From contig JBBELK010000365.1 of assembly GCA_037783545.1 (NCBI GenBank), forward strand, positions 557,550 through 621,549: DNA of 64,000 nt, written 5' to 3'. The notes under the pieces are model-generated. The model was not told the DNA's origin. It searched no databases and saw only the letters and a program-made list of their open reading frames with translations. Every line of letters begins with the position of its first letter. The stretch's first letter is position 1. Below, piece by piece: positions 1 to 64,000 of the stretch. The DNA comes from Henricia sp. BOLD:AAB3569 (Eukaryota > Echinodermata > Asteroidea > Spinulosida > Echinasteridae). The position numbers and the translations under genes were made by a program.

Positions 1-351
1 TTTTTGAGACTAGTGACCGGTCAGAAACGCTAGCAGGGAATCACGCGCGCGTGAAGTCTTAACGCGCGCGCCCGAAACTTGATACTCGCGTCTAGTTCAC
101 GCTGGCGCAAATTTCATGCATTGAGAATCAGAAAGAGGCGTGTTATAACTGAAGTTATAACACGCCTCTTTGTGGTTCTCAATCCTGACTGGCTGAAACG
201 CAGTCACGTGAGGTTCACTAATCTAGGCGAGTGCATGAAATTTGCGCCAGCGTGAACTAGACGCGCGTATCAAGTTTCGGGCGCGAGCGTTGTGACTTCA
301 CGCGCGCGTGGTTCCCTGCTAGTGTTCCTGACTGGTCACTAGTCTCAAAAA
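1..351. repeat. Long foldback (inverted-repeat) element
   Basis: Positions 1-120 and 232-351 are near-perfect reverse complements, with outer ends 'tttttgagactagt' and 'actagtctcaaaaa'. Between them an inner hairpin (121-150 with 153-182) carries 'aagaggcgtgttataact' and its complement. The arms contain alternating CG-rich stretches ('acgcgcgcg'). No ORF is present. It resembles a foldback or MITE-type non-autonomous DNA element. The left end coincides with the window start, so it may be longer. Confidence 0.85.
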
Positions 352-470
352 CTAGTGACCGGTTACTGCGCCCTCTGGAGGTTGCTTGTTAATGTATTAA
401 ATTGAATTCGATCATATCCATCTTAAATTGAATTCCATGTGTGTATTTTTGCCTGAGGCGTGTTATAAAA

Positions 471-626
471 CACATATGGACTGGCGTAATTCGTGACTGT
501 GAGTGACCACAAGAGGGTCATATTTCCCTCGGCCTTCGGCCTCGGGAAATAGGACCCTCTTGTGGTCACTCAGTCCCTCGGGGCCCATAGACGTGCACTA
601 GTGACCTCATTGCCAGTCCATATGTG
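471..626. repeat. Second foldback with nested hairpin
   Basis: The outer arm 'cacatatggactggc' (471-485) is matched by 'gccagtccatatgtg' (612-626). Inside, 501-571 forms an almost uninterrupted hairpin ('gagtgaccacaagagggtc' with its complement) closed by 'ggccttcggcc'. It shares the motif 'actagtgacc' with the foldback at the window start, so the two may be related. It is non-coding. Confidence 0.8.
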
Positions 627-1781
627 TATACTAGTGTCTGCACAATCGTGCATCAAGTCACTGAATTTCTGGTTGTTTACGCGTTACTTTAAGCGATCGT
701 CCTCGTCCGATAATTTTATTTATAATTAATACTCATCGCTATTGCGACGGCTTTTGTGAAATGCAAAATCCATCGCCATCACAATAACGATGGATTTGAA
801 TTTAGCGATCATTCTAACGATGATCGCAAAATATTGTGTTAGTGAAATCGGCCCCTGGACACATTTTAAAAAGGGTCAATGGGGAAGACAGAGTCAACTG
901 AAACTCGTGCATCGTGGATTATCATTTACACTTATTTGCAGTCCAGTTGTCATGGGGCCCATCGAAGGCAAGACACTCCGCGACACAGCTGCTCCAAGCT
1001 GCCTGATCTAAGGTTGAGAGGCTTTACACGAAGGCCTACTTCTGCTTCTAACACCTTGTTGGTTTCGTCTTCCCCATTTGTTTTTTTTATTGTCATCTTG
1101 CTTGGTAAGGGGCAACCAAACCGCTCCTTGCCTTCGAAGGTAGGAGTGGTTTCATTACCAAAGGAACATTAGTCAACACATGGCGGTATCAGCTGGGAAT
1201 ATACATATAGCATGGTGTGCGTTGGGTCGGCCTGCTGGAACGTGATTTTTATGAGACTGGTTGCTGCCTTGTCTCGTCTTACCTAAAACCGACAAGACTG
1301 CAGTAATGTTTGACTGTTATGAGACTGCATCTTTCTGTCTTCAAGATTGTTTTTAATTCCAAAACACTGAATTTCTTCGGCTAAACGTTCCTCTTTGTGC
1401 TTTTGTTCCATGCAAACCTGATCCCATGATCCTGCTTTTAAGTTACAATAGTGCCCTGTTGAACCATTTTGTTTTTTCGGCTGAAATTCAATCGATTTTG
1501 TCATGGTCTTGTCCATCACTTTAACATGTACGTGTAAACTTTTCCCACTTCTCCGGAACAGAACGTGCAGATAACAATAGCAAGATTTACCGTTTGAAGT
1601 CTTCACGTCATCTTTTGAACTCGACGTACCGTACTATAAATTATATCATAATGTTTTCTTCTTCTATTTGCAGAACTTGTGTTCAACTTTAGATATCACT
1701 AAAATAACTGGACTTTTAAGTGCAAGGTTTTTGTTACGTCACCCACGGACCTGTAGAGAAGAACCAAAGTCACTCTACTTA
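627..1781. other. No recognised gene
   Basis: Only short ORFs with no recognisable family occur here. The longest is a 107-codon minus-strand frame at 1283-1606, with no motif I can name. Codon evidence is too weak to call a gene. Confidence 0.4.
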
Positions 1782-1874
1782 ACACTATGAGCAACTACCA
1801 ATGGAAATTGGGCACACACCATTGTTAATAACAATGGTTTGTGCCCTATTTCCATTGTTGGTTGCTCATAGTGT
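1782..1874. repeat. 93-bp near-perfect hairpin (foldback MITE)
   Basis: 'acactatgagcaac' at the left end pairs with 'gttgctcatagtgt' at the right. The complementarity continues through 'caatggaaat' and 'attgttaataacaat' to the centre, with few mismatches. There is no coding capacity. Confidence 0.85.
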
Positions 1875-4236
1875 AAGAATATCAGATGCACCTTTGCTGT
1901 TATGCTAATAAGTGCACAAATCTGTGTAGGGAAATGGTGGTCACGTGGAAGACTAGGTTTATGTGAATTTTCCAAGAAAGTGATAACAAAAAAGGACATG
2001 TCAAATGTACACGCCAAGCAGGGTTGTAGTCGAGTCCATCACCACAAGTCCCTGGGTCTTAATTCAAGTCACAAACTATTCAAATAAACTCCAACACAAT
2101 ATTTCGTTTGTGCGTGTTCACCCTTTGCTTCTTGTTACTAGACTTGTGCGGGACTTGTCACGGACTCGTGATTTTATCGGCTCTGGACTTGTGATAGACT
2201 TGTAATGGACTCGACTACAACCCTGACGCCATGCTCCTTGTGGACAATTCATTTACAAAACTAGCCGTGTTCAATTAGACTTTTTCGAAATCTATTACAT
2301 GTACAACATTTACGTATAATTTTTGATGCATCATGTAAACAGCTTGTGTTACACTCTAAATGTGTGATTGTGTGGAATATTACTAAGACAGTAAAGGGGA
2401 CTTTGCCTGGTCTTTAAAACTACTGTGGTAGACTTTTCCGGGGAAAAAAAGGAACAAATCACGTCACTGTTTGAAACCCCCACCCCCCTTTACAGTCAAC
2501 AAGGTACAGTGCATTTCATAAAACTGTTTTTACGTAACGTAGCACAAAAGAGGAAGATTTGCACAAAATGAAGACGGCCATTTGTAACATTTTGCTTTTA
2601 AAGCCAGAAGAGTTTATTTCTCCTTTTTAAAAGTGAATACATATGCCATCATGTTTATAGTAGTATAACAATGTATACTGTACATGTAGTTTAGTTTCAC
2701 ATAAAAAACAGTTCTTGGATCTAGAGGATTGTTAAAGCATTAAAAGTATTAACTAACGTGTTGTAAGTACTTACTTCAGGGTCAGTTTTAAGTCCAGTAT
2801 TTAAGTAAGATGGGAAGTAATCTTCTTTTTGAGGTTGAACTGGACCCTGCTATAAAAGTATGTCCTTTTTCGTTTACAACAAAAGAGATGAATCCATTAT
2901 ATATACAATTTGATATTGTTACTAAATGTACAGGTAGGTATCCCAGAGGAGCAAATTGATGTACACTTTGTAGTAACCGTAGTTATGGCCGAGTACATGT
3001 ATATAAATATGAATGTGAATAATTGTAACCAAACCTGTTATAAAATGTAAAGAATTCAAAAGTTGGTCATTACTTTTTTTCCTTTAAAATGACTTGAGAC
3101 TGGAAACAAAATCTTAGAAAACAATTTTCAGCCAGTGTATGTTTTTTTTTCACAAGGTTTGAAGCCATGATCAATTTCTCCATTATTATTTCCCATACAA
3201 TTTTTGCTTTAAAATATGCTGAATTTCTTTCTGGTATAAAATAAAATGTTTCTGTAATGTTTGGTTAAAAGGGTCAAATTTTTAAATTGTTTTGCAGATA
3301 TTACTGTTTAGTAAAAAATAAATGGGGACAAAAATAAAAACACAATTTTATGTACTACAAATGTACACTAAAACAGCTTCCATAAAATGTTGTCCAAAGC
3401 ATAATGTCGCCACTTCAATCAGTCTTTGAAAACCTTGTAAAATCCACTACACTGTACATGTAGTTTATCAACATTTTGATTATCTTTTAATTGCCAAACT
3501 TACTGGTAGTGAATACAGTGCTGAGATGATGCAGCCTTGGGACACTCAATATATATATAAGGTGGATAAATAGGATGGAATTATAAGACCTTTGTAAACA
3601 TTCTGACTGGCTAAAAACGTTACTTTACTTTTAACAGTTTTGGTTTTCCCATTAATCTTGATTGTAAAGACATTTTAAAACAAAATTATCTTCACCTTTG
3701 CTTAAGTACTTGACATTCTGTTCACTTGTTTATGAGACCCCCATATTTCTTAGCTCTATAAAAGAAAAGAAAGAAAAAACATACGAAACAAAGCTGCATT
3801 ACAACTGAGCTTTATCAACGTGCTCGTCATCGATTGTCTAACAGGCTGTAAAAATATACATTTTGTGTATCACAAAATGAGGTAGAAAAGACATAGAAAA
3901 ATAAATATCAAATGCAAATTTACTTTTTAAAGCAGAATAACAAATAGTACACATTTTTAAATACAGAACAAGTAATGTAAAAAAAAAATAACGTTTGGAG
4001 AAACATTTCCTTATACAAGGGCCAATTTCCTAACATTTTATATCAATGTGCCTCATACACTGCAGACCATTCTGTTGCATCAGTTCAGTGTTATTGGGAT
4101 CAAATCCCAATGATGACCATAATGTATGATTTTCTCTCATCACACTATCTGGAGCCAATTGCACGTTGAAAAAAGTTTAAGCGAGGAGAAATGGCCTATG
4201 TGCCAAAGGACTATGCTGGGATTATAGAAAGAGCCA
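1875..4236. other. AT-rich unique-looking sequence, nothing recognised
   Basis: There are no ORFs of note, and homopolymer A/T runs are frequent. Short 'tgtacatgtag'-type motifs recur, as they do elsewhere in this genome. I see no gene, RNA or mobile element that I can support. Confidence 0.4.
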
Positions 4237-6450
4237 GGGGTGGATTGCAATAAAACGCACTTACCAGTTAGTGCACTAAAATTACGTCACGCGACTTCAA
4301 ACGCGTCACCCCAAGTACGTTTTGATTAGTACACTTAGTTTGACGGTTTCAATAAAGAAAAGTACACTAAAACATAGCACACTAACACCACTTTCTCTTA
4401 GTCTACTACAAACCTGTCTAACCAATGCTTTCCTATTACGTTTTGTGGTGGGAGGCGGGGGAACGACCGTGTCGTCTGCTTCGCAGAATTCCGAGTCGTC
4501 TGTTGCACTTGAAAAATGCACGGACAACTACGCTATGTTTGTATTTTTTGTGTCACCCGTTTCACGAAAACATGGATGTGTAATGGAAAAGAAATGATTT
4601 TCTTTTCGAATGTATGATAGACAAAGCAAGGCATATAATGCAACAAACTTTATTGGAAACAAAAATATGCCTATCATTATCGCACATCCGCCAAAATGTT
4701 TTCAAGACGACTTTCAACTTTCGTCTGAACGCACCTACCTATACTATACCTACTGAAAGTTTATTTATTTATTTATTTGCATGACGGCTTGCGCTTATAT
4801 AACTCTATGGCATGAAGGTATCTTTGTGTAATGTATTACTTTACTTCGCTCATTCCCAGCGTGCCTTATACACAGTTCCCTGTAAGGCGCGCTGTTAAAG
4901 GTACACACCGGCCTATACTGTTTACTTAATTTAGTGATACAGCATCCTTGACAATAATTTGTTGATGGTCCTTGTGAAAAAAAGATCGTCAAAATTCCCG
5001 TAATTAACCACAAAAGCTTATAATTAATATAAACGGTCAATGGTCGAATTACACGCTTTACCAGCCGTTCACAACTTTGTCGGAAACGATTCGCTCTTTA
5101 CTTGGCAGCTTTTTGCTTTGGATATCTCTCATTTTCTGCTGAAGATTTCACTGGACAGCCTATGGACGACCGAATGGATTTTTCCGTTTTCTGTAGAGGA
5201 GCTGACATTCATGGTTTGTCTTTACGAAAGTACAATTGTAGTTCCGCTTTTAAGCGCCGGACAACGTGTGTGTGCCGTGGGGCTAAATGTCACATTGTCC
5301 GGTATAGACTCTCCACCGTGGAACTCGCTTCAGTTCCTCGGACTTTGTGTCAAAATTGTATGTTCGATTTTTCAGAGTTATGTTTGTTTCACAACCTGAA
5401 TAAGTAGTCAAATACTCATAAATATTTTGAAAATAAATTCAGAGCTGAATATGATGCAGTACTGCAGTAATATAATGTAAACTTCAGGAATAAACTGTGT
5501 ATATCACAAGGACACTCCAAGGACACGTGATTTATCGAAACCAAAATCTGGTTCCGATAAATCAGGTGACCTCGATTTTTTTTTAAATGCTAAAAGACTG
5601 CAACATTTGGTGGTTTCTTTTCAGGTTCTCTTCAGTCTATTTCGGAAAGACTTTCAAAATCATTTATAGGTCTATTTCGAGCTCAAAATAGCCTAACAAA
5701 GCCGGTGTTCCCTTTAATGAGCGAATTACTTTACTCGCGCGCGCGTAAAAAATTAAATTGATACATTTTGTGGCATAGCTGGCTTCGTGGCCGGTGTGTG
5801 TACCGTATACTACGGTACACTGTACTGTATCGATATAGGCAGCAGTAAGCAGTTGCCCTACGTAATTTTGCGTTTAGACACACTTTTTGCAACTTACGTG
5901 TAACGTACGTACGTGTACATTATATTTCAAGAATTAGAAACTGACAGTAAACATCGATAGTGTGCCAGTGTTTGAAGAAGGTTGAGGTAGGATGACACAT
6001 TTTGTCTGCGCAAGCTTTTTTTTCTGTGCCTTGCACTTAATTTTCATTCATTATTTTTTTTTTACAATCATGACAATGGCATACGCTCGCACGCTCTCGT
6101 TTGCTCCGGTTTGGGACCGAAATCGGAAGCCATTTAACACATCCACACTGGATTAACTTTAAACTGCACGTCAAAATAGGGACGTATTCGACCTAATACA
6201 CATCTTACAAACCTGAATCGCCAGGGAAATCTTCAAATTTCCGCTAATTTTGCGATTCGAAACGATTTTATCGCCGTTAATGACCGCCATTTTGACAGCA
6301 GCAAAAAGTACACTTACGTTAGTGAACTTAAAAATTTGTATTGAAACTGGCTAGTGACTTTTCGTAAGTGGACTAATGCTAGTTCACTTTCTTAGTGCAC
6401 TTTGGCCATAGTGCACTAACTGGTAAGTGCGTTTTATTGCAATCCACCCC
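4237..6450. mobile_element. 2.2-kb element with 42-bp terminal inverted repeats
   Basis: The left terminus (4237-4278, beginning 'ggggtggattgcaataaaac') is repeated in inverse orientation at 6409-6450. Both subterminal regions hold many scattered copies of 'agt(g/a)cac(t/t)aa'-like motifs (for example 4270-4400 and 6305-6420), as expected for transposase-binding sites. Internal ORFs (5040-5399, 5102-5407, and 4306-4527 on the minus strand) show no transposase motif, so it looks non-autonomous. No unambiguous target-site duplication is visible, so the superfamily is not assigned. Confidence 0.75.
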
Positions 6451-6606
6451 AGGACATTAAATCCATTTGAAACTGTTAACATGCAAACTCGGGACATGTC
6501 TGACTACAAGGCATTTTCCAAGGGAAACTTGAAGACGGCAATGTTGAAAGACGTCAACAGTAACACAAATGCAAAGATACGATCAATAATGTGGTATTCC
6601 TACGGA

Positions 6607-6796
6607 CAGAGCGAGGCCTGACCTCGCTCTGACTTTTAAATAGCATAACCATCAATAGGCCTATATAGTTGTTGAACATAAAACTATCTTTATTTAATAC
6701 TTGAATATAAAGATAGTACTATGCAAAACATACCGTGTTAATCTAAGAAGAAGGTCAAGTCCATTTGGACATAACCCCCTTCTTAGATTAACGGTA
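6607..6796. repeat. Cluster of three hairpins
   Basis: Three successive inverted repeats occur: 6607-6631 ('cagagcgagg' / 'cctcgctctg'), 6683-6717 ('actatctttat' / 'ataaagatagt') and 6731-6796 ('ttaatctaagaag' / 'cttcttagattaa', with an inner 'gtccatttggac'). None is coding. They follow the right end of the 2.2-kb TIR element by about 150 bp. Confidence 0.65.
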
Positions 6797-7261
6797 CACA
6801 CTGTACTTGAAAATGGCAAAAACAACTACATTGTACATTAGAATTTTTTTCATAATAACAACTATTTTAAAGTTAATCATGCATCCATTATGGCATTTCA
6901 TCACGAAAAACAATGAAACCCCGGTTTTTGCCATTTTTCTCAAAATGCACTCCATGTGACTTAACCCCCTTTTACATCTAGGGTCCTCAATTCTGATGAC
7001 GTCTTCAGACAAGCCGGATTTGTTAGAAGGAAATTTGACAAATTAAGAACACAATGGAGCAATAATTACATGTACTCAAATGCACTCTGGTGTGAGCAGC
7101 AGTCTAAGAAAAGCTAATGAAATTGTTACACGGAATAGTATACATGAAGATGGTGACCCATCACCTATTGGAAATTTAAATTCCCTGAACTTACAGCACA
7201 TCATAGAAATCTGTTATGTACGAACTACCGGAATGTGAATAAAAAGACTCCCTGTAACAAA
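6797..7261. other. No recognised gene
   Basis: AT-rich intergenic sequence with only short frames and no family I recognise. Confidence 0.35.
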
Positions 7262-7345
7262 GGCCATAATAATAATAATAATAATGAATATTTGTAATGC
7301 GCCGGTATCCATCAGAAAGATGCTCAGGGCTGTGAGAATGTTGAG
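7262..7345 (-). repeat. SINE 3' tail fragment
   Basis: Read on the minus strand this gives 'tgagcatctttctgatgg', then a 'cggcgcattacaaatatt' stretch ending in an ATT microsatellite. This is the usual shape of the 3' end of a tRNA-derived SINE. The rest of the SINE is not visible. Confidence 0.5.
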
Positions 7346-7414
7346 AACAAGGAATAGGTGAAAACAGTCATTTGGGAAAAAACATAAATAGAAAAACACA
7401 ACATAATATCCCTC

Positions 7415-7668
7415 AGCGCGTGTGGTCTAGTATGTATGAAGCGGGACTCCCAATCAGAGGTTGTGGGTTCAAGCCCCACTATGACCAACATGTCAGTGTC
7501 CCTGGGCAAGGCACTTAATCCCAGTTGCATCGTCAACCCAAGCGACATTTGTGAAGCTGTCAGGGGAATGCCACAATCTAACTGCTGATATAGAGTTGAG
7601 CGCCTGGCCAGCAGCCACCTAGTTGAAGCAAAGTGGTTCTGGTTATTTCCCGATGGCAGCGGTAATAC
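7415..7668 (+). mobile_element. tRNA-derived SINE (5' part and body)
   Basis: A tRNA-like head ('gcgtgtggtctagt' ... 'gtgggttcaagcccc', i.e. A-box and B-box-like segments) is followed by a body with 'ccctgggcaaggcactta' and 'ccacctagttgaagc'. The same family, in inverse orientation, lies at 14526-14937. This copy lacks the 'gcgctatataaat' tail. Confidence 0.75.
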
Positions 7669-9046
7669 ATGTAAGGGGCCGTCCATAAAGTACCTACGCA
7701 TGAAATGCCGACTTTTTAGTGCCTCCTCTCCCCCTATACGCAGGGCGTACGCAGTGGCTTCAGTGGGTGTCTTCAGTCCCATATTTATTGTACGTCATTA
7801 AACATTATAGTGGGTATGTACAACCACCACAGTACCATGCACATCTGTGGCAAGGTAATCGATTATGACAGTAGTGTTTTTAGCAGTGGAAATTACTTTT
7901 TATCCACGGCATTGCTAAGCAAATCAATTATCTCTAACAAGATCTTAAAATGTAGGGTAAGATTAGCATAGAGTTTATTGATTTAAGAGATGGAAAATGC
8001 TACATGTACCAAGGTCTTCTGTTGGCAGATGATGATGATGATGCAAGGGTCACTTGGAGTTTATAGATGGTGCCACTGTATTTTCTTCTTTAAACTTCTC
8101 CATTTGGCCTCTATTGCTCATGATAAAGGAATTGCCTTATAGATAGCTTGAGAAGAAAACAGTCTGACGGGCAATCTGTGGTTTGGAAGAGAAAAGCTAA
8201 ACCGATCATGGAGGAAACTGTAGGGATCTGGTCCCAATCTGCCCTTCCTAAATTAAGTACACCGACAATTATACACTCCCCACCCCCCATTTTTTTGGAA
8301 CAGTCAACTACTAGGACATGTACATTCTTAGAAGTGGTGAATTCTGTGGGGCCATTCTCGAATAAGACCACAGAATAAGCACATCAAGAAATGTATATGG
8401 TCTGACCGAGGAGGGTTCTTGTCCTCTCTTCTTATCAGGTGTAACAAACCGAATAGCCTCAACAGAGATTGCATTATTTGGAAGATTAAACAAAGAACCA
8501 AAGAAATACAATTTTCCCATGTTGACTTGTGTTAGCGTTGCGAGATACCAAGTGCATGCAGGAAATCCAAACAGTTCAATGGCAAGTATGGTTGCTCATG
8601 GTGTCTCCACCCAGAGAGCAAGTTGCAAAGAGCAGGCTTCACACTACTGTTCCCTTTGGTAAAGTCCTAAGAAGAAAGCAAGATCATTTAAAGAAGATGC
8701 CCATCAGTCCACTGACGAATCCAACAACCCAGATCACTGTGTCAATTCGACATTCAGTGAGTGTGTTACTTTTGCATTAACTGGAAGCTTAGGGCAGTTG
8801 TAGCGCCGGTATTTGTGTTGTTCGTGCAATGCTGACTAAGATGAGTGGCACATATAGTCCTGTTGTTTTGAGAAAATCACTGTCCAGTTATTTATGACTG
8901 ATATTTCAATGCCAGGAATGGTCCTAACAAGAAACAAATCTTAATAGTCATAACTCTGTTTCTAAAAATATGCAAAAAGAAAGTGTCATGTTAAAATTAA
9001 ATAGGCACCAGGTCACATGACCTCAGGCTAGAGCGGTCAGAAACAT
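7669..9046. other. No recognised gene
   Basis: Short ORFs only (for example 8111-8371 minus and 8529-8780 plus), without recognisable domains. A small ATG/GAT microsatellite lies near 8025-8045. Confidence 0.35.
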
Positions 9047-9215
9047 CATGGAGTTCACGTACGCAGACCTATGTCAGAAGTGGCCGGTTCTGCCTGCTCA
9101 GCTTAAAAGCGAGCATGCAGACATTATCAAGTACATGTAAGTTTGCGAGAAGAAGAAAAGAACACGTGCTTGCAGTTCTTCCGACGGGTTCGGGAAGAGT
9201 TTTTGAAGGAGCCAT
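9047..9215 (+). pseudogene. RecQ-like helicase N-terminal relic
   Basis: A frame from ATG 9047 reads MEFTYADLCQKW and continues to 'SEHADIIKY'. It is then broken by a stop. In a shifted frame around 9170-9200 the DNA encodes LAVLPTG followed by FGKSF, the Walker A motif typical of RecQ-type helicases. The same nucleotide stretch occurs in the degenerate copy at 36366-36445, so this is a dispersed family. It is a decayed fragment with at least one stop and one frameshift. Assignment to RecQ rests on the Walker A context and on the motif Ia piece preserved at the second locus. Confidence 0.55.
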
Positions 9216-11131
9216 TGTACACACTAATGTGCCCATGAGAAAGGTTCCCCTGGTCTTTGCTGACATTAAGCAATTATCCCATGACCCCAACATCATGATG
9301 AACGTTCTGTCGAGGACCTTGTACCTGAACAGAAGGCACCTCACTAGAACCCTGTTTTGGAGAGTACCTACAATTGGACAATTGCTACAAGGAAAATAGG
9401 AACAGATGTCATGTTTTGCGGCTTTGCTTGTGGAATACAATGTATGTATGTGTCAGAGGTAAGTACATGTACATGCAAGTATAAATTACTTTATTAAATG
9501 TACTTTATTTGATGTATTCGGAGAGTACTTAAAATTGGGATTTTATTATCTAGAAATAGGGGTATAGAGTATTTTGGGATATTTAAAGAACTACCCAGTA
9601 TACCCAAGATACAAAAAGTTGTGCTAAAGAAGTGTCACTCGTACATTATCGTACAGAAGGAACAAAAGATATGACCCACCGAGAAGTAGATGTGAACTTC
9701 ACAAAGAATGGCGATTGCAACAATGCCTGGTAGTATGGATGCCACTATATTGTGTCCAAAAATGAAGACTGGTAAAAGTATAATATTGAGCGAAATAGTA
9801 CAACTGAGATGAACTTGAATTAAAAGAAGGAGATCGGGTGTACAAAAGTGAAATTGGATGCAATAATGGCGAAAAAAGACACCTCAGTTTGACTAAACAA
9901 GAAACAACTGTATTTAATAGCATGTTATTAAAATTAAACAAATTTTTTCCAAACTTTGCAGGGAAAACATACATGTATACATGTATTTGCTGGGGAAAAA
10001 ATAATGATAACAACACCCAATAAGCTTCATAAACTGCATGTGCCTGTTGGTTCCCCGTACAGCAAATATCAATATTTTCTGTAAGAGCTGCCCTGAAATA
10101 AATCAAAGATAAAACATACTGTGTTTGGTAAAGCACATTTTCCAATTTTGTTTCTCTGTTTTGAACATTAGTTTCAATACTGCTATAAATTTATCTTTCA
10201 GATCTTCAACAGCTTGCAGTCTATAGCTACACTCCCGAGGTACTAGTAGAAGAGGTGACTTCTCTGTATGATTTTGAAAAAGTGGCTTGAACCACATGTT
10301 CTCCACCATTGAGAACCACTCACATCCCCATTCCTGCTGTTTCAAAAGAATCCATGGTGGTGACCAGAATGCAGTATCGGTTGTGGAGCAGTGATGAGTG
10401 GAAACCACTTCTGCAATATCCAGAGGAAAGGATGAGCCTGAACCAGACTCACTGGGACTCATCTGTTTGAAGGTGTATTTTTTTTGCCAATTGATAATTT
10501 TACATTTGATTTAATTTTAGTAGACGAAGCCTGCCATCTTGAAGCTACAAGATAACATTGGAAATTTCGGCAGCTCATAACGTCGCAACAGACTTCCATT
10601 CCCCGACGTAAATGGATGCCCTACAATCGTAGGACTTGCATTCCCTAATGTGAATGGACTGAGAAATACAATTGAGTTATGGTCCATGGTGAAAGATTAC
10701 AGACAGCACAGTTTACAGACAGCTGAAGTTTCAGCTTATGCCACAAAAACAAATTAAAACATTCTGAGAAAATGTTTCTCCCAATAATTGTATTCATAGG
10801 AGAAAAAAAGTTTTGGCACTTGCATTTAAGTGAACAGAAGTGAGGATGGGAGCCTTTTGGCAGGCAGTTTTATCAAGTGCTCAAAAAGCTGTCATACAAA
10901 AAGAGTGATGGTGAACACTTCTGTGATCCCTGTACTCAAGTTAAAATTGCATGGTGAAAGATAATCAAGGATGTATTTCCACAATCTTCTATGCTGCCTC
11001 TGGAATAAATAACACTTCAACCATGAAGATGATCTGGAAAAACACAAAAAGAAACCACATTGGTGGTTAAAGTTGTAGAGGACTAGTTACTTTTAATACA
11101 TCTAGTCGTGGGTGATGTGGGTATGTATGGA
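9216..11131. other. No recognised gene
   Basis: This includes possible extension of the RecQ-like relic (9216-9400, open but unassigned) and a 119-codon minus-strand frame at 10103-10462. That frame has protein-like composition (Trp-rich 'FWSPPWILLKQQEWGCEW') but belongs to no family I can name. Confidence 0.35.
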
Positions 11132-11635
11132 CGGCCAACAGGGCAAAAAACGGCAACGCGGCAGGCCGAAAGAACAACGCGGCAGGCCGAAAGAACAACG
11201 CGGCAGGCCGAAAGAACAACGCAGCAGGCCGAAAGGACAACGCGGCAGGCCGAAAGACAACGCGGCAGGCCGAAAGAACAACGCGGCAGGCCGAAAGGAC
11301 AACGCAGCAGGCCGAAAGAACAACGCGGCAGGCCAAAAGACAACGCGGGAGGCCGAAAGGACAACGCGGCAGGCCGAAAGACAACGCGGCAGGCCGAAAG
11401 AACAACGCGGTAGGCCGAAAGAACAACGCAGCAGGCCGAAATAACAACGCGGCAGGCCAAAAGAACAACGCGGTAGGCCAAAAGGACAACGCGGCAAGCC
11501 AAAAAGACGCGCGCACCTTGCTTGCCGCGTTGTCTTTTTGGCCTGCCGCGTTGTCTTTTTGGCTTGCCGCGTTGTCTATTTTTGCCCCGTTGGCGACCCG
11601 CGGCCAACGGGGCAAAAATAGACAACGCTGTTTAC
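11132..11635. repeat. 21-bp minisatellite with inverted terminal units
   Basis: Units of about 18-21 bp ('aacgcggcaggccgaaagaa') run in tandem on the + strand to about 11510. At 11521-11580 the same unit appears in reverse orientation, three times, making a long snap-back. It ends with a hairpin, 11576-11593 against 11604-11621 ('ccaacggggcaaaaatag'), and a related 'ccaacagggcaaaaaa' opens the array at 11135. Frames are open on both strands only because the repeat lacks stop codons. Confidence 0.9.
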
Positions 11636-11659
11636 AGGAGGGCGCTGTTTACAGCGCTG

Positions 11660-11812
11660 CTTCTGGCAGGATAGACTGGTTCCCGTCCACATATTCCACA
11701 TAGGAGAATATAAGGACAGGTAAAGGTAGATTGGTTCCCGATCCCTATAGATTGGTTCGCTTATTGCGAAAATATAGGGATCGGTAAAGGGCGGCCATGA
11801 CGGGCAGAATTC
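11660..11812 (+). mobile_element. Diverged Helentron-like 5' terminal sequence
   Basis: The stretch 'tagactggttcccgtccac' with 'tattccacata' closely matches 'tagactggttcccgctccac' and 'tattctacata' near the 5' ends of both Helentron copies (about 15505 and 43783). The neighbouring block with 'agattggtt', 'cttattg.gaaaat', 'gat.ggtaaaggg' also matches, in altered order. An internal inverted repeat ('cgatccctata' / 'tatagggatcg') is present. It is probably a non-autonomous or truncated relative. A palindrome ('gacgggcagaattctgcccgtc') follows at about 11798-11820. Confidence 0.55.
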
Positions 11813-12153
11813 TGCCCGTCACGTGGTTATTATTATTTTTATATTTTTAGTAAGTGCGCAGATTTTGAATTGACATTTGTAACTTGGCCGTGCGTGTCGA
11901 ACATATCCAATTATGTAAATAAAGTACATTGCCTAAAGCAAAGGACTTGGCCAATTTTTAAATATAAAAAACACAATGCGCACGCGCAAAGACGACCAAT
12001 TACCGTTATGGACAGTGTCGCGGAGTTGAACAGCGTACGGCAGTTCAACAGCATATAGGTCCGGACACAAACTTCCAGCCAATGATTATTAGTCTCTGTT
12101 CCCGTGACTTCCATATATACAACGGATGAATATTTCAAATGGAACCCTTGTTA
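11813..12153. other. No recognised gene
   Basis: Short frames only, with nothing assignable. Confidence 0.3.
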
Positions 12154-12731
12154 ATGAATTTCCACTCTGCAAAGCGACGTAACAATACCCTGAGGAAACA
12201 CACGAAAATCTGTGGAGTGAGCCGGCTGTTGTCTTGAGCCAACTCACGCCCGAGTCATTTTGATGTAATTTAATCAATTCGGTCATGTTATGCCGAAAAG
12301 AAACGATTTCTATACTTTCCAGAAATTGTATTAGGTTCCGTTCCTTATGACTGTCCCATTCCTACCAAACTTTCAAACGACGATCTTAATTTACTCCGCA
12401 GTTTTTCAAATTAATAACAGGGATGCATGCTGACGAATGTAATGGAACGGATTCCCCAGTATGCTTTAAATAGCAGCCAATCGTCGACGCGGACAACGGC
12501 CAGCATTACCGAGTACATGTATCACATGCATGCACGGTGTTTTCAATCTGCGCGCGTTACATTTGAATGCCTACAATCATGCTGCAATGCACTGCCAAGC
12601 GTCCTGATTGGTCCAGCAGAGGCGACAAGATTTCTGTCGCTAGTCCCACCGCGAAATGGGGCCTTTTTCAACAGGGCCACTGTACGCAGGAGTTAGGGAG
12701 TGCGTTAAAGGGGCACTGTTGCAAGAGGATG
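12154..12731 (+). mobile_element. Relative of the 86-bp MITE, with 504 bp of extra internal sequence
   Basis: 12154-12179 ('ctctgcaaagcgacg') and 12684-12731 ('acgcaggagttagg' ... 'gcaagaggatg') together match the 86-bp MITE at 32382-32467 without a gap, apart from the extra 12180-12683. The trinucleotide ACG flanks the extra segment on both sides. Either a 504-bp sequence inserted here, or the 86-bp form arose by internal deletion at an ACG microhomology. The left terminus of the MITE is not recognisable here. Confidence 0.6.
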
Positions 12732-13090
12732 CCATACTTTGTGCATCTCGTGTCTCATTTCCAGCAGGTCAAATTCCATGTTCATTGTATACAAATAATG
12801 TACGGGGGACACTGTCATGTCTTTTTTTTCTTCAACCACATTTTCTGTATGAGTTTTGATGTTTTTTCTCACTTTTTGAATAAAGCATGTCACAACCCGA
12901 TCACTGGTCAATAATGCCATGAACAGTATTCCGTATTATTCTGTCCCACCGTGTGTTATGGCAACTATTGAATAGTTTGATCACAATTAATAATTTGCTC
13001 TCTAAATAATTTCTCCGTGTAAATCATTTTTCTTGAATGTATTCCCACAGGTGTCTCGCACATAAAGTCTGTTGTTGAAACTCTAGACAG
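12732..13090. other. No recognised gene
   Basis: AT-rich with poly-T; nothing assignable. A plausible splice acceptor ('tattcccacag') lies near 13040-13050, ahead of the relic that follows. Confidence 0.3.
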
Positions 13091-13365
13091 CAGGTATTGT
13101 GGGCAATATTGTTTGAGAAATATATCTATAGCTGCTGCAACTAATGCCAGGCAATCGTTTGTGCATCGCTCGAGACAGGAGCAGCGCCAGTGGGTTTTTG
13201 ATTACTTTAGTGAACACCATGAAGAAACAAATGGCAGTAAAAGCTTCCAGTTTGCCATTGGTGCAACATTGGTGCAACATTGGTGCAGCATAGAAACATC
13301 TATGGAATCACCAAAACGAGATTCTACTACCTCAAGAAAAGTGTTGAAGGTATTTTTTTTGCTGA
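13091..13365 (+). pseudogene. Frameshifted coding relic, possibly transposon-derived
   Basis: One frame reads ARQSFVHRSRQEQRQWVFDY and SKSFQFAIGATLV. After a small tandem repetition of 'ggtgcaacatt' (13260-13285) the coding signal shifts to a frame reading YGITKTRFYYLKKSVEG. This layout resembles uncharacterised transposon-associated proteins that are widespread in invertebrates. I cannot name the family with confidence. At least one frameshift makes it a pseudogene fragment. Confidence 0.35.
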
Positions 13366-13638
13366 TCCATTGCTTTATAACGTGGAGATGCATGGTGTTT
13401 TTCATACATTCAGTAATGGTGGGCCAAGGCGGTATTGTATACATCCACCAAATGTTGGTACGCACATATTTTGATATACATGTACATGGCATGTATATAG
13501 CAGTCATCAATCATCAAAAAAGATAATGGTTTCCTAGTCTTTTTGTCACTTATAGACCTTGTTCGCTAGTTCGGATGATACAATGCAAACTGCTGATTGA
13601 AAAGGTGCCAGACTACTTCTGTACTCTCAGTAAAATAG

Positions 13639-13761
13639 GCCCGTTCTGAATTAGTGGCTATGGCTGTTGCTATGCTGTTTCTAAGGACTGTCATTGTCCG
13701 CCCATAGCAACAGCATAGCAACAGCCATAGCCGCAGCCAAAGCCACCAATTCGGAGCAGGC
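13639..13761. repeat. Foldback hairpin element
   Basis: 'gctatggctgttgctatgct' on the left arm pairs with 'agcatagcaacagccatagc' on the right. The outer ends 'ttctgaattagtggct' and 'agccaccaattcggag' extend the inverted repeat. It is non-coding. Confidence 0.8.
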
Positions 13762-14525
13762 CTTAGTTGAGTTAAATTACTTTTTGGTAGATTTTATCAG
13801 AAACCTCATCTTAATTTAGATCTTACTTCAAGTCTGGTTCGTGTGTAGTTACGGTACCTTTTGTGAAATATGCATATAGGCAGGGGCTGTCCAAAATTGT
13901 CATGGTTCTGACGAAGTGTAGGCAGATCCAGAACTTTTTTTCTCAAAATTCCCATACCAATGTTAAACTAGAGCTACGTCTGTTCTATGAACAGGGCGTA
14001 GGGCTTTTTCACATTTTTTTACTTGAAAAATGAGCATGCTTACCTTGTAAAATTAGATGTTGTTAACATATCAACTATTTAACCTAAAATATTAACCTTT
14101 AATGCGTTACCTTTAAAGGACTGATGACGTAATCAATGTTTTAACTACAGACATGTTTGGTGGTCGACGTACTCTATAAGCACCACTATGGGCTAATTTG
14201 CGCAAACATTGCTATGAAAGGGTAATTTTAAGATTTGTTAATTTCGCCGCTAGAGGGCGCATTTTTTGGAAAGCATTTACCTTAGACACTAACACTGCCA
14301 ACCCGATCTCGGCATCGTTGACCACTTTTACAAAATAGGTTTATTTAAATGCACTTCCGGTAGAGCAAGGTCAAAGGTCAACACCATAGTTTTGAATACC
14401 CTACCCTAGTTGAACCATAACACAGTAGACTAGCTCTGAACACGTTCAAACTACAAGCAGAGTCTGTTTGACCAATAGGTCAAACAGTCAAAGGTCAAAG
14501 CATGTGGGCATCTGAATAATAGTGG
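13762..14525. other. No recognised gene
   Basis: Intergenic. The motif 'agagggcgc' recurs, as it does beside several repeats in this window. No supported feature. Confidence 0.35.
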
Positions 14526-14937
14526 TGATATTTATATAGCGCACATATCCACCCAGCAGGGTGCTCAAGGCGCTGTTACCATTATTACCGCTGCCATCAG
14601 GGAATCACCAGAACCATTTCGCTTCAACTAGGTGGCTGCTGGTCAGGCGCACAACACTATCAGCAGTTAGATTGTGGCATTCCCCTTAACAGCTTCCCAT
14701 ATATCGCTTGGGTTTACGAGGCAACTGGGATTAAGTGCCTTGCCCAGGGACACAGACACGTTGGTCGAAGTGATTGGGAGTCCCGCCTCATATCCACTAG
14801 ACCACACGCGTAAGATGTACACGTTTGCCCGCCACATTGAAACAGTTCGAACCTCCAACCTCTGATTGGGAGTCCCGCCTCATATCCACTAGACCACACG
14901 CGTAAGATGTACACGTTTGCCCGCCACATTGAAACAG
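14526..14937 (-). mobile_element. tRNA-derived SINE with duplicated head
   Basis: On the minus strand the order is a tRNA-like head ('gtggtctagtggatatgag'), the body 'ccctgggcaaggcactta', 'ccacctagttgaagc', then the tail 'gcgccttgagca' ... 'gcgctatataaat'. It is the same family as 7415-7668 but with an intact 3' tail. The 74-bp segment 14772-14845 is repeated almost exactly at 14864-14937, so the tRNA-like head is present twice in tandem. Confidence 0.8.
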
Positions 14938-15434
14938 GAGGAATTGCTCCTTTTTGCAAAGGTTCCCGAAGTTACCCGAATGCACGTCCGGACATTATCG
15001 TTAATCGTCGGGTATGATTCGTCATTGTTTCGAGAATTTGAGTTGACGTCGCGTGCACTATGCGTGTTGGCGGCCGGATGTGCGCATGCGCGTTTAGAAT
15101 TTGTTTGTGAAGACTGGCTTTTGATCATCGAATGTTGTGTATTCCCGATCCCGTAGCTAGCTAGTGACTGCTGAAGTGATATCGTCACCGTTTGTCGGCT
15201 GCGTGGACGAGTGGTTTTCAACTGAAAATTAATTGATCGTGTCCCTGATAGTGCTTTTCGTTTTTTCGCAGTGCCCCGATTTGTATAGAGCACACATATT
15301 TTTAATTGATCTATACTTGGTTCGGTTCCAACATTAACATGGAGGAAGAAAACACATTTCCTCCATGGTTCCAAGGCCGAGATCGTGGTTAGCGCCGTAT
15401 TTTGATTTGTGAAATATAGGGACAGTGAACTAGT
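14938..15434. other. 5' flank of Helentron copy A, no recognised gene
   Basis: Short frames without domains (14917-15156 plus, 14889-15374 minus). The sequence just before the element is '...gacagtgaactagt', unrelated to the flank of copy B, so homology starts at 15435. Confidence 0.35.
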
Positions 15435-15892
15435 CTATTTCGGCGGACTAGATTGGTTTCTGATGCTATTACTTATTGGGAAAATGGGGATTGGTAAAGG
15501 GTAGACTGGTTCCCGCTCCACTATTCTACATACAACGACTGAATTTGAGGACCGACTATTGTGTTTAAAATAGCACTAAGCATTACGTCATGCATTTATT
15601 GATATGAGCACTTAACTGTTAATTTTCAAGAGTGTATAACAAATTGAAAACGGTTATTCCATATATGACAAATTCAATTTTCAAAATTGAACATTAAAAT
15701 TGAAAACTTGTGTGCATCATTGTAAAATAAACATGCGGTGAAACACTGTTCCAGTAAAAAAATCGTACGAAGTCATTGTGCAATTTTAACAAAAAGCCCT
15801 ATGTACTAACTATGTTTGATGTAGATTACAAATTGTTAGGTTTTTGTATGAATAATGAAATATTAAGAGATTTTTAGACAAAAAATAATTTT

Positions 15893-16115
15893 TTATTTCA
15901 ATCGTCGCGTGACCTTTTAGTGCTTTGCGTGCTGGTGCGTCCATCGTTTATACTTCATAGGAGGGCGTAGATTATGCACGGTGTACGGGCGTTTTGGAAT
16001 AGTTGCGAGCGGTTTAAATCCGTGTGGTTAGCTCATGCAGCACATTAATGGTGTCGTCATTTGCGCATACTTTTCCAAATCACGATTGTCAATGCAAGAT
16101 CTATGGGTTTATATA
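15893..16115 (+). promoter_or_regulatory. Conserved 5' non-coding block of the Helentron
   Basis: This stretch ('gtgcgtccatcg', 'tacttcatagga', 'cgttttggaatag', 'ggttagctcatgcagc') is nearly identical in copy B (about 44172-44394). A clearly diverged version recurs at 33093-33320. It lies about 0.8 kb upstream of the reading frame. Retention in a diverged copy suggests a promoter or other cis-acting role, which is inference. No certain TATA box or start site is visible. Confidence 0.4.
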
Positions 16116-16851
16116 TCTGTGGTGGACAGCTGGCACGTACGTTGTGCGAATACCGCGCCCTCTATACTGAAGTAATTTCGTGAGGTGGGTATTAAATGGT
16201 GGTGTCGATATATTGTAAATGGGTAATGTTATTTATTGCAAAATGTAATAATAGTGGGAAGTTAGTGATTTAGGTTTTGTTATTTGGTGTTAAAAAATAA
16301 CGATGAATAAATTAGCATTGACTTTGTGAAGGTTGCATTGAATGAATGTTCAGGCACAAATTGGAGTTATAAAAGGTTCAGGTTGTCCGGGAAGTGGGCA
16401 AGAATTTCGGCGCATTGCGATTTGTGTACGATAGGCCTACATCCTACACCTAAACAACTTTATTGATGTTTGCAATGCTTTATGGTATGAAATGACGTGA
16501 ACTGGGTAATGTTTTTGTTCCTTTTCACGAAAACCAAAAAGAGTTTGAGAACCAACTTCCTACCACTGAGACCGACATCTTTTCCTATACTTCATGACTA
16601 AATGCAGTATTTTAAGATATGTACATCATTGTTTGGCAGGTAGCCATATGGTCATTGTCAGAAGAAATGACTATTATAAAATTGCAGTTTCATGTAAAGT
16701 GATTTGGTTCTATAGAATGATTAAAAAATGTTAAAAGTGATAGAATGTTCAGGAAGTTAAAGAAAAATTACATCAAGTTGTGTGGATGTTATTTGAAAGT
16801 GCCTTGTGTTGAAGATATTGTATGAATAAAGATATTAAAGATGTGAATTAC

Positions 16852-16870
16852 ATATTTTTTTTCTTTTCAG
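16852..16870 (+). other. Probable splice acceptor before ORF1 (copy A)
   Basis: A polypyrimidine tract followed by 'ttcttttcag' ends at 16870, 14 bp before the ATG at 16885. Copy B has the same signal ending at 45150. This implies a non-coding 5' exon upstream and an intron in the 5' UTR. The donor was not identified. Confidence 0.55.
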
Positions 16871-16884
16871 AAAATTGACGTGCT

Positions 16885-19800
16885 ATGCAGTTTTCGGAGC
16901 CATCACTTTCCCAGTCTGTTTTTGTTCCGTCGCATTTCATCGACCTATCAGCCATGCAGTCATCTCATTTCATTCCTTCTGTATCTCCCTGCCCTTCATC
17001 ACCATCCACTTCACTATCCTCTGTGTGCGGGGCTCACCAGGCCGCCAATCCTGGCAGAATTTACGAATATGGGGCTCACCAGGCCATTAATCCTGGCAGA
17101 ATTTACGAATATGGGGCTCACCAGGCCATTAATCCTGGCAGAATGTACGAATGTGGGGCTCACCAGGCCATTAATCCTGGCAGAATGTACGAATGTGGGG
17201 CTCACCAGGCCATTAATCCTGGCAGAATTTACGAATGTGGGGCTCACCAGGCCAATAATCCTGGCAGAATGTACGAATGTGGGGCTTACCAGGCCATTAA
17301 ACCTGGCAGAATTTACGAATGTGGGGCTCACCAGGCCACTAATCCTGGCAGAATTATCAATGAATATAATGAAGTAAATAATGAAATTGATGATGAATCA
17401 AGAATGAATGGTGAAGTGTGTCATTTTGAAGAATCCGAGGTGAAGTTTGATGGTTGTACTAAATTGAGATTTAACAAAATGTTAGAGTTGAAGAAGCAAA
17501 GAATTAATAAAACGACCAAAAACAGATTGATGAATCAGAAAGCAGTAACACTCTTGAGAGTAAGTGGCAAGACATGTTGTAGTCGAAACCAGATGTTGCA
17601 TTGTAAATTTGAATTGGTTAAGCAAAAAGCAGTAGTACAGTTGAAGCTAAGTGGGAAGACATGTTGTAGCCGAAATCAGGTGTTACAGTGTGATGTTGAA
17701 ATTTATCGAGAGCCAAAACAGGTTTCTAAGCCTAATAGAAGAAAGATGAGAAGAAACGAACGCAGGCATGCTTACAATAGAAGTAAAGATGGCAAGAGAA
17801 TTGAAGTTAAAATGACCAAGAAACAGAAAAGGCAGTGGTGCGAAAATTCTCGGAAAATAAGAAAACACACAAAGAGAACATTGAGCATAGTAGTGAAGGA
17901 AATGCAGAAAGTGCAATTGACATGTAAAGTGAAACAAACAAACACGGATTCAAGGAACAACAAATTTCACTTTCAGAAAGGAAATGTGAAAGACAAAAGT
18001 GTTGTTTCTAATGTGACGAGTAAAGTAGAAAACTCGACAAAGACACGGTTTGGTTTGAACAAGGACAGTGAATTAGTGACAAATAAGTCATGTCCTAAAC
18101 AGTGTAAGATGTGTAATCAGAAAATAACAGGTCAAGAAAGATTTATGATGTGTGATAAGTTAGGTGTGTTCTATCATGTAAAGTGCTTGACATTCTGTAG
18201 TGAAAGTGATTGTGAAAAATCAGCCAATCGTTGTTGTCTGTGTGATCAAGTTTGTACATCAAGTGAAGGAGTTCTCAAGTGTGATAGTTGCAGTATTAAC
18301 TATCATGTAAGATGCACAGGATTTTTGAATGCATTGTCTGGACTTCAAAGCAAGGCAGTGTCATGGATGTGTTGTAAATGTAGTCAATTTAATTATGTTA
18401 CAAGTACATATTTAGTACATGATTTTGGTATTCCTGCAGATAAGAACATCTATGAAATCAGTGATGATGGGAGGAGTTCACAAACTGATGAAATTATTGT
18501 GGTAAGTGATAGCAAGGTGAAATTTGTAATTATTGATAATCAGAACTGTTGTCATGGTAGAGACACAACAGAAATGTTTCGACAAAGTGGAGGTTATTCT
18601 TTGCGCAGTAAGAAATGTAGCAAAAATGGTAATGGAGTAAAAGGAGCAAACAATGTCAAAGATCAAAATGTCAAGGAAAAGGGTAAGGAAAAGGGTAAAG
18701 AAATGAGGTCAAAAAGAAACATGCGATACAATTTACGGAGTACATGTAGGAAAACACAGGAGTTTGAAGATGTAGAAATAGTTGATGATGGAGTGAACTT
18801 GCTGAAAAGAAAGGTTGGGGACAGTGTGGACTCTTGTAATGAGGATACAGCATCTAAGAAGCACAAACTTGATTTAGATAGAAATAATTCATTGACAAAT
18901 AAGAAATGGGAAATGGGAAAAAAAACAGGCATGTCTAGAGGCAATTATGTGCATAACATTGAGAATGAAGAAATCATGGAAAAGGTTATTAAAGGCAGTT
19001 TTCATCAAGGTGATTTCAGATTCGGCAATAGTAGCGGAAAGCAGTGTGTTGCAAATAGCTTATGTGCAATATTGTACAGCACAGTTAAGAAGTTGAACAT
19101 GTGGCACTCTAATGACCTTGATTTTGTGTTAAATAGTGGAAATGAATTGTATGTTTATTTGTCTTGCAGTTCTACTGTAATGCATGAGTATTTGTTAGTT
19201 AGTGAGTTGCCTGATGAAATTGATGTTTTCAGTAAACATTTTAATATTAAGAGTCATGAACCATTGATGGGAACTTTTAAAGATGACAGGAATTTAGTTG
19301 AATTCAACATGACTTCACTGAGAGATGCTTTGGAACAAATGCTTCAGAAATACATTGCATGCTTTGTCTGTTTCTACGAAAATACATTTGCTGTAATATC
19401 TCAAGATGGAATGTATTATATTTTTGATTCACACTCCAGAAATAAGAATGGACATCAAGACGGCGAGGGTCAAAGCTTACTGAAATGTGTGTCATCATGG
19501 CAAGGTGTGTACAGGTATTGTACTGAACTTGCAAAATCAATGAATTTGCGTGACAGTGAACAATTTGAAGTGACGGGTGTTTCTGTTTGGACAGATGATA
19601 TTAGCAATTCATGTATCAGTAATGTTGATAACAGTCAAACTGGTAGTGATGCACTTACAAGAAGTGATATACAGAACACAGAAGATGATGATGATGATGA
19701 TGATATAAAAATTGTGGGTTATAAGCACTCAGTGGATTTAAAATTTGTTCCCTTAACATCTGCCACTAAAATTGCATTGTGCAACAAATTTAAGATATGC

Positions 19801-20088
19801 CAGATTAATCTTAGTAGTGACGACATTTCCATCAATTGTGAAAGGCTAGGTAGACCAGACCATGTACAAAATATTCAAGGTGATGGTAACTGTTTTTTTA
19901 GAGCTGTTTCTTATGCTATCTCAGGAACTGTATGTAATCACATGCAACTCAGAACAATGACTGTTTGTCATTTGTTGGAAAATGCACCTAAATTTAAAGG
20001 TTATCTAAGGGAAGGTTATATGACAGTTGAAGACTATGTAACGAGGTCAGGAATGTTTGATAATGGTACCTGGGCCACAGAGGTATAA
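16885..20088 (+). CDS. Helentron polyprotein, N-terminal part (copy A): repeats, zinc fingers, C76-like protease, OTU start
   Basis: This 1067-codon frame is the N-terminal third of the transposon protein. Residues 48-157 are eight 14-residue repeats (consensus CGAHQAINPGRIYE). Residues 170-390 are very basic with two near-identical 'SGKTCCSRNQ' segments. Residues 403-500 hold two Cys/His clusters, the second PHD-like (CCLCDQVC ... CDSC ... HVRC ... WMCCKC). Residues 700-890 form a cysteine-protease domain: G-K-Q-C721 with N724, and F-D848-S-H850, the arrangement of tegument-USP/C76 peptidases. OTU begins at 998 (GDGNCFFRA; D1000, C1003). The frame stops at TAA 20086-20088, where copy B has GAA (48357-48359), so OTU is cut before its histidine. 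The ATG at 16885 follows a splice acceptor. Protease activity is inferred. Confidence 0.85.
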   Translation: MQFSEPSLSQSVFVPSHFIDLSAMQSSHFIPSVSPCPSSPSTSLSSVCGAHQAANPGRIYEYGAHQAINPGRIYEYGAHQAINPGRMYECGAHQAINPGRMYECGAHQAINPGRIYECGAHQANNPGRMYECGAYQAIKPGRIYECGAHQATNPGRIINEYNEVNNEIDDESRMNGEVCHFEESEVKFDGCTKLRFNKMLELKKQRINKTTKNRLMNQKAVTLLRVSGKTCCSRNQMLHCKFELVKQKAVVQLKLSGKTCCSRNQVLQCDVEIYREPKQVSKPNRRKMRRNERRHAYNRSKDGKRIEVKMTKKQKRQWCENSRKIRKHTKRTLSIVVKEMQKVQLTCKVKQTNTDSRNNKFHFQKGNVKDKSVVSNVTSKVENSTKTRFGLNKDSELVTNKSCPKQCKMCNQKITGQERFMMCDKLGVFYHVKCLTFCSESDCEKSANRCCLCDQVCTSSEGVLKCDSCSINYHVRCTGFLNALSGLQSKAVSWMCCKCSQFNYVTSTYLVHDFGIPADKNIYEISDDGRSSQTDEIIVVSDSKVKFVIIDNQNCCHGRDTTEMFRQSGGYSLRSKKCSKNGNGVKGANNVKDQNVKEKGKEKGKEMRSKRNMRYNLRSTCRKTQEFEDVEIVDDGVNLLKRKVGDSVDSCNEDTASKKHKLDLDRNNSLTNKKWEMGKKTGMSRGNYVHNIENEEIMEKVIKGSFHQGDFRFGNSSGKQCVANSLCAILYSTVKKLNMWHSNDLDFVLNSGNELYVYLSCSSTVMHEYLLVSELPDEIDVFSKHFNIKSHEPLMGTFKDDRNLVEFNMTSLRDALEQMLQKYIACFVCFYENTFAVISQDGMYYIFDSHSRNKNGHQDGEGQSLLKCVSSWQGVYRYCTELAKSMNLRDSEQFEVTGVSVWTDDISNSCISNVDNSQTGSDALTRSDIQNTEDDDDDDDIKIVGYKHSVDLKFVPLTSATKIALCNKFKICQINLSSDDISINCERLGRPDHVQNIQGDGNCFFRAVSYAISGTVCNHMQLRTMTVCHLLENAPKFKGYLREGYMTVEDYVTRSGMFDNGTWATEV
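17026..17357 (+). repeat. 42-bp coding tandem repeat, eight units (copy A)
   Basis: Eight in-frame units of 42 bp ('ggggctcaccaggccatta' core) encode GAHQAINPGR(I/M)YE(C/Y). Variation is mostly conservative: A, I, N and T at one position, H/Y at another. The antisense strand is also open (17014-17331), a by-product of the repeat. Copy B has the same eight units at 45306-45637. Confidence 0.9.
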
Positions 20089-20091
20089 ATC

Positions 20092-23000
20092 ATGGCAATG
20101 GCAGACATGCTGGGTGTTAATATATACACATATGATGATGAAAATAAATGGTATATAGTTTCTGGGCATCTGTGTAGTAGTGATGCATTGGCAGATACAG
20201 GTATTTATTTGTATCACAGAGATCGAGTCCATTATGACTTTGTGTTGAGTGTTCAGGATTTGATAGCAAATGAACCAAGTAATTGCACTGAAGAAACTTT
20301 ATTGCAAAGTACTAAAGTGGAAGTGCCGGTCACAAGAATGTCTTGTAAGAGACGTAAACGTCCTAATTTGAGATTGAAACGAAAGTTAGAAAGAGAGAAG
20401 AAAAGAGAAAAATATCAGAAGGCCAAAGATGTAGGAATTAAAGAAGTAAGAGCTAGTTGTGCAAAGTCGAAATATCATTGGGATGAGATACACAGAGCAA
20501 ACAAGGTTAGTACTGCAAAAAATAAGTATCAAGAGAATGCAGGACTCAGGGAAAGAAAGCTTAACAGTACAAAGACCAAATATCACCAGGATAAGAAACA
20601 CAAGGCAAGAAAGATTAGCACTGCAAAGACTAAATATCAGCAGGATGAGAAACACAGGGAAAGAAAGATTAGCACAGCTAAGACTAAATATCAGCAGGAT
20701 GAGAAACACAGGGAAAGAAAGATTAGCACAGCTAAGACTAAATATCAGCAGGATGAGGCACTCGGGGAAAGGATGATTACCACTGCGAAAAATAGGTATG
20801 TTACAGATTCTAAATACAAGATAAAGAAATTGAAGAATGAGAAAAGAAAATATGTTGACGATGTTGTCTATAGGCAAAGAAAAATGAACAGTGCAAAGTC
20901 TAAATATCACAATAATGTAATTTATAGAAACGCTCTCATTAAGTCTATAAAGAGGAAGTATCACAACAGTGTAAATTATAGAAATGGTCTCATTACATCT
21001 ATGAAGAGGAAGTATCACAACAATGTAAATTATAGAAATGCTCTCATTAAATCTATGAAGAGAAAGTACCACAACAATGTAAATTATAGAAATGCTCTCA
21101 TTACATCTATGAAGAGGAAGTACCTCTGTAATCATCTTTATAAGAGGAAGTTGGTAACATTTCAAAAAATGAAGTATCGTTGTGATGTTGATTATCGTAC
21201 TAAAATGAAACAAAGAAATTTAAATCGACAAAAGAAAAAAAAGAAAACATGTCGTATCATGAATAATGTTATGATGAATTGGAGAAGAGAGATTTCAAAC
21301 GGGCCTGAGTATGTGTGTGCCGTTTGTTTGAAACTGTTGTTCAAAAAACAAGTTATCAGATGTAAGAGAGAAAAATACAGCATTAATGATTGCATATCAA
21401 CAATGTATTTATGTAGTTGTTTCTGCAGAGAAAAGTGTACATATGAATGTCTAGCAAGTAAGTGTAGCAGATCTGTTTTATGGATTTGTTATACATGTCA
21501 CAGGAAGTTGCTGCAAAGGAAGACTCCACAAGAAGCTTGTACAAATAATTTAAAAGTGGTAGACATTCCAGAGGAATTGAGTTGTTTGAATGCTTTGGAG
21601 GAGCATCTTATTTCAATAAATTTGCCATTCATGAAGATGATAGCACTACCTAGAGGAGGTCAGAATGCAGTGCACGGTCCAGTTGTGTGTGTACCTTCAA
21701 ATATCACAGAAACAGTGACAACATTACCAAGATGCAGAAATGCGGATCAGTTAGTCAGAGTTAAGCTGAAGAGGAAACTCTCATACAAAGGATATTATCA
21801 GTATCAATTTGTTAACAGACAACATGTTGAAAATGCCTTGTGTTATCTTAAGAAAAATAATCTTTGGTATAAAGATATTGAAATGAATTGTAATTGGACA
21901 GATCCCTTGGAAAATGACAATGAAGATGAAGTTGAGAGTACATCAGGGCAAGAGTCTGAGGAAGAATCAAATGAGAGCGATGAAGAAACAGATGATGATC
22001 GTTTGCGTGGTATGCCTCTTGACACATGTTTACAACCTGTAGATATTGGACAGGAAGTGCTTGATCAATACTTTGATGATGTACTTTGTGTAGCACCTTG
22101 TGAAGGTAATAGCCCAGTCAGAGTGCTGATGGAAGAGGGTAATGAGGCCAAATGCTTTCCAGCATTGTTCCCAACTGGCAAATGCACATATCACGATGAA
22201 CGCAATATGAGGTTGACACTCTCTAGATATTTTCACAACAGGCTAATGCATGTTGATAATAGATTTGCTAGAAATACACAGTACATTTTTTATGCACAAT
22301 ATTTGTCCGAAATTGAAAAGGTGATGTCCAGTGTTTCGATTGCAATGCGTCAGAGCTCTAGTAAGGTGCACTGTCGTAAAAACTTTAATGCAAACATGAT
22401 TAAAGATAGACAGCAACTAAAAAACATTTTGCAGTCAGACAGTGGCTATAAATTTCTGAAGCCAATCAGAGGAACACCCCCATTCTGGCAATCAGCACAA
22501 AGAGATGTTATGGCTATGATAAGGCAGCTTGGAATACCAACGTGGTTTTGCTCATTTTCTGCAGCTGATTTGAGATGGCCTGAGGTCATCAATACAATTT
22601 TGAAACAACAAGGTGATAAACGAAATATTGAAGATTTGGATTGGAATGAGAAGTGTATAGTATTGAGAAGTAACCCTGTAACTGTAGCGCGTATGTTTGA
22701 CAAGAGATTTCACACATTCTTGAAAGATGTAATCATGTCAAAAGCAGAACCTATTGGAAAAGTCAAGGATTATTTCTACAGAGTAGAATTCCAACAAAGA
22801 GGATCTCCACACACACACTGTTTGTTTTGGATTGAGAATGCTCCAAGACAAGGCGTTGATAGTGACAGTGAAGTGATTGAATTCATTTATCAATACATCA
22901 GTTGTAAGTTGCCATCAGTTGAAGAGGATGAGGAGTTGAATGAGATTATCAGTCATGTCCAGCGGCATAGCAAGAAGCATTCTAAATCTTGTAGAAAGAA

Positions 23001-26000
23001 GGGCACTGAGTGTAGGTTCAACTTTCCAAGGCCACCGTCGACCCAGACATTTATTACTGAGCCACAGCCAACTGATCATGCTGATGCTGATGAAAGTACT
23101 GAAAGTGATGATAAAAAGGAACATGACGAAGCTAAGGAGTTATTGAAGTCTGTCTGGAGTGCAATACAGGATGAAAAGAATCAGTATATGTCAACATCAG
23201 AACTATTTGAAAGTATCAACATTACACAGGTTAATTTTGAGAAGGCCAACAATGTTTTGAGTAGGAAATGTAGTATCATTCTTAAGAGAGAACCTCAGGA
23301 TGTATGGGTGAATCAGTACAATCCTGATTTAATAAGATGCTGGAATGCTAATATGGACATACAGTATATCAGTGATCCATATTCGTGCGCTGCCTATGTT
23401 GTCTCATACATGAGTAAGTCTGAACGTGAAATGGGTCACTTATTATCTCAAGCTCAGCGTGAGGTGCAGAAGGGTAATTTAGATGCACGACAAAGTATGA
23501 AGGAGATTGGTAGTGTGTATCTACATAATCGTGAAATATCAGCCCAGGAAGCAGTGTTTCGTGTTTGTAGTCTGAGATTAAAAGAGGGATCAAGGAAAGT
23601 GGAATTTATACCTGTTGGTGAAAACCCGGTTAGAATGAGTTTGCCATTGAGTGTGATTCAGGGCAAATCTGAAGATGATGAAGATATCTTTATGGCTAGT
23701 AAAATTGATCGTTACAAGGCAAGACCGGATATTGATGAATTCCAAAACATGTGTTTGGCAACATTTTGTTCAGAGTATAGAATTATTTACGGTGCAAGTA
23801 CGTTTCCTAAATCAAGATTTTCGCCGGTGTACACACTTAAAAATGGTTTGGGTCACATACAGAAACGTACTAGAACAGATCCAGCAGTCATACGATATCC
23901 TAGATTTTCAGTAAGTCAACATCCAGAAAAATACTACCATATTATGTTACAGTTGTTTCTTCCATATCGTGTAGATGCACAGTTGAAGCCCCCGCAGTTT
24001 GAAACCTATGAACAATTTTATACAAATGGTGCTGTTTGTCTAAATGGTCAGTTGCAAAGTGTGAATGTTGTTGTTCAAAGTAATCGATCAAAATATGAGA
24101 CAAATATTGATGATCTTGAAGCAGCACAAAAGTATGTTGAAAAATTTGGTATGCAGGAAGATGCATGGGCTTTGATTTGTCCAGTATCTGAGCAGGAAAG
24201 AATTGAATGTGAAGCGAACCGTCAGCCAGTAACAGAAGAAGAAAATGAATTTGATATTCCAGATTTACAGCTTGAACACCAGAATGATAAAACATACAAT
24301 ATTGAACCGCATTCAATGAAGATATCAAAGCAAGATGCTATGTGTTTACTGAGATCACTTAATGTGGAACAAAGGAGAGTATTCAACAGAATTCGAGATT
24401 GGTGCTTGCAGAAATTAAACGGCAACATTGTCGAGTCTTTCCATGTATTTGTAACTGGTGGAGCTGGGACGGGAAAAAGTCATTTGATAAAGTCAGTATA
24501 TTACGAAGCGACAAGACTCTTTGCTAGAACACTTCAAAACCCTGACAATGTTTCTGTATTGATAACGGCACCCACTGGAGTTGCTGCTTTTAATATAAAT
24601 GGAAGTACAATTCACAGTGCACTGTCAATCCCCATTGATGCAAGGCTGCCATATATACCTCTTGGTGATGAGAAATTGAATACTCTGAGGAATTCCTTGC
24701 AAGATCTTCAGATTATGATTATTGATGAAATATCCATGGTTGATCATAAAATTCTGTGTTATATCCATGGACGTTTGCGTCAAATCAAACAAACGCGTGA
24801 TCAGAAAATGTTTGGAAATATTAGCATTTTGGCTGTTGGTGATTTTTATCAGTTGCCTCCTGTAAAAGGGAAAGCACTGTATCAAAGATCAGTTACCGTA
24901 GATTTATGGAACGATTACTTTGAGAAAGTTGAATTAAAAGAAATTATGAGACAGAAAGAAGATACACAATTTGCAGAAATGTTAAATAGGCTACGTGTGA
25001 GAACTAAACAAAAAAAGATCCTGGATGAAGATGTTGCAACGCTAAGATCACGAGAAACTGGAGAGGATTGGGATGATGCATTACATATATTTCCTTGTAA
25101 CAAAGAAGTTAATGAATACAATATGAAAACATTGTTTGCAAAGTGCAGTGATTGTACGTCTATTGTAGCAAATGATTTTCAGAGGAATTCTGGTAAATCT
25201 AAAAAGACAATACAAGTGAAAAAGACAAAGAAGTCGCTGCACAGTACATTGCCTGACCTGTTGTGGCTTGGAATCGGTGCAAGAGTAATGCTAACAAAAA
25301 ATATAGATGTATCCGATGGACTTGTTAATGGAGTACTTGGAACTGTGTGTGAAATCATAATGTTGTCCGACAAACCTGAGCCTAAATGTATACAGATTGA
25401 GTTTGATAACAAGAATGTTGGGTCTAAAAGGAAAAAGAAATGTCTGTCATCTGATAAGCTGATCATTGCGATTGAAAAGGAAGAGGAAAATGTGAGTAAA
25501 GAGATAGTTAGACGACAGTTCCCCTTAAAATTAGCATGGGCATGTACAGTTCATAAAGTGCAAGGCTTGACTACACAAAAAGCAGTGGTATGTCTCCAGC
25601 GCACATTTGCAGCTGGTCAAGCATATGTTGCCTTAAGCAGAGTAACGTCACTTAATGGACTTGTGATTCAAGATTTTGATGAAAAATTTGTATATTGTAA
25701 TGGATCAATTGCAGAGTCATTGACAACTATGCAAAATTTCATTGATTCTGAAGTAGATATAAGAAAGCCACTGTCTAATGAAATGGTGATCATGCTCCAC
25801 AATATCCAAGGACTGAAGGAACACTACTTGGATTTAAGTTGTAACAATGATATGATGGGTGCAGATTTCATATGTCTTACAGAAACATGGTTGGATGATA
25901 GAGTACCGCATGATACAGAATTAACTGATTTCAAATCATATCATCAAATCAGAAGTCTTTCGTATGATAATATAAGTAATGTGACAGAGAGATTGAAACA

Positions 26001-26460
26001 ACAATGTCACGGAGGTGTTGCTGTGTATGGTAAAAGAAAGTGGAGTTTGAGCAGGCTAGACATTGGTGTGCAGAATTTGGAGTATATTGCATTGCAAGTG
26101 ATCTGTGAACTATCATACTCTGTGGTGATAATTTATCGCCCACCATCGTACTATGTAAATGAATTCATTGTTAATATGAAGTTTCTGCTGAACGAACTTC
26201 ACAAAGTATCTAATAAATGTATCGTAATGGGTGATTTCAATGAAGACATTTTGAAGCATTCTTCACAGATTGAAAAATTAATGCACAGTCATGGGTACAG
26301 ACAGTGTGTCACAGAACCAACAACAGAGAATGGGACACTGATTGATCATGTATATGTTAGAAATATGGGCTCTCTGGATGTGGTTGTGAATGTTGTTCCT
26401 ACATACTACAGTTATCATGAAGCTGTACGTATTGCAATCGGCAGAAATCATGTTTCGTAA
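20092..26460 (+). CDS. Helentron Rep-helicase-endonuclease (copy A, after the nonsense codon)
   Basis: This 2122-codon frame continues that at 16885-20088, one codon after its stop. Residues 1-60 complete the OTU fold (H47 in VHYDFV). About 120-370 are 18-residue basic repeats (KTKYQQDEKHRERKIS; KRKYHNNVNYRNALITSM). About 395-470 are Cys-rich and 480-600 DUF6570-like. An acidic stretch (615-650) follows. The HUH Rep domain has PHTHCLFW (H907, H909) and paired tyrosines Y1102 and Y1106 (YVVSYMSK). The PIF1 helicase has Walker A GGAGTGKS (K1462), Walker B IIDE (D1545, E1546), GDFYQLPP and 'QAYVALSRV'. The C-terminal EEP nuclease has LTETW (E1931), GDFN (D2048), LIDH (D2085) and H2109. The usual Asp before that last His is replaced: the motif is S-Y-H, not S-D-H. 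Together these give cleavage, strand transfer and unwinding functions for rolling-circle transposition. Confidence 0.9.
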   Translation: MAMADMLGVNIYTYDDENKWYIVSGHLCSSDALADTGIYLYHRDRVHYDFVLSVQDLIANEPSNCTEETLLQSTKVEVPVTRMSCKRRKRPNLRLKRKLEREKKREKYQKAKDVGIKEVRASCAKSKYHWDEIHRANKVSTAKNKYQENAGLRERKLNSTKTKYHQDKKHKARKISTAKTKYQQDEKHRERKISTAKTKYQQDEKHRERKISTAKTKYQQDEALGERMITTAKNRYVTDSKYKIKKLKNEKRKYVDDVVYRQRKMNSAKSKYHNNVIYRNALIKSIKRKYHNSVNYRNGLITSMKRKYHNNVNYRNALIKSMKRKYHNNVNYRNALITSMKRKYLCNHLYKRKLVTFQKMKYRCDVDYRTKMKQRNLNRQKKKKKTCRIMNNVMMNWRREISNGPEYVCAVCLKLLFKKQVIRCKREKYSINDCISTMYLCSCFCREKCTYECLASKCSRSVLWICYTCHRKLLQRKTPQEACTNNLKVVDIPEELSCLNALEEHLISINLPFMKMIALPRGGQNAVHGPVVCVPSNITETVTTLPRCRNADQLVRVKLKRKLSYKGYYQYQFVNRQHVENALCYLKKNNLWYKDIEMNCNWTDPLENDNEDEVESTSGQESEEESNESDEETDDDRLRGMPLDTCLQPVDIGQEVLDQYFDDVLCVAPCEGNSPVRVLMEEGNEAKCFPALFPTGKCTYHDERNMRLTLSRYFHNRLMHVDNRFARNTQYIFYAQYLSEIEKVMSSVSIAMRQSSSKVHCRKNFNANMIKDRQQLKNILQSDSGYKFLKPIRGTPPFWQSAQRDVMAMIRQLGIPTWFCSFSAADLRWPEVINTILKQQGDKRNIEDLDWNEKCIVLRSNPVTVARMFDKRFHTFLKDVIMSKAEPIGKVKDYFYRVEFQQRGSPHTHCLFWIENAPRQGVDSDSEVIEFIYQYISCKLPSVEEDEELNEIISHVQRHSKKHSKSCRKKGTECRFNFPRPPSTQTFITEPQPTDHADADESTESDDKKEHDEAKELLKSVWSAIQDEKNQYMSTSELFESINITQVNFEKANNVLSRKCSIILKREPQDVWVNQYNPDLIRCWNANMDIQYISDPYSCAAYVVSYMSKSEREMGHLLSQAQREVQKGNLDARQSMKEIGSVYLHNREISAQEAVFRVCSLRLKEGSRKVEFIPVGENPVRMSLPLSVIQGKSEDDEDIFMASKIDRYKARPDIDEFQNMCLATFCSEYRIIYGASTFPKSRFSPVYTLKNGLGHIQKRTRTDPAVIRYPRFSVSQHPEKYYHIMLQLFLPYRVDAQLKPPQFETYEQFYTNGAVCLNGQLQSVNVVVQSNRSKYETNIDDLEAAQKYVEKFGMQEDAWALICPVSEQERIECEANRQPVTEEENEFDIPDLQLEHQNDKTYNIEPHSMKISKQDAMCLLRSLNVEQRRVFNRIRDWCLQKLNGNIVESFHVFVTGGAGTGKSHLIKSVYYEATRLFARTLQNPDNVSVLITAPTGVAAFNINGSTIHSALSIPIDARLPYIPLGDEKLNTLRNSLQDLQIMIIDEISMVDHKILCYIHGRLRQIKQTRDQKMFGNISILAVGDFYQLPPVKGKALYQRSVTVDLWNDYFEKVELKEIMRQKEDTQFAEMLNRLRVRTKQKKILDEDVATLRSRETGEDWDDALHIFPCNKEVNEYNMKTLFAKCSDCTSIVANDFQRNSGKSKKTIQVKKTKKSLHSTLPDLLWLGIGARVMLTKNIDVSDGLVNGVLGTVCEIIMLSDKPEPKCIQIEFDNKNVGSKRKKKCLSSDKLIIAIEKEEENVSKEIVRRQFPLKLAWACTVHKVQGLTTQKAVVCLQRTFAAGQAYVALSRVTSLNGLVIQDFDEKFVYCNGSIAESLTTMQNFIDSEVDIRKPLSNEMVIMLHNIQGLKEHYLDLSCNNDMMGADFICLTETWLDDRVPHDTELTDFKSYHQIRSLSYDNISNVTERLKQQCHGGVAVYGKRKWSLSRLDIGVQNLEYIALQVICELSYSVVIIYRPPSYYVNEFIVNMKFLLNELHKVSNKCIVMGDFNEDILKHSSQIEKLMHSHGYRQCVTEPTTENGTLIDHVYVRNMGSLDVVVNVVPTYYSYHEAVRIAIGRNHVS
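20440..21190 (+). repeat. Coding tandem repeats of a basic Lys/Tyr module (copy A)
   Basis: Two kinds of degenerate unit of about 54 bp (18 residues) run head to tail: one with 'TKYQQDEKHRERKIST', then one with 'KRKYHNNVNYRNALI'. Copy A has about four more of the first kind than copy B, which explains most of the length difference between the two proteins (about 75 residues). The segment is probably helical and nucleic-acid binding, by composition only. Confidence 0.75.
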
Positions 26461-27535
26461 CAATATTTTCTCCAAATATCTCAATATAATTTTGATAAAC
26501 AAGTTTGAATGTTTGCCTAATTAAATTGCCTATGTAATTATTTAATATAAAGGTACAGTGCACATAAACATACCAGTGGGCATGTTAATTACGCTAAATG
26601 CACCCGACTATTGTCTGAAATTAATGACATAATGCATGTATACGTGATTGAAAGTGTCATTTAACGTAATTATTTTTAATTAACAGGTGCTATTTGGTTT
26701 CTCCAGTTATGAACACATGTATTTTTGTCATTTCTGCATAGCACACTTGTTTTATTCACAATTGCATATGTTTGACAATAAGTGACTTTTAAAAGTAAGT
26801 TTTAACTCAAAGCAAGTCACCAGTCTACAATGAAGAAATCATGAATTAGATCATTTATTATGCATAGGAAACGTGTTGTAACGTTTATGTATGCTCAGTG
26901 ATAGTTAATTGTTATTTTATGTATGCTCAGTGATAGTTAATTGTTATTTTAGGTGAGCGGAACTTGTCAAAGCTTATCTGACGATCATGATCTACACACA
27001 TTAAAAATATTCAGTGCACTAAACAGGAGAAACTAATGCATGGGTGGGGTAAGTGCAGTGTGGAATAAATACAAATGGAACAAAAAAGCATCACTTTTGT
27101 ATGCAATCAAATAACTATAGTACTGAAGGCCAAGGCAAGCATATCCACATGTATCATTTGGACACTATGCAGTTAAATTATACACTAAATAAATCACTTC
27201 TAATTGAAAATGTGGGAATTTTATTAATTTTAAATAAAATCATGCATATGTAATATAAATTGAAGTACATATACCATCATAAGTAGTGCAGTTTAAAGGA
27301 ATTTATTATAAATAGTATTGAGTAATTCATTTCTTATGTTTTAGTTCATGCTATTGTATTCCTCGTAGAAAATGTGCAAAGAATCACTATTTCCTTCAAA
27401 TATAATTAAGTAAAAATTAAGACTATTTGAGGCATGTTAGATTCTTTTGATAAAACAAGCATATTATACAGCAATAGCATTTTGCATAATTGTCGGAAGT
27501 CGGAACTGAACAATTATTTTTGTTTCAATTTGCAA
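26461..27535. other. Helentron 3' non-coding region, proximal part (copy A)
   Basis: Alignable to 54516-55424 of copy B with small indels. A direct repeat of about 40 bp occurs here ('tatgctcagtgatagttaat' twice, near 26888 and 26928). No ORF of note. Confidence 0.6.
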
Positions 27536-27745
27536 ATTTATTTGCCGGCATGGCCAAGTACGTTGACTCCCAACAATTGGGTGAGAACTTGGTGTTGTGG
27601 AGACAACACCTGGTCATGGTACATGTACATGTACTTGTGCCCTTGAGCAAGGCACTGAACTGCAATTGCTCCATCCTTCGGAAGGGATGTAAAGCTGTTG
27701 GTCCAGTGTGTTGTATAATGCACTTAAAATATCCCAGAGCACTCT
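27536..27745 (+). mobile_element. SINE nested in Helentron copy A
   Basis: The segment carries 'gcccttgagcaaggcactga', 'ccatccttcggaagggatgt' and 'aaagctgttggtcc'. This body organisation is typical of tRNA-derived SINEs in marine invertebrates. It is also present in copy B (about 55424-55590, with a small internal deletion), so it inserted before the two copies separated. Confidence 0.6.
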
Positions 27746-27796
27746 TTTATTAAGAGCTATGGGATTTTCCGGTGCCTCTGTCAGTTTTATGACATA

Positions 27797-28375
27797 TTGC
27801 ATGTTGTGGGCATGCTGAGTGCTGATACAAGTGTCCAAATGACTCGCAGTCAGTTATTGCTTGTGAATGCATCACGCCGGTTGTGGGCTAGATTTCAAGC
27901 AACTGGTGGGGTTGCTGGCAGATGGAAGGGCAACCCAACCTCATGTTACGACAGGATGCCAAGACGAAAACACCATGCGGACACTAATATCTGAACTTTA
28001 CAGCTTGAACAGTGATAGGTCAGTGTGCAGCAGTCCAAAAAAGCCCACTGACTTTGTCGTTGATGACAATTGTACTTGATAGCGATACCAGAATGTCGTT
28101 GCAGAACCTGCTTTAAGGCTTATTCTCAATCAGTCTCTTAATGCACATTCCCACACAGCCAGAAAAGTGATGCAGTACGTCTAGTGCCATGAGATTCAGA
28201 GTCTACCCTGGCATATTTTCAGTCTGAACCACAATCAAATCAAGCACACATTGAATGAACTGGAGCAGCAAGTTCATTGTGGTTGCTACAAGTTCAGTTA
28301 TGGAAACTGGTAGACTCATTCAGCGATGCATCTCGGCAGGCACTGCATCAGCAGGAGTCACACACATTAATGGTA
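27797..28375 (+). pseudogene. Tc1-like transposase relic (copy A)
   Basis: Translated fragments in shifting frames resemble a Tc1/mariner-family transposase. The N-terminal HTH-like part reads 'RRLWARFQATGGVAGRWKG' and 'HVTTGCQDENTMRTL'. A C-terminal part reads QIKHTLNELEQQVH, in the place of the usual PIEHxWDELxRRV. A terminal stretch 'RLIQRCISAGTASAGVTHIN' follows. The central catalytic region is not recognisable and there are multiple frameshifts and stops. The same relic lies in copy B (about 55648-56225). It is old, nested and inactive. Confidence 0.55.
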
Positions 28376-28690
28376 TGGTACACACTAATGCCACCTTCCT
28401 TGCTTTTATGTGGAAAAATGCACTGAACTGTAAAATGCTGATTTTGTTTTGTTCTTGTTTTACTAGCCACAGAGGCCATTGCCTCTGTTAGCCTGGTTTC
28501 GGCATCCTTTTTTAATTCTTCCAGACTTTTTGATTTTCCACCGAAAGTGCTCTTTATAAATACAAAAATGGCAGTGCCCTTTGAGTGAGGAAATTCCTAC
28601 CCTGTTTTCATCATCACAGATGTGCTATGTGAACCCAATCAAACAGATGACCAATTTAAAAAAGAAAAATTGCTCATATGGCAGCTACTG

Positions 28691-28956
28691 ACCTTTATCA
28701 CAGTGTGGCAATCCTTGCCTTTCTCCTATTAAAATGAATGTAACCAAAGCAAGGCCTGCAGAAAAAGAAATAGTTTGGTCTTGTGTTGAAAATCTTCATT
28801 GTGTGCATCACAATGACATACGCGCAGCGCAATGAAAAAAACGCGCAGCGCAAACAGAGATTCTCTCAAAACGACAACGTATAAGTTTGCAGCACTAATT
28901 ATGCCTGACACATACTATGCAAAACAAGACAAAGATGGACGCATCATGATAAAGGT
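28691..28956. mobile_element. MITE nested in Helentron copy A
   Basis: The ends 'acctttatcacagtg' and 'catcatgataaaggt' are imperfect inverted repeats. The body matches the intact 279-bp MITE at 36963-37241 ('gtgttgaaaatcttcattgtgtgca', in two overlapping stretches). It is also present in copy B (56567-56846). Confidence 0.75.
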
Positions 28957-29551
28957 CAATTATACTATTAACATTGTGTTGGCATTGCAAAATGAATATT
29001 AGCTGTATAGCATCCTTATCATAGTCAAGCTGCGTGACAATACTTATTATCAACACCATACAGGCACCTATCATCATGAAGCACGCCATCTTCATCATAG
29101 ATCAGGTCTCTGGTACCGTTGTCACCATATTCATCAAGGCAACCTTCCACTATGGTCATCGTCATCCATGCTCTTTTATAACAACCAGATCTCCTGGGAT
29201 CACCGCATTCTGTTGTAGGAAGCTTCTTGTAAGGGGCCTGTTTGAACAAGTTATGTGCACTGTATGTTCAATTGTTAGACCATTCTTTTTAAGACCAAAT
29301 TTATGTGAACATTACATGTATGTCCTTAAAGAGTTGCAAGGGAAGAAACTCTTTGTCAGGAAAACCATCAGCGACATTCTATTAAGTGTTTACACCGTGT
29401 ATTAATGATATACAGTCCGTGGATCAGAAATTGATTTAGACTTGCGTCGGGGAAATTTGAATGGTAAGTAAGGTTGTTTTTGCCCTTACCCGACGTAATT
29501 ATTAACACTATACTCGATGCTTTCCCGAGACACTATGAAAAACTTCATATC
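28957..29551. other. Helentron 3' cargo with a minus-strand open stretch
   Basis: Alignable with copy B (56847-57452). A 74-codon minus-strand frame (29025-29249) has plausible protein composition ('EYGDNGTRDLIYDEDGV') but is frameshifted in copy B and matches no family I recognise. It could be a captured exon fragment. Confidence 0.35.
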
Positions 29552-29624
29552 GTGCTCGGGTGGGACTCGAACCCACGACCTCCTGCATACAAGGCAGACG
29601 TCTTAACCACTCGACCACCGAGCT
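29552..29624 (-). tRNA. tRNA-Thr(TGU)-like sequence (copy A)
   Basis: The 73-nt minus-strand sequence folds as a tRNA. The acceptor begins 'agctcgg'. The D arm is gtc/gac with loop 'gagtggttaa'. The anticodon stem is tctgc/gcagg with loop 'cttgtat' (anticodon TGT). The T arm is gtggg-ttcgagt-cccac, followed by the acceptor 3' half 'ccgagca'. The first acceptor pair is A-A, so 6 of 7 pairs form. No CCA is encoded, as expected in eukaryotes. Because it lies inside a transposon in both copies and is followed by shared sequence, it may be a SINE head or tRNA pseudogene rather than a working gene. Confidence 0.6.
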
Positions 29625-30224
29625 AGCCAGTGATTCGAGCCGGCCATTCAACACAAATTTTTCGAACCCTATACAGTACATGTACTTATTTTTAATTTAT
29701 GTACTGCAATGTATTGTAAAATAAGTGAGTTGACGAAAATTTATTATTTGTTTCTGATCGTTAGTTGTCTAATTTTTAATTTTTTTTTTTTGGCTTGGTT
29801 TTTTTAAATTTTAAATATTGTATGTAGTGCTATTAAAGAAGTAATTGGAAAATGAAAATTATCCTCAAACACAATACAAAAAGCACCTACTAGATGGTTA
29901 ACAGCACCAGTAGTGAAAACTGTACAGATTTTATTTTAAGCAAATATGTAGAAATAAAATGTGTAGACGAAGCACACATGAGTGTGACGTCACTTACCGT
30001 GTTAACTGGGTCTCAACATTCGCTGGTTATCTGAAAAGTCCATCGCTAGCACACAGGGAAACAGTTTACTGGTTTTAGTGTACACCCAGTAAATAATGCT
30101 GTTTTCAGATTGTATTTACTTTCCTTTCCATCACGTACATGTATGACAAAAATAACAAGCTATGTTACAGTTCGTTTGTGAACCCACAATGTCCATAGCT
30201 GCAGTGCCATGGCACTAGCGATAC
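29625..30224. other. Helentron 3' cargo, segment largely missing from copy B
   Basis: About 29640-29995 has no counterpart in copy B, which passes directly from 'gctagccggtgat' to 'cgtgttaactgagtc'. The stretch 29985-30071 ('attcgctggttatctg' ... 'cagggaaacagttt') recurs in inverse orientation at 32938-33025. Confidence 0.55.
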
Positions 30225-30520
30225 AGTGAATCATATTCAAGATCTTGGTTAGTTCTCAAGGTTGTGAATTTGAATGCTGATCCAGTCTGTCCATAGAATA
30301 CAATTTATTTGTATGGTACTGTGTACTGGGTACTCTGAAATGGCTACGTGAGAATTTCATATTGATGTTTGTTTGTGTTAATGGAGGTAGGAGTGAGCCA
30401 CAATCCATAATCTCCTCTGTATTGACTCATTGGCTGAAGTGTTATGGCAGAGCGATCTAGTGAATCATATTCAAGGCCTTGGTTAGTTGTCAAGGTTGTG
30501 AATTTGAATCTTGGTCCGGT
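30225..30520 (+). repeat. 134-bp repeat, two units (copy A)
   Basis: The unit beginning 'agtgaatcatattcaag' starts at 30225 and 30459. The spacing (234) exceeds the 134-bp period seen in copy B, with about 100 bp of extra sequence between the two. Confidence 0.7.
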
Positions 30521-30977
30521 CTGTCCATAGAATACAATCATTGTATTTGTCTATTCTGAAATGGCTATGTGAGATTTTGTAATACATATCTTGATGTGTT
30601 TGACATCAGACAATCCCTGATACTTGGAGTTATGTAATAAGGGTTAATATAATGTAGGCAACTTGAACAGGTTTCCCAATAAGTGTACGCTGTATCCATA
30701 TTATATTTGTCAGCAACATTACTATTGAGTGACATAAATATCCATATACTGTAAGTATAGAGAGCCGAAGTGTGATGTGGTTGCCATGGTAATTGGCTCT
30801 AAACATCATGGCCGTCACTAAAAACTACCATTGCAAAAGCACAGGAACATGGTTCAGTGATTTTTAGTGTAGAGCCATTGCCCAGGCAACTAACAAAAGC
30901 TGACGTATTCATTTTGGCTATCTACCGGTATATAGCCCTTTGCACTGGCAGCCATGACAGGACAGTAGTCATTTAAA

Positions 30978-31690
30978 TGATTTGACAGTACATCCACATG
31001 GTGACTACCCCCATCTTATGGCTGCTGGCGCAAAGGGTCTATATTAGTGCAAACATGCATGTACTTTGCAAGAATAGAATAATTTCCAGACAAACTATTG
31101 CAATCATTTGTTTTAGTTATCAGCTCGAGCTCATTTCTTTTGTAAATTTTCTGTCATTTTTACCATTTGCATTCTATTCATGATCATCCGCTATAAAACT
31201 CTATCTTATTTATTACATTATAAACTATGTAAATGAAAATACAATCAATTTTTATAAGACAATGCATCAGTATCACATTCTCCATTTGATCCTTTTCAAG
31301 CCAATATTATTTATATAGAAAACTTATGTAGTTCTTATTGAAATGATTTGACATTAGATCATTCCACATTGTGACTATTCCCTTTTATGACTGCTGGTGC
31401 AAAGGATCTATAATTATTGCAAACATGTACAGTTGTGTATACGTTGCAAGATTAGCATTTTTTGGTTCATACAGTATTGCAATCAATTGTTTAATTCAGT
31501 TATCACTTCAGCCTCATTTCTTTTGTCAATTTCATGTTTTTATACCATCATTTGCATGCCATTTATCTGCTATAAACACTGCAATAAATATCGACTGTAT
31601 GATTGCCCACTTAACTTGATCTTACTTATTGAAATGATACACTACATGTATGTAAATAAGAATGCAATCAATTTATATAAAACATGCATA
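30978..31690 (+). repeat. Diverged tandem duplication of about 370 bp (copy A)
   Basis: 30978-31265 and 31347-31690 align to each other. Shared landmarks are 'tatgRctgctggYgcaaag', 'attgcaatca' and 'aatacaatcaattt'-type ends. Copy B carries the same pair (about 58786-59105 and 59246-59850), so the duplication is older than the A/B split. Confidence 0.6.
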
Positions 31691-31699
31691 GTCATCAAA

Positions 31700-32372
31700 T
31701 TCATTATTTAAAAGTCAGTAATATTTTACACCCGAGGCTGGGAGTTAGGGTTAAAAACAAGTTGAATTTGTGTTGTAGTGTTGCCCTATCTCTGTATTTG
31801 AGCCCATGCACTTTTACCTGTATTTATATATTTTTTTAAATATTATTTTCAAAGAAAAAATTTAACAACCGAAAAACTTATTTCATATTCTGTCTAATTT
31901 GATTTATTGTAAATTCGTGGCAGTGGGTTAACATAACCATCATAAAGGCAGCATATTTGTGTGCATCACTTATGAAAGTTTGATCTGGTTGAAACTGCCC
32001 ATAGCATGTTATTAAAAGGACCAAAATATTGGTAATACTTTAATCTGGTGTCAATCTTTATTTAGCAGGTAATTTCTAAAACCGGAAATTGGAATGTAAT
32101 CGACCTTTCACAAGATTAAGGAAGAAAAAGTGACCCATCTGTCCATCAGCAGTACTATTAAAGATAGTATCCAACTCTATCAGGCAATCAGAATCTGGGA
32201 AGGTCGGTCACATCCACATTATAATTTAACATGGCTGTTCATGGCGGGTGATACTGAAGATGGTCCCTATATAGCTCTATAGTATAAGTATAAGGCAGAC
32301 TAGGAGGCGGGTCAGTCACAGACACATTATACTCCAGTATGGCTGTCTATGGGTGGTATTAAAGATGGTCCC
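31700..32372. other. Helentron 3' cargo, non-coding
   Basis: Collinear with about 60345-60952 of copy B. No ORF or RNA recognised. Confidence 0.5.
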
Positions 32373-32381
32373 CAGCTAAAT

Positions 32382-32467
32382 CATCCTGAGATCTCATGGA
32401 ATTTCTATTCTGCAAAGCGACGCAGGAGTTAGAGAGTGCGTTAAAGGGGTACTGTTGCAAGAGGATG
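32382..32467. mobile_element. 86-bp MITE inserted only in copy A
   Basis: Begins 'catcctgag' and ends 'caagaggatg', giving a short inverted repeat catcct/aggatg. It is flanked by CAGCTAAAT at 32373-32381 and again at 32468-32476. Copy B has a single uninterrupted CAGCTAAAT at 60952-60960, the empty site. A duplication of 8-9 bp points to an hAT or Mutator type element. Confidence 0.85.
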
Positions 32468-32844
32468 CAGCTAAATAAAATAAAATCAAAGTTTGTCATT
32501 GGTAAATTCACGACACTTGGTCAGCGTATTAAACGCACTAAATTTCGGCTTTCGTATGAGACCAGCTGAGGGCGACATTCATAATTACGGTCATGTACGT
32601 TCATAGAGCTATAGTGTACGTTACTTCCATAGAGTTGTATAAGCCGTATACAACTCTATGGTTACTTCCAAGTTTGGGCGGTAGGGAGGTAAGTACGATC
32701 AGAGTGAGGTCACGGACGTATACGTCTGTGAGTGAAGTACGTTACTTGAACGTAAACTATGAATGCCGCCCTCTGCCGGTCACGTACGGATGTCGACATT
32801 TGCTGGCTTATGCAATTTTGACTTGGCTGAACTTAAATTATTAT

Positions 32845-33418
32845 AATTACGTAATCAGTGACGTCATTCTACATGGTGGTGGAAGTTTGTGATGGGGCCC
32901 ATGCGTGGGTAAATAAATGAAATAAATAAATAAATAAACTGTTTCCCTGCGCTTTACCGATGGACGATTCAGATTAGCAGCGAATGTTTAGACCCAATTA
33001 CCATGGTAACTGACGTCACACTTCACCACACTTCACAAAATGATATGTACAAATGTATACTTATTTTTTTAGAAGTAGTTTAAGCATGACTATTTTTCAA
33101 TCCTCGTGCGCGCTGTCAGTCCGCTTTGCGAGCTTCGTGCGTCCATCGCCCATACTTCATAGGAACGCGTACAATACACACGGCGTACGCGCGTTTTGGA
33201 ATAGCGTTCACCGCTTTAAACCCGCGCGGTTAGCTCATGCAGCCCATTGTGTCGTCATTTGCCCATATTTTTCCAAGTCACGATTTTCAATGCACGACCG
33301 TTGGTCTATAGGTTTATAGGTCTGTGCAACACCGTAATTTATGAATGGCGCCCTCTGCCGGTCACGTACGGAAGTCGACATTTGGTGGCTTATGCATTGT
33401 TTTACGCAAATGTTGACT
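32845..33418. repeat. Extra segment in copy A containing a diverged Helentron 5' block
   Basis: Copy B goes straight from 'ttttgacttggctgaac' into the 372-bp units, whereas copy A has this extra sequence. It includes a TAAA-type microsatellite (about 32911-32938), an inverted copy of 29985-30071 (32938-33025), and at 33093-33320 a diverged copy of the Helentron 5' block ('tgcgtccatcgcccatacttcatagg', in two overlapping stretches, and 'ggttagctcatgcagc'). Confidence 0.65.
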
Positions 33419-33600
33419 TGGCTGAACTTTGGCCTTTAATTGACCCAGAACGGAGGAATCATATGAAAATGACTCCACCCAGCAAATTGTATCCCATTAT
33501 CTGATCTATAATGTCTGCTAAATATGAAGACCCTGGATCATGTGGTTTTATAGAGGGAAACATTTTTAAAAAGTGCATATTTTGGTAATTTTCATCTGCT
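33419..33600 (+). repeat. Isolated partial 372-bp unit (copy A)
   Basis: Begins 'tggctgaactttggcc' and includes 'ataatgtctgctaaatatga' and 'ggttttatagagggaaaca', as in the main array. It is cut off near 33600. Confidence 0.75.
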
Positions 33601-34383
33601 GTCTCACAATGTAGTCAGCGAAAAAACGATTGTTAATTTTTAGTTTGTTTTGTTCACATTTGGGATGGAAATCCGATGTTTACTCGAAAAACTGATATAG
33701 GCCTACATATATTTGTCATCAAAGGCAGAAATCAGAGCACATAATTTGTTAAGATTGAAAAGAGTTTGGCCAAGAAGGAACACTTTCTTAATTAGATTTG
33801 TTGAAGATGGTTTAATAAAATCCTGACAATGACGTGATGATATCAGGCCTATATTAAGCTTTGCACCTTACTAAACCTAAAAGGAAGAAAACAAACATTG
33901 GAATGAATGCTTCACGGCAAAACTACGACATTCCCTCAATAACATACAATTACTTTCTTGTAGAGAGTGGACTCTCTTAAATAAGACTGAAATAACATAA
34001 AAGATTGTATCCTACTTAGTGTCCATCTTCTGTAGAATTACACGTCCGTGGTAGACACAGTTAAAAGTTACAGTGTCACCGTCGCAGTACAGTCGGCGCC
34101 GTGTCACACAGGGCACACGGAATAGACAGCTACGGTGAAAGATTTATTTGTGCGACGTTTGCTCGCATTGAGAACGGTCAAATCTAAAACTAGGCCCCTG
34201 GCATAACACTGGTCACTGCTCAGTCAACCGAAAACATAATGACATGATCATGGTGTCATTTTAAAGAGGAGATTCAACCCTAACAGATTATATCTCCCGT
34301 TTATTCATACGCGCCCTACTTTAGTTACAATTAGCAATAATATCTCGGTTTCGTTTTTTAAAATCCACCCTGTATATGGAAAT
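33601..34383. other. Unassigned sequence between 372-bp units
   Basis: Absent from copy B at this position. No ORF or known repeat recognised. Confidence 0.35.
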
Positions 34384-34390
34384 GTTGACT

Positions 34391-35583
34391 TGGCTGAACT
34401 TTGGCCTTCAATTGACCCAGGAAGGAAGGGTCAGATGAAAATAACTACACAAAGCAAATTGTAGTGCAGGATCTGATCTATAATGTCTGCTAAATATGAA
34501 GACCCTGCGTCATGTGGTTTTATAGAGGGAAACATTTTACGAAATGCATTTTTGACTAATTTGTATGACGAAAATCCACTTTTTTGCCATTTTTAAATAA
34601 TTATAATTACGTAATCATTGACGTCATGGTGATGTTTTACATGGTGGTGGAAGTTTGTGATGGGGCCCATGCCTGTACCTAGTTTTATGAAAATCAAGCG
34701 TACTTTAAGAGCTAAAATTGCTTCATAAGTACACAAAAACACAACAAATGTGAATTTTGAAATGGCTGAACTTTGACCTTCGATTGATCCAGGAAGGAAG
34801 GGTCAGATGAAAATGCCTACACAAAGAACATTGTAGCCCATGCTCTGATCTATAATGTCTGCTAAATATTAAGACCCTGGGTCATGTGGTTTTATAGAGG
34901 GAAACATTATACGAAATGCATATTTTGGAAATTTTCATGATAAAAATCCACTTTTGTGCCATTTTAAAATTATTATAATTACGTAATTATTGACGTCATG
35001 GTGACGTTCTACATGGTGGTGGACGTTTGTGATGGGGCCCATGCCTGTACCTAGTTTTATGAAAATCAAGCATGGTTGAATAGCTAATATTGCTCCATAA
35101 GTACAAACAAATACAAAAAATGTGATTTTTGAATTGGCTGAACTTTGACCTTCGATTGACCCAGGAAGGAAGGGTCAGATGAAAATGCCTACACTAAGAA
35201 CATTGAAGCTCATGATCTGATGTAAATGTTTGCCAAATATGAAAACCCTGGGTCATGTGGTTTGGGCAAGGGAACCATTTTAAAAAGTGCATATTTCGGC
35301 AATTTCCCGCTTTTTAGGCATTTTTAAAGTGTTATAATGACGTAACGGATGACGTCACAATGAAGCCATTCTTGGGTGCACACCTCTTATACTATGTCTT
35401 TGATGTGACCAAGTTTGGTTAAGATCAATGTTTGGGAACAACCTGAAAAAGCGCCGACAACGCCTATGCGCTTTGTCTATGGGAAAAAAATCAGAAGAAG
35501 AAGAAGAAATAAACGGAAAAAAAAAAAAAAAAAAATCAAAACGAAAACAAAGGCTTTTTCGTCCTAAACGAAAAAGCCAAAAA
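34391..35583 (+). repeat. 372-bp tandem repeats and terminal hairpin (Helentron 3' end, copy A)
   Basis: Units start with 'tggctgaacttt' at 34391, 34763 and 35135, exactly 372 bp apart. The third unit passes into a conserved tail ('gcgccgacaacgcctatgcg'), an A-rich stretch, and the hairpin 'ggctttttcg' / 'cgaaaaagcc' (35552-35578). Copy B has two units and the same tail. Subterminal tandem repeats and a 3' hairpin are usual for Helentron-type elements. Confidence 0.8.
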
Positions 35584-36357
35584 CACGATATTACCTGTAC
35601 TACTACCATGTACTATGGGAAGGGGAGCGCGTTATTCCCTCTCCTTTCCTTTTATCTCTTCCCCTTTATTTTTGATAACAAATTATCAAAAGCCTCTTTG
35701 GCAGGAAAGGTCAGGTTTTATGTTTGTATATGGGGCTAATTTAAAATGCCTACTGGCAATTAACGGTGAGCAGTCATGGGGTGATACTGGTTAGCAATGA
35801 CCACATTATTATGTCATTAACGACGTACATGTACATGTGACACGAATAACACAAACATACTTTCAAAGCAATTTCTGGGTTTCTGGATTCCGTAACGTAA
35901 ACTGAATTTCAACATTCACATGGCGGACATTGAGGAACTAGAGCACCTCATTGGCATATTCTCGGGAAAATGAACTGTCTGATGATGTGGTCGACCTAAA
36001 TCCCCTTCCCTCGTTGAACACCATGCATGCAGGCGTCACAAGAAAGTAAGCATTTTGAGGAAGACCAGAAAGACCATGATGTTGGAAAGCCGCCGATAAT
36101 TGGAGACATCAGTGCGGAAGAAGTGGTGCCGGATGAGCGAGAGCAAGAAGACAAGAAAAAGCTAATTCCAGATTAGAAACATAGAAACCCGAAAGCGGGT
36201 GTCTATAATGAAGAAATTATATCCATGTATAGTTCAAAAAGTTAGGACAACTTTTTGGAAAAGATGATGCAAAATTTAGTTTTATGTTTCAGTAAGATCT
36301 CATTAAAATGTGATTTTTATACTAAAGATTTCCTGGAACTATTCAACAGACATGACA
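35584..36357. other. Spacer with degraded coding fragments
   Basis: Around 35921 a frame reads MADIEELEHLIGIFSGK then stops. At about 36058-36174 another reads 'IIGDISAEEVVPDEREQEDK' before a stop. They look like decayed exons, perhaps of the RecQ-like gene that follows. No family assigned. Confidence 0.3.
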
Positions 36358-36606
36358 GATGATAATGATGGCAGAAATTATCAAGTACGTTTGCGAGAAA
36401 AAACACGTGCTTGCACTGTCTTCCGACAGGGTTCGGGAAGAGTTTGACTTAGATTGTACCTTCCCTCATCCAAAATAAAATGGCTGTGGTCATTAGTCCG
36501 ATAAAGGCATTAATGACCAACCAGGTGAGATCATTGAAGACAAAGGGTATTGATGCCGTTGCGATTGTGGCTAAGGAGGAAATTACCCAAGAAGACGGGA
36601 ATCGTA
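36358..36606 (+). pseudogene. RecQ-like helicase relic
   Basis: 36366-36445 is close at nucleotide level to 9113-9200 and encodes 'EIIKYVCEKKHVLA'. After a 1-nt shift comes LPTGFGKSL, the RecQ-style Walker A. 36480-36600 then reads MAVVISPIKALMTNQVRSLK and 'GIDAVAIVAKEE', matching helicase motif Ia. A splice-donor-like 'tcgtaagt' follows at about 36602. At least one frameshift and an internal stop separate the motifs, so this is a degraded gene or retained transposon-linked helicase. Confidence 0.6.
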
Positions 36607-36962
36607 AGTATTTGTGAAAACGACTTTTCAGACGTGTAATGATTCCCCTCATTTTCCACTGTCAGCTATGGACATTTTCCCCCAAATCACCCAGTTCAAG
36701 CGCCCTCACGCATTCAGGAATACAGGCCATTGTGTTGAGTTTCTGCATCCATTCTAGTTTGGTCCGTTTTCGAAGCTGGGTGGAAGATGCAGGATTTTGA
36801 TGAACATATAATATATCAATTATTATTATTATTTTTTCATTCTAGGTGCAGCTTTGTCGTAGCATAAAACGGGAGTATTCTGATCTGCATAATGCCTCCT
36901 GGAGCAAGAAGTGTTGTGCAATTATGCATGAGGTTTGCCATTGTTGAATGAAATTCTACAGT

Positions 36963-37241
36963 ATATACCTTTATCACGGTGCGGCCATGTTCCCTTTTTT
37001 CTATTCAAATAAACGCAAAGCGGGGCTTGCAGAAAAAAATAATAGTTTGGTCCCGTGTTGAAAATTTTCATTGTGTGCAACACAATGGCACATGCGTGGT
37101 GCGATCAAGAAAAAGCGCAACGCAAACAGTATTTCTCTCAAAACAACAATAGTAGATTACAAGTGCTGTCGCGTAGACGCATTGATCGTGACGACACGTA
37201 CTATGGGAAACAAGACACAGATGGCCGCACCGTGATAAAGG
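36963..37241. mobile_element. MITE with 8-bp target-site duplication
   Basis: Terminal inverted repeats of 22 bp (36967-36988 and 37221-37242; 'cctttatcacggtgcggcc') are perfect. TCTACAGT flanks it at 36955-36962 and 37242-37249. The 8-bp duplication suggests the hAT superfamily. Older copies lie inside both Helentrons (28691-28956, 56567-56846). Confidence 0.85.
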
Positions 37242-37624
37242 TCTACAGTGGTGTGAATTTAAGAATTATGTGGTGCGAATTTAAGAACATTTTCATATGA
37301 TATTCAATTTCCCTGGCTCGTTATGTGCTGGGCACGCAGACATGCAGTGGTGGACGAACGACGATCTAAGTTTGTGTCTGTTATTTCCAGTACAACAAAC
37401 AAATGTTTAAAGTTTTTAGGTGAGATTAATGCTGGAAAAAAAATCCATATTTGTATATTCTCTGCGCAGTTGGTATTTCAGTGGTCATTAACCCTAACTC
37501 TTGACCTATAGTGTACAAATTGGAGGATTTGGGACCGTTAGGGTTATTTTGCAAAAATCTAAATTTATTTGCATACATCCTCAGTATATTATTAGTGTTT
37601 CCTGTATATGTACATTTATTCCAG

Positions 37625-38245
37625 GATCTACGAAGTCAGTCCATGAGAACTGTCCTATTTATGGCAGGAGCAGGACATGAAGCTTATGAACTCGTGGAAG
37701 AAATACTGACAATGTACGAAAAAGGTCAACTGAAGGGACAGTCTCTTAAACGAAAGGAACTGACCAGCGGCGTTCCACAGAACGTACCTGAGAGTGCACT
37801 GGTCCCTATGCTTCAAGATGTAATGATGAAAAAAATATCACTGGCAGAGTTCAAATCTGAAGGTGAGAACCTCCTTAAACTTCAGCGAGTACAACGCGCA
37901 GTAATTGACATGACGAATGCATCGTCTTGGGCCGAGGTTGAAGAAAGATTCCCTCAACACTTGACACGGAAAGCTCTTTATCCTTTCATTCACTTGAAAT
38001 TTGCCTCAAAGACCGGGATACCAGATCCAATCCGGGACTTTTGTGCAGCAATAAAGCGCATGGAACAACACGATGAAGAAAATACTGAGCCAGGCCTCTT
38101 CATCAGAGAGACAATTCACAGAGGTTTGAACAACACAGTGGGTTTCAAGGTGGCTGCAAAGTCTCAACAAATCAACCTAAAGGAATTGAGGGAACTGGAC
38201 AGCACATTTCCAGGATTTCATTTGGGGATCTTGGATATGCCAAAG
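37625..38245 (+). CDS. Putative 207-codon phase-0 exon, unknown protein
   Basis: A splice acceptor ('tttattccag', ending 37624) and a donor ('caaag|gtacag' at 38245/38246) bracket an uninterrupted 621-nt frame. It starts DLRSQSMRTVLFMAGAGHEA and ends HLGILDMPK. The product is mostly helical and charged, with Leu-rich stretches (ELVEEILTMYEKGQL; LLKLQRVQRAVIDM), and has no membrane segment. The longer frame from 37511 includes intron-like hydrophobic sequence, so I do not use its ATG. I do not recognise the family. It may be an exon of the RecQ-like locus upstream or of a host gene. No other exon was found. Confidence 0.5.
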
Positions 38246-39586
38246 GTACAGTAATAATATTGAAATTATAACTTGACAAGGTGCGTTAAGCTGATCACAA
38301 AGAAGTTGTTTTAGAGCAAAGAGAATCTACGAGAGTATCTGAGTTTTCCGCACAGTGTTTATGTATGTGTAGTGAACTGGGTTTTCGTGAAGAAATACTT
38401 GTTTTGGCACGGCCGACAGCAAAAGTTAGTTGATTGATTCTGCCAACCAAAAGAGGGCGCACTTCCACTTTAACGGTGGCGCGCACTAACACATAACTTT
38501 AGACTGTGATAAGGCATAAGTTCTGGTGTTATTTTATTTAGGAAAAAGTTACGATTAAGCCTTATCAACATGGAGCAATAAGTTTGTCATTTTTAAATAA
38601 TAAATGGAGATGTTTATCCTGTAAAGTTTTGGGTGAGATTAACCATTGTATTAGGGCAAGGCGGATTGAGAACAGTTGGGTTAAGTGACCGGAACTATAT
38701 TCTGTAGCGTTCTCTCTGGACGTAGCCGCCAAAGTTGTTGGTTGTGTCTGGACAACCATGACATAATTGTCACTATTTTCGGGATGTGAGACGGCCTGGA
38801 ACTCCACTCTCTCACCTAAAATGATGATCAAAGATTAGAGAACAGATCAGTTGGTGAGTAGATTTGTATTTTAGTTCGTACTTTGGGTAAATTAGGCAAA
38901 ACAACTGAGAGACAACACTCGAGGTTAAATGTCATTGACATCCGGGTTTGTGTGTATTTTAATGTACTGTATCACGTGGGTGTATTCCACGAGTGTCGTT
39001 TAAGCACACGACAGGGTATTATTTAATGTGCATGAGGCCACATACATGTAAATTTGATTAGTGAAGTACAGTGTACATAAATTATTTTGTTGCTTATTTA
39101 GGAATTGGATTGACCAGTAAAGCTTTAAATTAATGGTTAAATGTTATTTCTAAATATTGGTTTTTCTTCAGGTTTTCTTCTGGATGAGAAAATAAATGGA
39201 ATAGTCCTGATTTGTCGTGCAACCCAACCAAGGTGTCATGCCTATTGTCTTCGGACTCTAAAACCATAACACTACATATGCACTATGAAACCTCCAAGCA
39301 CAGAGTAAATATCATGAAGTGTACACCCCTTTCAAATGTGCTTTTATTTTGCACCACTGGTTTTGTGAAATGATTACATAAGACCCAAGTGACACTAACA
39401 TTTCAGTTGTTGAGGAACAAAATGAGGAAATCATTAAAAGTATTTTATAATTTTTGTTATGTTGGAAGTTGAATAGCAAGAGGTGGTACATTTACATATT
39501 TTACCACACACTGACAATAGCTCTAGTAAATGCATGGTTTTTATATAGAAGGGATTGTAAAGTGCTAAATGCGAGCAAATCCATCA
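38246..39586. other. No recognised gene
   Basis: Follows the donor of the preceding exon, so may be intronic. Only short frames occur. Confidence 0.35.
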
Positions 39587-39941
39587 TGCAGGGTTTGACC
39601 TTAGCGGTCGCCCGGTCGCCAAATGCGAGTGAAAACAGCGAAAACAGCGAAAACAGCGGCGGGCGACTCAAAACCTTTCTCTTTGTAGTCCGGCGGGCGA
39701 GTTAAAAATGTTTAAAGGCTAATAAATATTCGGCAGATTTTTCCTCGCACGGCTTGCGCCGTCGACCACGCGCGCACTGCACACGATCTCAGCGGTAAAA
39801 GTATTTTACAACGACGTCCGTATAAAACAATGACCTCATTGACTCATGCTTGCACGCACGTGTTTCCAAATAAACAGCTTATTTAGCGAGACGTACTTTC
39901 GATAACAGTAAGAAGCTGCGCGAATTGTGCAAATAAAAAAA

Positions 39942-40322
39942 ATGTGGCGACACCTCCCTGGGGTTTCGGACCCAAGCGCAGGATCATCGAAGTCCGGCGA
40001 GAAACGTGACCGCGATCAGGAATATGAAAAAACCAAAAGACGGCGATCTTACAGAAAAGAATGGGAGAAAGAATACAAATGGTTGACGTACAACGAAGAG
40101 AAGGGGCTGATGTTTTGCAAGTTATGTCGGGACAACAAGGTGACAGGCGATCGCGGGGAAAAACACAACTCCTTCCACGAGGGAAGTTCTACCTCCAAGG
40201 TAGAAACCATCAAAGCACACGCTGTCAGTGATAATCACAAACTGGCAATCGATCGGGACAAGGCTAGGAGAGCAGCCCCTGGTACGAGCCAAGCGGAGAA
40301 AATGCTGAAGGGGTGGCATTAG
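39942..40322 (+). CDS. ZNF862/hAT-like N-terminal zinc-finger protein (short)
   Basis: The 126-codon frame starts MWRHLPGVSD. A Lys/Arg-rich stretch is followed by 'WEKEYKWLTYNEEKGLMFCK' and a C-x2-C ... H-x5-H zinc finger (FCKLCRDN; IKAHAVSDNH), ending AEKMLKGWH. This is the TTF/BED-like finger that opens ZNF862-type proteins derived from hAT transposases. Those proteins are several hundred residues longer, with a DUF4371/hAT dimerisation region, which is absent here. It is either truncated or a first exon. I chose the internal ATG at 39942 because family members start with a similar Met-x-x-(H/Y) segment. Upstream, 39587-39720 has the Ser/Gly-rich 'ASENSENSENSGGRLKTF' context common beside such elements. 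Confidence 0.65.
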   Translation: MWRHLPGVSDPSAGSSKSGEKRDRDQEYEKTKRRRSYRKEWEKEYKWLTYNEEKGLMFCKLCRDNKVTGDRGEKHNSFHEGSSTSKVETIKAHAVSDNHKLAIDRDKARRAAPGTSQAEKMLKGWH

Positions 40323-40328
40323 GTATGG

Positions 40329-40405
40329 TGGAGTGGGTGAGTGAGTTAGGGGTTTAACGCCATGTCGGCATCAATGGCCATATTCATGGCGGGACCATGT
40401 TAATA
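40329..40405 (+). mobile_element. SINE fragment of the 'gagtgagt...tttaacgcc' type
   Basis: Reads 'gtgagtgagttaggggttta', then 'acgccatgtcggcatcaatg' and 'tcatggcggga'. This body is common in SINEs of marine invertebrates. Only the fragment is visible. Confidence 0.55.
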
Positions 40406-41336
40406 TAAAAAATGCTTCATCTTAATCAAAGATAATTAAATAGAAAATATATATATGAACTTGGGATCAGTTGTTAAGAAAATAAGTGATATATTCAACA
40501 AGATTGAAGAAACATTAAAAAGTACAGTAACATGAGTGGGTTTTATTTCAGGGAAATCAACCCTGGAGCAGAGTAATATCTTGTCTCGCCTCAGGGGCGA
40601 GCAAACCCCCTAATTAGTGTTGTTTGTATAAAGTGAAGAATGGTGTAGGGTTTTACAAAATGTGGTAGAGTTGGGATGATTTGAGGAAGTCAATGATGAT
40701 ACTAGGGTTTATGTTGGGGGATACATTGGGGTTGTTATTCCGATTTTAACAGAAATTAGTGGATTAATATGGAGTGGCCTATGCGGCATCTGGTGAGAAC
40801 AACCTGGTCTTGACGAGATAAATGTAAATAGGTTTTCCAAAATCCAGTATTTGGTTGAATAGAGTAGAGCTTGTTAAAGGTACAAGTTGTCCATGATTCC
40901 TTACAGATGCGTTGTGTGTAGGAGAGAAAGGGAAATCTTAAGCCGTTATATAAGGTATGGTATTAGACGTAATTGAAAATCTTAAAGCTTGCTTGGCGAG
41001 AACATCAGCTTCGTCGTTTCCTTTTAAAGGAGGGTTATAATCAAAGATTTTCAGTACTGCAATACACAAATATATAAGCTGAACCAAAACGTTTTTGGTG
41101 AAAAGATAATTTAATGAAGCCCACTGTGCAGCGCCATTGTTATGGATTTCATTAGTCTCGAGGAGTTCTCAGGACGTGCGAGACGCGAGATAGTGACGTC
41201 GGTGCGGCGGCTGGCGGCTAGCTCTGTTGTACAATACACGCGGTATGTACATGTATATGGTGGCTATTGTACGTACGCGCGTGTGCACATACTGACTGCA
41301 CAGTTTCACACATGTACAGTCACTTCTCCCCAAAAC
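40406..41336. other. No recognised gene
   Basis: Intergenic. A short hairpin ('ctcgcctcaggggcgag') lies near 40595. No ORF worth calling. Confidence 0.35.
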
Positions 41337-41450
41337 AACTTCGCCCTCACCCACTTCGCCCAAAAACCACTTCGCCCAAGCGGCATCATTAATTGTTTGT
41401 GTGCACGTTTGGGCAAAGTGGCTTTTGGGCGACGTGGTTGAGGGCGAAGT
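41337..41450. repeat. Foldback of 'cttcgccc' repeats
   Basis: The left arm (41337-41379, 'acttcgcccaaaaaccac' core) pairs with the right arm (41409-41450, 'gtggcttttgggcgacgt'). The unit 'cacttcgccc' is itself repeated three times in each arm. It is a non-coding foldback. Confidence 0.75.
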
Positions 41451-41556
41451 GTCTAGGGCGAAGGGACCGATATTGACGCGTGGTCGCTAATTCATTGATT
41501 CTACAAATCAAATGGCGTATTCTTGTGCAAGTTTGTTGTTGAAATAGAGCTTGAAA

Positions 41557-41920
41557 ATGCCCCATTGTCAAGCGTATGGTTGTGTCAATGACACTAAGAA
41601 GAAGATGGACGGTGTGACAATGCACATATATCTAAAGGACAGGACGTTAGTTCATCGGTGGGTGATTAACTCGGGCTGTGATGTCGGCAACATCAAATCT
41701 TTTTGTGGAATCTGTGATGGCCGACACGCGGGTTGGACGTTTCCGTATGTGCAGTAATCACTTTGAAGAAAGTATGTACGTGAGAGATTTGCAAGCCGAA
41801 CTCTTGGGTCTTCCACCGAAGAAGGTACTTAAGCCAGACGCGGTTCCTACATTGTTTGTCCACAAAGCAAAACCAAAAGCTAGACAGAGCAGAGCGGCCA
41901 CGTGTTTGGAAAGAAAACGA
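41557..41920 (+). pseudogene. THAP-domain exon, frameshifted
   Basis: From ATG 41557 the frame reads MPHCQAYGCVNDTKKKMDGV and 'RTLVHRWVI'. Around 41700-41740 coding passes into another frame, 'GRFRMCSNHF' then 'PDAVPTLF'. Together these give the C2CH zinc finger (C-x4-C ... C-x2-H) and AVPTxF box of THAP DNA-binding domains. A splice donor ('cgagtaagt') follows at 41920/41921. The frameshift implies inactivation. With the frames at 42398-43101 it probably formed one transposase gene. Confidence 0.7.
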
Positions 41921-42397
41921 GTAAGTACAAGTAGGCCTACTGAACAGTACAAAACTAAAAATTAACAAGATTAATCAATAATGCCGCTTCCAGAATAGGT
42001 GATAATTATTGAGCCATGGACATTATGATGTTCATGATGTTGGAAACTTCGGAAACAATTGGGAAGTTTATCATGGCTTCATACCTTGTGTGCAAAACAT
42101 GAGACAGGCTGAAAGGTGTTTCGGTATTTTTTTACAAACTGGAATTTGAGGAACTTAATTATTGCAATTGATAGCTTAGATCAGAGATGATTCTAGAATA
42201 CCCTTTAATCTACAGACTTTTCCGTAGCCAGTGTTGGTTTTTTTAAGCAAAATCACGAAAAAGGCTTACATTGTGCAGCACTTACGCGTCCACGCACGTA
42301 TGTAGTACGGAAAGCTGTCAACAGAGGGTGCCTCTTAATTAGTTTCATAGTGCAGTGGCCTGTGGCACGTACATCTGAAATTTCAAGGTCCAACAAG
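41921..42397. other. Putative intron between THAP exon and downstream relic
   Basis: Starts with a good GTAAGT donor. No coding signal. The acceptor is not certain: 'tttcaag' just before 42390 is a weak candidate. Confidence 0.4.
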
Positions 42398-43101
42398 ATG
42401 GAGGCAGATCACCAGAACAGTAGTGATGATGTAAATTCTATTTTTATAGGTAATTTTGAAGATGTGGGTGAAGATGGATTGCCCGATGTTGACGATCAAG
42501 ATGACGAAGACTACCATCCATCTGAAGAAAATTCCTCGGAGGACGAGGATGAGGATGATATTGATAATGATAACGATATCGATATTGTTCACCAGAGAAA
42601 GTTCATTGGGTTTGAGAGTTGTTTAGACAGGCTCTTGTACAAAACACTTTGTACGCATGTAGTTTCTGGCATTCTATGTCAAAAGCCAGTCATCAGTTTG
42701 ACAAAAGATGTCATTGGTTCAGTACTTAATGTTACTGCTTTGTCTAGATGGCCACGAGTGTTTTAAATGGTCATCACAGCCATACGTTCATGACATTGCT
42801 GCAGGTAACCTTTTGGTATGTTCAGCACTGCTTTTCAGTGGTGGTATATTTGAGCAGTTTAGTGAATTTGCTGCTTTTTTTAGGCCTTGAGACTGTCTCA
42901 TCTGCTACTTTTTATCGTTACCAGCAAGATTATCTTTTTCCTGCTATTGACATTGAATGGCAGAAGGAGAAAGCAAGTATTTTTGAGGAGATGAAGAGGG
43001 AGGAGGGAGTCTGTCTCACTGGCGACGGTCAATGTGACAGCCCCGGCTATAGTGGAAAGTATTGTACATATACCGTAATGTCACAAAAAATTCAAAAGTA
43101 G
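42398..43101 (+). pseudogene. Kolobok-like THAP transposase relic, truncated
   Basis: MEADHQ opens an acidic segment ('DEDEDDIDNDNDIDI'), then 'FIGFESCLDRLLYKTLC'. After a frameshift near 42740 comes 'LDGHECFKWSSQPYV' and 'AAGNLLVCSALLFSGGIF'. After another near 42880 comes 'SATFYRYQQDYLFPAI' and GDGQCDSPGYSGKY. The last carries the first catalytic-type Asp of a DDE transposase found with THAP domains in many invertebrates (Kolobok-type by my recollection). The remaining catalytic region is missing: the sequence is cut off at about 43102-43171 and replaced by the Helentron tail fragment. Confidence 0.6.
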
Positions 43102-43171
43102 CAAATTTTCACCACCCCCACATACCTCAACACACACACATTTCCATTTTTGTTAACGCACAACTCCTATA

Positions 43172-43713
43172 TAAAATTATTATAATTACGTAATCCTTGA
43201 CGTCATGGTGACGTTTTACATGGTGGTGGACGTTTGTGATGGGGCCCATGCCTGTACCTAGTTTGATGAAAATCAAGCATGGTTGAATAGCTAATATTGC
43301 TTCATAAGTACAAACAAATACAAAAAATGTGATTTTTGAATTGGCTGAACTTTGACCTTCGATTGACCCAGGAAGGAAGGGTCAGATGAAAATGCCTACA
43401 CTAAGAAAATTGAAGCTCATGATCTGATCTAAATGTTTGCCAAATATGAAAACCCTGGGTCATATTTCGGCAATTTTCCGCTTTTTAGGCATTTTTAAAA
43501 TGTTATAATGACGTAACTGATGACGTCACAATGAAGCCATTCTTGGGTGCACACCTCTTATACTATGTCTTTGATGTCACCAAGTTTGGTTAAGATCAAT
43601 GTTTGGGAACAACCTGAAAAAGCGCCGACAACGCCCATGCGCTTTGTCTATGGAAAAAAAATCAGAAGAAGAAGAAATAAACGGAAAAAAAAGCCAAAAA
43701 ATCATAACGAAAA
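43172..43713 (+). mobile_element. Truncated Helentron 3' tail (third copy)
   Basis: Collinear with copy A from about 34964 to 35545. It holds the end of one 372-bp unit, a full unit beginning at 'tggctgaactttgacc' with an internal deletion of about 35 bp, the tail 'gcgccgacaacgcccatgcg', and the A-rich end 'atcataacgaaaa'. It stops just before where the terminal hairpin would be, and the next base is the first of copy B. Confidence 0.8.
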
Positions 43714-45133
43714 CTATTTCGGCGGACTAGATTGGTTTCTGATGCTATTACTTATTGGGAAAATGGGGATTGGTAAAGGGTAGACTGGTTCCCGCTCCAC
43801 TATTCTACATACAACGACTGAATTTGAGGACCGACTATTGTGTTTAAAATAGCACTAAGCATTACGTCATGCATTTATTTATATGAGCACTTAACTGTTA
43901 ATTTTCAAGAGTGTATAACAAATTGAAAACGGTTATTCCATATATGACAAATTCAATTTTCAAAATTGAACATTAAAATTGAAAACTTGTGTGCATCATT
44001 GTAAAATAAACATGCGGTGAAACACTGTTCCAGTAAAAAAATCGTACGAAGTCATTGTGCAATTTTAACAAAAAGCCCTATGTACTAACTATGTTTGATG
44101 TAGATTACAAATTGTTAGGTTTTTGTATGAATAATGAAATATTAAGAGATTTTTAGACAAAAAATAATTTTTTATTTCAATCGTCGCGTGACCTTTTAGT
44201 GCTTTGCGTGCTGGTGCGTCCATCGTTTATACTTCATAGGAGGGCGTAGATTATGCACGGTGTACGGGCGTTTTGGAATAGTTGCGAGCGGTTTAAATCC
44301 GTGTGGTTAGCTCATGCAGCACATTAATGGTGTCGTCATTTGCGCATACTTTTCCAAATCACGATTGTCAATGCAAGATCTATGGGTTTATATATCTGTG
44401 GTGGACAGCTGGCACGTACGTTGTGCGAATACCGCGCCCTCTATACTGAAGTAATTTCGTGAGGTGGGTATTAAATGGTGGTGTCGATTTATTGTAAATG
44501 GGTAATGTTATTTATTGCAAAATGTAATGATAGTGGGAAGTTAGTGATTTAGGTTTTGTTATTTGGTGTTAAAAAATAACGATGAATAAATTAGCATTGA
44601 CTTTGTGAAGGTTGCATTGAATGAATGTTCAGGCACAAATTGGAGTTATAAAAGGTTCAGGTTGTCCGGGAAGTGGGCAAGAATTTCGGCGCATTGCGAT
44701 TTGTGTACGATAGGCCTACATCCTACACCTAAACAACTTTATTGATGTTTGCAATGCTTTATGGTATGAAATGACGTGAACTGGGTAATGTTTTTGTTCC
44801 TTTTCACGAAAACCAAAAAGAGTTTGAGAACCAACTTCCTACCACTGAGACCGACTTCTTTTCCTATACTTCATGACTAAATGCAGTATTTTAAGATATG
44901 TACATCATTGTTTGGCAGGTAGCCATATGGTCATTGTCAGAAGAAATGACTATTATAAAATTGCAGCTTCATGTAAAGTGATTTGGTTCTATAGAATGAT
45001 TAAAAAATGTTAAAAGTGATAGAATGTTCAGGAAGTTAAAGAAAAATTACATCAAGTTGTGTGGATGTTATTTGAAAGTGCCTTGTGTTGAAGATATTGT
45101 ATGAATAAAGATATTAAAGATGTGAATTACATA

Positions 45134-45150
45134 TTTTTTTTTCTTTTCAG
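45134..45150 (+). other. Probable splice acceptor before ORF1 (copy B)
   Basis: A T-rich tract ending 'ttcttttcag' at 45150, 14 bp before the ATG. It has one more T than copy A. Confidence 0.5.
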
Positions 45151-45164
45151 AAAATTGACGTGCT

Positions 45165-48100
45165 ATGCAGTTTTCGGAGCCATCACTTTCCCAGTCTGTT
45201 TTTGTTCCGTCGCATTTCATCGACCTATCAGCCATGCAGTCATCTCATTTCATTCCTTCTGTATCTCCCTGCCCTTCATCACCATCCACTTCACTATCCT
45301 CTGTGTGCGGGGCTCACCAGGCCGCCAATCCTGGCAGAATTTACGAATATGGGGCTCACCAGGCCATTAATCCTGGCAGAATTTACGAATATGGGGCTCA
45401 CCAGGCCATTAATCCTGGCAGAATGTACGAATGTGGGGCTCACCAGGCCATTAATCCTGGCAGAATGTACGAATGTGGGGCTCACCAGGCCATTAATCCT
45501 GGCAGAATTTACGAATGTGGGGCTCACCAGGCCAATAATCCTGGCAGAATGTACGAATGTGGGGCTTACCAGGCCATTAAACCTGGCAGAATTTACGAAT
45601 GTGGGGCTCACCAGGCCACTAATCCTGGCAGAATTATCAATGAATATAATGAAGTAAATAATGAAATTGATGATGAATCAAGAATGAATGGTGAAGTGTG
45701 TCATTTTGAAGAATCCGAGGTGAAGTTTGATGGTTGTACTAAATTGAGATTTAACAAAATGTTAGAGTTGAAGAAGCAAAGAATTAATAAAACGACCAAA
45801 AACAGATTGATGAATCAGAAAGCAGTAACACTCTTGAGAGTAAGTGGCAAGACATGTTGTAGTCGAAACCAGATGTTGCATTGTAAATTTGAATTGGTTA
45901 AGCAAAAAGCAGTAGTACAGTTGAAGCTAAGTGGGAAGACATGTTGTAGCCGAAATCAGGTGTTACAGTGTGATGTTGAAATTTATCGAGAGCCAAAACA
46001 GGTTTCTAAGCCTAATAGAAGAAAGATGAGAAGAAACGAACGCAGGCATGCTTACAATAGAAGTAAAGATGGCAAGAGAATTGAAGTTAAAATGACCAAG
46101 AAACAGAAAAGGCAGTGGTGCGAAAATTCTCGGAAAATAAGAAAACACACAAAGAGAACATTGAGCATAGTAGTGAAGGAAATGCAGAAAGTGCAATTGA
46201 CATGTAAAGTGAAACAAACAAACACGGATTCAAGGAACAACAAAATTCACTTTCAGAAAGGAAATGTGAAAGACAAAAGTGTTGTTTCTAATGTGACGAG
46301 TAAAGTAGAAAACTCGACAAAGACACGGTTTGGTTTGAACAAGGACAGTGAATTAGTGACAAATAAGTCATGTCCTAAACAGTGTAAGATGTGTAATCAG
46401 AAAATAACAGGTCAAGAAAGATTTATGATGTGTGATAAGTTAGGTGTGTTCTATCATGTAAAGTGCTTGACATTCTGTAGTGAAAGTGATTGTGAAAAAT
46501 CAGCCAATCGTTGTTGTCTGTGTGATCAAGTTTGTACATCAAGTGAAGGAGTTCTCAAGTGTGATAGTTGCAGTATTAACTATCATGTAAGATGCACAGG
46601 ATTTTTGAATGCATTGTCTGGACTTCAAAGCAAGGCAGTGTCATGGATGTGTTGTAAATGTAGTCAATTTAATTATGTTACAAGTACATATTTAGTACAT
46701 GATTTTGGTATTCCTGCAGATAAGAACATCTATGAAATCAGTGATGATGGGAGGAGTTCACAAACTGATGAAATTATTGTGGTAAGTGATAGCAAGGTGA
46801 AATTTGTAATTATTGATAATCAGAACTGTTGTCATGGTAGAGACACAACAGAAATGTTTCGACAAAGTGGAGGTTATTCTTTGCGCAGTAAGAAATGTAG
46901 GAAAAATGGTAATGGAGTAAAAGGAGCAAACAATGTCAAAGATGAAAATGTCAAGGAAAAGGGTAAGGAAAAGGGTAAAGAAATGAGGTCAAAAAGAAAC
47001 ATGCGATACAATTTACGGAGTACATGTAGGAAAACACAGGAGTTTGAAGATGTAGAAATAGTTGATGATGGAGTGAACTTGCTGAAAAGAAAGGTTGGGG
47101 ACAGTGTGGACTCTTGTAATGAGGATACAGCATCTAAGAAGCACAAACTTGATTTAGATAGAAATAATTCATTGACAAATAAGAAATGGGAAATGGGAAA
47201 AAAAACAGGCATGTCTAGAGGCAATTATGTGCATAACATTGAGAATGAAGAAATCATGGAAAAGGTTATTAAAGGCAGTTTTCATCAAGGTGATTTCAGA
47301 TTCGGCAATAGTAGCGGAAAGCAGTGTGTTGCAAATAGCTTATGTGCAATATTGTACAGCACAGTTAAGAAGTTGAACATGTGGCACTCTAATGACCTTG
47401 ATTTTGTGTTAAATAGTGGAAATGAATTGTATGTTTATTTGTCTTGCAGTTCTACTGTAATGCATGAGTATTTGTTAGTTAGTGAGTTGCCTGATGAAAT
47501 TGATGTTTTCAGTAAACATTTTAATATTAAGAGTCATGAACCATTGATGGGAACTTTTAAAGATGACAGGAATTTAGTTGAATTCAACATGACTTCACTG
47601 AGAGATGCTTTGGAACAAATGCTTCAGAAATACATTGCATGCTTTGTCTGTTTCTACGAAAATACATTTGCTGTAATATCTCAAGATGGAATGTATTATA
47701 TTTTTGATTCACACTCCAGAAATAAGAATGGACATCAAGACGGCGAGGGTCAAAGCTTACTGAAATGTGTGTCATCATGGCAAGGTGTCTACAGGTATTG
47801 TACTGAACTTGCAAAATCAATGAATTTGCGTGACAGTGAACAATTTGAAGTGACGGGTGTTTCTGTTTGGACAGATGATATTAGCAATTCATGTATCAGT
47901 AATGTTGATAACAGTCAAACTGGTAGTGATGCACTTACAAGAAGTGATATACAGAATACAGAAGATGATGATGATATAACAATTGTGGGTTACAAGCAGT
48001 CAGTGGATTTAAAATTTGTTCCCTTAACATCTGCCACTAAAATTGCGTTGTGCAACAAATTTAAGATTTGCCAGATTAATATTAGTAGTGACGACATTTC

Positions 48101-50543
48101 CATCAATTGTGAAAGGCTAGGTAAACCAGACCATGTAAAAAATATTCAAGGTGATGGTAACTGTTTTTTTAGAGCGGTTTCTTATGCTATCTCAGGAACT
48201 GTATGTAATCACATGCAACTCAGAACAATGACTGTCTGTCATTTGTTGGAAAATGCACCTCAATTTCAAGGTTATGTAAGGGAAGGTTACATGACGGTTG
48301 AAGACTACGTAACGAGGTCAGGAATGTTCGATAATGGTACCTGGGCCACAAAGGTAGAAATCATGGCAATGGCAGACATGCTGGGTGTTAATATATACAC
48401 ATATGATGATGAAAATAAATGGTATATAGTTTCTGGGCATCTGTGCAGTACTGATGCATTGGCAGATACAGGTATTTATTTGTATCACAGAGATCGAGTC
48501 CATTATGACTTTGTGTCGAGTGTTCAGGATTTGATAGCAAATGAACCAAGTAATTCCACTGAAGAAACTTCATTGCAAAGTACTAAAGTAGAAGTGCCGG
48601 TCACAAGAATGTCTTGTAAGAGACGTAAACGTCCTAATTTAAGATTGAAACGAAAGTTAGAAAGAGAGAAGAAAAGAGAAAAATATCAGAAGGCCAAAGA
48701 TGTAGGAGTTAAAGAAATAAGAGCTAGTTCTGCAAATACCAAATATCACCAGGATAAGAAACACAAGGCAAGAAAGATTAGCAATGCAAAGACTAAATAT
48801 CAGCAGGATGAGAAACACAGGGAAAGAAAGATTACCAATGCCAAAAATAGGTATGTTACAGATTCTAAATACAAGATAAAAAAATTAAAGAATGAGAAAA
48901 GAAAATATTTGGACGATTTTGTCTATAGGCATAGAAAAATTAACAGTGCAAAGTCAAAATATCACAAAAATGTAAATTATAGAAATGCTCTCATTAAGTC
49001 TATAAAGAGGAAGTATCACAACAGTGTAAATTATAGAAATGCTCTCATTACATCTATGAAGAGGAAGTATCACAACAATGTAAATTATAGAAATGCTCTC
49101 ATTACATCTATGAAGAGGAAGTATCACAACAATGTAAATTATAGAAATGCTCTCATTACATCTATGAAGAGGAAGTACCTCTGTAATCATCTTTATAAGA
49201 GGAAGTTGGTAACATTTCAAAAAATTAAGTATCGTTGTGATGTTGGTTATCGTACTAAAATGAAACAAAGAAATTTAAATCGACAAAAGAAAAAGAAGAA
49301 AACGGGTCGTATCATGAATAATGTTATGATGAATTGGAGAAGAGATATTTCAAACGGGCCTGAGTATGTGTGTGCTGTTTGTTTGAAACTGTTGTTCAAA
49401 AAACAAGTTGTCAGATGTAAGAAAGAAAAATACAGCATTACTGATTGCATATCAACAATGTATTTATGTAGTTGTTTCTGCAGAGAAAAGTGTACAGATG
49501 AATGTCTAGCAAGCAAGTGTAGCAGATCTGTTTTATGGATTTGTTATACATGTCACAGGAAGTTGCTTCAAAGGAAGACTCCACAAGAAGCTTGTACAAA
49601 TAATTTAAATGTAGTAGACATTCCAGAGGAATTGAGTTGTTTGAATGGTTTGGAGGAACATCTTATTTCAATCAATTTGCCTTTCATAAAGATGATAGCA
49701 CTACCTAGAGGAGGTCAGAATGCAGTGCATGGTCCAGTTGTGTGTGTCCCTTCAAATATCACAGAAACAGTGACAACATTACCAAGATGCAGAAATGCGA
49801 ATCAGTTAGTCAGAGTTAAGCTGAAGAGAAAACTCTCATACAAAGGATATTATCAGTATCAATTTGTTAACAGACAACATGTTGAAACTGCATTGTGTTA
49901 TCTTAAGAAAAATAATCTTTGGTATAAAGATATTGAAATGAATTGTAATTGGACAGATCCCTTGGAAGATGACAATGAAGATGAAGTTGAGAGTACACCA
50001 GGGCAAGAGTCTGAGGAAGAATCAAATGAGAGTGATGAAGAAACAGATGATGATCGTTTGCGTGGTATGCCTCTTGACACATGTTTACAACCTGTAGATA
50101 TTGGACAGGAAGTGCTGGATCAATACTTTGATGATGTACTTTGTGTAGCACCTTGTGAAGGAAATAGCCCAGTCAGAGTGTTAATGGAAAAAGGCAATGA
50201 GGCAAAATGCTTTCCAGCATTGTTCCCAACTGGCAAATGCACATATCACGATGAACGCAATATGAGGTTGACACTCGCTAGATATTTTCACAACAGGCTA
50301 ATGCATGTTGATAATAGATTTGCTAGAAACACACAGTACATTTGTTATGCACAATATTTGTCCGAAATTGAAAAGGTGATGTCCAGTGTTTCGATTGCAA
50401 TGCGTCAGAGCTCTAGTAAGGTGCACTGTCGTGAAAAGTGTAATGCAAACATGATTAAGGATAGACAGCAACTCAAGAACATTCTGCAGTCAGACAGTGG
50501 CTATAAATTTCTGAAGCCAATCAGAGGAACACCCCCATTCTGA
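45165..50543 (+). CDS. Helentron polyprotein N-terminal portion (copy B): repeats, zinc fingers, C76-like protease, complete OTU, DUF6570-like
   Basis: This 1792-codon frame matches copy A residue for residue over about the first 930 positions, with a handful of substitutions. It holds the eight 14-residue repeats, the double zinc finger (403-500), the C76-like protease (C721, D848, H850) and OTU. Here OTU is uninterrupted from GDGNC to VHYDF, because codon 48357-48359 is GAA. It continues through a shorter Lys/Tyr repeat region, the Cys-rich and DUF6570-like domains, the acidic stretch and the FPALFPTGK motif. It ends at TGA 50541-50543, where copy A has TGG (22486-22488). The nonsense codon removes Rep, helicase and EEP from this frame. 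Start choice is as in copy A. Confidence 0.85.
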   Translation: MQFSEPSLSQSVFVPSHFIDLSAMQSSHFIPSVSPCPSSPSTSLSSVCGAHQAANPGRIYEYGAHQAINPGRIYEYGAHQAINPGRMYECGAHQAINPGRMYECGAHQAINPGRIYECGAHQANNPGRMYECGAYQAIKPGRIYECGAHQATNPGRIINEYNEVNNEIDDESRMNGEVCHFEESEVKFDGCTKLRFNKMLELKKQRINKTTKNRLMNQKAVTLLRVSGKTCCSRNQMLHCKFELVKQKAVVQLKLSGKTCCSRNQVLQCDVEIYREPKQVSKPNRRKMRRNERRHAYNRSKDGKRIEVKMTKKQKRQWCENSRKIRKHTKRTLSIVVKEMQKVQLTCKVKQTNTDSRNNKIHFQKGNVKDKSVVSNVTSKVENSTKTRFGLNKDSELVTNKSCPKQCKMCNQKITGQERFMMCDKLGVFYHVKCLTFCSESDCEKSANRCCLCDQVCTSSEGVLKCDSCSINYHVRCTGFLNALSGLQSKAVSWMCCKCSQFNYVTSTYLVHDFGIPADKNIYEISDDGRSSQTDEIIVVSDSKVKFVIIDNQNCCHGRDTTEMFRQSGGYSLRSKKCRKNGNGVKGANNVKDENVKEKGKEKGKEMRSKRNMRYNLRSTCRKTQEFEDVEIVDDGVNLLKRKVGDSVDSCNEDTASKKHKLDLDRNNSLTNKKWEMGKKTGMSRGNYVHNIENEEIMEKVIKGSFHQGDFRFGNSSGKQCVANSLCAILYSTVKKLNMWHSNDLDFVLNSGNELYVYLSCSSTVMHEYLLVSELPDEIDVFSKHFNIKSHEPLMGTFKDDRNLVEFNMTSLRDALEQMLQKYIACFVCFYENTFAVISQDGMYYIFDSHSRNKNGHQDGEGQSLLKCVSSWQGVYRYCTELAKSMNLRDSEQFEVTGVSVWTDDISNSCISNVDNSQTGSDALTRSDIQNTEDDDDITIVGYKQSVDLKFVPLTSATKIALCNKFKICQINISSDDISINCERLGKPDHVKNIQGDGNCFFRAVSYAISGTVCNHMQLRTMTVCHLLENAPQFQGYVREGYMTVEDYVTRSGMFDNGTWATKVEIMAMADMLGVNIYTYDDENKWYIVSGHLCSTDALADTGIYLYHRDRVHYDFVSSVQDLIANEPSNSTEETSLQSTKVEVPVTRMSCKRRKRPNLRLKRKLEREKKREKYQKAKDVGVKEIRASSANTKYHQDKKHKARKISNAKTKYQQDEKHRERKITNAKNRYVTDSKYKIKKLKNEKRKYLDDFVYRHRKINSAKSKYHKNVNYRNALIKSIKRKYHNSVNYRNALITSMKRKYHNNVNYRNALITSMKRKYHNNVNYRNALITSMKRKYLCNHLYKRKLVTFQKIKYRCDVGYRTKMKQRNLNRQKKKKKTGRIMNNVMMNWRRDISNGPEYVCAVCLKLLFKKQVVRCKKEKYSITDCISTMYLCSCFCREKCTDECLASKCSRSVLWICYTCHRKLLQRKTPQEACTNNLNVVDIPEELSCLNGLEEHLISINLPFIKMIALPRGGQNAVHGPVVCVPSNITETVTTLPRCRNANQLVRVKLKRKLSYKGYYQYQFVNRQHVETALCYLKKNNLWYKDIEMNCNWTDPLEDDNEDEVESTPGQESEEESNESDEETDDDRLRGMPLDTCLQPVDIGQEVLDQYFDDVLCVAPCEGNSPVRVLMEKGNEAKCFPALFPTGKCTYHDERNMRLTLARYFHNRLMHVDNRFARNTQYICYAQYLSEIEKVMSSVSIAMRQSSSKVHCREKCNANMIKDRQQLKNILQSDSGYKFLKPIRGTPPF
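45306..45637 (+). repeat. 42-bp coding tandem repeat, eight units (copy B)
   Basis: Appears identical to the array in copy A, unit for unit. Confidence 0.9.
48730..49195 (+). repeat. Coding Lys/Tyr tandem repeats (copy B)
   Basis: The same two unit types as copy A, but with about four fewer 'TKYQQDEKHRERKI'-type units. The 'KRKYHNNVNYRNALITSM' type is kept in four copies. Confidence 0.75.
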
Positions 50544-50564
50544 CAATCAGCACAAAGAGATGTT

Positions 50565-53500
50565 ATGGCTATGATAAGGCAGCTTGGAATACCAACGTGG
50601 TTTTGCTCATTTTCTGCAGCTGATTTGAGATGGCCTGAAGTCATCAATACAATTTTTAAACAACAAGGTGATAAACGAAATATTGAAGATTTGGATTGGA
50701 ATGAAAAGTGTATAGTATTGAGAAGTAACCCTGTAACTGTAGCACGTGTGTTTGACAAGAGATTTCACACATTCTTGAAAGATGTAATCATGTCAAAAGC
50801 AGAACCTATTGGAAAAGTCAAGGATTATTTCTACAGAGTAGAATTCCAACAAAGAGGATCTCCACACACACACTGTTTGTTTTGGATTGAGAATGCTCCA
50901 AGACAAGGCGTTGATAGTGACAGTGAAGTGATTGAATTCATTGATCAATACATCAGTTGTAAGTTGCCATCAGTTGAAGAGGATGAGGAGTTGAATGAGA
51001 TTATCAGTCATGTCCAGCGGCATAGCAAGAAGCATTATAAATCTTGTAGAAAGAAGGGCACTGAGTGTAGGTTCAATTTTCCAAGGCCACCGTCAACCCA
51101 GACATTTATTACTGAGCCACAGCCAACTGATCATGCTGCTGCTGATGAAACTACTGAAAGTGATGATAAAAAGGAACATGATGAAGCTAAGGAGTTATTA
51201 AAGTCTGTCTGGAGTGCAGTACAGGATGAAAAGAATCAGTATATGTCAACCACAGAACTATTTGAAAGTATGAACATTACACAGGTTGATTTTGAAAAGG
51301 CTAACACTGTTTTGAGTAGGAAATGTAGTATCATTCTTAAGAGAGAACCTCAAGATGTATGGGTGAATCAGTACAATCCTGATTTAATAAGATGCTGGAA
51401 TGCTAATATGGACATACAGTATATCAGTGATCCATATTCGTGCGCTGCCTATGTTGTTTCATACATGAGCAAGTCTGAACGTGAAATGGGTCAGTTATTA
51501 TCTCAAGCTCAGCGTGAGGTGCAGAAGGGTAATTTAGATGCACGACAAAGTATGAAGGAGATTGGTAGTGTATATCTACATAATCGTGAAATTTCAGCCC
51601 AGGAAGCAGTGTTTCGTGTTTGTAGTCTGAGATTAAAAGAGGGATCAAGGAAAGTGGAATTTATACCTGTTGGTGAAAACCCGGTTAGAATGAGTTTGCC
51701 ATTGAGTGTGATTCAGGGCAAATCTGAGGATGATGAAGATATCTTTATGGCTAGTAAAATTGATCGTTACAAGGCAAGACCGGATATTGATGAATTCCAA
51801 GACATGTGTTTGGCAACATTTTGTTCGGAGTATAGAATTATTTACGGTGCAAGTACGTTTTCTAAATCCAGATTTTCGCCGGTGTACACACTTAAAAATG
51901 GTTTGGGTCACATACAGAAACGTACTAGAACAGATCCAGCAGTCATACGATATCCTAGATTTTCAGTAAGTCATCATCCAGAAAAATACTACCATATTAT
52001 GTTACAGTTGTTTCTTCCATATCGTGTAGATGCACAGTTGAAGCCCCCGCAGTTTGAAACCTATGAACAGTTTTATACAAATGGTGCTGTTTGTCTAAAT
52101 GGTCAGTTGCAAAGTGTGAATGTTGTTGTTCAAAGTAATCGATCAAAATATGAGACAAATATTGATGATCTTGAAGCGGCACAAAAGTTTGTTGAAAAAT
52201 TTGGTATGCAGGAAGATGCATGGGCTTTGATTTGTCCAATATCTGAGCAGGAAAGAATTGAATGTGAAGCGAACCGTCAGCCAGTAACAGAAGAAGAAAA
52301 TGAATTTGATATTCCAGATTTACAGCTTGAACACCAGAATGATAAAACATACAATATTGAACCGCATTCAATGCAGATATCAAAGCAAGATGCAATGTGT
52401 TTACTGAGATCACTAAATGTGGAACAAAGGAAAGTATTCAATAGGATTCGAGATTGGTGCTTGCAGAAATTAAATGGCAAAAATGTTGAGTCTTTTCATG
52501 TATTTGTAACTGGTGGAGCTGGGACGGGAAAAAGTCATTTGATAAAGTCAGTATATTATGAAGCGACAAGACTCTTTGCTAGAACACTTCAAAACCCTGA
52601 CAATGTTTCTGTATTGATAACTGCACCTACTGGAGTTGCTGCTTTTAATATAAATGGAAGTACAATTCACCGTGCTCTGTCAATCCCCATTGATGCAAGG
52701 CTGCCATATATACCTCTTGGTGATGAGAAATTGAATACTCTGAGGAATTCCTTGCAAGATCTTCAGATTATGATTATTGATGAAATATCCATGGTTGATC
52801 ATAAAATTCTGTGTTATATCCATGGACGTTTGCGTCAAATCAAACAAACGCGTGATCAGAAAATGTTTGGAAATATTAGCATTTTGGCTGTTGGTGATTT
52901 TTATCAGTTGCCTCCTGTAAAAGGGAAAGCACTGTATCAAAGATCAGTTACCGTAGATTTATGGAACGATTACTTTGAGAAAGTTGAATTAAAAGAAATT
53001 ATGAGACAAAAAGAAGATACACAATTTGCAGAAATGTTGAATAGGCTACGTGTGAGAACTAAACAAAAAAAGATCCTGGATGAAGATATTGCAACGCTAA
53101 GATCACAAGAAACTGGAGAGGATTGGGATGATGCATTACATATATTTCCTTGTAACAAAGAAGTTGATGAATACAATATGAAAACGTTGTTTGCAAAGTG
53201 CAGTGATTGTACGTCTATTGTAGCAAATGATTTTCAGAGGAATTCTGGTAAATCTAAAACGACAAGACAAGTGAAAAAGACAAAGAAGTCGCTGCACAGT
53301 ACATTGCCTGACCTGTTGTGGCTTGGAATTGGTGCAAGAGTAATGCTCACAAAAAATATAGATGTATCAGATGGACTTGTTAATGGAGTACTTGGAACTG
53401 TGTGTGAAATCATAATGTTGTCTGACAAACCTGAGCCTAAATGTATACAGATTGAGTTTGATAACAAGAATGTTGGGTCTAAAAGGAAAAAGAAATGTCT

Positions 53501-54515
53501 GTCATCTGATAAGCTGATCATTGCGATTGAAAAGGAAGAGGAAAATGCGAGTAAAGAGATAGTTAGACGACAGTTCCCGTTAAAATTAGCATGGGCATGT
53601 ACAGTTCATAAAGTGCAAGGCTTGACTACACAAAAAGCAGTGGTATCTCTCCAGCGCACATTTGCAGCTGGTCAAGCATATGTTGCCTTAAGCAGAGTAA
53701 CGTCACTTAATGGACTTGTGATTCAAGATTTTGATGAAAAATTTGTATATTGTAATGGATCTATTGCAGAGTCATTGACCACTATGCAAAATTTCATTGA
53801 TTCTGAAGTAGATATAAGAAAGCCATTGTCTAATGAAATGGTGATCATGCTCCACAATATCGAAGGACTGAAGGAACACTACTTGGATCTAAGTTGTAAC
53901 AATGATATGATGGGTGCAGATTTCATATGTCTTACAGAAACATGGATGGATGATAGAGTACTGCATGATACAGAATTAACTGATTTCAAATCATATCATC
54001 AAATCAGAAGTCTTTCGTATGATAATATAAGTAATGTGACAGAGAGATTGAAACAACAGTATCACGGAGGTGTTGCAGTGTACGGTAAAAGAAAGTGGAG
54101 TTTCAGCAGGCTAGACTTTCATGTGCAGAACCTGGAGTATATTGCATTTCAAGTGATCTGTCAGCTATCATACTCTGTGGTGATAATTTATCGCCCACCA
54201 TCGTACTCTGTAAATGAATTCCTTGTTAACATGAAGTTTCTGCTGAACGAACTTCACAAAGTATCTAATAAATGTATAGTAATTGGTGATTTCAATGAAG
54301 ACATTTTGAAGCATTCTTCACAGATTGAAAAATTAATGCACAGTCATGGGTACAGACAGTGTGTCACAGAACCAACAACAGAGAATGGGACACTGATTGA
54401 TCATGTATATGTTAGAAATATGGGCTCTCTGGATGTGGTTGTGGATGTTGTTCCTACATACTACAGTTATCATGAAGCTGTACGTATTGCAATCGGCACA
54501 AATCATGTTTCCTAA
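50565..54515 (+). CDS. Helentron Rep-helicase-endonuclease portion (copy B, after the nonsense codon)
   Basis: This 1316-codon frame is in register with 45165-50543 and begins at the first ATG after the TGA, inside the Helitron_like_N region ('FCSFSAADLRWPEV'). It keeps the HUH motif PHTHCLFW, the paired tyrosines in YVVSYMSK, Walker A GGAGTGKS, Walker B IIDE, GDFYQLPPV, 'QAYVALSRV', and the EEP motifs LTETW, GDFN and LIDH. As in copy A the final EEP motif is S-Y-H. Whether it could be translated on its own is unknown, since nothing resembles a promoter just upstream. It differs from copy A by scattered substitutions and no frameshift. Confidence 0.85.
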   Translation: MAMIRQLGIPTWFCSFSAADLRWPEVINTIFKQQGDKRNIEDLDWNEKCIVLRSNPVTVARVFDKRFHTFLKDVIMSKAEPIGKVKDYFYRVEFQQRGSPHTHCLFWIENAPRQGVDSDSEVIEFIDQYISCKLPSVEEDEELNEIISHVQRHSKKHYKSCRKKGTECRFNFPRPPSTQTFITEPQPTDHAAADETTESDDKKEHDEAKELLKSVWSAVQDEKNQYMSTTELFESMNITQVDFEKANTVLSRKCSIILKREPQDVWVNQYNPDLIRCWNANMDIQYISDPYSCAAYVVSYMSKSEREMGQLLSQAQREVQKGNLDARQSMKEIGSVYLHNREISAQEAVFRVCSLRLKEGSRKVEFIPVGENPVRMSLPLSVIQGKSEDDEDIFMASKIDRYKARPDIDEFQDMCLATFCSEYRIIYGASTFSKSRFSPVYTLKNGLGHIQKRTRTDPAVIRYPRFSVSHHPEKYYHIMLQLFLPYRVDAQLKPPQFETYEQFYTNGAVCLNGQLQSVNVVVQSNRSKYETNIDDLEAAQKFVEKFGMQEDAWALICPISEQERIECEANRQPVTEEENEFDIPDLQLEHQNDKTYNIEPHSMQISKQDAMCLLRSLNVEQRKVFNRIRDWCLQKLNGKNVESFHVFVTGGAGTGKSHLIKSVYYEATRLFARTLQNPDNVSVLITAPTGVAAFNINGSTIHRALSIPIDARLPYIPLGDEKLNTLRNSLQDLQIMIIDEISMVDHKILCYIHGRLRQIKQTRDQKMFGNISILAVGDFYQLPPVKGKALYQRSVTVDLWNDYFEKVELKEIMRQKEDTQFAEMLNRLRVRTKQKKILDEDIATLRSQETGEDWDDALHIFPCNKEVDEYNMKTLFAKCSDCTSIVANDFQRNSGKSKTTRQVKKTKKSLHSTLPDLLWLGIGARVMLTKNIDVSDGLVNGVLGTVCEIIMLSDKPEPKCIQIEFDNKNVGSKRKKKCLSSDKLIIAIEKEEENASKEIVRRQFPLKLAWACTVHKVQGLTTQKAVVSLQRTFAAGQAYVALSRVTSLNGLVIQDFDEKFVYCNGSIAESLTTMQNFIDSEVDIRKPLSNEMVIMLHNIEGLKEHYLDLSCNNDMMGADFICLTETWMDDRVLHDTELTDFKSYHQIRSLSYDNISNVTERLKQQYHGGVAVYGKRKWSFSRLDFHVQNLEYIAFQVICQLSYSVVIIYRPPSYSVNEFLVNMKFLLNELHKVSNKCIVIGDFNEDILKHSSQIEKLMHSHGYRQCVTEPTTENGTLIDHVYVRNMGSLDVVVDVVPTYYSYHEAVRIAIGTNHVS

Positions 54516-55423
54516 CAGTATTTTCTCCAAATATCTCAATATAATTGTGATAAACAAATTGTAGTGTTTGCCTAATTAATTTGCCTAAGTAATTATTTAA
54601 TAGAAAGGTACAGTGCACAGAAACATACTAGTAAGCATGGTAACTACGCTAAATGCACCTGACTATTGTCTGAAATTAATGAAATAATGCATGTATACGT
54701 GTTTGAAAGTGTCATTTAACGTAATGATTTTAATGAACAGGTGCTATTTGATTCCTTCAGTTATAAACACATGTATTTTTCTCATTTCTGCATAGCACAC
54801 TTGTTTTATTCACTATTGTATATGTTTGACAATAAGTGACTTTTAAAAGTAAGTTTTAACTCAAAGCAAGAAATCATGAATTAAATAATTTATTATGCAT
54901 AGGAAAAGTATTGTAACGTTTGTGTATGCTCAGTGATAGTGTTGTATAAAAAAGTTATTGATTGCCTAACTCAGATTGTGTACTGGTATATTTTTATAGA
55001 TTCATTGTAAAATGGTTTTTTAATTGTTATTTTAGGTGAGATGAACTTGTCAAAGCTTATCTGATGATCTACACACATTGAAAATATTCAGTTCACTAAA
55101 CAGGAGAAACTAATGGGTAAGTGCAGTGTAGAATAAATACAAATGGAACAAAAAAGCAGCACTTTTGTATGCCAATCAAATAACTATAGTACTGAAGGCC
55201 AAGGCAAGCATATCCAGATGTATAATTTTGACACTATGCAGTTAAATTATACACTAAATAAATTACTTCTAATTGAAAATGTGTGAATTTTATTATTTCG
55301 TTTGCTAAAGTAAGCAGATTATACAGGAATACCATTTTGGATTATTTTCAGTAGTCGGAACTGAACATGCAATTATTTTTTGAAATCTGCATGATTGCTG
55401 TTTGTTTAAATATGCAAATTTAT
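54516..55423. other. Helentron 3' non-coding region, proximal part (copy B)
   Basis: Aligned with 26461-27535 of copy A. It lacks one member of the 40-bp direct repeat and has small indels. Confidence 0.6.
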
Positions 55424-55590
55424 TTGCCGGCATGGCCAAGTACTTTGACTCCCAACACCTGGTCATGGTACATGTACCTGTGCCCTTGAGCAAGGCACTG
55501 AACTGCAATTGCTCCATCCTTCGGAAGGGATGTAAAGCTGTTGGTCCAGTGTGTTGTATAATGCACTTAAAATAACCCAGAGCACTATTT
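55424..55590 (+). mobile_element. SINE nested in Helentron copy B
   Basis: Same SINE body as 27536-27745, with about 30 bp missing near 'gactcccaaca'. Confidence 0.55.
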
Positions 55591-55647
55591 CATTAAGAGG
55601 TATGGGATTTCCCGGTACCTCCGAGTGTCAGTTTTATGACATATTGC

Positions 55648-56225
55648 ATGTTGTGGACATGCTGAGTGCTGATACAAGTGTCCGAATGACTCGCAGTCAG
55701 TTATTGCTTGTGAATGCATCACGCTGGCTGTGGGCTCGATTTAAAGCAACTGGCGGGGTTGCTGGCAGATGAAGTGGAAGCCAACCTCATGTTACGAAAG
55801 GATGCCAAGACGAAAACACCATGCGGACACTAACATCTGAACTTTACAGCTTCCTGAACAGTGATAGATCAGTGTGCAGCAGTCCAAAAAAGCCCACTGA
55901 CTTTGTCGTTGATGGCAATTGTACTTGACAGTGATACCAGGTTGCACAACTTGCTTTGAGGCTTATTCTCAATCAGTCTCTTAATGCACATTCCCACACA
56001 GCCAGAAAAGTGATGCAGTACCTCCAGTGCCATGAGATTCAGAGTCTACCCTGGCATATTTTCAGTCTGAATCACAATCAAATCAAGCACACATTGAATG
56101 AACTGGAGCAGCAACTTCATTGTGGTTGCTACAGGTCGAGTTATGGAAACTGGTGGACTCATTCAGCGATGCATCTTGGCAGGCACTGCATCTTTTGCAT
56201 CGGCAGGAGTCGCACACATTAATGG
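55648..56225 (+). pseudogene. Tc1-like transposase relic (copy B)
   Basis: The counterpart of 27797-28375. It reads MLSADTSVRMTRSQLLLVNA and 'WLWARFKATGGVAGR', then frames break. 'NQIKHTLNELEQQLHC' and the 'GRHCIFC' region follow, with extra 'cttttgcat' relative to copy A. Inactive. Confidence 0.5.
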
Positions 56226-56566
56226 TATGGTACATACTAATGCCACCTTCCTGAACTGTAAAATGCTGATTTTGTTTGGTTCTTTTTTTACTAGCCAATG
56301 AGAGCCATTGCCTCTGTTGCCTGGTTTCGGCGCCCTTTTTAAATTCTCCCAGGCTTTTTGATTTTCCAACAAAAGTGCTCTTTATACATACAAAAATGGC
56401 AGTGCCTTTTGAGTGAGGAAATTCCTACCCTGTTTTCATCATCACAGATGTGCTATGAACTGAATCCAACAGATGCCATTTCATGGCACATTTTGTTGGT
56501 TACTTTAGGGCATGTGTACCTTGTTGATAAATTTTTAAAAAATGTTTGCTCATATGGCAGCTATTG

Positions 56567-56846
56567 ACCTTTATCACAGTGTGGCAATCTTCGCCTTTCT
56601 CCTATTAAAATGAATGTAACAAAAGCAAGGCCTGCAGAAAAAGAAATAGTTTGGTCTTGTGTTGAAAATCTTCATTGTGTGCATCACAATGACATACACT
56701 TAACACAATGAAGAAAACGCGCAGCGCAAACACTACAGTTGTTCTCTCAAAACGACAATGTAAGTTTGCACGCACTATTATGCCTGACACGTACTATGCA
56801 AAACAAGACAAAGATGGAAGCGTCATGGACGCATCATGATAAAGGT
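56567..56846. mobile_element. MITE nested in Helentron copy B
   Basis: Ends 'acctttatcacagtg' and 'catcatgataaaggt', as in copy A. A small duplication ('gcgtcatggacgcatcatg') lies at the right end. Confidence 0.7.
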
Positions 56847-57452
56847 CAATTATACTATTAACATTGTGTTGGCATTGCAAAATGAATATTAGGTGTAGCA
56901 TCCTTATCATAGTCAAGCTGCGTGACAATATTTATTATCAACACCATACAGGCACCTATCATCATGAAGCACGCCATCTTCATCATAGATCAGGTCTTTG
57001 GTACCGTTGTCACAATCTTCATCAAGGCAACCTTCCACTATGGTCATCGTCATTCATGCTCTTTTGTAACAACCAGATCTCCTGGGATCACCGAATTCTG
57101 TTGTACGAAGCTTCTTGTAAGGGCCTGTTTTGACAATTTATGTGCACTGGATGTTCAATTGTTAGACCATTCTTTTTAAGACCAAATTTATGTGAACATT
57201 ACATGTATGTCCTGAAAGAGTTGCGAGGGAAGAAACTCTTTGTGTTTACAGTACAATGTACGTTTAATTTTAGTGTCTGCACCATAACTGTGTATTAATG
57301 ATATACAGTCCGTGGATCAGAAATTGATTTAGACTTCCGTCGGGGAAATTGAAATGTTAAGTAAGGTTGTTTTTGCCCTTACCCGACGTAATTATTAACA
57401 CTGTTATATACTCAGTGCTTTCCCGAGACACTATAAAAAAACTTCATATTGT
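56847..57452. other. Helentron 3' cargo, non-coding (copy B)
   Basis: Aligned with 28957-29551 of copy A. The minus-strand open stretch of copy A is broken here. Confidence 0.45.
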
Positions 57453-57525
57453 GCTCAGGTGGGACTCGAACCCACGACCTCCTGCGTACAAGGCAGACGT
57501 CTTAACCACTCGACCACCGAGCTAG
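57453..57525 (-). tRNA. tRNA-Thr(TGU)-like sequence (copy B)
   Basis: Same 73-nt cloverleaf as 29552-29624. The anticodon loop is 'cttgtac' (TGT again). One acceptor position changed C to T, giving a G-U pair, and the loop differs by one base. The A-A mismatch at the first acceptor pair is kept. Internal A- and B-box motifs are intact. It is more likely a SINE head or pseudogene than a host tRNA gene. Confidence 0.55.
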
Positions 57526-57786
57526 CCGGTGATCGTGTTAACTGAGTCTCAACATTCGCTGGTTATCTGAAAAGTCCATCGCTAGCACACAGGGAAACAG
57601 TTTGCTGGTTTTAATGTACACCCAGTAAAGAATGTTGTTTTCGGATTGTATTTACTGTTCTCGGTTGTAATTGACATACAATTGTTGTTCAATCAAGTAC
57701 ACGTATGACAAAAATAACAAGCTAATATGTTACAGTTCGTTTGTGTTATTAATGAGCCAGAATCCACAATCATGGCACAGTGATAT

Positions 57787-58373
57787 AGTGAATCATATTC
57801 AAGATCTTGGTTAGTTCTCAAGGTTGTGAATTTGAATGCTGAATGGAGATAGGAGTGAGCCACAATCCACAATATCCTCTGTATTAACTCATTGGCTGAA
57901 GTGTTATGGTAGAGCGATCTAGTGAATCATATTCAAGGCCTTGGTTAGTTCTCAAGGTTGTGAATTTGAATGCTGAATGGAGGTAGGAGTGAGCCACAAT
58001 CCACAATCTCCTCTGTATTAACTCATTGGCTGAAGTGTTATGGCAGAGCGATCTAGTGAATCATATTCAAGGCCTTGGTTAGTTCTCAAGGTTGTGAATT
58101 TGAATGCTGAATGGAGGTAGGAGTGAGCCACAATCCACAATCTCCTCTGTATTAACTCATTGGCTGAAGTGTTATGGCACAGCGATCTAGTGAATCATAT
58201 TCAAGGCCTTGGTTAGTTCTCAAGGTTGTGAATTTGAATGCTGAATGGAGGTAGGAGTGAGCCACAATCCACAATCTCCTCTGTATTAACTCATTGGCTA
58301 AAGTGTTATGGCAGAGCGATCTAGTGAATCATATTCAAGGCCTTGGTTAGTTGTCAAGGTTGTGGATTTGAAT
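57787..58373 (+). repeat. 134-bp tandem repeat, four full units and a partial (copy B)
   Basis: 'agtgaatcatattcaag' begins at 57787, 57921, 58055, 58189 and 58323, exactly 134 bp apart. Inner units are almost identical, indicating recent expansion from the two-unit state seen in copy A. Confidence 0.9.
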
Positions 58374-58785
58374 CTTGGTCCGGTCTATCCATAGAATACA
58401 TTCATTGTATTTGTCTATTCTAAAATGGCTATGTGAGATTTAGTATAATACATATCTTGATGTGTTTGACAGACAATCCTTGATACTTGGAGTTATGTAA
58501 TAAGGGTTAATATAATGTAGGCAACTTGAACAGGTTTCACAATAAGTGTACGATATATCCATATTATATTTGTCAGTGACATGACTAACATAAATATCCA
58601 TATACTCTAAACATCATGGCCGTCAGGAAAAAGTACCATTGCAAAAGCACAGGAACATGGTTCAGTGATTTTTAGTGTAGAGCTGTTGCCTAGGCAAGTA
58701 ACAAAAGCTGACGTATTAATTTTGGCTATCTATATAGCCCTTTGCACTGGCAGCCATGACAGGACAGTAGTCATTAAAAAGATTT

Positions 58786-59572
58786 TACAGTACATCCACA
58801 TGGTGACTACCCCCCTCTTATGGCTGCTGGCGCAAAGGGTCTATACTAGCATGACTAGTGCAAACATGCATGTACTTTGCAACAATAGCGTAATTTCCAG
58901 ACTATTGCAATCATTTGTTTCAGTTATCAGCACCAGCTCATTTCTTTTGTAAATTTTCTGTCATTTTTACCACTTGCATTCTATTCATGATCATCCGCTA
59001 TAAACCTACAAAGAATATCAACTATGTGATTGCTCACTCAACTTGATCTTATTTATTACATTATAAACCATGTAAATGAAAATACAATCAATTTATGTAA
59101 GACAATGGTATCACATTCTACATTTAAATGTCTGAAACATTTTGTTGGTACATGTGAATGAATTTGGTTTTTTTTACTTAGGATACCTTTATTTGATCCT
59201 TTTCAAGCCAATTTTATTTATATAGAAAACTTATGTAGTTCTTATTGAAATGATTTGACATTAGATCATTGCACAAAGTGCCTTCTCGTGCCTGACGCAT
59301 GGTGCATTAATTGTGACTATTCCCTTTTATGACTGCTGGTGCAAAGGATCTATAATTAGTGCAAATGTGTACGTTGCAAGATTCATATTTTTGGTTCATA
59401 TAGTATTGCAATCAATTATTTAATTCAGTTATCACTTCAGCCTCATTTCTTCTGTCAATTTCATGTTTTTATACCATAATTTGCATGCCATTCATCTGCT
59501 ATAAACACTGCAATAAATATCGACTAAATGATTGCCCACTCAACTTGATCTTACTTCTTGAAATTATAAACT
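58786..59572 (+). repeat. Diverged tandem duplication of about 370 bp (copy B)
   Basis: Same paired segments as 30978-31690. The second member is interrupted by the MITE at 59584-59818. Confidence 0.55.
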
Positions 59573-59583
59573 ATGTAAATAAG

Positions 59584-59818
59584 TATGCCCAGCACGATAT
59601 GGGGCCTAAGGACTCCCCCCCCCCCCCCCCCCCCCCCCCTCCCCCCCTCCCTAACGCCTCTATACCTCAACACACTCTTCCTTTTTGTTAATGCACCAAC
59701 ACGCTCCCCCTCCCCTAAAAACTGAAAGGAATTCCTTGGAAATTCCTTGGATGTTTCAGACACAATGGGGGAACAATGGTAGGGGGGTGGGGGAGACCCT
59801 TGGCCCCATATCCTGCAT
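59584..59818. mobile_element. MITE-like insertion private to copy B
   Basis: Inverted ends 'gatatggggcc' and 'ggccccatatc' lie just inside the borders. ATGTAAATAAG flanks the insert at 59573-59583 and 59819-59829, and copy A has one uninterrupted 'atgtaaataag'. It contains a pure C tract (about 59615-59639). The 9-11 bp duplication suggests a Mutator-type element. Confidence 0.75.
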
Positions 59819-59878
59819 ATGTAAATAAGAATGCAATCAATTCATATAAAACATGCATTATAGTCATCAAATTCATCA

Positions 59879-60160
59879 GGGCCGGTCGGGTTGGCGTATG
59901 GGTTCTTTCCTCGCCTTTCACCTCTGGGGTCCCGGGTTCGATTCCGGGGCGTGTATGTGGATTGGGTTTGCAGTCTTACTTGACCGCGTGGGTTTTCCCC
60001 TGGGGCATTTCTCTGGGGGTTTTCCCTCCCACTTCTAAAACTGCAACTCCTTCTTCGTCATCTCAAGTTGATAATATAGTATAGTTAAAGCTAAAACCGT
60101 ATAGTTGATGGCATCAAGGGCCTTAGTTGCCGAAGATGCCATAAAATATACAACAACAAC
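59879..60160 (+). mobile_element. tRNA-derived SINE private to copy B
   Basis: The head has 'gggccggtcgggttggcgta' and the B-box-like 'gggttcgattccggg'. The body has 'gtgggttttcccctgggg' and 'ctctgggggttttccctccc'. It ends in an (aac)n tail. AAATTCATCA flanks it at 59869-59878 and 60161-60170; copy A is uninterrupted at this site. It is therefore a recent insertion, later than the A/B split. Confidence 0.85.
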
Positions 60161-60238
60161 AAATTCATCATTAAAAGTCAATACTATTTTGTTTATATAA
60201 TTATATCGTTGTACATCCACGATGTCTCCATTAACCCT

Positions 60239-60290
60239 AGCCCCGCGAGCAGAGCTTCGGAAATCTTTCCGAAGCCCTGCTCGCGGGGCT
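60239..60290. repeat. GC-rich perfect hairpin (copy B only)
   Basis: 'agccccgcgagcagagcttc' pairs with 'gaagccctgctcgcggggct' with one mismatch and an 8-bp loop. It sits in about 150 bp of sequence absent from copy A, bordered on both sides by 'attaaccctag/a'. Confidence 0.75.
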
Positions 60291-60344
60291 ACATTAACCC
60301 TAACATTCCTCAATGCTCCAAATCAATATGATTTTACACACACC

Positions 60345-61232
60345 GGCCCGAGGCCGGGAGTTAGGGTTAAAAACAAGTTGAATTTGTGTTGTAGTGTTGA
60401 CCTATTTTTGTATTTGAGCCCATGCACTTTTACCTGTATTTATATATTTTTAAAAATATTATTTTCAAAGAACAAATTTAACAACTGAAAAACTTGTCCG
60501 TAACTTATTTCATATTCTGTCTAATTTGATTTATTGTAAATTTCTTGGCAGTAGGTTAATATAACCATCATAAAGGTAGCATATTTGTGTGCATCACTTA
60601 TAAAAGTTTAATCTGGTTGAAACTGCCCGGCCATATCATGTTATTAAAAGGACCAACATATTGGTAATACTTTAATCTGGTGTCAATCTTTATTTAGCAG
60701 GTAATCTCTAAAACCGGAAATTGGAATGTAATCGACCTTTCACAAGATTGAGGAAGAAAAAGTGACCCATCTGTCCATCGGCAGAATTGAAGATAGTATC
60801 CAACTCTATCACGCAATCTGGGAAGGTCGGTCGCATTCACATTTATACATCAACATGGCTGTTTATGGGTGATACTGAAGATGGTCCCTAGCTCTATAAG
60901 TATAAGGGGACTCCAACATGGCTGTCCATGGGTGGTATTAAAGATGGTCCCCAGCTAAATAAAATAAAATCAAAGTTTGTCGTTGGTAAATTCACGACAC
61001 TTGGTCAGCGTATTAAACGCACTAAATTTCGACTTTCGTACGAGACAAGCTGAGGGCGACATTCATAGCTACGGTCAAAGAGCTAGCTATAGCTGTATGT
61101 GTACGTTACTTCCCAGTTTGGGCGGTGGGAACGAGTGAAGTACGTTACTAGTATTTGACCGTAAACTTTGCATAGCGCCCTCTGAAGGTAACGTACGGAT
61201 GTCGACATTTGCTAGCTTATGCAATTTTGACT
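60345..61232. other. Helentron 3' cargo, non-coding (copy B)
   Basis: Aligned with about 31730-32835 of copy A. Contains the empty site of the 86-bp MITE (60952-60960). Confidence 0.5.
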
Positions 61233-62040
61233 TGGCTGAACTTTGGCCTTCAATTGACCCAGGAAGGAAGGGGCAGATGAAAATGACTACACAAAGGAAA
61301 TTGTAGCCCAGGATCTGATCTATAATGTCTGCTAAATATGAAGACCCTGCGTCATGTGGTTTTATAGAGGGAAACATTTTACGAAATGCATTTTTGGCTC
61401 ATTTTTATGACGAAATCCACTTTTTTGGCCAATTTTAAATAATTATAATTACGTAATCATTGACGTCATGGTGATGTTCTACATGGTGGTGGAAGTTTGT
61501 GATGGGGCCTATGCCTGTACCTAGTTTTATAAAGATCAAGCGTAGTTTAATAGGTAATATTGCTTCATAAGTACAAAAAAATACAAACAATGTGATTTTT
61601 GAATTGGCTGAACTTTGACCTTCGATTGACCCAGGAAAGAAGGGTCAGATGAAAATGCCTACACTAAGAACATTGTAGGCTAGGATCTGATCTATATGTC
61701 TGCCAAATATGAAGACCCTGCGTCACGCGGTTTTGGCAAGGGAATCATTTTAAAATGTGCATATTTTGGTCATTTTCGGCTTTTTAGGCATTTTTAAACT
61801 ATTGTAATGACGTCACTGATGACGTCACAATGAAGCCATTCTTGGGTGCACACCTCTTATACTATGTCTTTGATGTGACCAAGTTTGGTTAAGATCAATG
61901 TTTGGGAACAACCTTAAAAAGCGCCGACAACGCCTATGCGCTTTGTCTATGGGGAAAAAATCAGAAGAAAACGGAAAAAAAAAAAAAAAAAATCAGAACG
62001 AAAACAAAGGCTTTTTCGTCCTAAACGAAAAAGCCAAAAA
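61233..62040 (+). repeat. 372-bp repeats and terminal hairpin (Helentron 3' end, copy B)
   Basis: Units start at 61233 and 61605 (372 bp apart). The conserved tail 'gcgccgacaacgcctatgcg', an A tract and the hairpin 'ggctttttcg' / 'cgaaaaagcc' (62009-62035) follow. Confidence 0.8.
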
Positions 62041-62065
62041 AGACAAAGAAATCGTACAATAGCAA

Positions 62066-62095
62066 TAGGTGATCGGGGAACAACCCGATCACCTA
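62066..62095. repeat. Short perfect hairpin after copy B
   Basis: 'taggtgatcggg' and 'cccgatcaccta' are separated by 6 bp. It has no counterpart after copy A, so it probably belongs to the flank and not to the element. Confidence 0.6.
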
Positions 62096-62446
62096 ATTAC
62101 AGTGCAAGGTCTTAATAAGCCGGTTCGCTCATGGAGCGTTGTGGCATCATGGGTCGTCAGGTCATTTGTACAAAGTCAGCGCACTGCACCGGTAATGTAA
62201 ATGTGAATTACTTAGTTTAACGTTTTGGTCAGTGATAAGTCTATATGTAAATTGAGGTTATTGATGCGAGTGTTATTCAAACCCCTGTCCCTGAACAGTT
62301 GTTGGTTGTGATAGGTAATACACAACAAGAACAACCACGCCAACACAAAGCAGGCAAGAGTTGATTTGTAGGATTAAGGATGTAAGCGTTTCAGGGAAAC
62401 CATTGGCATGATATATACACTGTATATTTTAAAAATTTCACTGCAG
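62096..62446. other. Sequence upstream of the HECT gene exons
   Basis: No ORF. May be promoter or intron of the gene that follows. A splice acceptor ('tttcactgcag') ends it at 62446. Confidence 0.35.
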
Positions 62447-62542
62447 GATGTACGACAACCTAATTGTCATAGACGATGACGATGATGATCCTGATAACCT
62501 TGATGCCCCTGATGACTTTACAGTGCCCTCACCTCCAATGAG
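62447..62542 (+). CDS. Acidic exon of HECT-domain gene
   Basis: Bracketed by an acceptor ('ttcactgcag') and a donor ('atgag|gttagt'). The frame reads MYDNLIVIDDDDDDPDN then LDAPDDFTVPSPPMR. The ends are compatible in phase with the next exon (2 nt + 1 nt making Ser). Acidic linkers precede the HECT domain in G2E3-like proteins. The ATG at 62448 may be internal or the start. Confidence 0.5.
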
Positions 62543-63286
62543 GTTAGTTAACATTTCTTAACCGTCTGTGGTGTTTTGTATTCTTGAAGTTTACTGAAAA
62601 GGATATCTGTAATGAAACAGGATGAGAGAATTCATATGGTCCATAATGTAATTTGAAACACGAGATCTCTGACACTCGGGGCAGCTGCTGTTTTAGCTTA
62701 GCTGTAACGCAGCGCAGTATACTTCCTCAGGTTTTCCATACAAACATAACTATTATCTCGGTGTTGCATGGTTGTGCAACTGGGCAGAGTAACAAACGGA
62801 AAATTTGAACCAATTTGTAGTGTCAAACCACCATCAAACTGAAGTAACAAAATATTTCAGTTCTTTGGCTTCGCTCTATTCAAAATACGCGTAGACAAAC
62901 ATATCATGGTTCAACTTTTATTTTATGTAGGCAGCTATCCAAATGTCGGTCAAAACAGTAACAACGAACCAACAATTTTGGGGCTGTAAAAAATGTACAA
63001 ATAAACAGGGAAGAAATAAATAGTTGAAGTCTGAAAAAAAACCTGTAATGATTTGTATTTAATTTTATGAACTGACTGCAGTTAAATTATTTTAACTGTC
63101 TGTTGAAAACACTGGTGAAGCTTCCTCGGGATACTAATTTTACATTTGCACTACACATGTTGTCTAATATGAAATTTAAAAAAAAGCATGCTAATGAGCC
63201 TCTATCAGTAACCTGGCTGGCTAGAAAATAACAAGCTCTGTCAGAATTTACCGTGAGTTTTTGTGATATTTTGTATAACTGTATAG
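62543..63286. other. Probable intron of the HECT gene
   Basis: Begins GTTAGT and ends TATAG between two phase-compatible exons. No ORF. Confidence 0.5.
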
Positions 63287-63790
63287 TGCTGCTGAAACCA
63301 AGGTGAGCGCAGAGGCGATGACAGACGAGTTGATTAGCCTAAGAGCCAGAAACATACTCATAGATGACTCCGATGCTCCGCAGTTCCTGAGAGTCCGCCG
63401 AAAGCAGATTTGGAGTGACACAGTGCGAGCTCTCAAACGTACATCATTTAATTTCCACAAACGTCTCTCCGTATTCTTTATGGGAGAGTCAGCTGTTGAT
63501 GATGGAGGCTCCACCAGGGAATTTTTTCCATTGTCTTTCATGAACTGTTTCATAATGCAAGCATGTTTCATGTAACAGATCAGCATGTCTATATCAGACA
63601 CAACATGAAAGCCCTTCAGGAGAGAGAGTATGAAATAGCAGGGAAAATCATAGCGATGTCACTTGTACATGGTGGGATTGCTCCCCAGTGTTTAGCACCC
63701 ATACAGTACAGACACATCTGCGAAGGTGAAATGCCCATGGCCACCATCGATGACATCGCAGATGTGGAGGTTAAACAGAAGATGGACCTG
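63287..63790 (+). CDS. HECT ubiquitin-ligase domain exon, G2E3-like (frameshifted)
   Basis: After an acceptor ('actgtatag', ending 63286) the frame reads SAAETKVSAEAMTDELISL, then 'QIWSDTVRALKRTSFNFHKR' and AVDDGGSTREFF. This is the N-lobe of a HECT E3 ligase. Near 63525-63533, in a run of six T, the coding signal moves to another frame: 'IVFHELFHNASMF', then 'YEIAGKIIAMSLVHGGIAP'. A donor ('gacctg|gtaagg') closes it at 63790. The catalytic-cysteine C-lobe would lie beyond the window. The 1-nt shift could be a real mutation or a homopolymer error. G2E3-like HECT genes are often multi-copy in invertebrate genomes. Confidence 0.7.
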
Positions 63791-64000
63791 GTAAGGTTGT
63801 ACTTTTGTTGAAGGAATGTTGTCACAAGATGATAAAGCTAAATTTTTTAAAGATTTGAATTTGTTTAACGAGATAACATGGATATTTTCGTCCTTTGCAA
63901 AATATATCTGTACAAAAATCGAAATTATTAATCACCCATGGGTGCTGCCATGACACTAACAACCTCCCCGTTAGCCACTTTTCACCGCGTTTTTTTTCGT
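63791..64000. other. Probable intron, HECT gene continues beyond window
   Basis: Begins GTAAGG. No coding signal to the window end. Confidence 0.45.

Follow-up and report, generated by a model that had tools for sequence, protein, structure and literature searches.

Can a rolling-circle transposon of a sea star (Henricia sp.) carry two different candidate deubiquitinases in the same protein as its replication enzymes, and what would such a pair do for the element? The question is raised by the window, i.e., the whole stretch of 64,000 nucleotides of contig JBBELK010000365.1 that was analysed here, in which an earlier note had read positions 16885 to 26460 as one frame with a PHD-like finger, a tegument-like cysteine protease, an OTU protease and the Helentron enzymes. 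This domain reading is correct; it applies to a previously described architecture, and to an interrupted copy of it. The features of the window are as follows.

15435..35583, + strand: Helentron copy 1, ~20 kb, delimited by its similarity to copy 2 (BLAST of the window against itself); 3' hairpin at 35552-35578
16885..20088, + strand: upstream open frame of copy 1, 1067 aa, terminating at a TAA within the OTU domain
17029..17397 (approximate), + strand: tandem array with a 42-nt (14-aa) repeat unit, in the N-terminal region of the frame
18232..18381, + strand: PHD finger (PF00628, E = 6.9e-7 for the segment alone; phmmer against PHD structures, E 0.005-0.025)
18994..19584, + strand: VTD (Herpes_teg_N/C76), with C721 at 19045 and D848 to H850 at 19426-19434
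19846..20253, + strand: OTU domain, residues ~988-1123, with C1003 at 19891 and the VHYDF histidine at 20230; interrupted by the TAA
20092..26460, + strand: downstream open frame, 2122 aa, with the end of the OTU domain, basic 18-aa repeats, DUF6570, Rep, PIF1 and EEP
22231..22824, + strand: Rep (Helitron_like_N), E = 2.2e-36; row C365:579780-580373 of the genome search
24358..24975, + strand: PIF1-like helicase, Pfam E = 1.1e-29; residues 1424-1629 of the downstream frame
25834..26400, + strand: EEP (Exo_endo_phos) endonuclease, E = 6.1e-8; residues 1916-2104 of the downstream frame
43166..43713, + strand: 3'-terminal piece of a further copy without the terminal hairpin, directly adjacent to the start of copy 2
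43714..62040, + strand: Helentron copy 2; limits from the BLAST of the window against itself, hairpin at 62009-62035
45165..54515, + strand: frame of copy 2, with VTD and OTU domains open and Rep interrupted by a stop at residue 1793

Helentron Copies and Their Reading Frames

The assignment to the Helentrons is based on the Pfam-detected combination of Rep, a PIF1-like helicase and a C-terminal EEP endonuclease (DUF6570 was also detected), and on the 3' palindrome that characterizes these elements (Thomas et al., 2014; PMC4067079); both window copies end in an identical 27-base hairpin with an 11-bp stem, located at 35552-35578 in copy 1 and at 62009-62035 in copy 2. A search for subterminal inverted repeats, limited to exact pairs, found no inverted pair of at least 10 nt between the end stretches searched. 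The order of domains proposed in the earlier note, with the finger before the proteases and Rep, PIF1 and EEP after them, was recovered with Pfam; the PHD finger is absent from the Pfam list when the whole frame is scanned, and scores only when its segment is scanned alone. The two interrupted copies lie ~28 kb apart; their similarity starts at 15435 and 43714 and stops near 35583 and 62040, and their identity falls from 98.5% in the initial 5.1 kb to 95.3% in the 6.6 kb that follow and to 85.5% in the stretch immediately after, so that the copies look partly homogenised.

The single frame with both protease domains whole, as it had been proposed for positions 16885-26460, does not exist in copy 1. 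A TAA at 20086-20088 (residue 1068) divides this region into the 1067-aa and 2122-aa frames; since the stop sits inside the OTU domain, Cys1003 and its histidine fall into separate open frames. The D-G-N-C motif and the downstream histidine share one open frame in copy 2 and in other genomic copies, which are uninterrupted across the region that carries the TAA in copy 1. In locus L017 (C1685), 99.8% identical to copy 1 across 9.6 kb, the whole frame is open; the stop in copy 1 therefore looks like a recent lesion. Further fetched copies carry interruptions at different places.

Two Cysteine Protease Domains

The first protease domain was correctly assigned to the C76/tegument-USP family. PF04843 matches residues 705-855 (E = 3.8e-11; 43.4 bits against a cut-off of 25), and a phmmer search of solved structures with residues 704-900 returned 8ADD_A as the best match (E = 4.1e-14), with C721, D848 and H850 aligned to their counterparts, followed by three herpesvirus tegument proteins (E 0.014-0.04 from the single sequence). 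A profile of 11 VTDs from this genome matched 8ADD with E = 5.8e-25 and herpesvirus large tegument proteins with E values of 4.3e-7, 4.4e-5, and 0.0019; against the bacterial VTD 8ADB it reached only E = 0.089. C721, N724, D848 and H850 occupy the residue numbers given in the earlier note; the catalytic cysteine is preceded by glutamine and followed by an Asp-x-His motif, as in C76 peptidases, and all 11 aligned domains, a set hand-chosen from the fetched loci, share the catalytic Cys, Asp and His. The pattern GxQCxxN...(F/Y)DxH arose in 5 of 20000 residue shuffles; the profile matches are the stronger evidence. When viral contigs were queried with the VTD, 11 stretches matched a pattern and none was confirmed. 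An AlphaFold model from the single sequence (mean pLDDT 39.9) was too low in confidence for use; a papain-like fold is predicted by homology to 8ADD alone.

The OTU assignment was likewise borne out, with D1000 and C1003 at their claimed positions and VHYDF at residues 1115-1119. In copy 2, PF02338 matches over its entire length (positions 1-128 of 128; E = 5.2e-10, 40.4 bits); in the upstream frame of copy 1 the match (E = 8.4e-4, 20.3 bits) stays under the cut-off of 23.3. The copy-2 domain as a single sequence retrieved OTUD1 (8.1e-9), OTUD3 (1.2e-7) and OTUD5 (2.1e-7), and a seven-sequence profile retrieved OTUD5 (6.8e-11), OTUD3 (2.7e-10) and OTUD1 (3.3e-10). The catalytic Asp, Cys and His are invariant in all seven aligned domains, again hand-chosen from the fetched loci; the single-sequence AlphaFold model (pLDDT 32.1) was too low in confidence for use.

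Pairing of VTD and OTU Domains Across the Genome

Searches of the genome (740,731,340 bases, 741 Mb) returned 92 rows for the VTD query and 81 for the OTU query, some of them fragments. An OTU row lies on the same strand within 3.5 kb of 88 of the 92 VTD rows, and a VTD is found near 80 of the 81 OTU rows. Pfam-profile searches listed 84 OTU rows and 82 Herpes_teg_N rows; a few of the former may be host genes. Among 150 scored Rep rows, 79 were hand-picked as Helentron-like, and no open frame in the 71 omitted rows exceeds 426 aa; 77 of the 79 chosen rows are located within 7 kb of both a VTD and an OTU domain. For 63 of the 79, the open-frame length equals that of the nearby VTD and OTU rows, which was taken to indicate one shared frame; 55 of these 63 frames reach at least 2900 aa (55/79 of the chosen rows), and two frames contain two VTDs.

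The pair is not universal among the Rep-bearing elements of this genome: on contig C8 a divergent VTD stands without an OTU row, C111:617047 lacks both domains, and contigs C159, C585, C708, C898, and C1007, which hold many of the omitted Rep rows, yielded no VTD or OTU rows in either the domain-query or the Pfam-profile searches. Both window copies fall outside the set of 63 shared frames.

Selective Constraint and Catalytic Residues

Constraint was compared among 31 sequences, the two window copies and loci L009-L037; 28 of these form groups A (12), A2 (2), B (9), and C (5), and L035, L036, and L037 were assigned to none of the four. Pooled pN/pS, a measure calculated here from non-independent pairs of copies that look partly homogenised and with saturated dS between groups, was 0.350 within A, 0.283 for A-A2, 0.262 within B, 0.394 for A-B and 0.123 within C for the VTD, and 0.372, 0.307, 0.285, 0.369, and 0.311, in the same order, for the OTU domain. 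Over the first four comparisons (group C was fetched as short stretches only and gives no value for these domains), pN/pS was 0.275-0.319 for EEP, 0.155-0.289 for DUF6570, 0.094-0.208 for Rep and 0.103-0.210 for the helicase; the VTD and OTU values are near those of EEP, and Rep and helicase are under stronger constraint. Between groups, the PHD finger shows the weakest constraint (0.493 and 0.667); its ratio is 0.213 within B and undefined within A, where synonymous changes number zero. From these ratios, both VTD and OTU look constrained.

The best VTD match contains a complete catalytic set in 29 of the 30 sequences that have a VTD; L036 is without a VTD match. A stop lies between the VTD Asp and His in L012, and both L012 and L037 have an additional, divergent VTD with Glu replacing the Gln before the catalytic Cys. 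Catalytic residues are retained in lineages that are ~54-60% (VTD) and ~48-57% (OTU) identical to the query.

A Probable Ubiquitin-Directed Role and Its Alternatives

An anti-ubiquitin role is the best reading of the VTD/OTU pair; we assign a probability of roughly 0.85 to the combined proposal that this is a Helentron protein and that its role is ubiquitin-directed. The element, which would have been active recently, has left two interrupted copies in the window. Its single long protein combines a PHD finger and two cysteine proteases, a VTD of the C76 deubiquitinase type and an OTU, with a Rep HUH nuclease, PIF1 and EEP. Most likely, the VTD would strip K48- or K63-type ubiquitin chains from the transposase complex of the element or from bound host factors, and the transposition proteins cleared in this way would escape proteasomal degradation; the OTU domain would probably act likewise on chains of a different type. 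We infer that the VTD is active in these copies, on such a substrate and to the benefit of transposition, and that the OTU domain is active as well. Whether protection from degradation is the specific benefit is, in our estimate, an even call; a VTD that guards transposition proteins from proteasomal loss has likewise been proposed by Erven et al. (2022; PMC9741609).

The two proteases could instead mainly mature the element's own polyprotein by cutting its N-terminal part from Rep-helicase-EEP at diglycines, a function that could coexist with a deubiquitinase role. The protein is one long polyprotein, viral deubiquitinases frequently cleave at GG sites (Erven et al., 2022), and cleavage of Rep, helicase and endonuclease by the OTU protease has been proposed (Thomas et al., 2014); as a weak hint, 13 of 14 long frames, a set drawn from 20 loci and without members of group C, retain a linker GG upstream of the VTD (SGGYSLR, ~18586). 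However, the three other GG pairs that at least 10 of these 14 frames share sit within DUF6570, Walker A and EEP and are explained by the folds, since they lie inside folded domains; at the same threshold there is no other GG between OTU and Rep. Self-maturation as the main function is considered unlikely.

Helitrons are known to capture pieces of genes, and VTD and OTU might be inactive passengers in the course of being lost, as the stops in the OTU domain of copy 1 and in the VTD of L012 would suggest; yet catalytic residues have been kept across the diverged lineages, pN/pS is well below 1, and VTD, OTU and Rep occur together in 55 frames that reach 2900 aa or more, which leaves this explanation very improbable. 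Readthrough of the stop codon, or translation as two proteins, might still give a functional pair from copy 1 itself, in agreement with its two halves being otherwise open; this idea, the least probable considered here, was rejected because the nearly identical L017 is fully open, and other copies are broken elsewhere.

Relation to Described Helentrons and Viral Proteases

The ubiquitin-directed reading has an experimental counterpart in the VTDs of Helentrons described by Erven et al. (2022), whose VTD-containing Helitrons have hosts that include vertebrates, insects, cnidarians and molluscs. Three zebrafish Helitron VTDs were active deubiquitinases that reacted with ubiquitin probes and preferred K48 and K63 diubiquitin, and the VTD from one element with both VTD and OTU was assayed; according to the same article, the activity of any transposon OTU had not been tested. 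The suggestion in the earlier note that no Helitron with both domains had been described does not hold: 121 VTD-containing Helitrons that also carry an OTU domain were already reported (PMC9741609), and the architecture, its pairing having been published, is not new as a kind. What is added here is a single genome with several lineages, in which 88 of 92 VTD rows stand beside an OTU domain, many frames are open, and the catalytic residues are conserved; given this near-constant pairing, the open frames and the conserved residues, the genome offers natural OTU domains of transposons.

Structure 8ADD is the VTD of the zebrafish Helitron DrT1 (named VTD2 in the results and VTD1 in the data statement of PMC9741609), a relative of the Henricia VTD by profile match and by its aligned Cys and Asp-x-His; unlike the elements here, DrT1 is described with two VTDs and no OTU domain. 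The Helentrons of Thomas et al. (2014) share Rep-helicase-EEP, an OTU cysteine protease and the 3' palindrome, and their OTU was proposed to act in chromatin signalling or to cut Rep, helicase and endonuclease; in contrast, their OTU is described among additional ORFs, and the word "tegument" is absent from the text of that article (PMC4067079). M48 and other large tegument proteins of herpesviruses have the same C76 catalytic layout; they are, however, virion proteins, and their sequence similarity is only distant.

The closest parallel in architecture is the zebrafish Helentron DrT2, with an active VTD and an OTU domain (Erven et al., 2022); for the Henricia elements, which differ in sequence and copy, activity is predicted from sequence. 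The lineage represented by L020 and L021 (copies on C259 and C1966) combines two catalytically complete VTDs and an OTU domain in one frame of ~3500 aa, whereas DrT2 has one active VTD. Tentatively, and with the odds against it, the VTD, VTD and OTU of this lineage might be non-redundant, selectively kept modules that do not stand in for one another, with different chain specificities, all of them needed by the transposition complex.

Variation in the protease domains and linker

Additional combinations of the tegument-like deubiquitinase domain (VTD) occur elsewhere in the genome. In two fetched Helentron copies, L020 and L021 (contigs C259 and C1966), a single open frame carries two VTDs with full catalytic residues together with an OTU domain, and in a third locus, L035 (C8:856641-857237), a divergent VTD of 27-28% identity adjoins a distant Rep, with no nearby OTU match found in the OTU search of the genome. 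The Pfam-profile search also returned an isolated Herpes_teg_N match (C899:893006-893371; E=1.3e-5), on a contig without any match in the Rep search of the genome; it may represent a remnant or a domesticated gene. Many short or stop-containing Rep matches are concentrated on a few contigs (C159, C585, C708, C898, and C1007) that gave no matches in the VTD and OTU searches of the genome; these Rep matches apparently belong to a separate Helitron lineage.

Frame length varies among Helentron copies, and the protein contains in-frame tandem repeats:

Window 17029-17397 and 20497-21012: tandem repeats of 42-nt (14-aa) and 54-nt (basic 18-aa) units

The linker ahead of the VTD conserves the motif SGGYSLR (window about 18586), a possible cleavage or binding site; in copy 1, a second YxLR-type motif, RYNLRS, follows downstream.

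Genomic arrangement of the copies

In seven same-strand Helentron pairs, each on one contig, the two copies are separated by 23-40 kb; one is the window pair (16885-54515), and the others are on C43, C203, C303, C330, C741, and C921. This arrangement suggests that the copies form head-to-tail arrays or arose by segmental duplication. Immediately before copy 2, and touching its 5' end, is a fragment of the 3' end of another copy (window 43166-43713), in which the terminal hairpin is missing. The long 3' part of each window copy contains a tRNA prediction, which could reflect either a tRNA carried by the element or a SINE derived from a tRNA:

Window 29552-29624 (-): tRNA-Thr (TGT), copy 1
Window 57451-57523 (-): tRNA-Thr (TGT), copy 2
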